From the IMG/VR virus record IMGVR_UViG_3300032782_000016, positions 1-46,092 of that record: a stretch of 46,092 nt of DNA, one strand, 5' to 3'. The stretch comes from a virus. Shown piece after piece: positions 1 to 46,092 of this stretch. The notes beneath the pieces were generated by a model that ran no database searches, was not told the DNA's origin, and worked only from the letters and a program-made list of their open reading frames with translations. A program made the translations under genes and the position numbers. Every line of letters begins with the position of its first letter. The first letter of the stretch is position 1.

Positions 1-87
1 TTGCTCTTTATCTTGACCTGCTTAAACGAAGCGTCAGACCGGGCGATACTGTCCTCGATTCGTTCGCGGGGTCTGGGACAATCTTTC
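1..87. repeat. Terminal direct repeat (copy 1 of 2)
   Basis: Bases 1-87 are identical to bases 46006-46092. An exact overlap at both contig ends is the usual sign of a circular assembly; the reading frame of the methyltransferase gene continues across it without a break. It may be only an assembly overlap of a circularly permuted or circular molecule, not a physical terminal repeat. The unique circular length is then 46,005 bp. Confidence 0.95.
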
Positions 88-248
88 CTGCGGCACACCA
101 ATTCAAGGTTAAAGCTGTGGGCATTGAAATGAACCCGGAATATTTCTCACTGTGCCTCAACCGCCTCAAAGCCCTCGATGCTGACGCCGCAGCCAGTGCA
201 TCTTTGGGCCAAACTCTTGCAAACGAACTCAAGGCAATGGGAGGGTAA
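1..248 (+). CDS. ParB-like/DNA methyltransferase fusion, C-terminal part
   Basis: This is the end of the gene that begins at 44883 and crosses the circle junction; joined, it encodes about 456 residues. The frame starts at base 3 and stops with TAA at 246-248. The part here contains the AdoMet-binding motif FAGSGT, shared with the overlapping contig end, followed by a helix with IEMNPEYFSLCLNRL, which is typical of motif II of N4-cytosine/N6-adenine methyltransferases (an acidic residue after a beta strand that holds the AdoMet ribose). The stop sits in GGGAGGGTAA, which also provides the ribosome binding site for the next gene at 250. See the entry at 44883 for the rest. Confidence 0.9.
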   Translation, partial: ALYLDLLKRSVRPGDTVLDSFAGSGTIFPAAHQFKVKAVGIEMNPEYFSLCLNRLKALDADAAASASLGQTLANELKAMGG

Positions 249-249
249 C

Positions 250-432
250 ATGCCAACAGATTCCGAACGGTTGCAGTTCCTCATCAAAAACAGAGCCTAT
301 GTCGATGAACATTTTGGTGTCTGGAGGGTTTTCATTCACTATACCTACGACGAAGAACCAATAACCCCTCATACGGCCCGGCACACAACACCTGAAGCTG
401 CCATAGATGAAGCTATGGAGATTTACAAATGA
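250..432 (+). CDS. Small conserved-looking phage protein, 60 aa
   Basis: ATG at 250 lies 2 bases after the methyltransferase stop, with a strong GGGAGGG Shine-Dalgarno at 239-245, so translation is probably coupled. The product is acidic and has no cysteine pairs or membrane segment. It begins with MPTDSERLQFLIKNRAYV, has a hydrophobic/aromatic centre (VWRVFIHYTY) and ends in a helix AAIDEAMEIYK. I do not recognise a family with confidence; small proteins of this shape are common in phage replication operons. Its stop overlaps the start of the next gene (ATGA). Confidence 0.8.
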   Translation: MPTDSERLQFLIKNRAYVDEHFGVWRVFIHYTYDEEPITPHTARHTTPEAAIDEAMEIYK

Positions 433-605
433 TCCCCCCAAAGATCAAACCCCCTGTCGTGTGGCAACCCGGCATGCTCGTATGGGGGGCAGCCACGGTA
501 AAACCTGTTCACGCTAACGAATATTTCGTTGTAAACTCAGCCCGACAAACCATCATGCGCGCACTCGTATCGAGTCGTGCCGCATGCAAAAAACAGCCAA
601 AATAG
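429..605 (+). CDS. Small hypothetical protein, 58 aa
   Basis: The ATG at 429 overlaps the previous stop as ATGA and the frame stays open to TAG at 603-605, filling the gap before the polymerase gene. The product is basic and proline-rich at the N-terminus (MIPPKIKPPVVWQPGM) and ends in a lysine-rich tail. There is no good Shine-Dalgarno, so expression would rest on translational coupling. Function unknown. Confidence 0.6.
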   Translation: MIPPKIKPPVVWQPGMLVWGAATVKPVHANEYFVVNSARQTIMRALVSSRAACKKQPK

Positions 606-614
606 GACTAGAAA

Positions 615-2984
615 ATGCCCATCCAAGCCTCAGGCCCCCTCGACGCGAAAGTGCTGGTGGTAGGCGAATATCCTCATGAAGCAGACCTCCGACGTGGTGA
701 ACCCTTCATCGGAGGGGCTGGTTTTGAATTTACGAAAATGATGCAAGAGGCAGGACTCCCGCGAGAAACCTGCTGTTTGACGTATGTTATCAAGGATCGC
801 ATCCTCGGCCTGTCAACACTCATTGCCGAGAAGAAAAAGGACATTACCCCCCGTCACGTTCTCTACAAGGGAAAGTGGGTGATGCCGCAGATAGTGGATG
901 CCGTGGAGGCGTTGCGAGAGGAAATCAAACGCGTATCCCCCAATGTCGTTTGTACGAGTGGCAACCTCGCATTGTGGGCACTCACGGGTGAATGGTCGTC
1001 ATTCAATTGGCGCTCTTCCGTGATGGAATCCGACCTCATCCCCGGATTGAAAGTCATTCCGACACTACCCTTCAGTATCGTCAATGTGCAATGGAGCCAG
1101 CGTGGGATCATTGTGCATGACTTGAAGAGGGTGAAGAGGCATGAGGATAAGCCGGGGGTGATGGATAGGCAATACAATTTTCAAGACAACCCCACGTATG
1201 AAGAGGCTGCTCAAACCCTGAGTGAACTCATCGCCAAAGCAGAATCTGGTGAATTGACCAAACTCGGGGCCGACATTGAAACACGGGCCGGGCATATCTC
1301 ATCCATAGCATTCGCGTGGACACCGAAGAATGCCATTTGCATCCCTCTCATGAAAACCAACAAGCCGGAAGGCTATTGGACTGAAGAGGAAGAGGCAAAA
1401 CTAGTGTGGCTCATGTGCTATCTCATGCGCCTCGTTACCATCGTGGGCCAAAACTGGAACTATGACGCCCAATACATCTACCGCCATTGGCATTTCCTTT
1501 GCCCCAATGTGGTAGACACCATGATTCAGCAGCACTCATGTTTCAGCAATCTACCGAAAAACCTAGCGTTCCTCTCATCCATGTACTGTGAAGATCACCT
1601 GTACTGGAAAGACGATCGCACCAATTGGGAAGAGGGTCAAGATGGAGAAGGAGAAATCCAATACTGGCGTTATAATTGTACCGACGCTGCTAGAACACTT
1701 GCTATCCATAACGTGTTGGTTAGTGTCACGAATAGTCTTGGGCTTGCTGACGTTAACGATTTTCAGCAGTCTCTTCGGCAACGTGTTCTGCGGGCGATGA
1801 TTCGTGGTGTGCGCGTTGACCACAAGCTTCGTGCTCAACTTTCCTTTGACCTCATGAAAGAGGTGGCCGACCGCGAGCAGTGGATGCAAGACGTTCTCGG
1901 CCAAACCATCAACATCAAATCCCCTGCCCAGATGGCTGACTTCTTCTACCGTCAGATGGGCCAGCGTGAAATCAAAAACCGGAAAACCGGCAGCACCACT
2001 TGCAACGATGAAGCCCTCCACAAAATCGCCCAACGAGAGCCCATCCTTCTCCCCGTCACCAGAAAGATCGCAGAGTTGCGGTCTTTGGGTGTGTTCCACT
2101 CCACATTTGTGCAGGCTGGGCTTGATGTGGACGGTCGGATGCGATGCACATTCAATGTGTGCGGGACGGAAACTTATCGATTCGCCTCAAGCAAGAACGC
2201 CTTTAACACAGGGATGAATCTCCAGAATATTCCGAAGGGCGGTGAGATGGAAGAAGGCGGTCTGGAATTACCAAATATCAGAAAGCTCTTTATTCCAGAT
2301 CAAGGCAAAACCATCTTCGACATCGATCTCGATAGCGCTGACCTGAGAATCGTTACGTGGGAATCGGATTGTGTGTGGATGAAAGAGCAATTCAAGGCCG
2401 GAAATAAGCCTTATGTTGAAATTATGCGGGAGTATTACCGCGACCCGAGCAAAAACAAGAATAGTCCTGAATACAAAATATTTAAGAGCCTTTGCCATGG
2501 TACAAATTATCTAGGCACAGCAGATGGTATTGCCCCTCGTATTGGTCTGTTGGTACACGAAACTGAACGTATTCAGAAGTGGTATTACGCGGTTTGTCCA
2601 GAGATAAAGAAATGGCAAGATGATCTGAAGAAACAAGTCTCTGGTCGTCGGTATGTAGAGAATGCATATGGCTACAGAAACTATTTTTTTGATAGGATTG
2701 AGGGAACAATCTTTAACCAAGCCGTCGCGTGGGTGCCACAATCCAGTGTCGCATGCCTCATCAATCGTATTTGGGCGGAGCTTGAGGACAACCTAGAATC
2801 AGAAGGATTAGAGATTCTGATGCAGGTCCATGATAGTCTTGTGGGGTCTTTTGACAGGTATCGAAAAGAGGAAATGCTCAAACGGATTGTTGAGACTGCA
2901 TCAATTGCAATCCCGTATGCCGATCCTCTTTATATTCCTGTTGGTGTAGTGTCTAGTGATAATTCCTGGGGAGAATGCGGATGA
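615..2984 (+). CDS. Family A DNA polymerase with UDG-like N-terminal domain and 3'-5' exonuclease
   Basis: The 789-residue product replicates the phage genome. Residues about 10-175 resemble the family 4/5 uracil-DNA glycosylase fold: VLVVGEYPHEAD, EPFIGGAGFEF and NVVCTSGNLALWALTG follow the usual order, but the expected HPS/HPA motif reads LPFSIV near 151, so the catalytic histidine is missing. A DnaQ-like exonuclease follows with D220-x-E222, N280-xx-YD and YNCTDAART, which keeps its metal ligands. The polymerase domain has LPNIRKLF, motif A DLDSADLR (about 568-577), motif B FKSLCHGTNYLG (about 622) and motif C VHDS (about 737). ATG 615 has a modest AGGAC ribosome site. It lies downstream of the methyltransferase fusion in the same operon and overlaps the next gene. 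The polymerase assignment is firm; the UDG-like assignment is by motif pattern only. Confidence 0.95.
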   Translation: MPIQASGPLDAKVLVVGEYPHEADLRRGEPFIGGAGFEFTKMMQEAGLPRETCCLTYVIKDRILGLSTLIAEKKKDITPRHVLYKGKWVMPQIVDAVEALREEIKRVSPNVVCTSGNLALWALTGEWSSFNWRSSVMESDLIPGLKVIPTLPFSIVNVQWSQRGIIVHDLKRVKRHEDKPGVMDRQYNFQDNPTYEEAAQTLSELIAKAESGELTKLGADIETRAGHISSIAFAWTPKNAICIPLMKTNKPEGYWTEEEEAKLVWLMCYLMRLVTIVGQNWNYDAQYIYRHWHFLCPNVVDTMIQQHSCFSNLPKNLAFLSSMYCEDHLYWKDDRTNWEEGQDGEGEIQYWRYNCTDAARTLAIHNVLVSVTNSLGLADVNDFQQSLRQRVLRAMIRGVRVDHKLRAQLSFDLMKEVADREQWMQDVLGQTINIKSPAQMADFFYRQMGQREIKNRKTGSTTCNDEALHKIAQREPILLPVTRKIAELRSLGVFHSTFVQAGLDVDGRMRCTFNVCGTETYRFASSKNAFNTGMNLQNIPKGGEMEEGGLELPNIRKLFIPDQGKTIFDIDLDSADLRIVTWESDCVWMKEQFKAGNKPYVEIMREYYRDPSKNKNSPEYKIFKSLCHGTNYLGTADGIAPRIGLLVHETERIQKWYYAVCPEIKKWQDDLKKQVSGRRYVENAYGYRNYFFDRIEGTIFNQAVAWVPQSSVACLINRIWAELEDNLESEGLEILMQVHDSLVGSFDRYRKEEMLKRIVETASIAIPYADPLYIPVGVVSSDNSWGECG

Positions 2985-3265
2985 GGTCATTTTACTGTTA
3001 TGTCAGGACTGTGGACAATCAATTCCTCTCCTGCGCCGTCGTGGCCGCTCAGTCAATAGAGACTCTGCCCTCCCTAGCGTTTGCGAAGTTTGCGGAGCAG
3101 GGGATTACGCTGAAGGCCGGTGATATTGACCGTATGCGGTTTGTGGCCGATCCGCGTAACCTCGATGATGGTGCGGGATATCCGCCCGTGGACGCCGCGG
3201 ACCCGCCCGACCCGGACGACTATTGCGTGATATCGGAATACACCCCCGGCGACCCGACCCACTAA
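2981..3265 (+). CDS. Hypothetical protein, 94 aa
   Basis: The start at 2981 (ATGA overlap with the polymerase stop) is preferred over ATG 2975 because the GGGGAG Shine-Dalgarno at 2968-2973 is correctly spaced only for 2981. The N-terminal half (RSFYCYVRTVDNQFLSCAVV) resembles a small beta-rich domain; the C-terminal half is acidic and proline-rich (VDAADPPDPDDYC). This is the last gene of the plus-strand arm and is followed at once by a terminator. Function unknown. Confidence 0.75.
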   Translation: MRSFYCYVRTVDNQFLSCAVVAAQSIETLPSLAFAKFAEQGITLKAGDIDRMRFVADPRNLDDGAGYPPVDAADPPDPDDYCVISEYTPGDPTH

Positions 3266-3271
3266 AAGCAA

Positions 3272-3301
3272 CGGCCTCCTTAATCGGAGGCCGCTTTTCT
3301 T
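3272..3301 (+). terminator. Rho-independent terminator at arm convergence
   Basis: Perfect 8-bp GC-rich stem CGGCCTCC (3272-3279) and GGAGGCCG (3286-3293), 6-nt loop, then CTTTTCTT. It ends the replication operon where it meets the minus-strand lysis genes. An A-run before the stem (3264-3267) could make it weakly bidirectional. Confidence 0.9.
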
Positions 3302-3329
3302 GTAGAAATTAATCTACTTTAATTCCTAC
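3302..3329. repeat. Dispersed palindrome R1
   Basis: Arms GTAGAAATTAA and TTAATTCCTAC around centre TCTACT. It lies immediately after the terminator and 3 bp from the stop of the minus-strand gene 3333-3470, at the point where the two arms converge. Confidence 0.9.
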
Positions 3330-3332
3330 AAA

Positions 3333-3470
3333 TTATTTCTTCTTTTTTGCACTCCGTCGCTTCGTCTCCATCGCAATCGCCACAGCCTGCTTTTGTGGCT
3401 TGCCTGCCTTCATCTCCGTGCGAATGTTTTCCGACACGGTTTTCTTTGAAGTTCCTTTCTTCAACGGCAT
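3333..3470 (-). CDS. Small lysine-rich phage protein, 45 aa
   Basis: This short frame reads MPLKKGTSKKTVSENIRTEM, then KAGKPQKQAVAIAMETKR and a lysine tail. The pattern PLKKG-SKK-x-S-NI....GKPQKQAVAIA is very common in phage and prophage genomes, where it is a conserved protein of unknown function, often found near lysis or late genes. Its ATG at 3468-3470 follows the stop of the upstream gene (3472) with one base between, so it is the last gene of the lysis/late operon. Its stop lies 3 bp from palindrome R1. Strongly basic, possibly nucleic-acid binding (inference). Confidence 0.85.
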   Translation of the reverse strand: MPLKKGTSKKTVSENIRTEMKAGKPQKQAVAIAMETKRRSAKKKK

Positions 3471-3471
3471 G

Positions 3472-3939
3472 TCACACCTCCACGAAAGCACTGATAACAA
3501 GAAGAAGGCTGTCCGGGTCGATCTTACTCGGAGGTTCGCTCAGCTCCTTCAACCACCCACAATGCTGAAGAGCGGCAGTGCATAGCTCCGAGCAGAACCA
3601 TGCACCCTTCGTTGTCCAATCCGTTCCTGCCGCGAATGCCGCAATAGCCCGGCTATCATAGGGTTTCCCCACCTGATCCAGTACAAACTGATAATAGTCG
3701 GATTGTTGCGCATCCGTACACGGGATCGTCACGCGTTTAAGGGTGTAACCTACCTGATAGTCTGGCCCACGCAATTGCACTCCAGCCGGGTACCCCGCCA
3801 TCATGTCATTGCGCGCCCCCAACAGCAAACCATCGGGCATCACCGAATCCACATGCGCATAGCGCCCATGTCCGAACCATTGAATGATCTTGGACGTCAA
3901 GCTATCACTACCCGCAAACTGCATGACGATCTGACCCAT
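3472..3939 (-). CDS. NlpC/P60-type permuted papain-like hydrolase (YiiX-like), 155 aa
   Basis: The product resembles the circularly permuted NlpC/P60 family (YiiX/YebB type): an N-terminal segment MGQIVMQFAGSDSLTSKIIQ, a histidine in GRYAHVDSVMPDG and a later cysteine in GAWFCSELCTAAL. In that family H and C form the catalytic pair acting on amide bonds of peptidoglycan peptides or lipid-linked substrates. ATG at 3939 is chosen because TGGAG lies upstream at good spacing and the ATG follows the preceding stop by one base; a longer frame from 3978 would overlap the lipoprotein gene. It sits in the lysis cassette, so a role in host-wall opening or in virion entry is plausible. Confidence 0.75.
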   Translation of the reverse strand: MGQIVMQFAGSDSLTSKIIQWFGHGRYAHVDSVMPDGLLLGARNDMMAGYPAGVQLRGPDYQVGYTLKRVTIPCTDAQQSDYYQFVLDQVGKPYDSRAIAAFAAGTDWTTKGAWFCSELCTAALQHCGWLKELSEPPSKIDPDSLLLVISAFVEV

Positions 3940-3940
3940 G

Positions 3941-4375
3941 TCACACTCCAGAGGCCGCCGAGGCCGGGGCAGGTGCAACAGGCGTCACGGGAGCTTGATT
4001 AAATACCACAAGGGCGCTGGAAAGAGCCACCTGAAAGGCAGTCAGCGAGCCGATGATAATGGGCTTTTGGTCTGCCGGGATCAGAGTGCTAGACTGAACA
4101 AGCTTCTCGGCCTGCGGAATCGACGTGCCGACCATTGTTGACAGCGACGTGACGTTTACATTCGACACTGCGGCACAAAACGCACCATTGGCAACCACGA
4201 ACGGAGCCAATGATGGATCAATGACCTGCACACTTTCGAGTGTCGGTTGCACGATCAGACAGCCATTGGCAATGATCTGTTGAGCTTTGGCTGCATCTTG
4301 CTGCGCCGTTTGCTGTTGTGCGGTCGAGCAGGCCCCAAGAGCCATCGCCAAGCCAAGAATCAGGATTCGTTTCAT
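3941..4375 (-). CDS. Predicted lipoprotein in the lysis cassette, 144 aa
   Basis: The N-terminus MKRILILGLAMALGACSTAQ is a typical type II signal peptide with lipobox LGAC, so the mature protein should be lipidated at cysteine 16 and held at a membrane facing the periplasm. A glutamine/alanine-rich stretch follows, and a second hydrophobic segment lies near residues 105-125 (KPIIIGSLTAFQVALSSALV), followed by a proline/alanine tail. It overlaps the upstream membrane-protein gene as ATGA. An outer-membrane spanin subunit or a unimolecular spanin is possible from its position, but the tail after the second hydrophobic segment lacks the usual charge, so this remains inference. Confidence 0.75.
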   Translation of the reverse strand: MKRILILGLAMALGACSTAQQQTAQQDAAKAQQIIANGCLIVQPTLESVQVIDPSLAPFVVANGAFCAAVSNVNVTSLSTMVGTSIPQAEKLVQSSTLIPADQKPIIIGSLTAFQVALSSALVVFNQAPVTPVAPAPASAASGV

Positions 4376-4668
4376 TTCGTCACCTCGTTAGGAAGATCAG
4401 GAAGATCCGGGATTTGCTTCGCATACCCAAGCGCATGCACCACCTTCAGCAGAGTCCTGCACGCAACATACACACCAGCGATAGCAGCGACCAGAGGATG
4501 ATAGTTGGCAGGAACGAGACCACTAGCAAGAGCGCCAGCAGAGACAACAGTGACTGCAAATTCACTGCTCTTGTAGCCTGTGGTGGGTTTGGCTGCGGGG
4601 GTTTGCGTTGCGGTGGGGATTTGGGCCATCGGCGTTTCCTCATTCGGCACCTCGGTTTGTGGGATCAT
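4372..4668 (-). CDS. Putative holin / lysis membrane protein, 98 aa
   Basis: The product has a proline/threonine-rich polar N-terminus, then GYKSSEFAVTVVSAGALASG and HPLVAAIAGVYVACRTLLK, which give two hydrophobic segments joined by a short turn, and a polar C-terminus. The motif KSSEF followed by two helices recurs in small phage membrane proteins next to endolysins. ATG 4668 is preceded by AAGGAGG and overlaps the endolysin stop as ATGA. With the single-helix protein at 5128-5343 it brackets the endolysin, so the pair could act as holin and antiholin. Confidence 0.65.
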   Translation of the reverse strand: MIPQTEVPNEETPMAQIPTATQTPAAKPTTGYKSSEFAVTVVSAGALASGLVPANYHPLVAAIAGVYVACRTLLKVVHALGYAKQIPDLPDLPNEVTK

Positions 4669-5135
4669 GTAAGGCTACCTCCTTGCAAGATATTAGCGGC
4701 AATGCGGGTCATCCTACCGTTTGCATATTGAGGCTGCTTCAAGCCTGCAAGATATTGCAAACGCTTGGCGTTGAACTTTGCAACCACCTCCCAACAATTG
4801 GCCGTAGACAGGACAGCGCCCAACGCCGAGCCTGTGGTTTGTGTTTGCATAATATCCTGCAGCCATTGAATGGGATGCCCGCCATTGTATGCCGTGTCAA
4901 AGACCTGAAAAGCAATGGGCAGAGGGTAGAAATCACAGCCAAAGGGTGTCCAATAGTTGGCTTGGGCAATCTCTTTGGCTGTGGATTCGGGGAAATCCTT
5001 CATATTTCCCGTGTATCCCCACTTACGGGCCACGGCTTCAGTGGTTCCCCATCGAGTTGGACCACCATTGTCCACTGTAAACCCGCCTTCATTGCCGAGT
5101 GTCAGTACCCAGCACTTGTCAAATGCCTCACCCAC
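4665..5135 (-). CDS. Endolysin, GH108-type N-acetylmuramidase, 156 aa
   Basis: The N-terminal motif NEGGFTVDNGGPTRWGTT matches the glycoside hydrolase 108 signature, with the catalytic glutamate in EGGF and the following GG-T-x-G loop; these enzymes cut the MurNAc-GlcNAc bond of peptidoglycan. Later features also fit the family: YWTPFGCD and the conserved AFQVFDTAYNGG followed by W-L-Q. There is no signal peptide, so release should depend on a holin. The start is GTG at 5135 with AAGGAGAAGGATT upstream; it overlaps the upstream gene by 8 bp. Length is normal for the catalytic domain alone. Confidence 0.92.
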   Translation of the reverse strand: MGEAFDKCWVLTLGNEGGFTVDNGGPTRWGTTEAVARKWGYTGNMKDFPESTAKEIAQANYWTPFGCDFYPLPIAFQVFDTAYNGGHPIQWLQDIMQTQTTGSALGAVLSTANCWEVVAKFNAKRLQYLAGLKQPQYANGRMTRIAANILQGGSLT

Positions 5136-5343
5136 AATCCTTCTCCTTAAGTCTCCCCGTCCATTCCAGATATTTTGTAACGACTAGAGCCGTACATTGC
5201 ACCACAATATACGCCAATGTAGCTAACTTTATCCAGTCATCCAAATGATTACCCAAAGTCAGCCACATTGACACCCCCGCCGGAGGGGCCATCTTCGCCA
5301 CGCTTGAAGCGACCTGCTGTTTGAAGTCGTCCATGTTTATCAT
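5128..5343 (-). CDS. Single-helix membrane protein, holin candidate, 71 aa
   Basis: A polar, weakly amphipathic N-terminal half (MINMDDFKQQVASSVAKM) is followed by one hydrophobic segment (WIKLATLAYIVVQCTALVV) and a basic/acidic tail (TKYLEWTGRLKEKDCG). This layout is common for class III-like holins and antiholins. It is the first gene of the lysis group, directly downstream of palindrome R2, and overlaps the GTG start of the endolysin by 8 bp. The assignment rests on topology and position. Confidence 0.65.
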   Translation of the reverse strand: MINMDDFKQQVASSVAKMAPPAGVSMWLTLGNHLDDWIKLATLAYIVVQCTALVVTKYLEWTGRLKEKDCG

Positions 5344-5373
5344 CCAAGGCCCCGGAATAGTTATGAATTGTTT

Positions 5374-5401
5374 ATAGGAATTAATGTAGATTACTTTCTA
5401 C
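5374..5401. repeat. Dispersed palindrome R2
   Basis: Arms ATAGGAATTAA and TTACTTTCTAC around centre TGTAGA, within a longer dyad whose outer arms are GAATTG and CAATTC. It separates the tail-fibre genes from the lysis genes and lies 30 bp upstream of the start of the holin-like gene. Confidence 0.9.
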
Positions 5402-5410
5402 AAATAATTA

Positions 5411-5812
5411 TCAATTCGTCCCCAGAATCACTACACAGCACGATCCTGGGTCAGTTGCCACATTAGAAGTATTGGCAATGTCAATAGTCACACTGTTGTT
5501 TGTTTCGGAGCTGTACGAGGCAAATCCTGCTATGTTTGTGGATATGTCGTAACAATTGGCAGCATTCGTTAGTGATGTACCATAGGTGATGACAAACACT
5601 CCCGCACCCGACCTTGATACATTCGCAATATTCACCGATTGCTGAATCGTCACCACCCCAGCTGATATGCTAAAGCGCACCCATGCCACAGGAATCATCG
5701 AGGCCGTTCGAGGCACTCCCCCCGGACTATACACACCAGCGTTAATGTCATTCAGCCATGCGGCGACTATGGGTGTGTTTTGGTTGTAATCTTGAAAGTT
5801 TGTACTTGCCAT
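5411..5812 (-). CDS. Tail-associated structural protein, 133 aa
   Basis: ATG 5812 is preferred to 5842 because GAGGA lies just upstream and overlaps the stop of the preceding gene. The N-terminus MASTNFQDYNQNTPIVAAWL followed by NDIN resembles the short start domain that many phage tail-fibre or appendage proteins use to attach to the tail. The rest is a serine/threonine/asparagine-rich beta-type sequence (VTIQQSVNIANVSRSG) ending SCCVVILGTN. It is the last gene of the tail-fibre cluster. A receptor-binding tip or decoration role is plausible but not shown. Confidence 0.75.
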   Translation of the reverse strand: MASTNFQDYNQNTPIVAAWLNDINAGVYSPGGVPRTASMIPVAWVRFSISAGVVTIQQSVNIANVSRSGAGVFVITYGTSLTNAANCYDISTNIAGFASYSSETNNSVTIDIANTSNVATDPGSCCVVILGTN

Positions 5813-5819
5813 GGCATCC

Positions 5820-6104
5820 TCACACTTGTACGCCTGCGGCATCTACCCATATGGTAGGCAGCAGTTGTTTAGCCCAGACTGTAAATCCAAGCGTGGTATC
5901 GAAGTATGACTGCCCCACAAAGTCAGGCGGGGAGGGTCGGTTTATAGTTGGCCCGGAAAAAATTGCAGCCCCTCCCGTCCCCAAGACATAGGCAGCGATA
6001 ACAGACAGTGGTATATCAGCTGTCTGCCCTGTCACAACCCCTGTGCAGGTATCTGTTCCCGACACTGATCTCCCATTCAGAGGGTAGGATCCTTGCTCAG
6101 CCAT
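5820..6104 (-). CDS. Small tail protein with GQxxFDTTxG motif, 94 aa
   Basis: The C-terminal half contains RPSPPDFVGQSYFDTTLG followed by FTVWAKQ and W-V-D-A-A-G-V-Q-V. This pattern recurs in phage tail-fibre and baseplate-appendage proteins, often at the end of the fibre, and recurs in this genome at 9633-9863. The N-terminal half has TADIPLSVIAAYVL, a motif seen in other fibre-linked proteins. Probably a virion component or fibre assembly factor; the precise role is unknown. Confidence 0.7.
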   Translation of the reverse strand: MAEQGSYPLNGRSVSGTDTCTGVVTGQTADIPLSVIAAYVLGTGGAAIFSGPTINRPSPPDFVGQSYFDTTLGFTVWAKQLLPTIWVDAAGVQV

Positions 6105-6125
6105 GATAACCCCTTAAAATTGCGG

Positions 6126-7730
6126 TCATTGTGATCCACCCCCCACGGTACATCCACTGGAACAGCTGTTAACCACATTGGTTCCGTTGGAATTGTAGAA
6201 ATTCGACTGAACATTAATGTTTGTAGAACCTGTCTGAAGCCAAATACCAGTAGTCATGGCGAAAATCACATTCCCAGATATCATCGCCCCAACAGTGCTA
6301 GACCCCTGGACTACAATGCCATTGAGCCCAGTTGCCGACGGCCCAATTCGCTCTATGATATTTCCAATTATCTGAGCAAGATATATTTTGCTCAAGATAA
6401 CGGCTACCACACTAGTGCCTCCATTGTATGGAAGCTCGAAGTAATTATGGTCAATGAACAATCCGGCTATCCCTACAGCCGTTTGATCGTATATCCCATA
6501 CCCAAGACAATTAAACTGACTACCTATGACAGTCAGACCGGATTGATGGGCATTTGAGGTACTGGTCTCAATGCCAATATTATCCCCTGTGAAATTACTG
6601 TTCGTTACTGTCACACCTTGAACGTAATCTCCGAAATACATCCCTATTCCGACATACTGAAACACGCAGCCCCAGAAATTAAGTTGAACAGCCTCATTCC
6701 CATCACTCGCTCCGCTTAGATTGACCCCTTGACCATTCGTTGAATAAGCTCCACCAGCTCCAAAGATACTAACGTTAACAACATCCACATTGGATACTGT
6801 GTTTATAGCCAAACCAACATTCCAGTAATCTGTTTGCCCAACCCCATCCGACCCATTGATAGCCACATTGACAATAGTGCTGAGGGCTGAGATTGCATTC
6901 CCACTAGACCCTCCCTGAAAGAGAGTGAGGCCAGTCCCGGTATTTGTCGTGCCGGTCGTGATCGACAGATTGGCAATATTCACGAAATTCTGATTATTGG
7001 CATACGCAATAGTCATCCCACCACCACCAGCCCATTGCAGCTTCGTAACCCCCATCCCTGCCCCGAGGATGGTGATACTTTGCCCATTCGACAATGAATA
7101 AGACAAATTTCCGCCAAAGGCATATGTGCCGGGCGGGAAATACACGCACGCCTGCCCAGACGGCCCAAGCGCTGCTGTGGCGGCGAATGCCGTCCGGTTG
7201 TCCCCGGTTCCGTTGTTGATGCCTCCGTTGTCCATAATCGACGGACAGGGGGCATGATTAGCCACAAAACCAGTGGTGGCGAGTTGAGTGTTATTTGTAC
7301 CAACACCAACCGTTGGGGCAAAGGGCGTTTGCGTAAAGTTCACAACCCCATTCGAGCCATTCACTGAGATAGGATCATCAGTGAAAACTCCTGAGACGAA
7401 ACGTGCCAATACCCAATTACCGGGAGAAGCCCCCATTCCCCAAGTTTGGGTTCCAGAGTTATAGAGCCCAACCCCGGCATTTCCAACACCGCTCGTATCA
7501 TTCACATTAACACTTGCAAAACTCCCCGAGGCCGACAGTGAGGTGAAAGCACCCGCATTAGGAGCCGTAGAGCCGATTGCCGGAGGGCTGGCAAGATAGT
7601 TAGAAAATCCAACACCTGACACGGAGCCCGAGGCGGTCAACGCCCCATTAACCTGCAGATTGTTTACAGGAAATGTCTGAGCACCACAAACTGATGCCCA
7701 CAAGAGACCTAGAAAGAGTAGTTTTTTCAT
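6126..7730 (-). CDS. Tail spike/fibre with pectate-lyase-like beta-helix and signal peptide, 534 aa
   Basis: Residues 1-18 (MKKLLFLGLLWASVCGAQ) form a convincing Sec signal peptide with a likely cut after the alanine before Q. A fibre-like region follows, with a segment NSGTQTWGMGASPGNW shared with the next gene upstream. From about residue 160 the sequence reads NGTGDNRTAFAATAALG and VYFPPGTYAFGG, the hallmark entry to right-handed parallel beta-helices of tail spikes, then many short repeats rich in N, G, V and I (for example VTNSNFTGDNIGIET). Such domains bind or cleave host surface polysaccharide. A signal peptide on a tail spike is unusual. GGGGGAAATC provides the ribosome site. Confidence 0.88.
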   Translation of the reverse strand: MKKLLFLGLLWASVCGAQTFPVNNLQVNGALTASGSVSGVGFSNYLASPPAIGSTAPNAGAFTSLSASGSFASVNVNDTSGVGNAGVGLYNSGTQTWGMGASPGNWVLARFVSGVFTDDPISVNGSNGVVNFTQTPFAPTVGVGTNNTQLATTGFVANHAPCPSIMDNGGINNGTGDNRTAFAATAALGPSGQACVYFPPGTYAFGGNLSYSLSNGQSITILGAGMGVTKLQWAGGGGMTIAYANNQNFVNIANLSITTGTTNTGTGLTLFQGGSSGNAISALSTIVNVAINGSDGVGQTDYWNVGLAINTVSNVDVVNVSIFGAGGAYSTNGQGVNLSGASDGNEAVQLNFWGCVFQYVGIGMYFGDYVQGVTVTNSNFTGDNIGIETSTSNAHQSGLTVIGSQFNCLGYGIYDQTAVGIAGLFIDHNYFELPYNGGTSVVAVILSKIYLAQIIGNIIERIGPSATGLNGIVVQGSSTVGAMISGNVIFAMTTGIWLQTGSTNINVQSNFYNSNGTNVVNSCSSGCTVGGGSQ

Positions 7731-7743
7731 CGTGATTTCCCCC

Positions 7744-9078
7744 TTAACGAACCCGTCTCGCGCGGATAAATCCTGTGGCAGTCACCGTACCAGATGCAAA
7801 ACCTACCTGCGCCCCACACCGAAGGGTGGTGGTTGAGGCCAAAGACTCTCGAACCTGTGGGGTGGTGAGAGCCTGAATGGAGGGCGAGGACAATCCCGTA
7901 ATTATCTGACCAAAACCCGGAACTGTGTTGGGGTTTGCGTTGGCTGCAGTATTCACACCAACCTGAACTACGGAAATGGTGGCCCCAGAGTTAGCAAAAT
8001 ACACCGAACATTCAACGTCCCAATCACCCGCCGTCAACGATTCCGTGGCAAGATCGGCATAGACGCCATTGGAAAGGGATGTTCCTGATCCTGTGGTTGC
8101 CACATACTCCCCAACACTTCCGGCGTTCGCATTATTGTTGGTTGTGGTACCTGCGATTCCCGAAGTTTGTGAGGGGGTGAGGACGCCTGTTACTGTTAAC
8201 CCATCAGCAATACTCACAAGGCCACTTGAATTTAGTATTGAAATTGGGTTATCTACATAAGATCCAGCGTTAAATCTTGCAACTAACCAATTGCCAGGAG
8301 AAGTTCCAACCCCCCAAGTTTGGGTTCCGGAATTAAGGTAATTAACTCCTGCTATATCCCCACCGCTAGAATCATTGAGAGCCACACTAGCGAAAGCAGC
8401 CGCCACCGTAATCCCCGATCCTGTAGGGGTTGTCGTAGTGCCCAAAGAAGAAGCTTGGATTGCACTGTTACAGGCAATTCCCGTGCCGCTAGTGTATGAA
8501 AGGGCTTTGGAGGCCCCAGAGCAACTCGGCATTGCAAACGCTACAGGGCTAGCCGTGGAGCCCGTGAAATTCGCCACCACTGTGTCAGCGGCTTCCGTAG
8601 CCAAGTATGGGAGCGTCACGGAGCCATTTGAGAGCGTCAACGTACCGGAGGATGAGAGGTTGGTGAACGAACCCGTACCGGGCGTGCCCGAGCCAATCGG
8701 CCCCGGTGCCGCGAACGTCGTACCCCCCAACGTAGCCGCATTCACACTCGAATTACAGCCAAACCCTGTGCCTGAAGTGTAAGACAGAGCAGAAGAGGAA
8801 CTGGAACAATTGCCGACACTGACAGCCATTGGAGAAGCCGACGATCCGCTAACATTCCCCAACAGGGTGTTAGCAGACTGATTCGGAAGTGTGGCGGTGG
8901 TGGTGACAGTCAATGAAGGAATAGTCACCGGTCCAGTAAACGTCGCACCAGACAGTTTGGAATACATTGCGAACTGGGTATTCAACGCCGCCGCTGTCAG
9001 AAACTGTCCGGGCACGAACTGAGCATTTGCCCCTGCCGCCCACAGAACACCCATGAAAAAGAGAAGTTTTTTCATCAT
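7744..9078 (-). CDS. Tail-fibre protein with signal peptide and internal repeats, 444 aa
   Basis: The N-terminus MMKKLLFFMGVLWAAGANAQ is a Sec signal peptide closely similar to that of the spike gene at 6126-7730. The body is Ser/Thr/Gly/Ala-rich and contains at least two copies of a unit with ALSYTSGTG-x-x-CNS (about residues 95-115 and 190-210), each preceded by ANTLLGNVSGS/DTVVANFTGS-type segments with A-S-P and a cysteine. A later block NSGTQTWGVGTSPGNW is shared with the spike. The C-terminal domain has paired cysteines and LAS-T-T-L-R-C-G-A. Fibrous trimeric protein is the best guess. The start overlaps the upstream stop (TGATG region); no clear Shine-Dalgarno, so coupling is likely. 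Confidence 0.82.
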   Translation of the reverse strand: MMKKLLFFMGVLWAAGANAQFVPGQFLTAAALNTQFAMYSKLSGATFTGPVTIPSLTVTTTATLPNQSANTLLGNVSGSSASPMAVSVGNCSSSSSALSYTSGTGFGCNSSVNAATLGGTTFAAPGPIGSGTPGTGSFTNLSSSGTLTLSNGSVTLPYLATEAADTVVANFTGSTASPVAFAMPSCSGASKALSYTSGTGIACNSAIQASSLGTTTTPTGSGITVAAAFASVALNDSSGGDIAGVNYLNSGTQTWGVGTSPGNWLVARFNAGSYVDNPISILNSSGLVSIADGLTVTGVLTPSQTSGIAGTTTNNNANAGSVGEYVATTGSGTSLSNGVYADLATESLTAGDWDVECSVYFANSGATISVVQVGVNTAANANPNTVPGFGQIITGLSSPSIQALTTPQVRESLASTTTLRCGAQVGFASGTVTATGFIRARRVR

Positions 9079-9584
9079 ATTGTGCTCGAATCAAGGTAGA
9101 AGTTAACATCCAATTGGAACAAGCCGCCGCCAGGGCGCGGGGGGTTGGTAGAGGAAGGGGTGCCGGGTGGGAAAATCATCTGACCATTGGTGTCGAGAAT
9201 AGGGCAACCATAGGTATCTTGGATAGCCCAGCCACGCCACTGGACAATGGAAGGGTAGAAAGCGGTGTTGACGTAGGAAGGAACGGCGCAACCCGGTATC
9301 GAAAAACCTGGAATGGCGTTCTTTCCCTGAAGGGTGCAATATTCAGTGTAAGGAAATGAAGTGGTGTCGCACAGCGGAGGCTGCCACGGACGGGACCACG
9401 GCACAGTCTGGTTATCCTTCACACCACGAAGGAAGTCTTGCGCATTGCGCCTCTCCTTGTGATGCTTGCAAGTGTACAACCCATTCCACGTCAGCTCCAT
9501 ACGGTCGGCCTTCTCCTTCGCTCCGCACAGATCGCACGTTGCGTTCCAGGAACCGCTCTTGAAGAAGTCTGCCCGGCCAGCCAT
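9075..9584 (-). CDS. Tail-region protein with N-terminal zinc-finger-like motif, 169 aa
   Basis: The N-terminus contains CDLCGAKEKADRMELTWNG and then YTCKHHKERRNAQDF, a CxxC...CxxH arrangement that can hold zinc, followed by LRGVKDNQTVPWSRP. This layout recurs in a family of phage virion-region proteins of unknown function encoded beside tail-fibre genes. The C-terminal half is rich in P, G and aromatics and ends LFQLDVNFYLDSSTI. It opens the tail-fibre cluster; its start lies 11 bp downstream of palindrome R3. Confidence 0.8.
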   Translation of the reverse strand: MAGRADFFKSGSWNATCDLCGAKEKADRMELTWNGLYTCKHHKERRNAQDFLRGVKDNQTVPWSRPWQPPLCDTTSFPYTEYCTLQGKNAIPGFSIPGCAVPSYVNTAFYPSIVQWRGWAIQDTYGCPILDTNGQMIFPPGTPSSTNPPRPGGGLFQLDVNFYLDSSTI

Positions 9585-9595
9585 ATGATTTATTT

Positions 9596-9623
9596 GTCCA
9601 AATTAATGTAGATTAATTCCTAT
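9596..9623. repeat. Dispersed palindrome R3
   Basis: Degenerate left arm GTCCAAATTAA, centre TGTAGA, right arm TTAATTCCTAT. It lies between the small tail gene 9633-9863 and the zinc-finger gene starting at 9584; the start codon is too close for a promoter initiating within the element to leave a normal leader. Confidence 0.85.
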
Positions 9624-9632
9624 AAACAATTC

Positions 9633-9863
9633 TCACACCACCGTTCCAGCCCCGTTCACCCACACATTCGGGTTCACAGACTTCAGCCATATAGGTTGGC
9701 CAATCGTCGTGTCGAATGTGTGTTGACCAATCACCGCATTCGATGGCCGCGTAGCCGTGGTACACGTCGCGGCATAGGCATCATTGACCGTCGAGACCAT
9801 CGCATCGAACCACCGTTTATCGGGCTCGCCATGCGGCGGCACCGGGGATACTTTCTGGCTCAT
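9633..9863 (-). CDS. Small tail protein with GQxxFDTTxG motif, 76 aa
   Basis: The C-terminus reads TRPSNAVIGQHTFDTTIGQP then IWLKSVNPNVWVNGAGTVV, the same RPS-x4-GQ-x2-FDTT-x-G...W...WV-x-x-AG pattern as the protein at 5820-6104. The N-terminal part (PPHGEPDKRWFDAMVSTVND) is a short helix with conserved RWF. Homologous small proteins lie beside tail genes in many podoviruses. ATG 9863 lies 3 bp after the stop of the ATP-grasp gene. Confidence 0.75.
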   Translation of the reverse strand: MSQKVSPVPPHGEPDKRWFDAMVSTVNDAYAATCTTATRPSNAVIGQHTFDTTIGQPIWLKSVNPNVWVNGAGTVV

Positions 9864-9866
9864 ACT

Positions 9867-11183
9867 CTACCACTCCCAGGATTCGGCATAGCCCAAGGCC
9901 TGAAGCTTCGGCAACTGCTTCTCAAGCCGATTGCCAATGTCGGTGCGGTACATCGGGGAATTGGGGATTTCCAGCTCATCGATCACATCGTAAGCCCGCT
10001 TCTTTGACTGTTGAACAGTCTTCCCCGTGCCCGTAGCAATAAGAAGGTAGTCACCGGCGGACACCATCATCGGCTCTTTTTGACCCTTCTCGTTAAACCC
10101 CTCGCCAAGCATCATTTCAGCGGGATGAATGTTATAGCGATTCCCCGCATTGATCCCCCACACAGGGAAACCCGTGACCTCTTTTCGGGTAATGTGCGAA
10201 TATGGGAACTCTGGCATCGTCACCACAACCCCCGTTGCAATATCAGTCGAGGGCTTGAACGTATCCTTGCCATGCAGGAGGTCAAGCATCCAATTGGCAA
10301 CATCAGGGTGCAAGGCCTGTTGGATCTGAAAGAGAGGCCAACCGTGGCGGGAGGTGAACTCAAGGGGGCACAGGGAGCCATCCTTGCCAATCATCACCGC
10401 CACATCGATGTAACCAGTGTAGCCTTCTCGGATCAATCGGCCTTCGAGCGGAGCGAGCAAAGCCTTCGCCAGTGAACTCTCCCCCATCGGCACATACCGC
10501 ATCACCGTGCCCTGCTCTCCCGTGTTCACCCCTTTGTCATCGTTCATGAACTTTTTGAATTCAAAGTTCTCCAGAACGTGCTCAGCGAAGCCATCCCGGC
10601 CCATCCACCCTCCGACAGCCATTTCAATGCCGGGGAAGAATTCTTGAAAGATAAATGGAACGGGCTTTTTCCCGCTCTTCTTCCAATGCTCCAGCATGAA
10701 GAGCATGTCGGGGGCACCCTTCGACACATAGGACAGGGCCTTGTCAACATCCGCGCAGGGTTTGCTGACGTAGCGCTTGTCCATGTTAGCCATCTGATGC
10801 GCGATGGCCTCATCGTATCGTTTGAACTCCACCACATCGGGGCAGTCAATTCCGCAGTCTTTGAAGACCTGTTGGCCCTTCATACGCTCCAATTCCCATG
10901 CGGTGCATTCGAGATTGGCGCAAAAGAGGGGGTAGCCCCGGCTCCGGTAGCCCTCAAGCTCATGCGTATACTTACAGTTATCACTGTTAAGAATGAGATC
11001 GGCCCATCCCATGCTCGTCCGCCAATCTCGGATCTTCGGCATCAGACCATCGCCAACAGTGTAGCGACCCCCGCCAGCCAATTTGTCCGGCCCGAGGAAC
11101 CAGCGGACTTCATGGCCTTGGGCTTCGCAGCGCAGGGCAAAGTCGAGGAAAGAGGCGGTGGGGTCAATCAACAGTATCCGCAT
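9867..11183 (-). CDS. PurD-like ATP-grasp ligase, 438 aa
   Basis: The whole-length pattern follows glycinamide ribonucleotide synthetase (PurD), which joins glycine to 5-phosphoribosylamine with ATP. Seen in order: a Rossmann-like start (MRILLIDPTASFLDFALRC), a central region with RYVSKPCADVDKALSYV, FIFQEFFPGIEMAVGGWM (the EE-F-x-G-E region), NDDKGVNTGEQGTVMRY (matching GPNTGGMG), GYTGYIDVAVMIGKDG, PLEFTSRHGWP (matching LEFN-x-R-x-GDPE) and a C-terminal domain with SAGDYLLIATGTGKTVQQSK and MYRTDIGNR. The metal-binding asparagine of EFN is replaced (EFT), so substrate or metal use may differ. It is encoded among tail genes, between palindromes R3 and R4. An ATP-grasp ligase is well supported; the exact reaction is not. 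Confidence 0.85.
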   Translation of the reverse strand: MRILLIDPTASFLDFALRCEAQGHEVRWFLGPDKLAGGGRYTVGDGLMPKIRDWRTSMGWADLILNSDNCKYTHELEGYRSRGYPLFCANLECTAWELERMKGQQVFKDCGIDCPDVVEFKRYDEAIAHQMANMDKRYVSKPCADVDKALSYVSKGAPDMLFMLEHWKKSGKKPVPFIFQEFFPGIEMAVGGWMGRDGFAEHVLENFEFKKFMNDDKGVNTGEQGTVMRYVPMGESSLAKALLAPLEGRLIREGYTGYIDVAVMIGKDGSLCPLEFTSRHGWPLFQIQQALHPDVANWMLDLLHGKDTFKPSTDIATGVVVTMPEFPYSHITRKEVTGFPVWGINAGNRYNIHPAEMMLGEGFNEKGQKEPMMVSAGDYLLIATGTGKTVQQSKKRAYDVIDELEIPNSPMYRTDIGNRLEKQLPKLQALGYAESWEW

Positions 11184-11676
11184 TTTGAACCTGAGTGTAT
11201 GGAGCTGGTTTTACATCAGCCCACAGTCTGCCTAAACCTATATAACGGACTGTATTCTGTGACACACCGAATAAGCGGCCGATGGATCTTTGTGATTGTA
11301 GTCCTTGATCCAGCAAGAATTTTATCTGTGCCGCAGATTCTGGGGTCAATTTTAAATCTTTTCTCTTTCGTTGGGAAGCTCTAGCCCGGCCTTTAGCAAT
11401 TCTATCAGCCATATTCATAGCGTGAGTTGCTATTTGCAAGTGGTCTGGGTTCACGCAACCGGGATTGTCACATTTATGCATGATATCCAAAGACTCGTCG
11501 AACGGACCTTTATGAATCCAATACGACACTCTGTGGGCTAATTTGCATGCATCAGGCAATTTAAATAGACCATAACCGCCTGCATTGAGGGCGGCTACCC
11601 ATTCCCAGCATCCAGTATCTTCGTCTTTTACATATTTGGAGTGGAACAGGGCGATGCGAAGAGGTTCAAGGTCCAT
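11164..11676 (-). CDS. HNH homing-type endonuclease, 170 aa
   Basis: The N-terminal half has the phage HNH signature: GCWEWVAALNAGGYGLFKL, AHRVSYWIHKG and IMHKCDNPGCVNPDHL, which supplies the H...N...H metal and catalytic residues and a zinc pair. The C-terminal half (LTPESAAQIKFLLDQGLQ then SIGRLFGVSQNTVRYI) is a helix-turn-helix that would choose the target. Such enzymes are typically free-standing mobile genes. Its last 20 bp overlap the start of the PurD-like gene, which suggests insertion upstream of that gene rather than into it. ATG 11676. Confidence 0.93.
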   Translation of the reverse strand: MDLEPLRIALFHSKYVKDEDTGCWEWVAALNAGGYGLFKLPDACKLAHRVSYWIHKGPFDESLDIMHKCDNPGCVNPDHLQIATHAMNMADRIAKGRARASQRKRKDLKLTPESAAQIKFLLDQGLQSQRSIGRLFGVSQNTVRYIGLGRLWADVKPAPYTQVQNADTVD

Positions 11677-12051
11677 GAAGATTCTCGGTCAATTAGTGAG
11701 AGTTTTCAGCATAGACCGAAAATCGGATTGAGGCAAACTATTCTAAATATTTGTAGGAATTAAGGTAAATTAATTCCTACAAATTAACGACCGTAGGGAG
11801 AAAAACTGCTCCCATTGTGGCATCGATCATTCTCAGATTTCCCAACATAAGCTAGAGCTAAAGCTAGGAAACCCCTACTATAACAGCTGCTCCCCGCCGC
11901 TGCGTGTCGCTAATAGTCTATCACGGCGAAACCCTCAAACTCTCTCCCTCCGCTATTAGGAACTATACATTTTTGTCATATAGCCGGGGCCGGTACTAGG
12001 CTCCCGGCATATATAGACATATTTGTAGGAATTAATCTACATTAATCTCTA
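11677..12051. other. 375-bp intergenic region bracketed by palindromes R4 and R5
   Basis: I see no gene. Palindromes R4 (11753-11780) and R5 (12025-12052) enclose 244 bp. That stretch has two TATAGT hexamers on the minus strand, without good -35 boxes, and a GC-rich dyad near 11983-12008 (GCCGGGGCC and GGCTCCCGGC) that lacks a U-run. The whole resembles a control region or an emptied cassette. Confidence 0.6.
11753..11780. repeat. Dispersed palindrome R4
   Basis: Perfect arms GTAGGAATTAA and TTAATTCCTAC around centre GGTAAA; flanked by ATATTT on the left and AAATTAA on the right. It lies 76 bp upstream of the HNH gene start. Confidence 0.92.
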
Positions 12052-12052
12052 C
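12025..12052. repeat. Dispersed palindrome R5
   Basis: Left arm GTAGGAATTAA, centre TCTACA, right arm TTAATCTCTAC. Its last base is part of the stop codon (TAG on the minus strand, 12052-12054) of the large internal virion protein. Confidence 0.92.
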
Positions 12053-14487
12053 TAATAATTGGTATTCGGCCCCGCAGCCGTGCCAATCGCCGCCACAATA
12101 TGTTGCTGGATGAGCGAGAGCTTGTCTTTGCCCTTGTAGGCGGCCAAGAGTCGGTTGACATCACTCTCCAGTGCCTCCAATCTTTCTGGGGGGATCATCT
12201 TGCCATCCGCCAGCATAGGCCGGATGCGTTCCGTCCACTGCTGCCACAAAGTGTCTTCCGACATATTGCGAACGACCTGCCGCACGCTCTGCTCCAGCAC
12301 CTCTTTGCCCCCCGGTTGCCCCGCCAGATACCGTGCTGCCAGCCTCGTTTGCTCTGGTTTACCAGTCAGGAGAAGACTGCGAACGGCTCCGGGGCTCTCC
12401 CCACTCTTCAGAATGGTCTCCAGCCCCTTTGCCGGTGCAAATCTCTCTTCACGCGCCGCCGCAGCGGCCTTGGAACCTTCCTCAGCCAACCGTTGTTGTG
12501 TCGCAGCGGCACCCTCAGCGGCTTTGGAGGCTCTCTGAATGCCAGCCTGCCGTTCAGCCTCGGCTGCAGCAGTGCCCGCGATCCGTGTTTGCTCTGCTTC
12601 TTTGGCTTTGGTGGTGGCTCTCGTGGTGAGTTTGCTATTCACACGCTCGATTTGCTCCAGCTTGTTCGCATAGGCATTTGCCCTAGCCGTCAGCCCAGGC
12701 ACCTCCCGCATCCAATCTTGGTTGTCACGGACCCACTTCTTGGATTGAGCCGCCGACTGTCCCTGCATCGACCGTGCCGTGTAGTCCGCAGCTTGCCTGT
12801 CAACCAATTGAGGGTTGCCTGTCAGCTCTTTGGCATCCCGAATTGACTGTTGACTGTTGAAGAAGTATCTAGGCAGTGTCTTTGGATCGGCGTTGTATTG
12901 TTCCTGATTCAACCTTTGCACCGCCGTAGCTTTCTGCCCAGATTTAGACTCGAATTTGGCTAGTTCTCCTGTATCTTTGGCATATTCCGATTGCAATTTA
13001 CTTTGGACATTCTCACCAGCCGCATTCTTTCCGACGAACTCTTCCTGTGCTTTCGAGATTTGGGCGTACATCTTTTTGGCCGCGTTCACGCCAATCGCCT
13101 CATACCCCTCGGGCGTCGGATTCCCCGCAATCACATCCCCAAGCCGCCTGCGCACCTGATCCACGGCCTCGAAAGACAGCTTTTGCTTCTGGGGGTTAAC
13201 GGCATCATAGACTTGCTGGTACACACGTCTCACCCCCGCATCAGTGGTCTTTGCAAACCCACCCTCACCCACTAGTTTTCCTGTCAGTTCTTTCTTGAGG
13301 CTAGCCATCGCAGCAGTCTGGCCAATGTCCTGACCTGCCTCTTCCTTTGCTTTGACTGCAGCATCACGCTCAGCGACTGTGGTTTGGTAAGCTTCATTTC
13401 GAGCCTGAATCTCCACACCTTGCTTTGCCGTGGCGGCTTGGCGCAAGGTGTTACCAATGTCAGACAATTCCGAGACTTGACCGACTTTTGCTAGTTCCGG
13501 TGCCGCCTGCGCCAACACCCTGTTGGCCGTTGCCAACTTACCATTAGAAGCTTTGTCCAAGGCTGCGGCCCGTTTGGCGGCATCGGCACGGATGGACTCG
13601 GCATGGGTCCGGGCATCGTCAATGATCCGCGTGGCGGCCCCGGCATCCGATTTGGCAATAGCCGCCGCCCGTTGATGAGCGTCGGCCAACACGGCATCTG
13701 CAGCCTTATCCGCTGCCTGCCGATCGGCCTCCACACCCTTCTGAAGCATGGCATGCATGGCCGTTTGGGGTTGACCGGCCTCAGCCAGTTTCGCCAGGTT
13801 CTCTCTAGCAGTCATCACGGCCTTCGCAATATCCGGTGACGCCCCCAGAGCCTTCTGCGCAAAGTCCCACGCCAACTTTACAGGCTCTTTCACGAATCCA
13901 ACCACTGTGCCTGCACTTGGGGTGAGCATGCCTCCAGCCACACGGGCAATGTCTGCCTGCGTTCGCGAGCCTCCACGAGCTTCTGTAATCTGACCAGCTG
14001 CTTCGGAGGTGAGACCACTGGCGGCACCAATCCCGGCCTCGGCCCAACGACCGGCTTTAAGAGCTGCTCCGGTTTCGATAAGAGCCGGGCCAACGGCTTC
14101 CCCAACGTAGGGCAGAAAACTGGCAGCCACCCCAAGACTGGAAACAATTTCAGGCGACAATGCCCCTGCAATTCCGCCGAATGCTGTGCTACTTGCAATA
14201 GACTTGGCAGCACTAGAAATAGTGGGGGGAGGCACTGGTTTGTCATTGGCGTCGAGACGGTTCAAGGGGTTGGCTTGGCGAAGGCCTGCAATGGCGTCTT
14301 TGACACGATCAGAAGCTGTCGAGGGTTTGGCAGGTGCTTGTGCTGCAGGCTTCGCCGTTTCTTCCTTGGCTGTGCCTGCCGCCAACTGTTGCTGCAGCAC
14401 TTGAAAAGCCTGTTCCTGCGTTGCCCCTTCAGGCCCCGTCACAGTGTAATTCTTGCCATCCGGTGAGGTGAAAGTGAAATCTGGCAT
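12052..14487 (-). CDS. Large internal virion / DNA ejection protein, 811 aa
   Basis: ATG 14487 is preferred over 14532 because it follows the upstream stop by one base. The N-terminus MPDFTFTSPDGKNYTVTGPE then GATQEQAFQVLQQQL is a short domain found at the start of podovirus internal proteins. A hydrophobic/glycine-rich region follows (FGGIAGALSPEIVSSLGVAA), which could enter a membrane, and then some 500 residues of alanine/glutamine/lysine-rich helix predicted to form coiled coils (for example AAAIAKSDAGAATRIIDDAR). This fits ejection proteins that leave the head to build a conduit across the host envelope. It is the largest protein in the window and forms a cluster with the next two genes. 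Confidence 0.8.
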   Translation of the reverse strand: MPDFTFTSPDGKNYTVTGPEGATQEQAFQVLQQQLAAGTAKEETAKPAAQAPAKPSTASDRVKDAIAGLRQANPLNRLDANDKPVPPPTISSAAKSIASSTAFGGIAGALSPEIVSSLGVAASFLPYVGEAVGPALIETGAALKAGRWAEAGIGAASGLTSEAAGQITEARGGSRTQADIARVAGGMLTPSAGTVVGFVKEPVKLAWDFAQKALGASPDIAKAVMTARENLAKLAEAGQPQTAMHAMLQKGVEADRQAADKAADAVLADAHQRAAAIAKSDAGAATRIIDDARTHAESIRADAAKRAAALDKASNGKLATANRVLAQAAPELAKVGQVSELSDIGNTLRQAATAKQGVEIQARNEAYQTTVAERDAAVKAKEEAGQDIGQTAAMASLKKELTGKLVGEGGFAKTTDAGVRRVYQQVYDAVNPQKQKLSFEAVDQVRRRLGDVIAGNPTPEGYEAIGVNAAKKMYAQISKAQEEFVGKNAAGENVQSKLQSEYAKDTGELAKFESKSGQKATAVQRLNQEQYNADPKTLPRYFFNSQQSIRDAKELTGNPQLVDRQAADYTARSMQGQSAAQSKKWVRDNQDWMREVPGLTARANAYANKLEQIERVNSKLTTRATTKAKEAEQTRIAGTAAAEAERQAGIQRASKAAEGAAATQQRLAEEGSKAAAAAREERFAPAKGLETILKSGESPGAVRSLLLTGKPEQTRLAARYLAGQPGGKEVLEQSVRQVVRNMSEDTLWQQWTERIRPMLADGKMIPPERLEALESDVNRLLAAYKGKDKLSLIQQHIVAAIGTAAGPNTNY

Positions 14488-14488
14488 G

Positions 14489-15970
14489 TTAGTGTACCTG
14501 TACGGACCAACCTGCGGGGAGCGGGGGAACATTCACGGGAGCATTGCCAGTGCCTGAGCCAGGAAGGCCAACCCCACCAGATTGGGACTCTACTTGCATC
14601 TTCTCTGCCGTGTCAGCCATAGAGCCCCCTGTCGTCAGCATCTGACGGCGAAGCTTGGCATCCTTGGTAGCCTTCAGCACGTCTTCAGGCAATGGCACCT
14701 TCTGCATCTGCTTCAACGCCTCTTGCCGCATCGCCTCTTGTTCCGGGTTTGGAAGAGTGCCAGTGGACTCTAGGCGGTTACGGATGATATCAATGGCGTT
14801 GGCATATTTGAACACAGCCACTGCCTTTGGCGTTCCGGCCTGTGCTGTAACAATATCTTGCATCTCGTTAATGGTGGCTTGATTCGCTCCTCGTCCTGCT
14901 CCTAGTGTCATAGCACGAGAGATTTCCAGGCCAAGCCCTTTGGTCGCAACATTGTAATCTTGCATATCCTCTGGGGTGAGGGCATTAGTTCCAGTGTTGG
15001 TAAGTTGGTGGATAAGAGTGCCATCGTTGATGCCAGTGAAAGGGCCTGTAGTCTGCCCTGTGTCCATTGCACCAATAATACGCAGGCCACGGAGAGCTTC
15101 TCGACTGGATGCCACGATAGCTTGTGACACATTGCCAGCATTTTGACCTTGTTTCGACGCCCCAATCTTTACATATGCAGGATCAGACAAGTCCCTGGTG
15201 CCCTTGATTGACTGGTCAGGATTATACTCGTATATGCCAGTAGCTGTTTCTATGTGACTAGGAGCTTTTTCAGATTTGGCCTGTTTCATCGACTCTCGCA
15301 GCAAGGCTTGGTCAGTGCGCTTCAGACGAACATCCTCCTCGTGATCGGCATGGGCTTCTCGCAGACGTTGCTGGTTTTGCTGAAAATCATTTTGTTTTTG
15401 GATGAAGTCAGCCCTCTGCGAAGCAGTCTTGGATGCCAGAGTCGCATTCGTCCGCCACGCCTCGAACTGAGGTGTACCAGGTGCTGGAATAGTTGTTGGA
15501 TTCTGCCCGGCATCGATAGCCTTTCGCATCAAATCCTTGTAACCTTCAGGAGTGGGATTTGTTCCATAGTCTTCAGCAGCCGTAGCCAATGCTTCTTTCT
15601 TCACCTGCTGTTGCTGCGCAACGGCTGCGGCCTGCTCTTTGGCTTCCTGAAGCTTGCCCTTCGCCAATTCCCCCATCTCATTCGCAGAGGTGAAGTCGCC
15701 ATTCTGCAGTGCAATGGCCGCGCCTTTCTCGTACATACCGGCGGCCTTCACAGGGTCCGTAACGTTGCTTGCATCCTTGGCTGCTTCAGACGACAAAAAC
15801 GACCCCACAGCCTGCTGGGTTTGCTGTTGGCGTTGTGCGTTGGCAATGGCGATCTGACCCATCGCGATTTGTTGCTTTTTCAGTTGAATGTCTTCTTGCT
15901 GCTGCTGAAGCTCTTGGCCTGTGATGATGTTTCGTCCGGCGGCCAGCCCGAGGTTTGTCAAAAAGCCCAT
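14489..15970 (-). CDS. Internal virion / ejection protein, 493 aa
   Basis: A glutamine-rich helical N-terminus (MGFLTNLGLAAGRNIITGQE then repeated Q and K) is followed by long helices with AHADHEEDVRLKR and a globular C-terminal part with SREALRGLRIIGAMDTG, GTNALTPEDMQDYNVATKG and MTLGAGRGANQATINEM. The start MGFLTNLGLAAG resembles those of other phage internal core proteins. It lies between the other two ejection candidates, overlapping neither by more than a few bases. Role inferred from composition and gene order. Confidence 0.75.
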   Translation of the reverse strand: MGFLTNLGLAAGRNIITGQELQQQQEDIQLKKQQIAMGQIAIANAQRQQQTQQAVGSFLSSEAAKDASNVTDPVKAAGMYEKGAAIALQNGDFTSANEMGELAKGKLQEAKEQAAAVAQQQQVKKEALATAAEDYGTNPTPEGYKDLMRKAIDAGQNPTTIPAPGTPQFEAWRTNATLASKTASQRADFIQKQNDFQQNQQRLREAHADHEEDVRLKRTDQALLRESMKQAKSEKAPSHIETATGIYEYNPDQSIKGTRDLSDPAYVKIGASKQGQNAGNVSQAIVASSREALRGLRIIGAMDTGQTTGPFTGINDGTLIHQLTNTGTNALTPEDMQDYNVATKGLGLEISRAMTLGAGRGANQATINEMQDIVTAQAGTPKAVAVFKYANAIDIIRNRLESTGTLPNPEQEAMRQEALKQMQKVPLPEDVLKATKDAKLRRQMLTTGGSMADTAEKMQVESQSGGVGLPGSGTGNAPVNVPPLPAGWSVQVH

Positions 15971-15981
15971 GATGGTTTCCT

Positions 15982-16623
15982 TTAGACGGAGAAGCCCCAG
16001 GAGTTGCCGCCACCCCCGAATCCATAAGTATCCCCGCCACCACTATAGTAACTGCTGGCTGTTCCGGAGGGGACCGAGTAGCCAAAAGCATTAGCAGAGT
16101 CTGGGCTAGCGAAGGGATTTATGTTACCGTAGTTGTTTAATCCAGTGGTGACAGCTCCGCCGATTTGGTTGCCAAGAGCGCTGGCGGCTTGCTGATTCGA
16201 GACGTTTTGGCCTTGCAGGATTTGGCCCGCCGTGCCAGGGGAGCCAATGTTTGCGCCAGCCAATTGGGCCAACAGCTCTGCTTGGTTGTAGTACTGCGTG
16301 GAGGCTTGGTTGCCAGCCTGCGTGGTCAATGCAGACAGCACATTCCCACTGTTGAGCATGCCTTGTGCTGCGGCCGAGCCTTCCACACCCTTCAGTGCCT
16401 GATCCATCTGGAACTGATATCCCGGTGTGCTAGTCACCGAAGAGGGGTTGTTAATGAGATTTGACAGCATGGTTTGATACTGCGGGCGTTGCGACGCAAA
16501 GGGATCGGCAGCGTTCGCGGCTTGTTGCGAGCCTCCACCCCCACCACCCACTGCCGAACTAACAAGCGACGATGTTGCCGCTCCGGCAACACCTGCCCCA
16601 ACTGCTCCGGCGATTACGCACAT
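15982..16623 (-). CDS. Small internal virion / DNA transfer-like protein, 213 aa
   Basis: The N-terminus MCVIAGAVGAGVAGAATSSL is a hydrophobic glycine/alanine segment, followed by a glycine run and by TPGYQFQMDQALKGVEGSAA, MLNSGNVLSALTTQAGNQAS and YYNQAELLAQLAGAN. The block PGYQFQ...G......G...SG is widespread in phage proteins encoded between head-tail connector and ejection genes and is linked to DNA transfer. The C-terminus is glycine/serine/tyrosine-rich and low in complexity. First of the three-gene ejection cluster. Confidence 0.75.
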   Translation of the reverse strand: MCVIAGAVGAGVAGAATSSLVSSAVGGGGGGSQQAANAADPFASQRPQYQTMLSNLINNPSSVTSTPGYQFQMDQALKGVEGSAAAQGMLNSGNVLSALTTQAGNQASTQYYNQAELLAQLAGANIGSPGTAGQILQGQNVSNQQAASALGNQIGGAVTTGLNNYGNINPFASPDSANAFGYSVPSGTASSYYSGGGDTYGFGGGGNSWGFSV

Positions 16624-16625
16624 GA

Positions 16626-17120
16626 TTACTCCCCCTTCGGAAGGTCTTTGAGCTTGAGTTCCATTACCACATCATCTGCGATGTAGCCACGCTTTTCGAG
16701 GATCTTGAAGAGCAACCCCGTGCGGGTGACCGGCCAGCCCACGACGCTAACGCCGCGGGTGCGGAATTCTTCTTCGACGCTCGACATGAAGCGTGGCATG
16801 CACTGGCGATGGTCTGGTCGCACGTAGAAAGTGTCCACATTGCCGCACAATTCTTTGCGAAGGTGCAGGCTGTGGTAGGTGATAAGAAGGGCGTAGCCTT
16901 GCAAAACTCCCTCACCATCCCGCAACGTCATGGCAATGAGGAAACCACCAGCCTGCATTTCAAGATACCGCTCGTTGTGCGGGTCAATCGGCAACCCTCG
17001 TTGGCCATGATAGGCGCATGTGTCCTGTTTGATTTCCGAGCATTCATCCCAACACTCTTGACCCAGAGGGGTGATTTCCGCTGCGAGGTCGAGGGTGAAA
17101 GGCTCAATTGCAATTTTCAT
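16626..17120 (-). CDS. GNAT-family N-acetyltransferase, 164 aa
   Basis: The product starts MKIAIEPFTLDLAAEITPLG and shows a GNAT-like layout: GGFLIAMTLRDGEGVLQGYA (beta 4), CGNVDTFYVRPDHRQ (the V-x-P-x-x-R/Q region where the acetyl-CoA pyrophosphate loop begins) and a C-terminal GWPVTRTGLLFKILEKRGY. The usual Q-x-x-G-x-G/A is degenerate. Such proteins are often encoded next to virion genes in podoviruses; the acceptor is unknown. ATG 17120 is preferred to 17132, which would start inside palindrome R6 without a ribosome site. Confidence 0.75.
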   Translation of the reverse strand: MKIAIEPFTLDLAAEITPLGQECWDECSEIKQDTCAYHGQRGLPIDPHNERYLEMQAGGFLIAMTLRDGEGVLQGYALLITYHSLHLRKELCGNVDTFYVRPDHRQCMPRFMSSVEEEFRTRGVSVVGWPVTRTGLLFKILEKRGYIADDVVMELKLKDLPKGE

Positions 17121-17130
17121 GGAATTTTCC

Positions 17131-17158
17131 ATAGGAATTAAAGTAGATTAATTTCTAC
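17131..17158. repeat. Dispersed palindrome R6
   Basis: Arms ATAGGAATTAA and TTAATTTCTAC around centre AGTAGA, followed by AAATAATTATT. It fills the gap between the gp10-like gene (stop at 17170) and the GNAT gene (start 17120). Confidence 0.9.
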
Positions 17159-17169
17159 AAATAATTATT

Positions 17170-18615
17170 TTACCGGGGCAATCCCGCCGTCAGAACCTTC
17201 ATTTCATTCAATCTCATCGGCGTGTTGCCAGTGTACTGGAGCATCCACGCCCTGCGACGGCTTGAACCACAGTTTCGCATTTGCTTGCGCACCGTGGACA
17301 TGTCGATTTGTCGTGGAGTGCTGAATGTTTGATAATCGTCATCACTGTAGCTCACATTCACCACCGTCCCGGCAGTTTGCGTGTCCGCAATCTGTTGCAT
17401 GGCCGCAAACCGTTTCCAATTAAGTGTACCCCAATCGTAGTTGGGAGTAACGCAGGTCATGTTGATGTTGCCTGTGGCATCGGTGTAAAGCGAGGGATCG
17501 ATGCTCAAAATCCGGCCTGTGGTGGTGTCTTGGGTAAAGTCCCCAAAAGGGTAACCTTGGTAGGACAGATAACCCCGGCCCACAAAGTATTGCTCCACAC
17601 CACCCACTACACTAGACCAGGTGCTCCAAACCCCTGTTGAAATGTCATACACAAGAGTCAAATTGAGCGGGGGGAGATTGAGTACATAAAAAGAGTGCCC
17701 TAAAATCTGAATCCCAAAGGACCAAATGTGCAAAGAGGTAAATTGAAGTGTCGTGTTATTGAGAATTCGTTCAATGAAGGGGTCACTGATCTTTTGCATG
17801 GTCAGGCCATTAAGCATTTGAACGGAGCGACCGTACAAGGGAGTGGACCCAACAAAATACGTCACATCGTTAATTTCGCTTACCGTTGCAGCATTGAATG
17901 CCCCTGTACGGAAAGAGGCACTGAGAACAGGATTCAGCGCGATGCCAGAGCCGTTAGGGGCAGCATTGGCATCGTAGTAAACCTGAAGACCTTGCTGGTA
18001 GAAGGCCAATATGTAGTTAAGGTGCCGAGTAGCTGTCACCCCCGCTCCATACTCAATATCAGCCTGCGTGAAGTCCAGAGCTGGCCACGTAGTTGCATCG
18101 TTGATAGCGCTGCCGATGAGTTTCCCAGATTGGGTCATGGCATAGTAGACACCATCAAGGTAAGCAATCCCAAAAGTTGGATTGAGGCTCACGTAGTTGG
18201 TGTCAGTCACCTTCGTGAAAGTTGATCCGTTAAACGTCCACAATTCACCTTCTTGGTTTTGGATGACAGTCTTATAAGGTGAGGATTGACTGTCAATAGA
18301 GGTAAAGAACTGTCCTGGATTCGAGACGCTAGGGATAGCGATACCGGCCCCTTGAGTGGGGGGGCTAAACGGATAGGCAGTATCGCTTACAATAAAATAA
18401 GGCGCACCATTGAACTTGAAGAAGCCTTGAGCAGTGCCTGTGGCAGTGGATTGGTAGGAGGTGCCGGGGCGTTTGATGACTGCCACACCTTCACCCTCTT
18501 CCTTTTCCATAAAGCAGTTGACCATCTTGGCATCTGTTGTCAGCGTGCCATCCCGCGTGCCAATGGGGTGCCCCCAGGAAATGCTCAGCTCATTGTTGGA
18601 TTGTGCTGTTGCCAT
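17170..18615 (-). CDS. P22 gp10-like packaged-DNA stabilisation / tail hub protein, 481 aa
   Basis: The pattern matches the P22 gp10 family of tail needle-attachment (hub) proteins: an N-terminal MVNCFMEKEEGEGVAVIKRP with RPGT, a beta-propeller-like middle with IWSFGIQILGHSFYVLNLP, NLTLVYDISTGVWSTWSS, and a C-terminal RRRAWMLQYTGNTPMRLNEM. These proteins close the head-tail channel after packaging. ATG 18615 with AGAGGA upstream is better placed than GTG 18618; it overlaps the upstream stop by one base (TGATG). Together with the gp4-like gene upstream this places the phage among P22-type podoviruses. Confidence 0.88.
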   Translation of the reverse strand: MATAQSNNELSISWGHPIGTRDGTLTTDAKMVNCFMEKEEGEGVAVIKRPGTSYQSTATGTAQGFFKFNGAPYFIVSDTAYPFSPPTQGAGIAIPSVSNPGQFFTSIDSQSSPYKTVIQNQEGELWTFNGSTFTKVTDTNYVSLNPTFGIAYLDGVYYAMTQSGKLIGSAINDATTWPALDFTQADIEYGAGVTATRHLNYILAFYQQGLQVYYDANAAPNGSGIALNPVLSASFRTGAFNAATVSEINDVTYFVGSTPLYGRSVQMLNGLTMQKISDPFIERILNNTTLQFTSLHIWSFGIQILGHSFYVLNLPPLNLTLVYDISTGVWSTWSSVVGGVEQYFVGRGYLSYQGYPFGDFTQDTTTGRILSIDPSLYTDATGNINMTCVTPNYDWGTLNWKRFAAMQQIADTQTAGTVVNVSYSDDDYQTFSTPRQIDMSTVRKQMRNCGSSRRRAWMLQYTGNTPMRLNEMKVLTAGLPR

Positions 18616-19325
18616 CACATCCTCTGACGTTCACTAGGGGTGAAAAAGACACTCGTCTGTTCTTGTCCGAACTCTGCGTTGAAGAACTTGTCACGATAGC
18701 CAGTGGCCTTGTCGTTGATCTCTCTGCGCTCGTCAGCGGGGGTGCGGTATTCGAGGCAGATTTCGTCGGCCAAACACCACTTGAGCATGCGGTAGGCTTC
18801 CTGCGGAAAGTACAGATTGTTGGTCAACGATCCCACATCCATCATCTGCAATTGCACCACAACATGGATGGTGTGCGTAGCGTCAATCGGCACATCGTAC
18901 AGAGTGAGAGTGCCACCATTCAATTGCGGATCGTACCAAACTTGATTGGGAATGCCCGGTTGAAACTTTTGCCCCAAGGTGTCCCAATCATACCGGGAGG
19001 TCATGATGAGAGTGACACTATTCCCGGCTTGATCCACAATGTACTGGTCAAGAATCCGCAGCGGGAGTGTCGTACCCGTGATGGTCGACAGATTGTAGGT
19101 GGCTTGCCCAATGACAGTGGGAAAAGAAACGTCTTTCACACACCACAAGGGCAAGCCATCCTGTGCCATCTCCTTTACCAGGATTTCCAATGCCTGAAGG
19201 CAATTATCTTGATCCGTGTTGGGGATGGTCTCGTACTCATCAAAGGCCCCCGTCAGCCTCAGCGCCGCCTGCACTATCTGCAGCGCTGTCATTCCAAATG
19301 TGTAAGTGCCGCTGTAGGTAGGCAT
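18615..19325 (-). CDS. P22 gp4-like head-tail connector / tail accessory protein, 236 aa
   Basis: The N-terminal helices (MTALQIVQAALRLTGAFDEY, CLQALEILVKEMAQDGLPLW) and the following beta region (VIGQATYNLSTITGTTLPLR, TSRYDWDTLGQ, VWYDPQLNGGTLTLYDVP) form the pattern of the podovirus adaptor ring that docks onto the portal. A helical C-terminal extension (LKWCLADEICLEYRTPADER) resembles gp4 of P22. It lies just before the gp10-like gene, the usual order for assembly of the neck. Confidence 0.82.
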   Translation of the reverse strand: MPTYSGTYTFGMTALQIVQAALRLTGAFDEYETIPNTDQDNCLQALEILVKEMAQDGLPLWCVKDVSFPTVIGQATYNLSTITGTTLPLRILDQYIVDQAGNSVTLIMTSRYDWDTLGQKFQPGIPNQVWYDPQLNGGTLTLYDVPIDATHTIHVVVQLQMMDVGSLTNNLYFPQEAYRMLKWCLADEICLEYRTPADERREINDKATGYRDKFFNAEFGQEQTSVFFTPSERQRM

Positions 19326-19340
19326 GTGGACTCCGTGAGG

Positions 19341-19508
19341 TTACCGATACTTTGCTTTCTTCTGCTTTTGCTCTCGCATGGCCTGCGTGTGGGAGACTTT
19401 GCGAGTCATCAACTCGGCCATCTTCTTGGCCCCAGCCTTGGCCGTGAGCTTCGAGGACTCTGGCTTTGGCTGTCTTTTGGCCGTTGTGGTGGCAATCTTT
19501 TTGTGCAT
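19341..19508 (-). CDS. Small basic protein, 55 aa
   Basis: This short frame encodes MHKKIATTTAKRQPKPESSK and continues with KAGAKKMAELMTRKVSHTQA and a K/R/Q tail. The protein is strongly basic and predicted helical, with no hydrophobic core. ATG 19508 has AGGA at good spacing, and the gene fits between two virion genes without overlap. Possibly nucleic-acid binding or a minor head component; unknown. Confidence 0.75.
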   Translation of the reverse strand: MHKKIATTTAKRQPKPESSKLTAKAGAKKMAELMTRKVSHTQAMREQKQKKAKYR

Positions 19509-19520
19509 GATGGCATCCTG

Positions 19521-20225
19521 TTAAGTGATAAGTGTCCCTGTGAGGAACCCGCTATAACTCCCCGCAGCCGTTACCATACCTGATCCAGTTGTTCTGGCGC
19601 AGGTTATCTTCACATCAGCCGTTGCGGGGACTAACTGTGGGGGGTCGAATGTTTGCTCCAGCGCTCCGTTGCTTATGCCGTATGTAGCCACGGTCACAAA
19701 AATGCCCGGGAGTAGGGTGTTAGCAAGAGCGGAAACCCGTAAATCGAATTCGATGAATTCCCCCACCGTTGTGGAGCATCCACTGAACACACAGCTAGTG
19801 ATATACCCAAACATATTGGAGGGTACAGTACCTATAGCTTGTCTGGATGCTGTGTATGTGGCATCGATTCTGGCATAGGTGTTTCCCCCATTTGATACGG
19901 TGATGTTACCAGCCGCCGACCCCCCACTACCCACAGAAGCTGAGAACACCTTGTTGATTCTCAGAATATTGGTGGGCGTTGTCAGTACAGGAGTCGTACC
20001 GTTTAGAGTTACTTGCGTCAACTGCTGATTGTACTGGTCGTCAAGATACAGAATGATAATCATCCTGACGCCAGTACCCGCAGCAGAATCATTTGCGCTT
20101 GTCGATACGACAGACATTTGGGTAGGGGCAGGTGGAAAAACGTAAGTCCCGCCCACATTCCACAGATCTGTGCGAACGTTTGTAATGCCGGTAGCGCGTC
20201 CAACTGCCGTTACCCGCGTACCCAT
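19521..20225 (-). CDS. Putative virion structural protein, 234 aa
   Basis: A beta-rich protein with many G, T, S, V and I residues (for example VRMIIILYLDDQYNQQLTQV and LTTPTNILRINKVFSASVGS) and paired cysteines near residue 150 (SCVFSGCSTT). It sits in a run of three similar-looking beta-rich genes between capsid and connector. No family recognised; head decoration or a tail-completion protein is likely from position. Confidence 0.72.
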   Translation of the reverse strand: MGTRVTAVGRATGITNVRTDLWNVGGTYVFPPAPTQMSVVSTSANDSAAGTGVRMIIILYLDDQYNQQLTQVTLNGTTPVLTTPTNILRINKVFSASVGSGGSAAGNITVSNGGNTYARIDATYTASRQAIGTVPSNMFGYITSCVFSGCSTTVGEFIEFDLRVSALANTLLPGIFVTVATYGISNGALEQTFDPPQLVPATADVKITCARTTGSGMVTAAGSYSGFLTGTLIT

Positions 20226-20227
20226 GA

Positions 20228-20632
20228 TTATCGTACTCCTGCATTTGTCAGGCCAATCTTGACCATCTCCAATACAAGAGTGAAAACCTGGATACCCGAA
20301 GCCCAGCCCGTGGTCAACATTTGAATGTCACCAGTAGGGCTGGTGGCGTTGTCAGGCAATCCCCCAAAGTCCACGAAGCTCATGCGGCCGCGGCCAGCCA
20401 GAGGCATCAGCGGGGTGTTGGGCGTGCCCTTCCACTGAAGTTGGATTTCAAGTTGATCCGTCATCGAATAGTCAATGTGCATCAACTGCACCAGCGGCGG
20501 GGCTCGAAACGTTGCCGACGGGGTGACAATCGTCGTCAGTGCGAGGTCAGAGGTGTCAAGAGTGCCTGTGACCTTCACCACAAGATTGCGCGGCCCGTCG
20601 ACAATCGTTTGCGTTGTCAGAACGTTAGCCAT
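20228..20632 (-). CDS. Putative virion structural protein, 134 aa
   Basis: Beta-rich protein (ANVLTTQTIVDGPRNLVVKV, TGTLDTSDLALTTIV, LMHIDYSMTDQLEIQLQWKG). The TQTIVDGPRN-x-V-x-K-x-T/G-G start recurs in phage proteins encoded near capsid genes. It sits between two other beta-rich virion candidates with 2-10 bp gaps, so the three are co-transcribed. Function inferred from position only. Confidence 0.72.
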   Translation of the reverse strand: MANVLTTQTIVDGPRNLVVKVTGTLDTSDLALTTIVTPSATFRAPPLVQLMHIDYSMTDQLEIQLQWKGTPNTPLMPLAGRGRMSFVDFGGLPDNATSPTGDIQMLTTGWASGIQVFTLVLEMVKIGLTNAGVR

Positions 20633-20641
20633 GACAACTCC

Positions 20642-21409
20642 TTAGCGTTCGGTCGAGGCAACAAGGTAGTCCACGCCGACCGTGACAGCATTCGCCGAAC
20701 CATTGGTGTAGCTGACGATGGGGGCCAGCGTGACCGTAGGCAGCGTGGGGACTTGCAGGAGGGCCACGGCACCACGGGGGGCGGTCGAGCCGACAACACC
20801 ACCGTTGATCTGATTGTTGCCCGTAGTCGGGTTCCAGAATGCTGCCACGTTGCCGAGGGCGTCAACAGCAATGCCCAATTCAATGTAGGTCGCCGCCGTC
20901 AGGACACATGCCGAGGGCAATGCCACACTGGTGTGCGTTGATGCCGCAATCACATCGAGCACAAACGTGGTGCCCGCCGCTGCCTTGTACAGGACGATGC
21001 CGTTGACGATGCTGGCTTCGGCCACTGCCGTGGACGTGAGGCCACAGTAAAAGGCACCATCCGTGCGGGATACAGTGCCAGCGAACTTGAAGAACGTTTG
21101 CTTGTTGGCCGTGCTGACCTTGAATGCCGTGGGATTCTTGATGAGGAAAGCAGAATCCGACGCACCAGTCGTGGTGGAGAGGTTGAGGATGCCGCCATCA
21201 CCCGCTGCCAGTGCCGCTGCCGGGGTGCCAGTGCCCGAGAGGGTCCAATCACCTGACACATACTGGTCAAAGTCATTGGCGTAGGTGTGTGCCCACGTCG
21301 GGTCCAAAAGCCCTGCATTGCTCATGGTTTGCCACTGCGCAGCGTTTGTGACGCCGAGGGGCATGCGCGTGGTTTGAGAATTGCGATTGGTGCTGCCTGC
21401 CGTTGCCAT
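20642..21409 (-). CDS. Putative capsid-associated structural protein, 255 aa
   Basis: After a short polar start (MATAGSTNRNSQTTRMPLGV) the sequence is beta-rich and aromatic: WAHTYANDFDQYVSGDWTLS, KQTFFKFAGTVSRTDGAFYC and VTLAPIVSYTNGSANAVTVG with DYLV near the end. The D-W-T...F...DGAFYCGL pattern is like lectin-type jelly-roll proteins used in phage heads. It is the first gene downstream of palindrome R7 and the capsid-end terminator. Likely a head decoration or vertex protein. Confidence 0.72.
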   Translation of the reverse strand: MATAGSTNRNSQTTRMPLGVTNAAQWQTMSNAGLLDPTWAHTYANDFDQYVSGDWTLSGTGTPAAALAAGDGGILNLSTTTGASDSAFLIKNPTAFKVSTANKQTFFKFAGTVSRTDGAFYCGLTSTAVAEASIVNGIVLYKAAAGTTFVLDVIAASTHTSVALPSACVLTAATYIELGIAVDALGNVAAFWNPTTGNNQINGGVVGSTAPRGAVALLQVPTLPTVTLAPIVSYTNGSANAVTVGVDYLVASTER

Positions 21410-21432
21410 AGTAAATCTCCGTCAATTCAGTG

Positions 21433-21490
21433 AAAAGCGGGATTTATTCATAGGAAGTAATAATTATTAATTCCTACAAACAAATCCCGC
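21433..21490 (-). terminator. Terminator-like hairpin enclosing palindrome R7
   Basis: Read on the minus strand, a GC-rich base GCGGGATTT (21490-21482) pairs with AAATCCCGC (21445-21437) and is followed by TTTTC. R7 forms the upper stem. It lies 21 bp after the major capsid protein stop, where many phages end or attenuate transcription. The stem is long and mostly A-U above its base, so efficiency is uncertain. Confidence 0.65.
21450..21477. repeat. Dispersed palindrome R7
   Basis: Arms ATAGGAAGTAA and TTAATTCCTAC around the symmetric centre TAATTA. It separates the capsid genes from the connector/structural block and lies 40 bp upstream of the gene starting at 21409. Confidence 0.9.
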
Positions 21491-21510
21491 GATGGGAAGT
21501 TCAGCTTCGT

Positions 21511-22425
21511 TTACGCGGCGTTCGAACCGTAGAGGCCGCGCGGGTTGCCCCACAGGAACACGTAACGCTCATACGCGCCGACCTTATAGTTACGGGTATC
21601 TGCATCGTTGTCTTCCCAGACTTCCAGCTCTTCCCGCTCCTGCCAAATCATACCATCTTGGCAGCCCGTCGTGATGAACCACGGATCGGCGGCGGTCAAA
21701 TACGGATTGTGAACGACACCGCCCATCAGCAGACCTTCGGTATTGATGGGGTTGATATCGTTGTTGTTCGTACCGACTTGCTTCGGCGTCTTGAGGATGC
21801 GGTCAGCATTGAACTTGTTGTTCGGGTGGACAATCAGCTTGTCACCAGCCAACGGCTCAATATAGCCACGGTCATCAGTGGCTTGCATCATCAGAATGAG
21901 CATGTCTTCGACCGCAGCCTGCGAAAGCTGTGCATCGATGGTGAGCTTGTTCTGCCACGTGCCCGCCGTGAAATTCGGGTGCGAGGTGTTCAGGAGGCTC
22001 ACACCATCACCGCCCGTGTAGGACGAGTTGAAGGCACGATTGAGGATGTTCGTCGCGTTGATGTTTTTCGTCTCGGCAAACGCGCGACGGAGCTTTTCGA
22101 CACGATTCTTCGTCAATTTGACGTAGAGGTTGTCTTTGAGTTCTTCGTGCGTGGTGATAACCCCGAGACCATAAGCCACGTTCGTACCACGGGTCACGAA
22201 GCCCTGTTGCATCGAATCATACGTGATCGGCTGACCTTCCGGCTTAAACACAGCCAGGCCGAGGCCAACACTTTGCACGTACTCTTCGTAGTTCTTCGAG
22301 GATTCGACCTTCGAGAACATGAGCGGGGCGTATTGCGGGGCATCGGCTGCTGCCGAATCCCACCACGATTTGACACCTTCCCACAGCCCCTTGGGATAGG
22401 AACCAGTATTGATAATGCCAGGCAT
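21511..22425 (-). CDS. Major capsid protein, HK97-fold type, 304 aa
   Basis: The product starts MPGIINTGSYPKGLWEGVKS and contains GDGVSLLNTSHPNFTAGTWQ, DKLIVHPNNKFNADRILKT and ITTGCQDGMIWQEREELEVW. The pattern DG-x-x-L-x-N-T-x-H with a later LIV-x-P and a late W-x-R-E-x-x-E segment is typical of major capsid proteins of this class. The gene order scaffold, decoration, capsid (23743 down to 21511) and its length also fit. No N-terminal protease-cleaved delta domain is apparent; a separate scaffold gene is present instead. Confidence 0.88.
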   Translation of the reverse strand: MPGIINTGSYPKGLWEGVKSWWDSAAADAPQYAPLMFSKVESSKNYEEYVQSVGLGLAVFKPEGQPITYDSMQQGFVTRGTNVAYGLGVITTHEELKDNLYVKLTKNRVEKLRRAFAETKNINATNILNRAFNSSYTGGDGVSLLNTSHPNFTAGTWQNKLTIDAQLSQAAVEDMLILMMQATDDRGYIEPLAGDKLIVHPNNKFNADRILKTPKQVGTNNNDINPINTEGLLMGGVVHNPYLTAADPWFITTGCQDGMIWQEREELEVWEDNDADTRNYKVGAYERYVFLWGNPRGLYGSNAA

Positions 22426-22460
22426 AGCATCTCTCCTTGAATGTTAAATGGTGGGGACGG

Positions 22461-23078
22461 TTAGACGCCAGCCGTATTGCCCTGGAATTCATGTTGGTTA
22501 AACATGACATCCCAGGTGGCATACGCACCAAAAGAGTTGTTGGGGAGCTGCGAGAGGCCGAAGAGTTTGACCGTCAGACCAGCCGTGACCGCGAACGAGG
22601 ACGACAAGAGAACCGTGGCAGAGTTTTGCTGCGGTGCCGTGGGGTTCGTGACCGTGAACGAGGCATTGAGGCCCACGCTTGCCGCGACGAGGTTCGCCGT
22701 GGTGATGCCATCGTCCTGAATTTGATAGATGACAGCAGGATCATCCACCACCAGTACGTAGTAGTCACGGGTCTTGGTCGCGGGGATGTTTTGGACCGTC
22801 AGGTCGAGGTTGGTGCCCTGAATCGACGGCTGGCGGGGGTTAGCCAACAGGCAACCCACAACCACGCCGCGCACAACGCCGGTGCCCGTGGTGTTCTTAA
22901 TAACGTCGGGGATACCGTTGGCATCTGCGCCCGTTGCCGCCGTCAGCACCACGTCACCAGGATTGTACTGGTTCGTGTCCGCTGCAGGAATGTGATACAT
23001 ATTGGTAGCCCCGTTCCAGGGGCTGCCGTCGCGATAGCGCACAGGCACAAACCCGCGCGGCGCTTTTTGGTTCGCCAT
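22461..23078 (-). CDS. Capsid decoration / stabilisation-like structural protein, 205 aa
   Basis: Starts MANQKAPRGFVPVRYRDGSP and continues with NGATNMYHIPAADTNQYNPG, DVVLTAATGADANGIPDVIK, then GVVRGVVVGCLLANPRQPS. The pattern GF-x-P-V-x-Y-x-x-G-x-PW-NG followed by GD-V-V and VRGVVVG is common in proteins encoded just before capsid genes and probably binds the outer shell. A strong GAAAGGAG site precedes ATG 23078. Confidence 0.75.
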   Translation of the reverse strand: MANQKAPRGFVPVRYRDGSPWNGATNMYHIPAADTNQYNPGDVVLTAATGADANGIPDVIKNTTGTGVVRGVVVGCLLANPRQPSIQGTNLDLTVQNIPATKTRDYYVLVVDDPAVIYQIQDDGITTANLVAASVGLNASFTVTNPTAPQQNSATVLLSSSFAVTAGLTVKLFGLSQLPNNSFGAYATWDVMFNQHEFQGNTAGV

Positions 23079-23135
23079 GATGGCTCCTTTCGTTTAACTG
23101 GAGGGTTTCCACCATGGCGAGTCGGAGGCAAAGTC

Positions 23136-23696
23136 TTACAGGTTCTTGACCCCGTATTCCTTGCGATACCCCGTATCGATGGTGGTGTTTACGCTATCAG
23201 GCTTGTAGAAACCGTCCGCACGATTGGGATCGGTTGCCTTGCGGTGAATCTCTCTATCCCGCTTGTCGGCAGCCATATGCCGACGATTCTCGCGTTCTTT
23301 CCACTGTTCTTCGGGGATCTTCATCAGGTACGCACGGAGAGCCGCACCGTCTGATCGAGTGCCCTTCACAAACTTGCTCACACACGAGGAAATGTCCAGG
23401 TCAGGGACCACCTTGGCCTCTTTCTTGTACAGCTCGTCTTGCGTGACGAAATCAAATCCATCCATAAGAAGGCTTTCCACGTAGCCATCCTCGTCATTGG
23501 CCCAATACAGATGGTAGCCGGGGATTTCGCCGTGGACAGTGAGTTGCATCCGCAAGCCGCCGAGGTCCGATTCGCGTTCGCGCGTGGCGGTGTCGCGGGA
23601 GACTGTCTGCCCGTGGCGACGTGCCGCAATGAGTCGGCTACGGTCGGTTTCGGGGACGCTGGCGAAGGCTGCGGTTTTTTTCTGCTCAATTGACAT
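23136..23696 (-). CDS. Conserved head-morphogenesis-region protein, 186 aa
   Basis: The central part reads GYHLYWANDEDGYVESLLMD then GFDFVTQDELY, a pattern found in phage proteins encoded between scaffold and capsid genes. The N-terminal third is arginine-rich and the C-terminal third is helical and strongly charged (WKERENRRHMAADKRDREIH). No enzyme motif. It may be a minor head component or an assembly factor. Confidence 0.72.
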   Translation of the reverse strand: MSIEQKKTAAFASVPETDRSRLIAARRHGQTVSRDTATRERESDLGGLRMQLTVHGEIPGYHLYWANDEDGYVESLLMDGFDFVTQDELYKKEAKVVPDLDISSCVSKFVKGTRSDGAALRAYLMKIPEEQWKERENRRHMAADKRDREIHRKATDPNRADGFYKPDSVNTTIDTGYRKEYGVKNL

Positions 23697-23742
23697 GGAG
23701 TTTACCTCAAGGAATTAGAAAATGGGAAGCAATAGTAAAAGA

Positions 23743-24651
23743 CTATCGTGAGGTTTTGTGGACTTTCTTGCCGCCCTCAAAGTAGTTTTTGAGGAAGCGT
23801 TCCTTCGTGGTCCACCCTTTCGCGATGAATTCCTTCATCAAGGCAAGGTCTTCGGCAGGGAGGTCGTGGACACTGTAGGCAGAGCCCGAGGCTCCAGTGG
23901 TGTCAGAGGTTTCCACTTGGGATTGGCGCGAAGTCTGCTGTTTCTTGAACCGGCGAGGGAAGTCTTCACGGACCTGAGCCGCAACAAGGTCGAGCATCTT
24001 GCGGCCCATCGCCTTCTCACCCTGGGCCCGCAATTGTTTGCCAACTTCAAGGGCGTAGTTGCGAAGCTCGGGATCGGTGTTGAACCACTCGTTACCATCT
24101 TCGATCCAATCCTTGACCACAGGGTTGACCTCGGAAGGCATCTGGACAGTGGCAGTCGCAGGCTCGACAGGCGCTTCTTGCTTCTTGAGATTGGCACGCT
24201 CTTCTTGCAGAAGCTCTTTTCTGGCTTCGAGCGTGTCTGCCAGGTTGTCGTCACCATCCCGCACGGCTTCACGGAGTTTCCGCGTGGTCTCGGCGATAGC
24301 ATCCTTCAACTCTTGATCCTTGCGAGCCATCTCCTCTTCATGATACTTGGCAAAGGCCTGGCCAGTCTTTTCAAGATGGGCGTACTTCGTTTTCAGGTCT
24401 TCGAGTTCGGCCTTGATGTTCTTGTTGTAGCGCAGGCCAGCGTCGAGGTATTCCTGAGCGGGCTTCCACTTTGCTGGATCGCCCTTGTACATGGATTTGG
24501 GCACCCAACCGTGGCGGCCAGCCTCTTTTTCGATGGCCAAAGTTTCGGGATCGGGGGATTGGATGACTTCTTCCCCTGTTTCCTTAGCGACCAATGCCGA
24601 TTCGACCTCGCCAAGTTCCGCCGCGATTTCTTCTTGAGTACGCTTTACCAT
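23743..24651 (-). CDS. Scaffolding protein, 302 aa
   Basis: The product is highly charged and helical, with a coiled coil around residues 75-160 (KAELEDLKTKYAHLEKTGQA, MARKDQELKDAIAETTRKLR) and a small, basic C-terminus (RFLKNYFEGGKKVHKTSR) that in scaffolds binds coat protein. The motif AGRHGWVPKSMYKGDPAKW near residue 45 recurs in phage scaffolds. ATG 24651 is chosen because AGGAG lies 7 bases upstream; 24669 would be a TTG codon. It is the first gene after palindrome R8 and precedes the head genes. Confidence 0.85.
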   Translation of the reverse strand: MVKRTQEEIAAELGEVESALVAKETGEEVIQSPDPETLAIEKEAGRHGWVPKSMYKGDPAKWKPAQEYLDAGLRYNKNIKAELEDLKTKYAHLEKTGQAFAKYHEEEMARKDQELKDAIAETTRKLREAVRDGDDNLADTLEARKELLQEERANLKKQEAPVEPATATVQMPSEVNPVVKDWIEDGNEWFNTDPELRNYALEVGKQLRAQGEKAMGRKMLDLVAAQVREDFPRRFKKQQTSRQSQVETSDTTGASGSAYSVHDLPAEDLALMKEFIAKGWTTKERFLKNYFEGGKKVHKTSR

Positions 24652-24675
24652 CTGAAAGCTCCTATCCAATTGTTA

Positions 24676-24703
24676 GTAGGAATTAATGTAGATTAATTTG
24701 GAT
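24676..24703. repeat. Dispersed palindrome R8
   Basis: Left arm GTAGGAATTAA, centre TGTAGA, degraded right arm TTAATTTGGAT. It lies between the packaging block (stop at 24713) and the scaffold gene (start 24651), 24 bp from that start. Confidence 0.9.
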
Positions 24704-24712
24704 AAATAAATG

Positions 24713-24892
24713 TCATTTGGGAAGGTACACGACCTCCCCAGCCGACAACCCGACTTGCTTGTCTTTCAACCCCGACTCTTCAACCACCTTCATACACGCT
24801 TCATGCAAATCCTTTTGAAGTTTGAGTACTCGTTCAGATTCCCAATACTCGCAGTTGGGGACGAAGAGGCGGAAGTTGACTTGGTAGCTCAC
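24713..24892 (-). CDS. Small hypothetical protein with GTG start, 59 aa
   Basis: The frame begins with GTG at 24890-24892, overlapping the GroES-like stop as GTGA, with AAGGA six bases upstream. It reads VSYQVNFRLFVPNCEYWESE, then a charged helix (VLKLQKDLHEACMKVVEESG) and ends GEVVYLPK. Good ribosome site, stop/start overlap and exact fit into the gap support a real gene. Function unknown; translation coupled to the GroES-like gene. Confidence 0.78.
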   Translation of the reverse strand: MSYQVNFRLFVPNCEYWESERVLKLQKDLHEACMKVVEESGLKDKQVGLSAGEVVYLPK

Positions 24893-25338
24893 TTGGTATC
24901 CTTCGGCAGAGGGCTGATAATATCAGTGTCCATCACAAACCGATATTCCTTGCCATCCACAGGGGAGGTGTGAAATTTGCCCGTGTACGTTCCGATGAGA
25001 ACCTTGTCGCCCACCTCGCAATAGTCTGTAGACTTGTCGCTCCAGCAATCATGGCCGATTTCCAGCACGGTGCAGATGACCACACGTTGCTTCTCGGCGT
25101 CTACAGTCTTCTTGACGAGGACCAAACCAGATTCGGTGGTCTCTTCCACTTCATCTTGAGCCAAGAGCACTCGATGGCCCACGGCTCGAAAGCCGCTCTT
25201 ATTGGATTCTTGGGGGCCTTTCTGGGCACGCCAACCGTGTGTGAGGTAGGGGGTGGGTTCCGGTTGTGTGGGCCGATCCAGATAAGGATTCGAGTAATCC
25301 CAAATTGCCCGTTCCATAGCTGTAGGTTTGTTTGCCAT
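24889..25338 (-). CDS. GroES-like co-chaperonin, 149 aa
   Basis: After about 50 polar residues the sequence follows the Cpn10 pattern: GHRVLLAQDEVEETTESGLV (start with mobile-loop position), RVVICTVLEIGHDCW, YCEVGDKVLIGTYTG and DGKEYRFVMDTDIISPL, where the last matches the usual D-I-L-A end. Cpn10 proteins cap GroEL rings to fold client proteins; T4 gp31 is the classic phage example and is needed for its capsid protein. The position between portal and scaffold fits capsid-protein folding. No GroEL gene is present, so it would work with the host ring. The N-terminal extension is longer than in host GroES. Confidence 0.83.
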   Translation of the reverse strand: MANKPTAMERAIWDYSNPYLDRPTQPEPTPYLTHGWRAQKGPQESNKSGFRAVGHRVLLAQDEVEETTESGLVLVKKTVDAEKQRVVICTVLEIGHDCWSDKSTDYCEVGDKVLIGTYTGKFHTSPVDGKEYRFVMDTDIISPLPKDTK

Positions 25339-25584
25339 TCAATCCTCCGACTTCGTGGGTTGCGGTCGATTCTCTTCGACCAGATCAATAACCTGACCGA
25401 GAACATCAATCCCGGCCAGGGCGTAAGAATTCAAACGATTCGTCTTTTCGGCATCCTCAGGATCGAAGAAGCCTTGCGTGGCCCAGCGCTCCTTCGTTTC
25501 CTCTCGGGTAGCCGTCAATTGACGCAAAAACTCTTGCGTCATGGGGTGTCGCCACCACTCTTCGCGATCATGCTGGGTTAGCAT
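25339..25584 (-). CDS. Small acidic packaging-region protein, 81 aa
   Basis: Helical protein starting MLTQHDREEWWRHPMTQEFL, with RQLTATREETKERWATQGFF and a hydrophobic VLGQVIDLVEEN near the end. Homologous-looking short proteins (pattern W-x-x-HP-T-x-x-F/L...R) lie next to portal genes in many podoviruses. GAAGGAG precedes ATG 25584, and the gene overlaps the portal stop by 17 bp. Function unknown. Confidence 0.72.
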   Translation of the reverse strand: MLTQHDREEWWRHPMTQEFLRQLTATREETKERWATQGFFDPEDAEKTNRLNSYALAGIDVLGQVIDLVEENRPQPTKSED

Positions 25585-27832
25585 TCACTTCTCCTTCTTG
25601 CGAGGCAGCCTCTGCCTGTGTGCGTTGGGCTTCCAGCCGGTCATGCACGTCCATGATCCTCTGGTGTTGTCCCTGTTCCATGTCATTCCGCGTTGCATGA
25701 GCCTTCAACAGAAGATCCGCCGACTTCATCAGGTGTTCGTTGTCGGCCTTTGCTGCGCCAATCTGTGCATTCAACAGGGCAATCAACTGTTCCTTGTCCA
25801 CGCCATCGGCTTTTGCCAATTCCATCTCAGCCTTCGCTTGCAGTTCGGCGATCTTGGCATTGTTCAATGCAATCTCACTCTTCAATTTCGCCACCGCCAA
25901 CATCATGTTGTCCTGATGCTGCTGTTGATCCTGTGCCAGTTTGGCTTGTTCAATCGCCAGTTTGGGATTGGGCGGCGGTTTGATTGCCCTCGGGCCGTTC
26001 GGATCGGGGAACACGGCATCCACATCATACTCACCCGCCTCCAGCCATTGCCGAGTCACATACGTTTTGTCCAATTGCGCCCCGAACGGCGTCATGGCGA
26101 ATTGCACCAACTCCGCGGCCTTCTGTTTCCTTTGCTGCCCGCTCACCGTGGAGGCATCGGCTGCCGGGAACACTCGGAACCGTCCTGCCGTGTAGTCATC
26201 TGGTGCAATGATAGCATCCGGACCCTCAGTGAGTTCCCAGAATACGGGGGAAGTGTGGAGGTAAAGCCGGTTGAGTTCGTAGAACTTCTGCAATTCCTCG
26301 CGGAATGCACGGTACATGCGAGCGTAGATGCCGCTGAAGAGCATCATCCCCTGCTCGACGGTGTTCCGGGAGGTTTCAGCAGGAGTGTTTTGGCCAGGGG
26401 AAACCCCTGTCATGATGTCAGTAGCCGAGCCGATCTTCTCCCCGTAGGTGATGAGGATACCCAGGAGTTGGAAGAGGACGGCAGAGGGCTCCTTCGTGGG
26501 AAGGGGCATGATATTCTTGCGGAGGTCGTCACCTGTGGAGTCTACAGGCTTCCACTCGAAGGGGTCGAAAGTTGTTTTCCCTCCCTTTAGCTTTACACCA
26601 CGCCCAAGGAAGCCGCCACCGGTGTTGGACATTGTGCCAGCATCAATAAGCTGGTTGATGAGAGTGTCGACAGCGGCGTTGACGGGTCCGAGAAGCGCCC
26701 CCAAACCGAGACCGTAGGCACCTCCGTCAGGGGAGGGTATGAAGGTGTACTTGGTAAAGTATTTAACGGGATCGATTCGAACAATTTTGTTGTCACTTGC
26801 ATCCTCCATTTCCTGCGCCAAGCGCTCATACTTCGACTTGTCCTTGGGGTCACTGGCCTTCAGTGCCATCCCTTCATATTGCCGCACAGCCAGGTCATTA
26901 ACACGATGAACGTCGCCATCATCGAAAAAACGTGCAACGATACGATAGACGTGCCCTGTGTCTTCGCGGACGCTGATAATATAAGGTTCAGCGTACCCAT
27001 CTCCATCAAAGTCAAACCAACAATGTTGTTCGAGGACACGATATTCCTCCGATGCGCCCTGATTCCACAAGCCAGAGATTTCGTCGGCGGTCACCCGGAG
27101 AAGGTTGGCGATGGTTTCCGGGCCAGGTGTTTGGGGATTCTCTTCTTCGATGAACAGGCCACGGGCCACGCGTTCGCGAATCTTGTTGGCATTCATGCCA
27201 ATGCAATGCGTGGCACGAAGCGTTTTGTCCACATGCTTGCAGTGATAGTCAAACACAAAGTACTGTGCCGGGACATACTCGCTGATGTTGGTGCCTTGAA
27301 CAGGATCGAAGTAGGTCTTCTTAAAGGCCGATCCGACCAGCGCCGCACCGAATTTGCACTGTTCGTCCGAGTCGAGCCATGCCACGTCTTCATCCACCAA
27401 TTGGAGACTCGTGTGGAGGCTGATACGGTTCGCGCGGGCCAACTTTTTGCCATCGGGATCGGCACCAATGTATTCGTATCGGGCGATACGCCGACCCTTC
27501 GTCAAGATGCTGATGCGTGCCAGGAACTGGAGGGCCGCAATGGTCACCAGAGGGAATTTAACGTTTGATGCCCCGGTCCAAGGAAAGGTCTTGTCTTCTT
27601 TGAATTGCAGGGCCAGTTTGATAGCCTCAGCATTGCGCTGCGTCCACACAATACGCGAGGACAGGTCGCGGACATAGCCATTGACCACCCACATACCGAT
27701 GGCATTGCGTTCATCTTGATTGAGGTGCCTGGCAAGATTCGGATCACGAACAATGTCCTTTATCTTGAACTTTTTGCTTATTTCGGGTGTGGGCACAATC
27801 GCCACAGCCTCTGCATCGGCTATCGTTTCCAT
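25568..27832 (-). CDS. Portal protein, 754 aa
   Basis: The length and pattern fit the large portal proteins of P22-type and related podoviruses: KTFPWTGASNVKFPLVTIAA, VDEDVAWLDSDEQCKFGAAL, VPAQYFVFDYHCKHVDKTLR, the central YLRLG-type region TFIPSPDGGAYGLGLGALLG then PVNAAVDTLINQLIDAGTMS, TDIMTGVSPGQNTPAETSRN and a long charged C-terminal helix rich in A, K, E and Q (barrel-like). Portals form the 12-mer vertex through which DNA enters. It lies directly after the large terminase. Confidence 0.93.
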   Translation of the reverse strand: METIADAEAVAIVPTPEISKKFKIKDIVRDPNLARHLNQDERNAIGMWVVNGYVRDLSSRIVWTQRNAEAIKLALQFKEDKTFPWTGASNVKFPLVTIAALQFLARISILTKGRRIARYEYIGADPDGKKLARANRISLHTSLQLVDEDVAWLDSDEQCKFGAALVGSAFKKTYFDPVQGTNISEYVPAQYFVFDYHCKHVDKTLRATHCIGMNANKIRERVARGLFIEEENPQTPGPETIANLLRVTADEISGLWNQGASEEYRVLEQHCWFDFDGDGYAEPYIISVREDTGHVYRIVARFFDDGDVHRVNDLAVRQYEGMALKASDPKDKSKYERLAQEMEDASDNKIVRIDPVKYFTKYTFIPSPDGGAYGLGLGALLGPVNAAVDTLINQLIDAGTMSNTGGGFLGRGVKLKGGKTTFDPFEWKPVDSTGDDLRKNIMPLPTKEPSAVLFQLLGILITYGEKIGSATDIMTGVSPGQNTPAETSRNTVEQGMMLFSGIYARMYRAFREELQKFYELNRLYLHTSPVFWELTEGPDAIIAPDDYTAGRFRVFPAADASTVSGQQRKQKAAELVQFAMTPFGAQLDKTYVTRQWLEAGEYDVDAVFPDPNGPRAIKPPPNPKLAIEQAKLAQDQQQHQDNMMLAVAKLKSEIALNNAKIAELQAKAEMELAKADGVDKEQLIALLNAQIGAAKADNEHLMKSADLLLKAHATRNDMEQGQHQRIMDVHDRLEAQRTQAEAASQEGEVNANPA

Positions 27833-27834
27833 TG

Positions 27835-29325
27835 TCAGTATCCAGTGATTGTTGATCGGCCATCTTGCCCGCTGCGGTCCTCAACATGCGCATAGTACAA
27901 TTCTTCTTCCGTCATGAAGGATTCCTCGTCCAATAGTGGGAGCGTGTCAAAGCCTCGCGACAGGATAGCACTAGAGTCGAATTGGTCATCGAGAACGGCT
28001 TCGCTGTAGCCAGTGAATCGTAGGCATTCGTGTTCGTAGGGGGCGTACCAGTCAGCCTCTTTGTCGAATCGGCAAGCACCGGCCTTCATGCGCTTCTGGA
28101 ACGACCGTCCTCGCATGGCCTTGTCCTTGGTGGAAGGAAGGGGAACGCAATTGAGGAACACGTTGCGGGCCTTCATTTCCAGATTGAGGATGGGTTCGAT
28201 GGCCTTCCAGATGACGCCATCTTCAACGAAGAAACACTCGGGCTCGAAGCGTTCTTGCAGAGCAATCATATTATCGATGATTTCATCAGTTGCCCACCGA
28301 CCTACCCACTGATGAAAGAAGTTGAGAACGTTGTCAGAGTCTTGTCCGGCAGTTGTGAAGGAGGTTCGATTGGCTTTATCGGACTTAGAAATGGCAAAGT
28401 CCACTCCAACGCAGACTCGCATGTCACGATCGAAGTCTTCATCAGACATTGGCACGAACCAATCTTTTTTAAGGTAGGTGTCTGTGTTGTCGTAGGGGTC
28501 ATTGAGATATTCTTGGGAATAGCCGGGGGCGTCGAAATCGTCAATGTACCGTTGTCGTATGCCGCGAAGAGCCTCCTCAGTAAACTGCTCGGGCCAAAGA
28601 ATGTTCGTGAAGTCATCGAAGCCCTTGTGTGCAGAGTAGAAAAGAACCTTCCATGCCCCAGGTTGCTTCTTGAAGCGGCTTAGAAGGCTGTCTTCGTGCA
28701 GGATGGTTCCGTGGACACGAGCTTTGCCTCCGCGCCGCAACGCGGGCAACACAGCACGATTGAACCAACGACGGAATTTATCACGTCGTTCTTTGTTCTC
28801 AACTTGCTCATCGTCTTCGAGATCGTCACATACGATAAGGCCAGGTCGCATACCACGCCATTTGCGGCCCCGCATTTTTTGTCCGCTGCCTCTAGCCAAG
28901 ATCCGGAACTGGTGCCCGTCGAGGAATTCGACGATGATTTCGGTCTTGGAATTGGTGATGAATCCTTTGATTTGGAAGTCATGAATTAGCTCTTCGTTTT
29001 CGACAAGCTCACGCGTAATGTCCCCCAAGTGTTCAATAGCCAATTCCTCGTTGGTAGACACAAGGATGACGTATGACTCATCCCTGAAGAGTACCGACGC
29101 AAGTATAAATACATGGGTAAAGGCAGAGGATTTAGCGTGGCCCCGAGGAGCAATGACACTTGCTTGTAAGGCATCCGAGGCGTATAAGGCCCAACCATCG
29201 CGGTGGAATTGTGGAGTCGGTTTCGCCTCATCGAATCCCTTATACAAGTAATTAACGGCAAAAGCCTCGATGAGCCTTGCCGTTAGGGGTGTGCGCTTGA
29301 GCTCAGTCTGTTGAGCGTTGGCCAT
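27835..29325 (-). CDS. Terminase large subunit, 496 aa
   Basis: This ATPase/nuclease pumps DNA into the head and cuts it. Walker A is APRGHAKSS (about residues 59-67), Walker B LIVCDDLEDDE (about 163-173), and the RNase H-like nuclease begins VCVGVDFAISKSDKANR (about 304-320) with a later acidic FFVEDGVIWKAIEP. Coupling motif HGTILHEDSLLSRF follows the ATPase. It overlaps the small-terminase gene by 23 bp and is followed by the portal gene two bases on. Confidence 0.95.
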   Translation of the reverse strand: MANAQQTELKRTPLTARLIEAFAVNYLYKGFDEAKPTPQFHRDGWALYASDALQASVIAPRGHAKSSAFTHVFILASVLFRDESYVILVSTNEELAIEHLGDITRELVENEELIHDFQIKGFITNSKTEIIVEFLDGHQFRILARGSGQKMRGRKWRGMRPGLIVCDDLEDDEQVENKERRDKFRRWFNRAVLPALRRGGKARVHGTILHEDSLLSRFKKQPGAWKVLFYSAHKGFDDFTNILWPEQFTEEALRGIRQRYIDDFDAPGYSQEYLNDPYDNTDTYLKKDWFVPMSDEDFDRDMRVCVGVDFAISKSDKANRTSFTTAGQDSDNVLNFFHQWVGRWATDEIIDNMIALQERFEPECFFVEDGVIWKAIEPILNLEMKARNVFLNCVPLPSTKDKAMRGRSFQKRMKAGACRFDKEADWYAPYEHECLRFTGYSEAVLDDQFDSSAILSRGFDTLPLLDEESFMTEEELYYAHVEDRSGQDGRSTITGY

Positions 29326-29884
29326 CCACTACCTCAACAGTTTGAACATCTACAGTCCTGGCACGGTCACGGGCATCCATTGCAGCCAGAAGCTTCTCTG
29401 CCACGGACTCGGAAGAGTTTTGATTCGATGGCAATTGCGGAGTCTCGGGAGCCTTCTGACCAAGCCCAAGAGCCTTGATGCCCAACTCCGCTGCCTTCAG
29501 CACCACAAGATCCGACACGCCTTGGCCGTTGAGCTTCTCTTGCAAGACAGTGGCCGCTCGAATGGCGAGGCCTTTGAATCTCTCTTCCATCGTCGCGGAA
29601 AGGGATGGGTCAGCTACCTCATGGCGTCGCATGTCGAGAGCCTGTTGAAAGGCATCGCTCGCCAATACGGCGGAAGTCCATGAAGGTAGCCGCCCGAAAG
29701 CCGCAGCAAGTTCCTTGTGCCCCCAATCGGGATGGTCAACCATCAACTGCACCATGCGCTCGGGGGTGTAGGGGACGGAGCAAGCAAGAGGGGCCACAAC
29801 AACAGGGGATACCTCGGATGGGTGAGGTCCGTCTATGAGTTGTTGCGCTAGCTCCCGCAGCTCCGTCGAAGCCTTTTCAACCAT
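29303..29884 (-). CDS. Terminase small subunit-like protein, 193 aa
   Basis: ATG 29884 is preferred to 29932 because AGGTG lies upstream and it follows the stop of the small gene at 29886 by one base. Residues about 45-130 contain YTPERMVQLMVDHPDWGHKE, then a helix-turn-helix-like LAAAFGRLPSWTSAVLASDA and ERFKGLAIRAATVLQEKL, as expected for a DNA-binding packaging subunit that recognises phage DNA and recruits the large subunit. The C-terminal tail is helical and acidic. It is paralogous to the protein at 30055-30417. Confidence 0.8.
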   Translation of the reverse strand: MVEKASTELRELAQQLIDGPHPSEVSPVVVAPLACSVPYTPERMVQLMVDHPDWGHKELAAAFGRLPSWTSAVLASDAFQQALDMRRHEVADPSLSATMEERFKGLAIRAATVLQEKLNGQGVSDLVVLKAAELGIKALGLGQKAPETPQLPSNQNSSESVAEKLLAAMDARDRARTVDVQTVEVVDGQRSTD

Positions 29885-29885
29885 G

Positions 29886-30062
29886 TTAGCACCTATTAAT
29901 GATATTCCACTTAAGGAATTCAAGTACGCCAACGATGGTCGACATTTTCATGTCGTCATATTTCTCATGATTGATGACAGCCAACAATTCATTTTGAAGG
30001 AGACCGCTGCGGTCATCAGTCTTTGACAGTATAGAAACTGTCGCCAATTTTTGGTCAACCAT
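29886..30062 (-). CDS. Small hypothetical protein, 58 aa
   Basis: The frame starts at 30062 inside the end of the upstream gene (8-bp overlap), with AAGGTGAG as ribosome site, and ends one base before the next start. It reads MVDQKLATVSILSKTDDRSG and then LLQNELLAVINHEKYDDMKM, STIVGVLEFLKWNIINRC. The ending S/T-x-x-x-x-VGVLE-x-x-K is common in small phage proteins of unknown role. Its place between two small-terminase paralogs suggests a packaging link, by position only. Confidence 0.8.
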   Translation of the reverse strand: MVDQKLATVSILSKTDDRSGLLQNELLAVINHEKYDDMKMSTIVGVLEFLKWNIINRC

Positions 30063-30417
30063 TTCTCACCTTCGAGATAACACTGGTGGCAATCCCGAGG
30101 GCATCCAAAGCATACGCCGCCCCGGCCTCTTCCGATGACAGTTTTTCGCTGATGAGGTCAATTGCTTTGACAGTCACACCGCGAAGGCGCTCGTTGAGGG
30201 AGCGGGCAATCACCGGGTCGATGAGAGCGGCTTTGCGCTCCGACAGGCGGGCTTTGAAGGCATCCGAGCCGACGACACGTTGAATCCAGCCCTCTGAAAA
30301 CCCGAAAATCTCCGCCAGTTCCTTATACGAAACCGTGGGCTCCTGGAGAATGAGGTCAATCATCGCCTCATGCGTGTATGTGAGCTTCTTGAGAGTGTTG
30401 CTGCTGTCTATGGTCAT
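30055..30417 (-). CDS. Second small-terminase-like DNA-binding protein, 120 aa
   Basis: ATG 30417 has GGGGA five to six bases upstream; a longer start at 30450 would run into the promoter element. The sequence YTHEAMIDLILQEPTVSYKE, LAEIFGFSEGWIQRVVGSDA, FKARLSERKAALIDP and LNERLRGVTVKAIDLISEKL aligns along its length with residues about 45-130 of the 29303-29884 protein (shared K-E-L-A-x-x-FG...W...V...SDAF...L..R....DP....ER..G). It is the first gene of the late arm. It may be a second packaging subunit or a regulator derived from one. Confidence 0.8.
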   Translation of the reverse strand: MTIDSSNTLKKLTYTHEAMIDLILQEPTVSYKELAEIFGFSEGWIQRVVGSDAFKARLSERKAALIDPVIARSLNERLRGVTVKAIDLISEKLSSEEAGAAYALDALGIATSVISKVRNG

Positions 30418-30447
30418 GCTATTCCCCTGCGCGTGGGTAGATGACTG

Positions 30448-30464
30448 CAACTATAGCACACACG
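30448..30464 (-). promoter_or_regulatory. Putative late-arm promoter element
   Basis: The minus strand reads CGTGTGTGCTATAGTTG, with TATAGT as a -10 hexamer (30455-30450). The start codon at 30417 is 32 bp downstream. The same 17-mer occurs facing the other way at 31136-31152. A standard -35 box is not evident, so this may be an extended -10 or activator-dependent promoter. Confidence 0.65.
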
Positions 30465-30559
30465 GCTTGACAGGGGCCAAAAACAGACTTTCAAAAGAAA
30501 TGGGGTCGGATCAAATGCTTAAAGGATTTCATTACAAATTGTAATATTCGGAATTATTT

Positions 30560-30587
30560 GTAGAAATTAAGAATTTTTAATTCCGAC
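30560..30587. repeat. Dispersed palindrome R9
   Basis: Arms GTAGAAATTAA and TTAATTCCGAC around centre GAATTT, within a longer dyad AATTATTT and AAATAAAT. It lies in the central control region, 96 bp upstream of the minus-strand promoter element and away from any start codon. Confidence 0.88.
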
Positions 30588-31122
30588 AAATAAATAGTAG
30601 CCATCGAATTCAGGGACCGAAAAAGGAGTCTCTTTAAAAAAATAAATAAAATTTGGGAAGGTGCATTAGATCAATTTTACTCAGCAGCGATTTTCCCTCC
30701 CCCTCCCCCGGCTATCGCCCTCCAATCGCCATAGTTGATAGCTCGATCCTATTGCCCCCTAGCCATCTGATAGCGAGCGTCTATTTAACATAACGTCCAA
30801 TTATCAATCGATAGCGCACGGCTATGGCGGATGGCTATCAATAGCTTACAGTTACCTTACGTATCCTGGTACTAGCCAATACTAGGATACGAAAGTAATA
30901 GGGTATGCTCGCGTGACTACGCAACACCATGGCGGACGGATAGCTGAGATGCACTCCCCCCTCCCACCTCTGCCCATCCCAATCTCTCTAGGCATCACGC
31001 CATGGCTCTGTCGATTGTTGCTAATATAGATAGCATGTCGAGTCAGCCTAATGCCTCAATTTTCCATGCTCACGGTCTTAAGCCGTTAACATTGCTGAGT
31101 TGACGTGATAGGCAAAATCAAT

Positions 31123-31152
31123 GAGACAAAACCTGCGTGTGTGCTATAGTTG
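31123..31152 (+). promoter_or_regulatory. Putative early-arm promoter
   Basis: TATAGT at 31145-31150 is preceded by GAGACA (31123-31128, matching four bases of TTGACA) with a 16-bp spacer. The 17-mer CGTGTGTGCTATAGTTG (31136-31152) is identical to that of the divergent promoter. It leaves a leader of about 140 nt before the first plus-strand gene. Confidence 0.65.
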
Positions 31153-31189
31153 AGTTGTGGGGATGTGGTAGCCGAATGACGTATGACCG

Positions 31190-31212
31190 CCTAACAAGTG
31201 CTCCTTGTTAGG
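31190..31212 (+). other. Leader hairpin
   Basis: Perfect 9-bp stem CCTAACAAG (31190-31198) and CTTGTTAGG (31204-31212) with a 5-nt loop, in the untranslated leader of the early operon. No U-run follows, so it is not a terminator; it may protect the mRNA end or bind a regulator. Confidence 0.6.
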
Positions 31213-31297
31213 TTCTCCCGGGTTCCCCGGAGGTCACCATTACTGTGCCGCGTCCCCACCCAAATTTACAGGAACACAGAGCTAACCGGAGATAGAC

Positions 31298-31489
31298 ATG
31301 GCACGCAAATTCGAGGTAGTCGTCGGCAATGTAGATGTTGTGTGGAGGGGATCTTCCCACAAAATGGGCGCGGCTGAATTCAATGAATGGGTAGAAAACT
31401 CGCAACGTGGTATTGGTCGCGCGGCAGGAGAATCGGTAACGCTCCTAGAGAATGGGGAGCCGATCCGAGAATACGAACCGGAGGAATAA
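31298..31489 (+). CDS. Small early protein, 63 aa
   Basis: First gene of the plus-strand arm, ATG 31298 with CGGAGA upstream. It reads MARKFEVVVGNVDVVWRGSS and ends in an acidic tail (ENGEPIREYEPEE). The V-x-V-G-N-V-D/G-x-V motif followed by a small alpha/beta pattern is seen in other short phage early proteins. No known catalytic motif; host take-over or regulation is typical for genes in this position. Confidence 0.78.
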   Translation: MARKFEVVVGNVDVVWRGSSHKMGAAEFNEWVENSQRGIGRAAGESVTLLENGEPIREYEPEE

Positions 31490-31501
31490 CCAATAGGTCG
31501 A

Positions 31502-31534
31502 AACCCCTTCGCGGGGTCCGCACGTTAGGCGTGC
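31502..31534 (+). other. Tandem intergenic hairpins
   Basis: Two adjacent hairpins: ACCCC (31502-31506) with GGGGT (31512-31516) closing a TTCGC loop, and CGCACG (31518-31523) with CGTGCG (31529-31534) closing TTAGG. No U-run follows. They may be an RNA-processing or attenuation signal before the gene at 31563. Confidence 0.55.
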
Positions 31535-31562
31535 GCTGACGAGACCAACAATGGAGAATGTC

Positions 31563-31916
31563 ATGTTGTTTAAAATCACGTTTTCAGACGGCTCATGGGT
31601 GAAAGCCAATCTGCCGGAAAACTATTCAATCGATGCCGTGCTTGACCAATTCGGCATGTTCTCGTCGATTGAACCTGAAGGAGTAACGAACATGAATCTA
31701 TCCTATATGGTTCGTGCCGCATACGCTCGCATGTCTGATGTTGAGATTGATGTCGATACGGCATTTGGCACCGTGGCAATTGGCGAATACGCATTCATGC
31801 AGGGCGATGGGGCTGACGCGTTCATCAATGAGGCACGTGAGATTTGGGAAAAATGCGGGGACGTGACGCTGGATGAGGTGTACGCGTACCTCGCCGAACC
31901 CTATGCCATTGAATGA
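31563..31916 (+). CDS. Hypothetical early protein, 117 aa
   Basis: The start at 31563 is chosen over 31551 because GGAG (31553-31556) lies six bases upstream. The product is acidic: MLFKITFSDGSWVKANLPEN, a middle with GVTNMNLSYMVRAAYARMSD, and GEYAFMQGDGADAFINEARE near the end. No family recognised. Charge and position are like those of early host-interaction proteins, but nothing more can be said. Confidence 0.72.
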   Translation: MLFKITFSDGSWVKANLPENYSIDAVLDQFGMFSSIEPEGVTNMNLSYMVRAAYARMSDVEIDVDTAFGTVAIGEYAFMQGDGADAFINEAREIWEKCGDVTLDEVYAYLAEPYAIE

Positions 31917-31924
31917 GGCCCGCT

Positions 31925-32065
31925 ATGTTCTATTCCGACTATGGCGTATTCGCCTACCGCCCCCGCCCGTCGCGATGGCTGACCCTGTTTGCATGGCACT
32001 ATGACGAATGGTGCAATGGCGGGTTCGTGCGAACGGTGGGGTATGGCGAGATTGTGTGGTGTTAA
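31925..32065 (+). CDS. Small hypothetical protein, 46 aa
   Basis: ATG 31925 has GAGG upstream overlapping the previous stop. The frame reads MFYSDYGVFAYRPRPSRWLT and is rich in aromatics (W, Y, F) with CNGG and a terminal cysteine. It fills the gap between neighbours exactly. Function unknown. Confidence 0.6.
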   Translation: MFYSDYGVFAYRPRPSRWLTLFAWHYDEWCNGGFVRTVGYGEIVWC

Positions 32066-32085
32066 CCATTAACAAGGGGCTCAAA

Positions 32086-32340
32086 ATGAAAAACCTGTTT
32101 TTTATTGAAGTAACGGATACGTTTGGCGGGGAAGCTAACTATTCATGGGTCACGCGCCATGTGATACGAGCAACTACCATGCGTGGTGCAATCAACCGTT
32201 TTGCGCGCATGAGCGGAATGCATTGGCATGGTGTCGGATGCGATCGATACGATAGCGAAGCAGGTGCAACATGTTTCTTTATTGATGGCTATGACGCAGA
32301 TCGATACGCAGAATTACGCCTTTCGACGGACGAACGTTAA
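32086..32340 (+). CDS. Hypothetical early protein, 84 aa
   Basis: ATG 32086 is preceded by AAGGGGCTCAAA, one of a set of GGCTCA boxes before start codons. The product reads MKNLFFIEVTDTFGGEANYS, WVTRHVIRATTMRGAINRFA and ends with DGYDADRYAELRLSTDE. The pattern N/F-F-x-V-x-V...G-E-A-N-Y-x-W-V....A.T.RGAI.....G......D..RYD is common in short phage proteins of unknown function. Likely soluble alpha/beta. Confidence 0.75.
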   Translation: MKNLFFIEVTDTFGGEANYSWVTRHVIRATTMRGAINRFARMSGMHWHGVGCDRYDSEAGATCFFIDGYDADRYAELRLSTDER

Positions 32341-32353
32341 TGATTGACGAGAC

Positions 32354-32371
32354 CCAATCGGGATTGCTCAG
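32354..32371 (+). repeat. Partial copy of the downstream terminator arm
   Basis: CCAATCGGGATTGCTCAG here is identical to 32666-32683, the left arm and loop start of the terminator at 32666-32710. The right arm is absent, so it cannot form the hairpin alone. It looks like a partial duplication with loss, and might pair with the downstream right arm. Confidence 0.7.
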
Positions 32372-32443
32372 CTGAATTAATGCGCCGTTTCAACATCGAA
32401 GCCGACGATGCATTTGCGGCTGGTGTTAACTAGGGGAATGAAA

Positions 32444-32662
32444 ATGCTAGATATCCAACAAACTATAGGAACAAAGGCTGAAGAATTGGCATTCGACATT
32501 GCCGTGATTCTGGACGAATGTCGAAACGATCCTAATCCGTTTGCAAAGGCTCAAACGCAATTGAAAATCAACGCAAAGGAGTACAACCTTGTATATGGAG
32601 AAGTTCAGGCCATCGCTCACATCGCCTCGTGCATGCTTCACGGGCGTCGATGGAAAAAATGA
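32444..32662 (+). CDS. Hypothetical early protein, 72 aa
   Basis: ATG 32444 is preferred to 32438 because AGGGGA ends directly before 32438 and is well spaced only for 32444. The product is helical (MLDIQQTIGTKAEELAFDIA, VILDECRNDPNPFAKAQTQL) and ends HGRRWKK. No motif recognised. It is followed 3 bp on by a terminator and by palindrome R10, so it ends the first early operon. Confidence 0.72.
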   Translation: MLDIQQTIGTKAEELAFDIAVILDECRNDPNPFAKAQTQLKINAKEYNLVYGEVQAIAHIASCMLHGRRWKK

Positions 32663-32665
32663 GGC

Positions 32666-32710
32666 CCAATCGGGATTGCTCAGGTGATTGACAATCCCGA
32701 TTGGTTTTCT
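32666..32710 (+). terminator. Rho-independent terminator before R10
   Basis: Perfect 13-bp stem CCAATCGGGATTG (32666-32678) and CAATCCCGATTGG (32692-32704) followed by TTTTCT. The palindrome R10 begins 2 bp later. Confidence 0.92.
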
Positions 32711-32711
32711 A

Positions 32712-32739
32712 GTAGGAATTAATGTAGATTAATTCCTAT
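32712..32739. repeat. Dispersed palindrome R10
   Basis: Arms GTAGGAATTAA and TTAATTCCTAT around centre TGTAGA, followed by AAACAATT. It lies between the terminator and the gene starting at 32766 (26 bp). Confidence 0.93.
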
Positions 32740-32765
32740 AAACAATTGCTCAATGGAGTCTCAGG

Positions 32766-33008
32766 ATGGCAACGTATAACGGATACAAAAACTGGAATCA
32801 TTGGAATGTGTCGCTGTGGATCAACAATGATGAAAACCTGTATGAATTGGCGAAAAATGCCATTCACGGAACTAGACACGAATCACACCCCAAAGACGTC
32901 GCGGCACGCTGCATGTTGAATTATTTGCATGCGCGCGGTATCGACAAGACTCCCGACGGTGCACCCTATTCCTACACAACCATTCGTGCCGCGATGCGAG
33001 GTCTCTAA
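32766..33008 (+). CDS. Hypothetical phage protein, 80 aa
   Basis: The product reads MATYNGYKNWNHWNVSLWIN, NDENLYELAKNAI and ends TTIRAAMRGL. The pattern YNG-x-x-N-x-x-W-x-V-x-LWI-x-ND-E-x-LY is shared by a widespread group of small phage proteins of unknown function. GGAGTCTCAGG precedes ATG 32766. First gene after palindrome R10. Confidence 0.8.
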   Translation: MATYNGYKNWNHWNVSLWINNDENLYELAKNAIHGTRHESHPKDVAARCMLNYLHARGIDKTPDGAPYSYTTIRAAMRGL

Positions 33009-33009
33009 C

Positions 33010-33162
33010 ATGGACAATTGGCGCAATAACTACACCTATTCATGGACCGCGCAGCGCACTCGCGAACGTCGCGCACGCATCGGTGACGTTCTCGCAATGT
33101 TGGCGTGCTATGCGATGGCTGCGGGGTTCGCTACCGTGATTGTTCTCGTTCTCTCAAAATAG
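33010..33162 (+). CDS. Small single-helix membrane protein, 50 aa
   Basis: ATG 33010 starts one base after the previous stop, with GAGG upstream. A polar arginine-rich start (MDNWRNNYTYSWTAQRTRER) is followed by one hydrophobic segment (VLAMLACYAMAAGFATVIVL) and a terminal lysine, so an N-in membrane anchor is likely. Function unknown. Confidence 0.7.
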   Translation: MDNWRNNYTYSWTAQRTRERRARIGDVLAMLACYAMAAGFATVIVLVLSK

Positions 33163-33172
33163 GAGGTTTACC

Positions 33173-33286
33173 ATGCGATTCGCCATAGCATTCTGTTTCC
33201 TCGTTCTACTCGTATGGGTAGGCATTCCCACGTTTTTCGTTATCGTCGGTTGTGCGGAGGTTTTCCGAGAATTTTTCATTCGATAG
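33173..33286 (+). CDS. Membrane peptide, 37 aa
   Basis: A perfect AGGAGG lies seven bases before ATG 33173. The peptide MRFAIAFCFLVLLVWVGIPT continues with FFVIVGCAEVFREFFIR, almost entirely hydrophobic with a charged end, so one long or two short helices span the inner membrane. The strong ribosome site is the main evidence that it is real. Confidence 0.68.
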   Translation: MRFAIAFCFLVLLVWVGIPTFFVIVGCAEVFREFFIR

Positions 33287-33369
33287 ATTGCATTCTCCAG
33301 TTTCTTGTCCTACCATGTAGTCACACCAGCCCAAACGCTGGCTAACCAATCAACCAATGGGGCTCACTC

Positions 33370-33993
33370 ATGAATACCACCAAACGCAATGCAATGTCCG
33401 TTGACATTTTCGGCACAACCGTAACGGTCACATTCTCAAACGGCAAGGATTTGTCAATCGACACCGCGACGCTCTCGCCCGAAATCCAACGTATGGCAAT
33501 GATGCACGGCATCAAACAAAAGCTCGTGGACGCGGGGGCAATCGCCCGTAACACCGAAACCGGCGCATCCGCATCCATCGAGGACAAATACGCTGCCGTG
33601 CGTGAGGTATACGAACGCCTCACATCGCCTAACGGCACGTGGAACAAACAACGCGGGGACGGTGGCGAGGGCAAATCAACCGGTGGCACCAACAATCTGT
33701 TGATTCGCGCCCTCATGCAAATGACCGGACGTGACAAGGATTATGTGGATCAATTCCTGTCTGCCAAAACGAAGGAACAACGCGCGGCACTCAAACGCAA
33801 TCCTCGGGTTGTGGCGATCATTGCGGAATTGCAGGCAGCGAAGGCCGGCGATGTGGACACCGATGCATTGTTGGGTGAACTCGGAGCGGAGCCGGTCGAG
33901 CAGGTGGCGAACGTCGAAACGGGTGAACCGATGGTCACCCCTCAATTGGCAATGCCCACTCCCAAGCGCCGCAAGGCTCCGGTCGCGGCATGA
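33370..33993 (+). CDS. Phage protein with C-terminal LLGEL motif, paralog of 36160-36726, 207 aa
   Basis: A beta-rich start (MSVDIFGTTVTVTFSNGKDL) is followed by MMHGIKQKLVDAGAIARNTE, AVREVYERLTSPNGTWNKQR, LLIRALMQMTGRDKDYVDQF, NPRVVAIIAELQAAKAGDVD, then DALLGELGAEP. The order HGI-x-QK...V...RL..G.W..R....L.RAL....G.........NP......AEL.A....D-DALL-EL is the same as in the protein at 36160-36726, so the two are paralogs. This type occurs in many podoviruses without a known function. It carries an extra tail after the LLGEL motif. The start has a GGCTCA box. Confidence 0.78.
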   Translation: MNTTKRNAMSVDIFGTTVTVTFSNGKDLSIDTATLSPEIQRMAMMHGIKQKLVDAGAIARNTETGASASIEDKYAAVREVYERLTSPNGTWNKQRGDGGEGKSTGGTNNLLIRALMQMTGRDKDYVDQFLSAKTKEQRAALKRNPRVVAIIAELQAAKAGDVDTDALLGELGAEPVEQVANVETGEPMVTPQLAMPTPKRRKAPVAA

Positions 33994-34004
33994 CGTCGAA
34001 GACT

Positions 34005-34040
34005 TGCCTACCGATAGCAAAACTGTGTTGTCGGTAGGCA
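34005..34040 (+). other. Intergenic hairpin
   Basis: Perfect 10-bp stem TGCCTACCGA (34005-34014) and TCGGTAGGCA (34031-34040) with a 16-nt loop that contains TAGCAAAACT. No U-run follows. It lies 12 bp after the preceding stop and may slow or protect the transcript end. Confidence 0.6.
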
Positions 34041-34088
34041 GGCTAGGCTGCTAAAATATCAATACCCCGTGAGGGGAGGGTGTCGAAA

Positions 34089-34259
34089 ATGAATGAATGG
34101 GTTGTTGCGAATCCCGCCGGTTATACATTGTTGAATGGTTCGGCTGAAGAATGCCTGCGATACATCGATAATGCACAATTGACCATCGATCAGGTTGATT
34201 CGAAATCTTTTACAATTTGGGTTGCCGGTGAGGGTTGCGAGGATTGCAATGACGACTAG
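34089..34259 (+). CDS. Small hypothetical protein, 56 aa
   Basis: ATG 34089 follows GGGGAGGG. The frame reads MNEWVVANPAGYTLLNGSAE, ECLRYIDNAQLTIDQVDSKS and ends GEGCEDCNDD with a C-x-x-C pair near the acidic end. It resembles short phage proteins of the type that begin with a W-x-V-x-x-P start. Function unknown. Confidence 0.65.
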   Translation: MNEWVVANPAGYTLLNGSAEECLRYIDNAQLTIDQVDSKSFTIWVAGEGCEDCNDD

Positions 34260-34294
34260 CGCCACAGAGCAAATCAACGGGGAGGGCGACGAAA

Positions 34295-34453
34295 ATGGAA
34301 CGTAGGCAATTATTGCAACTAGCGGAAGACACCTCTATAGCGACGCGTAGCGAGGTTGGAATATATACATTCGATGACGATTCGCTAGAGCTGTTCGTGC
34401 AACGTGTCTTATTTTTGGTCATGACAGGGATCTATCCGAAGGAATGTCTATGA
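34295..34453 (+). CDS. Small hypothetical protein, 52 aa
   Basis: ATG 34295 lies downstream of GGGGAGGGCGAC. The frame (MERRQLLQLAEDTSIATRSE then DDSLELFVQRVLFLVMTG) ends with a stop overlapping the next start (ATGA). Weakly helical with a hydrophobic end; unknown. Confidence 0.55.
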   Translation: MERRQLLQLAEDTSIATRSEVGIYTFDDDSLELFVQRVLFLVMTGIYPKECL

Positions 34454-34590
34454 GCACAACCGAGCAATATCTCGAATATTTGGCGCAACGTAGGCGGCAT
34501 CTACGTACCGAACCATGGTTTTATCGTTATGCAGTATGGCGATGGGTTCGAGGGTATGCGGACACCCCGCCTAAAGGAATTTTTGGATGA
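34450..34590 (+). CDS. Small basic protein, 46 aa
   Basis: ATG 34450 overlaps the previous stop as ATGA, and its own stop overlaps the next start in the same way, a chain that argues for coupled translation. The frame (MSTTEQYLEYLAQRRRHLRT, EPWFYRYAVWRWVRGY) is rich in arginine and tryptophan. Function unknown. Confidence 0.6.
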   Translation: MSTTEQYLEYLAQRRRHLRTEPWFYRYAVWRWVRGYADTPPKGIFG

Positions 34591-34655
34591 ACTACCTCTT
34601 GACACTAGCATTCGCAATCGTTGGGGCATGCTGGCTTATCCAACATTGGCATTAA
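34587..34655 (+). CDS. Membrane peptide, 22 aa
   Basis: ATG 34587 overlaps the upstream stop as ATGA. The peptide MNYLLTLAFAIVGACWLIQH ends in W-H and is a single hydrophobic helix. The size makes it uncertain, but the coupled start and the recurrence of such peptides in this genome support it. Confidence 0.45.
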   Translation: MNYLLTLAFAIVGACWLIQHWH

Positions 34656-34707
34656 CCAACAATGGCCAGCCACGGGGGACTTCTACACCATTGATTGGAG
34701 GTCCACT

Positions 34708-34911
34708 ATGTTTGAGTATTCGGTCATTGTCTCGTATCGCGGTGCCGTCATTTTCCGCACCGAGTGGCATGTTGGAGTGAGGGAGGCACGAGAGATAGCG
34801 TGGTTACTCGCGACAAAGCTGGGCGAAGGGTATGACATAGGTGTGAGGGCACGGAAAGAGGATTTTGTTGCCACGCCATGGGAGGTTTTCGGGCTGGATG
34901 CGGAAATTTAA
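34708..34911 (+). CDS. Small hypothetical protein, 67 aa
   Basis: ATG 34708 has a strong TTGGAGG seven bases upstream, which decides the start over a longer frame from 34621. The sequence MFEYSVIVSYRGAVIFRTEW has a beta-rich start, then a helix (REAREIAWLLATKLGEGYDI). Last gene before palindrome R11. No family recognised. Confidence 0.72.
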   Translation: MFEYSVIVSYRGAVIFRTEWHVGVREAREIAWLLATKLGEGYDIGVRARKEDFVATPWEVFGLDAEI

Positions 34912-34922
34912 TCGGATTGTTT

Positions 34923-34950
34923 GTAGGAATTAATCTACATTAATTCCTAC
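34923..34950. repeat. Dispersed palindrome R11 (best-preserved copy)
   Basis: Perfect arms GTAGGAATTAA and TTAATTCCTAC around TCTACA, extended by TTT on the left and AAA on the right to 14-bp arms. It is 26 bp upstream of the gene starting at 34977. Confidence 0.95.
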
Positions 34951-34976
34951 AAATGTCCACATTGGAGAATTGAAGA

Positions 34977-35297
34977 ATGAGCAATGAAACGATGAAGGAT
35001 GGCGAGCGCGCGGCGTTCGAAGCATGGGCGGCTGATAGGGGCTTCCCGCTCTCCAGTGGCACGGTCTGCTATGCCAATCCGGGCACAGAAAAGGCATGGG
35101 AAGGCTGGCAAGCCCGCGCCCTTCTCACCCAAGCGCCAACCGAGCGTATGAGCGCTGCCGCCAAAATCGATGAACAGACAGTCATCGAGGCGGTTAAACA
35201 GTGGTTCCCTGACCGCGCTTATCAGGCTCCGTTCTTCGCTAAAGCCCTGTTCGCCGCCCGCAAAGCCGAGATCGAGCGCGGGGAGGGTCAATCATGA
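34977..35297 (+). CDS. Conserved phage protein with AFEAWA...AWEGWQAR pattern, 106 aa
   Basis: The pattern AAFEAWAADRG followed by PGTEKAWEGWQARALL is found in many phage and prophage proteins of unknown role, often as a repeated or fused unit with small domains. The C-terminal half (KIDEQTVIEAVKQWFPDRAY) is helical. ATG 34977 follows GGAGAATTGAAG; the stop overlaps the next start (ATGA). Confidence 0.78.
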   Translation: MSNETMKDGERAAFEAWAADRGFPLSSGTVCYANPGTEKAWEGWQARALLTQAPTERMSAAAKIDEQTVIEAVKQWFPDRAYQAPFFAKALFAARKAEIERGEGQS

Positions 35298-35554
35298 GAA
35301 CCATTATCGCAATCGTTGCTCTATCTTTTACCCTCTCTGCCTACGCCGGAACCCTCGGTAGTGGCCCCCACGGCGGCATGAGCACAGGTGCAGCCAGCCC
35401 CGGCATGATGGGCATGCAATCCTCGCAATCAAAGGCCCAAGGCTCTTCCCAAGGTGGCAATGGCGGCTATTATTACGGCCCGCGAGATGGCAGCGTAGTG
35501 GACAACTATCAACCGTGGCCCGAGCGTGAAATGCGGCAATTTCAACGTCCCTGA
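35294..35554 (+). CDS. Exported glycine/serine-rich protein, 86 aa
   Basis: Residues 1-18 (MRTIIAIVALSFTLSAYA) form a clear Sec signal peptide with an A-Y-A cleavage site. The mature part is low in complexity and rich in G, S, M and Q (MSTGAASPGMMGMQSSQSKA), then GGYYYGPRDG and a C-terminus with NYQPWPEREMRQFQRP. It should be periplasmic or outer-membrane attached in a Gram-negative host. An exported early-arm protein may alter the host envelope, for example by superinfection exclusion (inference). Confidence 0.75.
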   Translation: MRTIIAIVALSFTLSAYAGTLGSGPHGGMSTGAASPGMMGMQSSQSKAQGSSQGGNGGYYYGPRDGSVVDNYQPWPEREMRQFQRP

Positions 35555-35600
35555 CACATCCACCGAACGAATCCCACCGCACGCCGCGACTAGCCGTTAA

Positions 35601-35641
35601 CCCGGTAAACTCCCGGCGTGCTATTCTTTACCCCGGTAAAC
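35601..35641 (+). promoter_or_regulatory. Direct repeats CCCGGTAAAC, candidate operator
   Basis: CCCGGTAAAC occurs at 35601-35610 and 35632-35641, 31 bp apart (about three helical turns), just upstream of the gene at 35655. A related dyad CCGGTAA lies at 44021-44027. No convincing promoter hexamers are evident between them. Confidence 0.55.
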
Positions 35642-35654
35642 CATAGGGGAAACC

Positions 35655-36059
35655 ATGCCATTACCCACCACTCTTAAAGGCTTCGGCAGCGAGTACGAGC
35701 AATGCCTTCTTCGCGCACATGCCACCCTGTCCGAAGGCTCCGAGGAATACGTCATCCAGTTCGCCTCTCCAAATATCGCCACTTCCATGCGTGGGCGTGT
35801 GTATGCCTACTTCAAAGCCCTGCGCAATTCCACGGAGAGACCAGATTTGACGGCTCTATGCACCGATGTGTCGTTGCGATGTGCCGGGAGTGCTCTTGTG
35901 TTCTTCCGATCGGAGGATGCGCTAGATCGCGTGCGCATGAGGGAAGCATTGGGGCTGCAGCCCGGATTCGATGCCGTGGAAACCCGTGGCGTCATCGCAC
36001 CGGATTCCTCATTGACCACCAACATGGAGAAACTAGCCGCCATTCGCAAACGCAAGTAA
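35655..36059 (+). CDS. Hypothetical protein, 134 aa
   Basis: Starts MPLPTTLKGFGSEYEQCLLR and contains YVIQFASPNIATSMRGRVYA, YFKALRNSTERPDLTALCTD, ALVFFRSEDALDRVRMREAL. The pattern looks like a small alpha/beta protein; the R-G-R-V-Y-A-Y-F-x-A-L-R segment resembles phage proteins of unknown function. GGGGAAACC precedes ATG 35655. Upstream repeats suggest separate regulation. Confidence 0.7.
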   Translation: MPLPTTLKGFGSEYEQCLLRAHATLSEGSEEYVIQFASPNIATSMRGRVYAYFKALRNSTERPDLTALCTDVSLRCAGSALVFFRSEDALDRVRMREALGLQPGFDAVETRGVIAPDSSLTTNMEKLAAIRKRK

Positions 36060-36073
36060 TCACGCTCGGGCCA

Positions 36074-36102
36074 TTGCATTGTTATGGGGTTCCCTGTATA
36101 GT
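36074..36102 (+). promoter_or_regulatory. Sigma-70-type promoter
   Basis: TTGCAT (36074-36079), 17-bp spacer, TATAGT (36097-36102). This is the best standard promoter in the window and lies 58 bp upstream of the gene at 36160, in a gap free of genes. Confidence 0.72.
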
Positions 36103-36159
36103 TCTATCAACGGCACACAAAACGAGGTGCCGCCCCCAACAATCCTGACGGAGTGAACG

Positions 36160-36726
36160 ATGAGCGAAGAACAAGCAGTGGCAAAGGGTACGCAATACGA
36201 AGAAGTGGTGATGGATGACGGCAGTGTCGTCAAGTTCCCGGGCAAGCGTCAGCTCCTGAAATCGAGCACGGTTGACCATCACGGCCATGTAACCACGCGC
36301 TTTGATTTCCGCAATGGTGAAGTGCGCTCTTTCACCATCGCTCCCAATGCTGAACTCTTCGCCAAGTTCGCTGCGCATGGCATCGAGCAGAAGGTTGGCG
36401 ATGAAGTCGCCGGTCTGAAGGACATTGAGGACATGGTTCTCGCGGTGGAAGAGGTCATCGACCGTCTGAACGAAGGCGAATGGACAGCCAAGCGTGAATC
36501 GTCGGGTCTGGCAGGTACGAGCGTGCTGGCCCGTGCCCTCATCCAGCAAACCGGCAAGACGCCGCAGGCAATCAAGGAATACCTCAAGACGAAGACGAAT
36601 GCCGAAAAGCTGGCCCTTCGCCAAAATCCGAAGATCGCCCCGATTGTGGCTGAGCTTGAAGCCAAGAAGAAGAAAAAGGAAAAGGAAGCAGTGGACACGG
36701 ATGCACTGCTTGACGAACTGGCATAA
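36160..36726 (+). CDS. Conserved phage protein with C-terminal LLDELA motif, 188 aa
   Basis: N-terminal part: VVMDDGSVVKFPGKRQLLKS and VTTRFDFRNGEVRSFTIAPN, a beta-rich domain. Then FAAHGIEQKVGDEVAGLKDI, MVLAVEEVIDRLNEGEWTAK, VLARALIQQTGKTPQAIKEY, RQNPKIAPIVAELEAKKKKK and the terminal DTDALLDELA. It is paralogous to 33370-33993 and has its own promoter, so it may be made in quantity. An acidic amphipathic tail like DALLDELA could dock onto a partner. Function unknown; followed at once by the tRNA. Confidence 0.8.
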   Translation: MSEEQAVAKGTQYEEVVMDDGSVVKFPGKRQLLKSSTVDHHGHVTTRFDFRNGEVRSFTIAPNAELFAKFAAHGIEQKVGDEVAGLKDIEDMVLAVEEVIDRLNEGEWTAKRESSGLAGTSVLARALIQQTGKTPQAIKEYLKTKTNAEKLALRQNPKIAPIVAELEAKKKKKEKEAVDTDALLDELA

Positions 36727-36735
36727 GCCTTTGAT

Positions 36736-36812
36736 GGGATCGTGGTGTAATTGGCAAGCACATAAGGCTCTTCACGCCTATGGAGCGGGTTCAATTCCCG
36801 CCGGTCCCTCCA
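36736..36812 (+). tRNA. tRNA, anticodon probably UUC (Glu), with anticodon-stem bulge
   Basis: 77 nt including encoded CCA. Acceptor GGGATCG/CGGTCCC (one G-U pair), D stem GTGT/GCAC with GG in the loop, T arm GCGGG-TTCAATT-CCCGC, discriminator T. The anticodon stem pairs TA-(A)-GGC with GCCTA only if one A is bulged; the 7-nt loop TCTTCAC then gives UUC, with C where U33 is normal. The glutamate call is therefore uncertain and the tRNA may be impaired or unusual. Confidence 0.85.
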
Positions 36813-36867
36813 AATGTACCTGCAATAGACCGTGTAATTGAGCCTCCACGGTTGTGCCTTGCAGTGA

Positions 36868-36905
36868 CGGTAGCTAATCCCCCGGTTAGCTACCGTTTTT
36901 CTTTT
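36868..36905 (+). terminator. Rho-independent terminator after the tRNA
   Basis: Perfect 10-bp stem CGGTAGCTAA (36868-36877) and TTAGCTACCG (36886-36895), 8-nt loop, then TTTTTCTTTT. Palindrome R12 starts 5 bp later. Confidence 0.93.
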
Positions 36906-36909
36906 ATTT

Positions 36910-36937
36910 GTAGGAATTAATAATTATTAATTCCTAT
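36910..36937. repeat. Dispersed palindrome R12
   Basis: Arms GTAGGAATTAA and TTAATTCCTAT around symmetric centre TAATTA. It lies between the terminator and the gene starting at 37036. Confidence 0.93.
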
Positions 36938-37035
36938 GGAAAACTCCGAATTGAGAGAAAAGTCTCATTGGAATATGACCCTACAATGCGTCATAGTATG
37001 GCTGTGGACTTCCCCACTCTACATACGAGGCTCAA

Positions 37036-37299
37036 ATGGCAACGAAGAAACCGGCAGTATCCACTCTTCTCAAGGCTGCAAACGCGCGTATCGAAGCGCT
37101 TGAGAGAGAGGTGAAGTCACAAGAGAGCAGCTACAAATATGCTCAAGATGGGCGCACCGCAGCCGAGAATGAACTGGCTCAAGTCCACGCATTCCTCGAC
37201 ACTCTCCCCGGTCTCCCACCCCAGACTGACAGGGAAACCTACAAGAAGCATCCCGCAATGACCCGTCTGGCGGCATGGCTCGCCATGAAGGTAAACTGA
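37036..37299 (+). CDS. Small coiled-coil protein, 87 aa
   Basis: Basic start (MATKKPAVSTLLKAANARIE), then a heptad-like helix (ALEREVKSQESSYKYAQDGR) and a C-terminal helix with MTRLAAWLAMKVN. ATG 37036 carries a GAGGCTCAA box. A possible weak promoter (TTGGAA at 36968 and CATAGT at 36992, 18-bp spacer) lies upstream. Function unknown. Confidence 0.72.
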   Translation: MATKKPAVSTLLKAANARIEALEREVKSQESSYKYAQDGRTAAENELAQVHAFLDTLPGLPPQTDRETYKKHPAMTRLAAWLAMKVN

Positions 37300-37315
37300 C
37301 CCTTGGAGGCTCACC

Positions 37316-37849
37316 ATGTCAGACGATGATTTTGCAGACCTCGATTCACTAATCGTAGAAAGTAACGATTACAAAGAGTCGCAAAAACTAAAGGCCCGGA
37401 AGGAAAAGTTGGGGGCTGCCGAGCATTTCCAGCGTAGCGGGCATAAAGCCGAGATCAAAAAGATCCAAAAAGCAGAGGTGAAAATCGATTGGCGCCCTGT
37501 CGCAGCCATCGCCATGTTCTACGAGCAAGTCTGTGCCTGCTGCGGCTCCCGCCATCGCCATTTTCAGGGCTACTTTCAACACCAACAGCACAAATGGCAG
37601 CAACATTCCTTCAAATACGTGCCGGCATCCGATCACACGATGCTTGAAGGTCTCCCACACTTCACCAAGATCGTAGAACAGTTAGCGGATGTGTGTGCGA
37701 GCTGTATCGACACGGAGAATTGGCGGGACGAAAATCTCTATCTCACCGAACACGAAACCCCCCACATTGCCACATGGGCTGCACACAAGAACTATTCGAA
37801 GCCTGCAGGCACTAACGAGAATGGATGGTATCCAGATGCACAACAATAA
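37316..37849 (+). CDS. Hypothetical protein with two cysteine pairs, 177 aa
   Basis: After a charged acidic/lysine-rich start (MSDDDFADLDSLIVESNDYK), the protein has VCACCGSRHRHFQGYF and later DVCASCIDTENW, a CxxC...CxxC pair that could bind zinc. The central region is rich in H and Q (HQQHKWQQHSFKYV). No family recognised; many phages encode such single-zinc proteins in early operons. It has a GAGGCTCACC start box. Confidence 0.75.
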   Translation: MSDDDFADLDSLIVESNDYKESQKLKARKEKLGAAEHFQRSGHKAEIKKIQKAEVKIDWRPVAAIAMFYEQVCACCGSRHRHFQGYFQHQQHKWQQHSFKYVPASDHTMLEGLPHFTKIVEQLADVCASCIDTENWRDENLYLTEHETPHIATWAAHKNYSKPAGTNENGWYPDAQQ

Positions 37850-38054
37850 CTTGACGGATTGGTATCCGGCGGAGATTAAGCCCTGCCGAGTCGGCTGGTA
37901 CGAATGTCGCTATGCCCTTGGTGGGGAAATTTACAGATATTGGTTTGACGGCAGTTTTTGGGTAACAGCACCGGAATGGGAACGGAAGCTTAATTATGGA
38001 AATGTGCATACCCAAGGAGAAACCTGGCGCGGTCTCAAGGAACCTGCAAAATGA
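37821..38054 (+). CDS. Hypothetical protein, 77 aa
   Basis: The conserved-looking part is LTDWYPAEIKPCRVGWYECR, GEIYRYWFDGSFWVTAPEW and ETWRGLKEPAK. The pattern W-x-P-x-x-I-x-P-x-R-x-G-W-Y-E resembles small phage proteins of the DUF551-like type, whose function is not known. The start is uncertain: ATG 37821 or ATG 37836; neither has a strong ribosome site, and both overlap the upstream gene, so translation is probably coupled. The stop overlaps the next start. Confidence 0.7.
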   Translation: MDGIQMHNNNLTDWYPAEIKPCRVGWYECRYALGGEIYRYWFDGSFWVTAPEWERKLNYGNVHTQGETWRGLKEPAK

Positions 38055-38251
38055 CTGAAACCAAATCGGCCCGTGGTCGCCCCACCAAGACCATCCGCAG
38101 TGTCCAAATCAACATCAGCCTGCCCGAAGACCTCGTTGCACGCATGAAGCTACATTTGTGGAGTGAAGCCGAAGGCAAAGTCCCCCACGGGAAGCAATCC
38201 GAACTCATCGAAGCGGCTGTTCGCAAATATCTTCTGGAGGTGATGCCATGA
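38051..38251 (+). CDS. CopG/Arc-like ribbon-helix-helix DNA-binding protein, 66 aa
   Basis: A basic tail (MTETKSARGRPTKTIRS) precedes the beta strand VQINISLPEDLVARMK and a second helix HGKQSELIEAAVRKYLLEV, the layout of the ribbon-helix-helix fold, in which the strand enters the DNA groove as a dimer. Such proteins bind short palindromes and repress transcription. It is the only clear repressor-type DNA-binding protein in the window and thus a candidate to bind the dispersed palindromes. Start and stop overlap both neighbours (ATGA). Confidence 0.83.
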   Translation: MTETKSARGRPTKTIRSVQINISLPEDLVARMKLHLWSEAEGKVPHGKQSELIEAAVRKYLLEVMP

Positions 38252-38622
38252 CCCGAGTCTTTATCAGTGGTCCCATCAGTGGCAAGCCAAACCTCAATCG
38301 GGATGCATTCGATCATGAGGAAAGGCTGCTGCGAGAGGCGGGGTACACAACTTTTAGCCCATTTTCAATTGCGCAACCTTCTTTAGAGCAACAGGAGGAA
38401 TGGCATGGAGAGTGGCAATTTTACGGGGGAATCCACCCTGAAGAAAGGCTCTGGCAGTATTGCATGCGCATTTGCGTAGGTCAAATCCCCCTTTGTGACA
38501 GCATGCGCATGCTTCCTGATTGGCAAAACTCCAAGGGCGCGGTGTGGGAGCATCGGATTGCGAAGCTTTTGGGTCTTGAAATCACCTATTGCCATGTTCC
38601 AGACGTTATCCCGAAGTGGTAA
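38248..38622 (+). CDS. DUF4406 / nucleoside 2-deoxyribosyltransferase-like protein, 124 aa
   Basis: Starts MTRVFISGPISGKPNLNRDA and has FDHEERLLREAGYTTFSPFS, YCMRICVGQIPLCDSMRMLP, DWQNSKGAVWEHRIAKLLGL. The motif V-x-I-S-GP-I-S-G...F...E..L...G....P and C-D-x-x-x-x-LP-x-W-x-x-S-x-GA-x-x-E is that of the DUF4406 group, related in fold to nucleoside 2-deoxyribosyltransferases that cut or swap bases on deoxynucleosides. In phage it may act in nucleotide salvage. The catalytic glutamate position appears kept (V-W-E-H). Overlaps the RHH gene. Confidence 0.82.
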   Translation: MTRVFISGPISGKPNLNRDAFDHEERLLREAGYTTFSPFSIAQPSLEQQEEWHGEWQFYGGIHPEERLWQYCMRICVGQIPLCDSMRMLPDWQNSKGAVWEHRIAKLLGLEITYCHVPDVIPKW

Positions 38623-38675
38623 CACCCTCAACCCCTAACGCGTGCTGGCACGCACAGACAAACTTGAAGGCTCAT

Positions 38676-40016
38676 ATGACAGATAGCACTCTCCCACCGT
38701 GGGAAGATGACAGCAGCAATGGATCGACGCCCCCGATTGCCGTCCACAAGCCAATCGAACTCAACCCCGAACAAAAGATCGCAGTCCAGCGACTCATCGA
38801 CTTTATCGAAGACCCCTCAACATTCCAGTGGTATTTTTGTTTCACGGGCTTCGCAGGCACAGGTAAAACCTTTTGCATGCGTGAAGTTGTTGCGCGCTGT
38901 CGTTCTTCGGCTTCGGCTTTCGCTTACACTGCTCCTACGAACAAGGCCGCGAAAGTCCTCAAACAGGTAACTGGCGATGCGTGTACTATTTACTCTTTGC
39001 TTGGCCTACGTGTGGATAAGTCTGGGGAACTCAAACAGGTTGTGGCAGGTAAGACTCCTGACCTCAGCAATCTTGATGTTATTGTGGTTGACGAAGCTTC
39101 GATGGTGAACAGGAACCTCTTTGATATTTTGCGTGTGACGGCGGAGAGGTGGGGGTTGAAGGTGGTGTTCATGGGGGACTTGGCGCAATTGCCTCCGGTG
39201 GGAGAGCCCGCGTCGATGGCGCTCACGGGCATGGAGGGGGCCAATCTCACGCGGGTGATGCGTCATGACAACCAAATCCTCACATTCGCCACCACGGTCC
39301 GAGAACAGATCAATTCCTTGGCCCCGTCGATCAAAATTCGGAGCGATAACGATGGACACACAGGAGTCTGGAAGCTCTCTCAGCGTGAATTCAGAGAGCG
39401 AATCTTTGCCGCCGCACAGGCTGGTGATTTCGCTGACGGTGCAACCGCTAAGGTTATCTCGTGGCGAAATGTCAGAGTTGCAGAATATAATGCCATCGCT
39501 AGAGCGGGAATTTATGGAGCTGATGCTGTCAATGGATTCTTCTTGCCAGGGGACCGTATTGTGGCAGCCGGACCCTGCGAGCGTGGAGACGACTATCTCA
39601 TGGGTACTGACGACGAAGCTATCGTTGAGTCAGTTGCGGGATGTGTTCACCCACTGGAACCAAAGTATCACGCAATTGAACTCAAGGCTCGAACAGAAGA
39701 TAACCGTGTCGTTCGGCTATTGGTGATTCATCCGTCATCGAAACAGGCCTTCGACAACGATAGCCAGTCTATGGCCCACGAAGCGCGGACGAATCCGAAG
39801 CTGTGGAAGAAGTTTTGGGAACACAAAGAGCTTTTTCACGACATTCGTTATGCCAATGCAATCACGGCCCATCGATCCCAAGGTTCCACCTACGACACAG
39901 TGTTTGTGGATGTGAACGACATTCTCTACAATCGCAACCGGAAGGAGGCTTTCCAATGCCTCTACGTTGCATGCACACGCCCCACCACAAGGCTGTTCCT
40001 TTGCTCAGGAAACTAG
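38676..40016 (+). CDS. SF1B DNA helicase, Dda/RecD/Pif1-like, 446 aa
   Basis: ATG 38676 has GAAGGCTCAT upstream. Motifs in order: Q-type LNPEQKIAV, Walker A GFAGTGKT (58-65), motif Ia YTAPTNKAAKVL, motif II VIVVDEASM (about 134), motif III VVFMGDLAQLPPV, motif IV region LTRVMRHDNQILTFA, motif V ITAHRSQGSTYDTVFVD and motif VI YVACTRPTTRLFL. This is a 5'-3' helicase of the T4 Dda type with a UvrD_C_2-like second domain. It probably serves phage replication or recombination. No replicative DnaB-type helicase is seen in this genome. Confidence 0.93.
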   Translation: MTDSTLPPWEDDSSNGSTPPIAVHKPIELNPEQKIAVQRLIDFIEDPSTFQWYFCFTGFAGTGKTFCMREVVARCRSSASAFAYTAPTNKAAKVLKQVTGDACTIYSLLGLRVDKSGELKQVVAGKTPDLSNLDVIVVDEASMVNRNLFDILRVTAERWGLKVVFMGDLAQLPPVGEPASMALTGMEGANLTRVMRHDNQILTFATTVREQINSLAPSIKIRSDNDGHTGVWKLSQREFRERIFAAAQAGDFADGATAKVISWRNVRVAEYNAIARAGIYGADAVNGFFLPGDRIVAAGPCERGDDYLMGTDDEAIVESVAGCVHPLEPKYHAIELKARTEDNRVVRLLVIHPSSKQAFDNDSQSMAHEARTNPKLWKKFWEHKELFHDIRYANAITAHRSQGSTYDTVFVDVNDILYNRNRKEAFQCLYVACTRPTTRLFLCSGN

Positions 40017-40017
40017 C

Positions 40018-40194
40018 ATGACAACCTGCTTCTGCCCCGATTGCAACGCCGAAATGTCCGTGGAAATTGATGATTGCTCCTTCGATCACGAATTCGGTGT
40101 CGAGCGGAACTATGATTGGTACTGCTGTGGCTGCAATCGTCTCCTTCGCACTACGAAGTCTAAGCCCAAACCGGAGTTTAACGAGCCGGATTAA
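40018..40194 (+). CDS. Small zinc-ribbon protein, 58 aa
   Basis: ATG 40018 starts one base after the helicase stop. It reads MTTCFCPDCNAEMSVEIDDC with C-x-x-C and later WYCCGCNRLLRTT, a second cysteine pair, then a basic proline tail. A four-cysteine zinc ribbon is likely. It may bind nucleic acid or the helicase; position suggests co-expression. Confidence 0.75.
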   Translation: MTTCFCPDCNAEMSVEIDDCSFDHEFGVERNYDWYCCGCNRLLRTTKSKPKPEFNEPD

Positions 40195-40214
40195 ACTGAG
40201 TTGACTATTTTCTA

Positions 40215-40242
40215 GTAGGAATTAAAATACATTAATTCCTAC
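40215..40242. repeat. Dispersed palindrome R13
   Basis: Perfect arms GTAGGAATTAA and TTAATTCCTAC around centre AATACA, followed by AAACAAAT. It is 18 bp upstream of the GTG start at 40261. Confidence 0.94.
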
Positions 40243-40260
40243 AAACAAATGGAGGTTTGT

Positions 40261-40464
40261 GTGGCACACCTGAAAAAACGAGTGACCTTTGCTGGCGTGG
40301 ATTACATTCTGGTGCCGGTGGAATTGTGGGAAGAAGGGATACAAATGATGGACACTGCTATAGGCAAATGCGGCCCTCAGTATAGTGAAGAATGCTTTGA
40401 AGAACTAAAAGCCAAAATGCTTGCCTACGAAGGCACCGATGAAGTGGAGGATTCCAATGTCTGA
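40261..40464 (+). CDS. Small hypothetical protein, GTG start, 67 aa
   Basis: GTG 40261 is preferred to ATG 40249 because GGAGG (40251-40255) is placed correctly only for the GTG. It starts MAHLKKRVTFAGVDYILVPV and continues with WEEGIQMMDTAIGKCGPQYS, then an acidic tail. First gene after R13; its stop overlaps the next gene by 8 bp. Function unknown. Confidence 0.7.
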   Translation: MAHLKKRVTFAGVDYILVPVELWEEGIQMMDTAIGKCGPQYSEECFEELKAKMLAYEGTDEVEDSNV

Positions 40465-40678
40465 CGTTATCGCCGAAAAGATCCAATATTGGCGCGCAAA
40501 GGCCGCAACCCCTGAAGGCCTCACCCTTGAAGAAATGCGGGAAGCTATCCAAGCTATTCGAGTCGAGAGGGTCAATGCACAGGAAACCAGCACCAAATCT
40601 AAGGCCAAAAAGGCTGACGCCAAGGCAAAGGCTCAACCGATTAACAGTGATGATTTGCTAGGCGAACTTGGCCTGTAA
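40457..40678 (+). CDS. Small conserved phage protein with LLGELGL tail, 73 aa
   Basis: ATG 40457 has GGAGG upstream. The pattern EKIQYWRAKAATPEGLTLEE then MREAIQAIRVERVNA is very common in phages: Y-W-R-x-KA....LT-x-EEMR-x-AI...R. A lysine/alanine-rich linker (KSKAKKADAKAKA) leads to the terminal NSDDLLGELGL, which recalls the DALLGEL/DALLDELA motifs of the two paralogs at 33370 and 36160. This looks like a helical domain joined by a flexible linker to a peptide ligand. Confidence 0.82.
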   Translation: MSDVIAEKIQYWRAKAATPEGLTLEEMREAIQAIRVERVNAQETSTKSKAKKADAKAKAQPINSDDLLGELGL

Positions 40679-40706
40679 CCACAACCGAAGGATAGGAGAA
40701 AGAAGA

Positions 40707-41012
40707 ATGGCAAACGAATCTCGTAACATCAATCGCCTCAAAGGTCCGGATCAATTCAAGTTTCTGAAATGGTTTGAGGATCAAACGTTTGAGTATGGCC
40801 TTACTGATGCTCAGATTGCAGTGCGTGCTACTAATGAACTTGGTTTCACGGTGACTGTGGGCAATGTTTACGGCGCGTGGGACACCACAGAAAAAGAACG
40901 GGCCAAAGCTCCCAAATCGGACGTACAGAAACTCGATATCATCAAGCGTGCTGTCGAGCATCTGTATAAAGAAGTTGCGATGCCTTTGCCGCCCGAATGG
41001 CTTGACCTGTAA
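40707..41012 (+). CDS. Hypothetical protein with helix-turn-helix-like pattern, 101 aa
   Basis: ATG 40707 has AGGAG upstream. Sequence: MANESRNINRLKGPDQFKFL, EYGLTDAQIAVRATNELGFT and VTVGNVYGAWDTTEKERAKA; the part LTDAQIAVRAT-x-x-LG-x-x-V-T-x-GN-V-x-x-A resembles an HTH with a recognition helix. A helical C-terminus ends PPEWLDL. DNA binding is possible but not firm. Confidence 0.7.
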   Translation: MANESRNINRLKGPDQFKFLKWFEDQTFEYGLTDAQIAVRATNELGFTVTVGNVYGAWDTTEKERAKAPKSDVQKLDIIKRAVEHLYKEVAMPLPPEWLDL

Positions 41013-41045
41013 CCTTCCCCAACCGTTTGATAGAAGAGGCTCAAA

Positions 41046-41312
41046 ATGATTGTAACCGTGACTGCGTATGTGCATGCATACAAGGACTACAACGACAGCA
41101 AGAAAGTGGTGTATCGGATTGACTCTTTCGAGCAACCTCTCACCAAGAGTGAAGTTTTGGTCATGAAGAAGGAATTCCAATTGGAAATTCCCGAGGGATT
41201 TGATCTGGACGTTGTTCTTCGAGAAACGCATTCCGACCGCCTCAAGCAAGATTTGGCGATCATGGAAAACCGTGTGGCCGACCTCAAGAAGCAATTGTCG
41301 GAGAGTGTGTGA
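41046..41312 (+). CDS. Hypothetical protein with C-terminal coiled coil, 88 aa
   Basis: ATG 41046 follows a GAGGCTCAAA box. A beta-rich start (MIVTVTAYVHAYKDYNDSKK) is followed by IDSFEQPLTKSEVLVMKKEF and a heptad-like helix (RLKQDLAIMENRVADLKKQL). The stop overlaps the nuclease start (TGATG), so it is coupled to that gene. It may be a partner of the nuclease; function unknown. Confidence 0.72.
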   Translation: MIVTVTAYVHAYKDYNDSKKVVYRIDSFEQPLTKSEVLVMKKEFQLEIPEGFDLDVVLRETHSDRLKQDLAIMENRVADLKKQLSESV

Positions 41313-42349
41313 TGGAGCCCCAACTTCGCCCAATGTTCCCACACACAGTAGACTCCACGATCCTGTCTACCTTTCGCTCGTGTCCAGTCAAATTCAAATA
41401 CCAATATGTTGACCACTACAAGCCCCTCCAGCAGTCAGTGCATCTTGTCGCCGGGGGAGCGTTTGCAAGCGCTATTGAGGCGGCTAGAAATGCCTTCTAC
41501 TGCGAGGGGCGAAGCGCTACTGACGCAGAGGCTGCAGGACTTTCTGCCCTTATTGCACATTATGGCGACTTCGACTGCCCTGATGACTCAGCAAAGTCCC
41601 TTGAACGAATGTGTGGGGCGTTTGAATTCTATTTGTTTAACTACCCTCTTGGAGCTGACGGGGCCACTCCCATTACGCTCGCGTCAGGTCGTCGAGGGAT
41701 CGAATTTTCTTTTGCAGAGCCGCTTGAAGTCAGACACCCTGTGACGGGAGATCCGATACTGTATACGGGTCGGTCGGATATGATCGCAGAGCGCTTCGGC
41801 GCGGGAGTGTGGATTTATGACGAAAAGACCACCTCTAGTCTTGGTGCTACATGGGGACGACAGTGGGAAATGCGGAGTCAGTTCACTGGCTATTCGTGGG
41901 CCGCTCGCAGACAAGGAATCAAAACAGCTGGCACTATTGTGCGAGGAGTCTCGATTCTCAAGACAAAGTACGACACTCTTGAGGTTGCGACTTATCGTAG
42001 CGATTACGAGATTGATCGTTGGGAATCTCAAGTCAATCGAGATATCCAGCGAATGATTCGATGCTGGGAAGAGGGGTATTGGGACTTTTCCCTTGATGGT
42101 GCATGCACGGACTATGGCGGGTGCTCTTTTGTCAGTGTGTGCAAGTCCTCAAATCCTGAAGAGTGGCTCCCGGCGAAGTTTGTGAAGAGTGTTTGGGACC
42201 CGCTGGCACGAAAGGAACTGTCTGAAGCCGAGTTTGAGTCTTCATGGGGCCATGTGAGGCATCCGAGTTTGCCCCCAGCGGCAGGATTGAATGGGCAGGC
42301 TACGGATGATGGCGTGGCATTGGGTGATGAATTGAGGGGGATGATGTAA
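41312..42349 (+). CDS. PD-(D/E)XK exonuclease, RecB/Cas4-like, 345 aa
   Basis: The order of motifs fits the PDDEXK_1 group: STFRSCPVKFKYQYVDHY at the N-terminus (C24), GRSDMIAERFG with D156, IYDEKTT with D170-E171-K172, and QFTGYSWAARRQG (motif with Q...Y). The C-terminal CTDYGGCSFVSVC, together with C24, gives the four-cysteine pattern of Cas4/AddB-type nucleases that hold an iron-sulfur cluster. Such enzymes resect DNA ends in phage recombination modules. ATG 41312 overlaps the upstream stop. It is followed by the Sak4-like ATPase at 43004. Confidence 0.88.
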   Translation: MEPQLRPMFPHTVDSTILSTFRSCPVKFKYQYVDHYKPLQQSVHLVAGGAFASAIEAARNAFYCEGRSATDAEAAGLSALIAHYGDFDCPDDSAKSLERMCGAFEFYLFNYPLGADGATPITLASGRRGIEFSFAEPLEVRHPVTGDPILYTGRSDMIAERFGAGVWIYDEKTTSSLGATWGRQWEMRSQFTGYSWAARRQGIKTAGTIVRGVSILKTKYDTLEVATYRSDYEIDRWESQVNRDIQRMIRCWEEGYWDFSLDGACTDYGGCSFVSVCKSSNPEEWLPAKFVKSVWDPLARKELSEAEFESSWGHVRHPSLPPAAGLNGQATDDGVALGDELRGMM

Positions 42350-42453
42350 TGGATGTCATATTTATTATCAGATTATTGGCGATGTTTGTAATGGGGGCGG
42401 GGGGTGCAATCATCGGTTGTGGTGTGGGAATGTTTCTAATGACCCTCAAATAA
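42349..42453 (+). CDS. Membrane peptide, 34 aa
   Basis: ATG 42349 overlaps the nuclease stop (TAATG). The peptide MDVIFIIRLLAMFVMGAGGA continues IIGCGVGMFLMTLK and is a glycine-containing hydrophobic helix ending in lysine. Coupling and fit into the gap support it; function unknown. Confidence 0.55.
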   Translation: MDVIFIIRLLAMFVMGAGGAIIGCGVGMFLMTLK

Positions 42454-42455
42454 CC

Positions 42456-42812
42456 ATGTATGACCAACACTTCCACGTCGAAGGCCGCTTTCTCGGCAGA
42501 GTCATTCGCCCCCACGTAATTGTGCATGGTGAACGTCAACCAGCCTACAGCTACGCATACTTTTGCCCCGATTGTGGGGAACTGTGGGCCAAATGCCCCG
42601 TTACCGATGAAAACGGCTTTGTGAACAAGTGGCAAATTCAGGGTGGACACTGCCGTTTCCACCCCGGACCATCGCAATTCACCGTGGCTGGCAGCCTGTT
42701 GCTAGCATGGGAACCGGAATACAGTGCTTTATTGTTGTCATGCCCGGAGGTTGTACGATGGGAATTCGATAGGCATATGGAGTACTATCAACGAAGGATA
42801 GGAAATGATTAG
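42456..42812 (+). CDS. Zinc-binding-like hypothetical protein, 118 aa
   Basis: ATG 42456 starts two bases after the previous stop. It contains YFCPDCGELWAKCPV and GGHCRFHPG, a C-x-x-C...C...C-x-x-H set that could hold zinc, followed by a helical region with EPEYSALLLSCPEVVRWEFD. The pattern CPDCGE-x-WA is seen in other phage zinc-ribbon proteins. Unknown function. Confidence 0.72.
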   Translation: MYDQHFHVEGRFLGRVIRPHVIVHGERQPAYSYAYFCPDCGELWAKCPVTDENGFVNKWQIQGGHCRFHPGPSQFTVAGSLLLAWEPEYSALLLSCPEVVRWEFDRHMEYYQRRIGND

Positions 42813-42990
42813 CACAAACAAAATGTTAGAGAAACTTGCCGGTCTAGTGGATACGACCGATGTGAATGATTGGGAGAATGAGTTTCTAACCTCAATCCTT
42901 GCTCTGACCCAGAACGGAAAGCTTCCCTCAGTTTTGTCGGATAAGCAAGTTGAGTGCATGGAACGCATTTATCGCAAACATTTGGCTTAA
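42805..42990 (+). CDS. Small conserved phage protein, 61 aa
   Basis: ATG 42805 follows ACGAAGGATAGGAA, a start box that recurs before the next gene at 43004. It reads MISTNKMLEKLAGLVDTTDV, NDWENEFLTSILALTQNG and ends SDKQVECMERIYRKHL. The layout W-E-x-x-F-x-x-S-I.......L-S-x-K-Q...L/M..I..KH is common in small phage proteins encoded next to recombination or replication genes. Function unknown. Confidence 0.8.
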   Translation: MISTNKMLEKLAGLVDTTDVNDWENEFLTSILALTQNGKLPSVLSDKQVECMERIYRKHLA

Positions 42991-43003
42991 CGAAGGATAG
43001 CAA

Positions 43004-43843
43004 ATGACTGAAGAAAAGAAATCGGCACTCCCAGGGACGAATGTGCTTCTCATGGGCCCCGCAGGCACAGGAAAAACATATTCGATTGGCACACTCGCCG
43101 ATGCAGGTGTCGAGGTTTTCTACCTCGGCCTTGAACCTGGCCTAGAATCTCTTCTCGCCTATTGGACTGACAAAGGTAAGGAAATTCCTCCTAACGTCCA
43201 TTGGCACAATCTAGAAGCTCCGAAAGCCTCTTTTGCGGAGTTCATAGACTCAGCTACCAAAATTAACACCATGCAACTCGACACACTCGCAAAAATGCAA
43301 GATCCTAACCGATCAAAGCATAATCAGTTCATCAAAATACTAGAGGTTCTGAATGATTTCTCTGACGATCGGACTGGTAGTAAGTTTGGGTGTGTGGATA
43401 CTTGGGGCACTAATCGTGCTCTCGTTGTGGATGGAATGGCTGGACTGGCACGAGCGGCAATGTCGCTTGTTGTTGGAGGTAAGCCCGTTCGTTCGCAATC
43501 GGATTGGGGAATTTCAATGGATCAAGTGGAAAAAATTGTGCGTCTATGGACAGATCATTGTCGTTGTCATTTTGTGCTGCTTGCTCACGTTGAGCGTGAA
43601 CAGGATGCCATTCTTGGCGGCATCAAGCTTATGGTGAGCACGCTGGGGAAGGCACTGGCACCGAAGCTCCCGCCAATGTTTTCGGATGTTATTCTCACGG
43701 AGCGCAGCGGTAGCAACTTCTCGTGGAACACGGGTTCAGCAATGGCAGATGTCAAGAGCAGGAATTTGCCTATTGCTGAGAAACTGCCAGCAGACTTCGG
43801 CGCCATTATCAAGAAATGGCAATCTCGTGGGGGGGTGTTGTGA
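43004..43843 (+). CDS. RecA/Sak4-like ATPase (AAA_24 type), 279 aa
   Basis: Walker A GPAGTGKT (18-25), then GVEVFYLGLEPGLESLLAYW, a Walker B-like ALVVDGMAGLARAA, and a sensor-like CHFVLLAHVEREQDAILGGI. This pattern fits the single-domain RecA-like ATPases of phages (Sak4 group), which aid strand annealing or recombination with SSB. The neighbours are a PD-(D/E)XK nuclease and an SSB-like protein, so a phage recombination set is likely. ATG 43004 with GAAGGATAGC. Confidence 0.88.
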   Translation: MTEEKKSALPGTNVLLMGPAGTGKTYSIGTLADAGVEVFYLGLEPGLESLLAYWTDKGKEIPPNVHWHNLEAPKASFAEFIDSATKINTMQLDTLAKMQDPNRSKHNQFIKILEVLNDFSDDRTGSKFGCVDTWGTNRALVVDGMAGLARAAMSLVVGGKPVRSQSDWGISMDQVEKIVRLWTDHCRCHFVLLAHVEREQDAILGGIKLMVSTLGKALAPKLPPMFSDVILTERSGSNFSWNTGSAMADVKSRNLPIAEKLPADFGAIIKKWQSRGGVL

Positions 43844-43905
43844 TGGACCTTTCCGTCATTTGCATGATTCTATTCTTCGGATTCATCTGGGGATTGTGGA
43901 TTTGA
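43843..43905 (+). CDS. Membrane peptide, 20 aa
   Basis: ATG 43843 overlaps the ATPase stop (TGATG). The peptide MDLSVICMILFFGFIWGLWI is a single hydrophobic helix. Very short; its support is coupling and the likeness to the other membrane peptides in this genome. Confidence 0.42.
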   Translation: MDLSVICMILFFGFIWGLWI

Positions 43906-43912
43906 TTTATTC

Positions 43913-43940
43913 ATAGGAATTAACCTACATTAATTCCTAC
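43913..43940. repeat. Dispersed palindrome R14
   Basis: Arms ATAGGAATTAA and TTAATTCCTAC around centre CCTACA, flanked by GATTTATTC and AAACAAATC. It separates the recombination block from the SSB/methyltransferase/polymerase block. Confidence 0.93.
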
Positions 43941-44005
43941 AAACAAATCGGAGGAAAACGACATAACTGACTACTAAACCGCCATTGTATGACGTATGAT
44001 TTACC

Positions 44006-44026
44006 TACCGGCGCGACAAACCGGTA
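44006..44026. promoter_or_regulatory. Dyad TACCGG...CCGGTA, candidate operator
   Basis: Inverted repeat TACCGG (44006-44011) and CCGGTA (44021-44026), 9-bp gap, 38 bp upstream of the SSB-like start. It shares CCGGTAA with the direct repeats at 35601 and 35632. A possible -10 (TATGAT, 43995-44000) is adjacent but without a -35 box. Confidence 0.5.
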
Positions 44027-44063
44027 ACACAGACCTAGACCTTACCATTTGGATACCTATACC

Positions 44064-44519
44064 ATGTTCGACGCAGACTCGTTCCTCCAATCCTCGATTA
44101 CCGAAGCCAACGACACCAAGATCATCCCGTGCCCTGTAGGGGAATTCGCAGCAATCATCGACAAGATCACCCCGAAACAAGTCCAGTTCAACGGCGGCAC
44201 CGAAACCCGCATTGTCCTTGACGTGCAATGGCTCATTGAAGATGCAGGTGCAAAAGCCGCAACGGGCCGCGATGTGGTGACGGTGAAGCAAGCCATTTTC
44301 CTCGACACCACGCCTCTCGGTGGTGTGGACATGGCCCAAGGCAAGAACGTTGCCCTCGGCCGTCTCCGCGAAGCTGTTGGCAAGAACACCCCCGGCGAAC
44401 CCTTTTCGTTTGCCATGCTCCCCGGTTTGATGGCAAAGGTCAGCGTCAGCCATCGCCCGGATAAGAATGACCCGAGCATCAGCTACGCCGAAGTTAAGCT
44501 CGCGACCAAACTCAGCTAA
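44064..44519 (+). CDS. SSB-like / recombination-associated OB-type protein, 151 aa
   Basis: Starts MFDADSFLQSSITEANDTKI then IPCPVGEFAAIIDKITPKQV, RIVLDVQWLIEDAG, VKQAIFLDTTPLGGVDMAQG, KNVALGRLREAVGKN. This pattern is shared by a group of phage proteins encoded beside Sak4-like ATPases and polymerases that are thought to bind single-stranded DNA. The long beta strands fit an OB fold. The first ATG is 44064, but it lacks a Shine-Dalgarno; the upstream frame offers TTG 44049. Ends 70 bp before a terminator. Confidence 0.72.
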   Translation: MFDADSFLQSSITEANDTKIIPCPVGEFAAIIDKITPKQVQFNGGTETRIVLDVQWLIEDAGAKAATGRDVVTVKQAIFLDTTPLGGVDMAQGKNVALGRLREAVGKNTPGEPFSFAMLPGLMAKVSVSHRPDKNDPSISYAEVKLATKLS

Positions 44520-44588
44520 CAGTCATGAGGGGGTGAGACATAACCATCTCCACTTAAACAAACAGGTATAGTTGCCCCTCCCACCTGT

Positions 44589-44613
44589 CCGCCCCTTCGC
44601 CGGGGCGGTTTTA
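44589..44613 (+). terminator. Rho-independent terminator
   Basis: Perfect 7-bp GC stem CCGCCCC (44589-44595) and GGGGCGG (44602-44608), loop TTCGCC, then TTTTA. It closes the SSB-like transcription unit. A TATAGT hexamer at 44567 just upstream has no -35 box. Confidence 0.82.
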
Positions 44614-44632
44614 CTTGAAACAAGGAGTAAAG

Positions 44633-44881
44633 ATGAAAGTCATCGAAATTGTAGATACAGGTTATTACTCAAACAGTAATTCTCATGTAGTTTTACTTGA
44701 AGGAGTGGATATTAAAGAAGAGCATGCTAAGTATAAGGCTCTACATTACACAGAACAGAGAATTCCTATTAAAGGCAGTCTCGGATTTGCCTATGATTTT
44801 GGATCATGGCTAGTTCACCACAAAAAGGCTCGTTGGCCGGATGACTCCGAATTTGACACTTTTCAAGAATCCGATAATTAA
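44633..44881 (+). CDS. Hypothetical protein, 82 aa
   Basis: ATG 44633 has AAGGAGTAAAG upstream. It reads MKVIEIVDTGYYSNSNSHVV, LLEGVDIKEEHAKYKALHYT and ends in an acidic tail. Base composition is more AT-rich than in neighbouring genes, suggesting a more recent arrival. Likely a small alpha/beta protein; unknown function. It ends one base before the ParB-methyltransferase gene. Confidence 0.72.
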   Translation: MKVIEIVDTGYYSNSNSHVVLLEGVDIKEEHAKYKALHYTEQRIPIKGSLGFAYDFGSWLVHHKKARWPDDSEFDTFQESDN

Positions 44882-44882
44882 C

Positions 44883-46092
44883 ATGCAGACAATCCACGAA
44901 TCAAAGATCATTGTCACCCCCGACAGGCAGAGAAAAGAGTTTGACCCGCAGGCAATGGCGGAACTGTCGGAGGCCATCACAGCCCGTGGGCTCATGCACC
45001 CCATTGTGTTGCGTGAGACTCCCGATGGGATGGTCCTCGTCGCCGGTGAGCGTCGGTGGCGTGCTATCCGCGACATGCGCATGTTGGGTGGTCAATTGAA
45101 ATTCAATGGCACCATCGTGCCGGATGGGGAGATTCCGTATGTCACACTTGGACAACTCACACCGCTCCAGGCGGAAGAAGCTGAGCTTGAAGAAAATTTG
45201 CACAGAAAGGATCTTACATGGCAGGAAAATGCCGCCGCCATGGCGAAGCTCCACTCGCTACGCTCTAGACAAGCACAAGCGGAGGGTCGCGTTCATACTG
45301 TGGCAGATACAGCACTTGAGACAAAAGGGCGTTCCGATGGGGGATATCAAGCTGCAGTACGTAAAGACCTTGTTGTGGCAAAGTTCCTGCATGTGCCGGA
45401 AATCGCTAAGGCCAAGACCGCTGACGAAGCCTTCAAGATCATTAAGCGCCAAGAAGAATCTCAACGAAACGTAGCCCTCGCAGCCGAGGTCGGCAAAACC
45501 TTCACCCAATCCGTCCATGAACTCCACAACACCAATTGTCTGTCTTGGATGCGCGCGCAACCGGAAGGCATCTTTGACGTTATTCTCACGGACCCTCCAT
45601 ATGGCATGGGTGCGGACTCGTTTGGGGATGCGGCTGGAAAACTTGGAGGGATCGAACACCACTATAAGGACGACTACGACCATTGGAAGTCCCTCATGGA
45701 AGAGTGGTGTGGACTGGCGTATAGAGTTGCAAAGCCGCAGGCTCATGCGTATGTTTTTTGCGACCTCGACAATTTCCACGAACTTAAACGAATGATGACC
45801 CAAGCTGGCTGGTGGGTCACCCGCACACCATTCATTTGCACCAAACCAAACAGTGGCCGTGTGCCGCACCCCGAGCATGGTCCGCGCAGGCAATGGGAGA
45901 TGATTCTGTATGCAATCAAAGGAAAAAAACCAACCACGGGAATCTATCCAGATGTGGTCACAACTATGGCCGACGCAAACATGTCCCACGGTGCGCAAAA
46001 GCCGGTTGCTCTTTATCTTGACCTGCTTAAACGAAGCGTCAGACCGGGCGATACTGTCCTCGATTCGTTCGCGGGGTCTGGGACAATCTTTC
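44883..46092 (+). CDS. ParB-like/DNA methyltransferase fusion (continues at 1-248), 456 aa joined
   Basis: Residues 1-125 match the ParB/Spo0J N-terminal domain: DPQAMAELSEAITARGLMHP, VAGERRWRAIRDM (the GERR-x-RA box at 55-61) and EENLHRKDLTWQENAA. In this superfamily the box binds a nucleotide or acts as a nuclease-like site. Residues about 208-430 form a DNA methyltransferase: TDPPYGMG (D237PPY240) comes first and DSFAGSGT (about 396-403) later, so the order is that of the beta group, which methylates cytosine N4 or adenine N6. The enzyme probably protects or marks phage DNA; the ParB part may steer it. No matching restriction enzyme is seen. Upstream of the polymerase in the same operon. 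Confidence 0.92.
   Translation, partial: MQTIHESKIIVTPDRQRKEFDPQAMAELSEAITARGLMHPIVLRETPDGMVLVAGERRWRAIRDMRMLGGQLKFNGTIVPDGEIPYVTLGQLTPLQAEEAELEENLHRKDLTWQENAAAMAKLHSLRSRQAQAEGRVHTVADTALETKGRSDGGYQAAVRKDLVVAKFLHVPEIAKAKTADEAFKIIKRQEESQRNVALAAEVGKTFTQSVHELHNTNCLSWMRAQPEGIFDVILTDPPYGMGADSFGDAAGKLGGIEHHYKDDYDHWKSLMEEWCGLAYRVAKPQAHAYVFCDLDNFHELKRMMTQAGWWVTRTPFICTKPNSGRVPHPEHGPRRQWEMILYAIKGKKPTTGIYPDVVTTMADANMSHGAQKPVALYLDLLKRSVRPGDTVLDSFAGSGTIF
46006..46092. repeat. Terminal direct repeat (copy 2 of 2)
   Basis: Identical to bases 1-87; marks the closure of the circle within the methyltransferase gene. Confidence 0.95.

Follow-up and report, generated by a model that had tools for sequence, protein, structure and literature searches.

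What is a full-length relative of glycinamide ribonucleotide (GAR) synthetase, the PurD protein, doing among the late genes of a phage? The gene lies in a window (the whole stretch of DNA analysed here, 46,092 bases) that corresponds to an IMG/VR virus record, and an initial annotation had supposed that its product adds an amino acid or a related group to a virion or host surface component, or to DNA, rather than making purines. As will be argued, the ligase probably works in virus assembly or injection by linking molecules, and not in purine synthesis. The related phages come from soil and freshwater, and in nearly all of them the gene stands beside those encoding DNA-ejection proteins.

The late module of the window is podovirus-like and occupies the minus strand (terminase, portal, major capsid protein, Hc3, DNA-ejection protein), while the plus strand carries the genes for replication, with a family A DNA polymerase alongside a Dda-like helicase, an exonuclease, and a Sak4-like protein. 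The polymerase (615-2984, plus strand) has a uracil-DNA glycosylase domain at its N-terminus (UDG, which scores 50 bits and passes the cut-off). The ligase had been described as lying between tail genes, which is right, and its place can be given more sharply: between three ejection-type proteins (12052-16623) and a group made up of a 76-aa protein, a 169-aa protein, and the tail fibre (7744-9863; Table 1). Upstream of the ejection genes, the slot that follows Hc3 holds interchangeable small enzymes in different phages: a weak GNAT, a cupin, an Asp/Asn beta-hydroxylase-like protein and, judged by eye, one sulfotransferase-like protein (equivalents of window 16626-17132 are L050:322-690, L042:2235-2801, L082:2520-3029, and L293:12198-13132).

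Table 1. Features of the ligase gene and of the late module around it, in window coordinates
Feature	Coordinates	Strand	Remarks
Tail fibre protein	7744..9078	-	
169-aa protein with Cys/His motif	9075..9584	-	Common downstream of the ligase
Small virion structural protein, 76 aa	9633..9863	-	
PurD-like ATP-grasp ligase	9867..11183	-	438 aa, ATG start; profile matches and AF2 model
EFTSR, residues 275-279	10347..10361	-	E275, T277, R279 invariant; EFNxR in PurD
Asp260 codon	10404..10406	-	Same in all 40 phage and all 20 cellular relatives; Tyr/Phe in PurD
NTGEQGT loop, residues 220-226	10506..10526	-	T221, G222, E223, G225, T226 invariant in the family
HNH endonuclease	11164..11676	-	Between ejection protein and ligase in this phage; 20-nt overlap with the ligase start
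Large ejection-type protein, 826 aa, third of cassette	12052..14532	-	Position and size suggest the ejection role
Second ejection-type protein, 493 aa	14489..15970	-	Assigned by position
First ejection-type protein, 213 aa	15982..16623	-	PHROG 598 'DNA ejection'
Weak GNAT-like protein, variable enzyme slot	16626..17132	-	15.5 bits, below cut-off
Head closure Hc3 / stabilization protein	17170..18618	-	
Conserved structural-module protein (PHROG 12985)	18615..19325	-	Unrelated bait for the lineage

That the protein is related to GAR synthetase over its full length, as first annotated, is upheld by matches to the purD, GARS_A, and GARS_C profiles, by a profile search of PDB, and by its predicted fold. 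The NCBIfam purD profile (TIGR00877) matches the 438-aa ligase with 52.2 bits (4.3e-14) and does not reach the curated cut-off of 288 bits; Pfam GARS_A and GARS_C both match, each below its own cut-off. When PDB is searched with a profile made from 40 phage relatives, GAR synthetases alone come up, the best at 4.9e-28. The AF2 model has a mean pLDDT of 92.6 and superimposes on the GAR synthetase of Aquifex (PDB 2yw2) with a Z-score of 33.9 and an rmsd of 3.3 over 394 aligned residues. All 13 top entries of the fold search are GAR synthetases (Z 29.6-33.9). The next fold family is PurK, at 23.7, so that PurK and the rest lie about 6 units or more lower. Other collections give little. None of the 38,880 PHROG families matches at E <= 0.01, in the one library of BFVD structures nothing matches over the full length (by query length the TM reaches 0.43 at best, and the hits are all generic ATP-grasp proteins), and megablast with the first 25 kb of the window finds nothing. 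Among annotated or cultured phages, the homologs come down to a single environmental genome, MW202796, with 44.9% identity. There the gene (MW202796.1 42140-43456; L213) is unannotated, encodes 438 aa, and is the last of the late module in a phage labelled Myoviridae.

The position of the gene recurs across the lineage, just behind the gene for the largest ejection-type protein. In 82 loci with a long open reading frame upstream, several of them near-copies and so not all independent, the nearest such frame encodes an ejection-type protein of 400-1700 aa; the ligase gene starts within 1 kb of a large ejection protein in 77 of the 82, and the overlap is 4 nt in 27. The two are separated by other genes in the window and in phages closely related to it. 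Many of the large ejection-type proteins (e.g., those of L086, L180, L068, and L044) display short tandem motifs in their N-terminal parts, such as NAFADLPPV, DLFAGFP, NPWEEYSQ, and IPDFSKVPFV. To avoid the bias of searching with the ligase itself, we used as bait an alignment built on another protein of the structural module, unrelated to the ligase (window 18615-19325). Where at least 8 kb follow the bait, 27 of 30 loci carry the ligase gene, 4.9-9.6 kb further on and on the same strand. Two of the other three (L293 and L294) are true members of the lineage without the gene, and the third (L313) is too short to reach the slot. The gene is near-core in one podovirus-like lineage and, since two clear members lack it, not obligatory. 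A recurrent small peptide gene next to the ligase, of the kind that encodes a graspetide-like precursor, was sought and rejected, as the neighbouring small open reading frames vary among phages and none is universal.

What might such an enzyme do there? In the manner of ATP-grasp ligases, a carboxylate (perhaps that of glycine or another small amino acid) would be activated as an acyl phosphate and then coupled to an amine, giving an amide bond at the cost of ATP. An ejection protein or other virion protein would be modified in this way before or during assembly, and its gene would belong to the same module. A target within the module seems most likely because the ligase gene lies among late genes and often overlaps an ejection-protein gene. 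We put the chance that the substrate is found within the virion or ejection module a little below even. We put equally high, and no higher, the reading of the protein as a PurD-derived carboxylate-amine ligase of the ATP-grasp type, distinct from GAR synthetase, that modifies an ejection or other virion protein. What favours an ejection or other virion component as the target is gene position only, and the late slot next to the ejection genes could be a mere convenience of expression. The addition of an amino acid or related group, as first supposed, would fit this chemistry; nothing speaks specifically for DNA or surface targets.

Perhaps the ligase is not the modifier of an ejected protein but is itself packaged, ejected with the DNA, and active on some molecule of the host as infection begins. 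There is precedent in the virion RNA polymerase of N4, which is packaged and ejected with the DNA. The ligase gene is directly behind, and often overlaps, the last of the three ejection-type genes, and its near-core status in the lineage also suits an ejected enzyme. However, among the loci inspected no fusion of the ligase to an ejection protein was seen, and the ligase lacks the N-terminal tandem repeats that many ejection proteins have. We consider this course of events unlikely.

Modification of a protein of the same module is also to be set against what is known of the wider family. Pattern scans of IMG/VR give at least 535 stretches that encode relatives of the ligase and about 19 that match the PurD profile, both figures being lower bounds set by short patterns and their ratio rough. 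A scan of genomes brings out two further sets: prophage relatives in Paraburkholderia (46-48% identity) together with further MAG contigs, and cellular proteins of about 430 aa and about 30% identity in Micrarchaeota, Woeseiaceae, Parvularculaceae, haloarchaea, Ekhidna, and others, one of them annotated as 'phosphoribosylglycinamide synthetase C domain-containing protein'. The tree included ten true PurDs, from bacteria and archaea whose genomes also carry a family member. These ten form one clade (100/100) with the ligase family outside it; the cellular paralogs form one clade (98/98); and phage sequences join those of prophages in a group whose support, 92/99, falls slightly below what counts as strong. 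The cellular paralogs are a sister group, similar over their full length to the phage ligases, with which they have in common EFT, the TGEMGT loop, D14, W60, D260, and E208. They differ in forming their own clade, in occurring as single genes, and in having Tyr/Thr where the phages have Trp/Leu after EFTxRxG. Their distribution (genome contigs L097-L161) is patchy across archaea and bacteria, alongside true PurD. No recurrent partner genes are found in their neighbourhoods, where only strain-level clusters recur and offer no functional clue.

This absence of recurrent partners suggests a substrate that cells also have, and keeps a common metabolite as a candidate. The ligase might then act on a small molecule or on DNA, producing an amide metabolite or adding an amino acid to a modified base, with its place in the late operon a matter of timing only. 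That the paralogs are single genes in cells is in line with a common metabolite, but no gene of a base-modification or metabolite pathway was recognised among the open reading frames scanned (a set only partly covering the small early ones), and a fixed position beside ejection genes would be unusual for such an enzyme. This possibility, too, is an unlikely one, on a par with ejection of the ligase.

A third possibility, the one that automatic annotation implies, is that the gene encodes a true GAR synthetase, an auxiliary metabolic gene that boosts purine synthesis. The fold is that of PurD throughout, and purD is listed among viral metabolic genes, having been reported as a purine gene in a complete snow phage genome (PMC11097641) and in vent virus protein clusters (PMC12043954). 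The residues tell against it. We compared 73 relatives (40 phage, 13 prophage/MAG, and 20 cellular) with the 10 true PurDs, the acceptor, metal, and ATP roles of residues being inferred from the PurD alignment, conservation, and general knowledge of ATP-grasp enzymes rather than from a bound structure; a search for a ligand-bound structure of the ligase family found none. The family and PurD have in common K141, E187, K210, T221-G222, G225, E275, R279, P283, and R413-D415-I-G, of which K141, E187, and E275 are invariant in all 73 relatives. The GGREH motif in the glycine-rich N-terminal region, present in 10 of 10 PurDs, is absent from the family. Arg379 of PurD (the Arg of GGRV) gives way to Tyr, Val, or another residue, N286 to T277, Tyr/Phe to D260, G227 to E223, D291 to W/Y, and E293 to L/T or another residue; the GDPE that follows the EFN motif in PurD is thereby GWPL in most phages and GYPT in most cellular relatives. 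Among these, GGREH, the GGRV arginine, and the D and E of GDPE are putative acceptor-side residues, and they are replaced in all relatives. Phosphoribosylamine is an unlikely acceptor.

The change from EFN to EFT (residues 275-277), already pointed out in the initial annotation, is confirmed: T277 occurs in 73 of 73 relatives and Asn in 10 of 10 PurDs. As an argument, it stands in part. EFT is a family signature and not damage to a single gene, but it does not signify loss of the metal site. We ruled out such a loss because an acidic residue, Asp260, stands where PurD has Tyr/Phe. Asp260 is present in 69 of the 73 relatives (9 of 13 in the prophage/MAG rows).

To these replacements of residues that PurD keeps invariant are added the position outside PurD in the tree and the score of 52 bits against a cut-off of 288. 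The genome contents agree. No AIRS_C domain, of the PurL/PurM type, was found in 20 phage records, and a true PurD (397-579 bits) is also present in 11 of the 12 genomes searched that hold a family member, whether chromosomal paralog or prophage, so the searched genomes already have the enzyme. On the strength of the residues, the tree, the cut-off, and the missing genes of the rest of the pathway, purine synthesis was ruled out, and we regard a true GAR synthetase as quite improbable. The first annotator's doubt that this was plain purine synthesis is accordingly well founded, the more so in view of the fixed place in the ejection module, and the tree of PurD and its relatives that had been proposed as a check does not put the ligase within true PurD. 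Judged by its sequence, the protein is best described as a full-length PurD relative that is not PurD and belongs to a separate, unnamed family.

The gene is under purifying selection. Compared with four close relatives, dN is 0.016-0.021 and dS 0.36-0.47, a dN/dS of about 0.04. Also, in two relatives, L250 (16985-19312) and L265 (6161-8452), the ligase gene is interrupted in frame by inserts of more than 300 aa, at GEMG^T226 and GVN^T221, respectively, both within the invariant NTGEMGT loop. Both inserts have Cys1, TP(N/S)H, a terminal Asn, and Thr at +1, and that of L250 contains a LAGLIDADG domain above the Pfam cut-off. We take both to be inteins. Such elements usually insert at conserved motifs in the active sites of important enzymes, and their presence in the invariant loop is therefore support for a working enzyme. 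That the protein might be a catalytically dead ATP-grasp fold with a structural role, as its structural neighbours might lead one to think, is most improbable given catalytic residues invariant in 73 relatives, the low dN/dS, and inteins in the presumed active-site loop. The protein is very probably an active ligase and something other than PurD.

How does the family stand to known systems? With PurD (TIGR00877; PDB 2yw2, 1gso) it has in common the whole fold, the ATP-grasp core, the C domain, the conserved Lys, Glu, and Arg residues, and RxDIG; the differences are those set out above, in the GGREH loop, the presumed metal site (Asn replaced by Thr and Tyr/Phe by Asp), the Arg of GGRV, and GDPE. 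Phages of the LUZ24 type encode an ATP-grasp protein with an amidoligase and a glutamine amidotransferase, a cluster of early genes known from UFV-P2 (PMC3890496). Both are phage-encoded ATP-grasp proteins, but that of the cluster is early, smaller (218-291 aa as annotated), and accompanied by amidoligase partners. Amidoligase_2 has no match in the window and is found in 2 of 20 records that carry the ligase family, and a link to the amidoligase cluster was ruled out on that count. Alcaligenes phage vB_Af_QDWS535 (OK172329.1; L214), whose portal and 169-aa protein are related to those of the window, has no PurD-like match; it has an early ATP-grasp/amidoligase/GATase/GGCT cluster at 35678-44432. 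Phages also encode R2K/CDC123 peptide ligases, ATP-grasp proteins for which protein modification has been predicted (PMC4431377); by description they belong to another ATP-grasp clade, whereas profile and fold searches with the ligase rank GAR synthetases first. A thaumarchaeal report turned out to concern a casposon inserted in the purD gene of its host and not the ligase family. A search of the open-licence literature turned up no paper on the family or on its association with the ejection module. What was known before is the PurD fold and the ATP-grasp chemistry; nothing in the literature searched describes the family, the genes around it, or the role that it likely plays.

Some of the viral purD genes that have been read as purine auxiliary genes are probably members of this ligase family, and they may often be so, because at least 535 members were found in IMG/VR against about 19 matches of PurD type. 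The findings also point to a family of PurD-like enzymes in cells where PurD is already present. For phage biology, the steady pairing of an ATP-dependent ligase gene with ejection-protein genes offers a concrete lead on how chemical modification may enter into the delivery of phage DNA. It is possible, with the chances distinctly against it, that a near-core late enzyme of a widespread and largely uncultured lineage covalently modifies the ejection machinery, or is itself ejected, and that it does so through a previously unknown reaction. The PurD-derived family to which that enzyme belongs also has a cellular branch that extends across bacteria and archaea.
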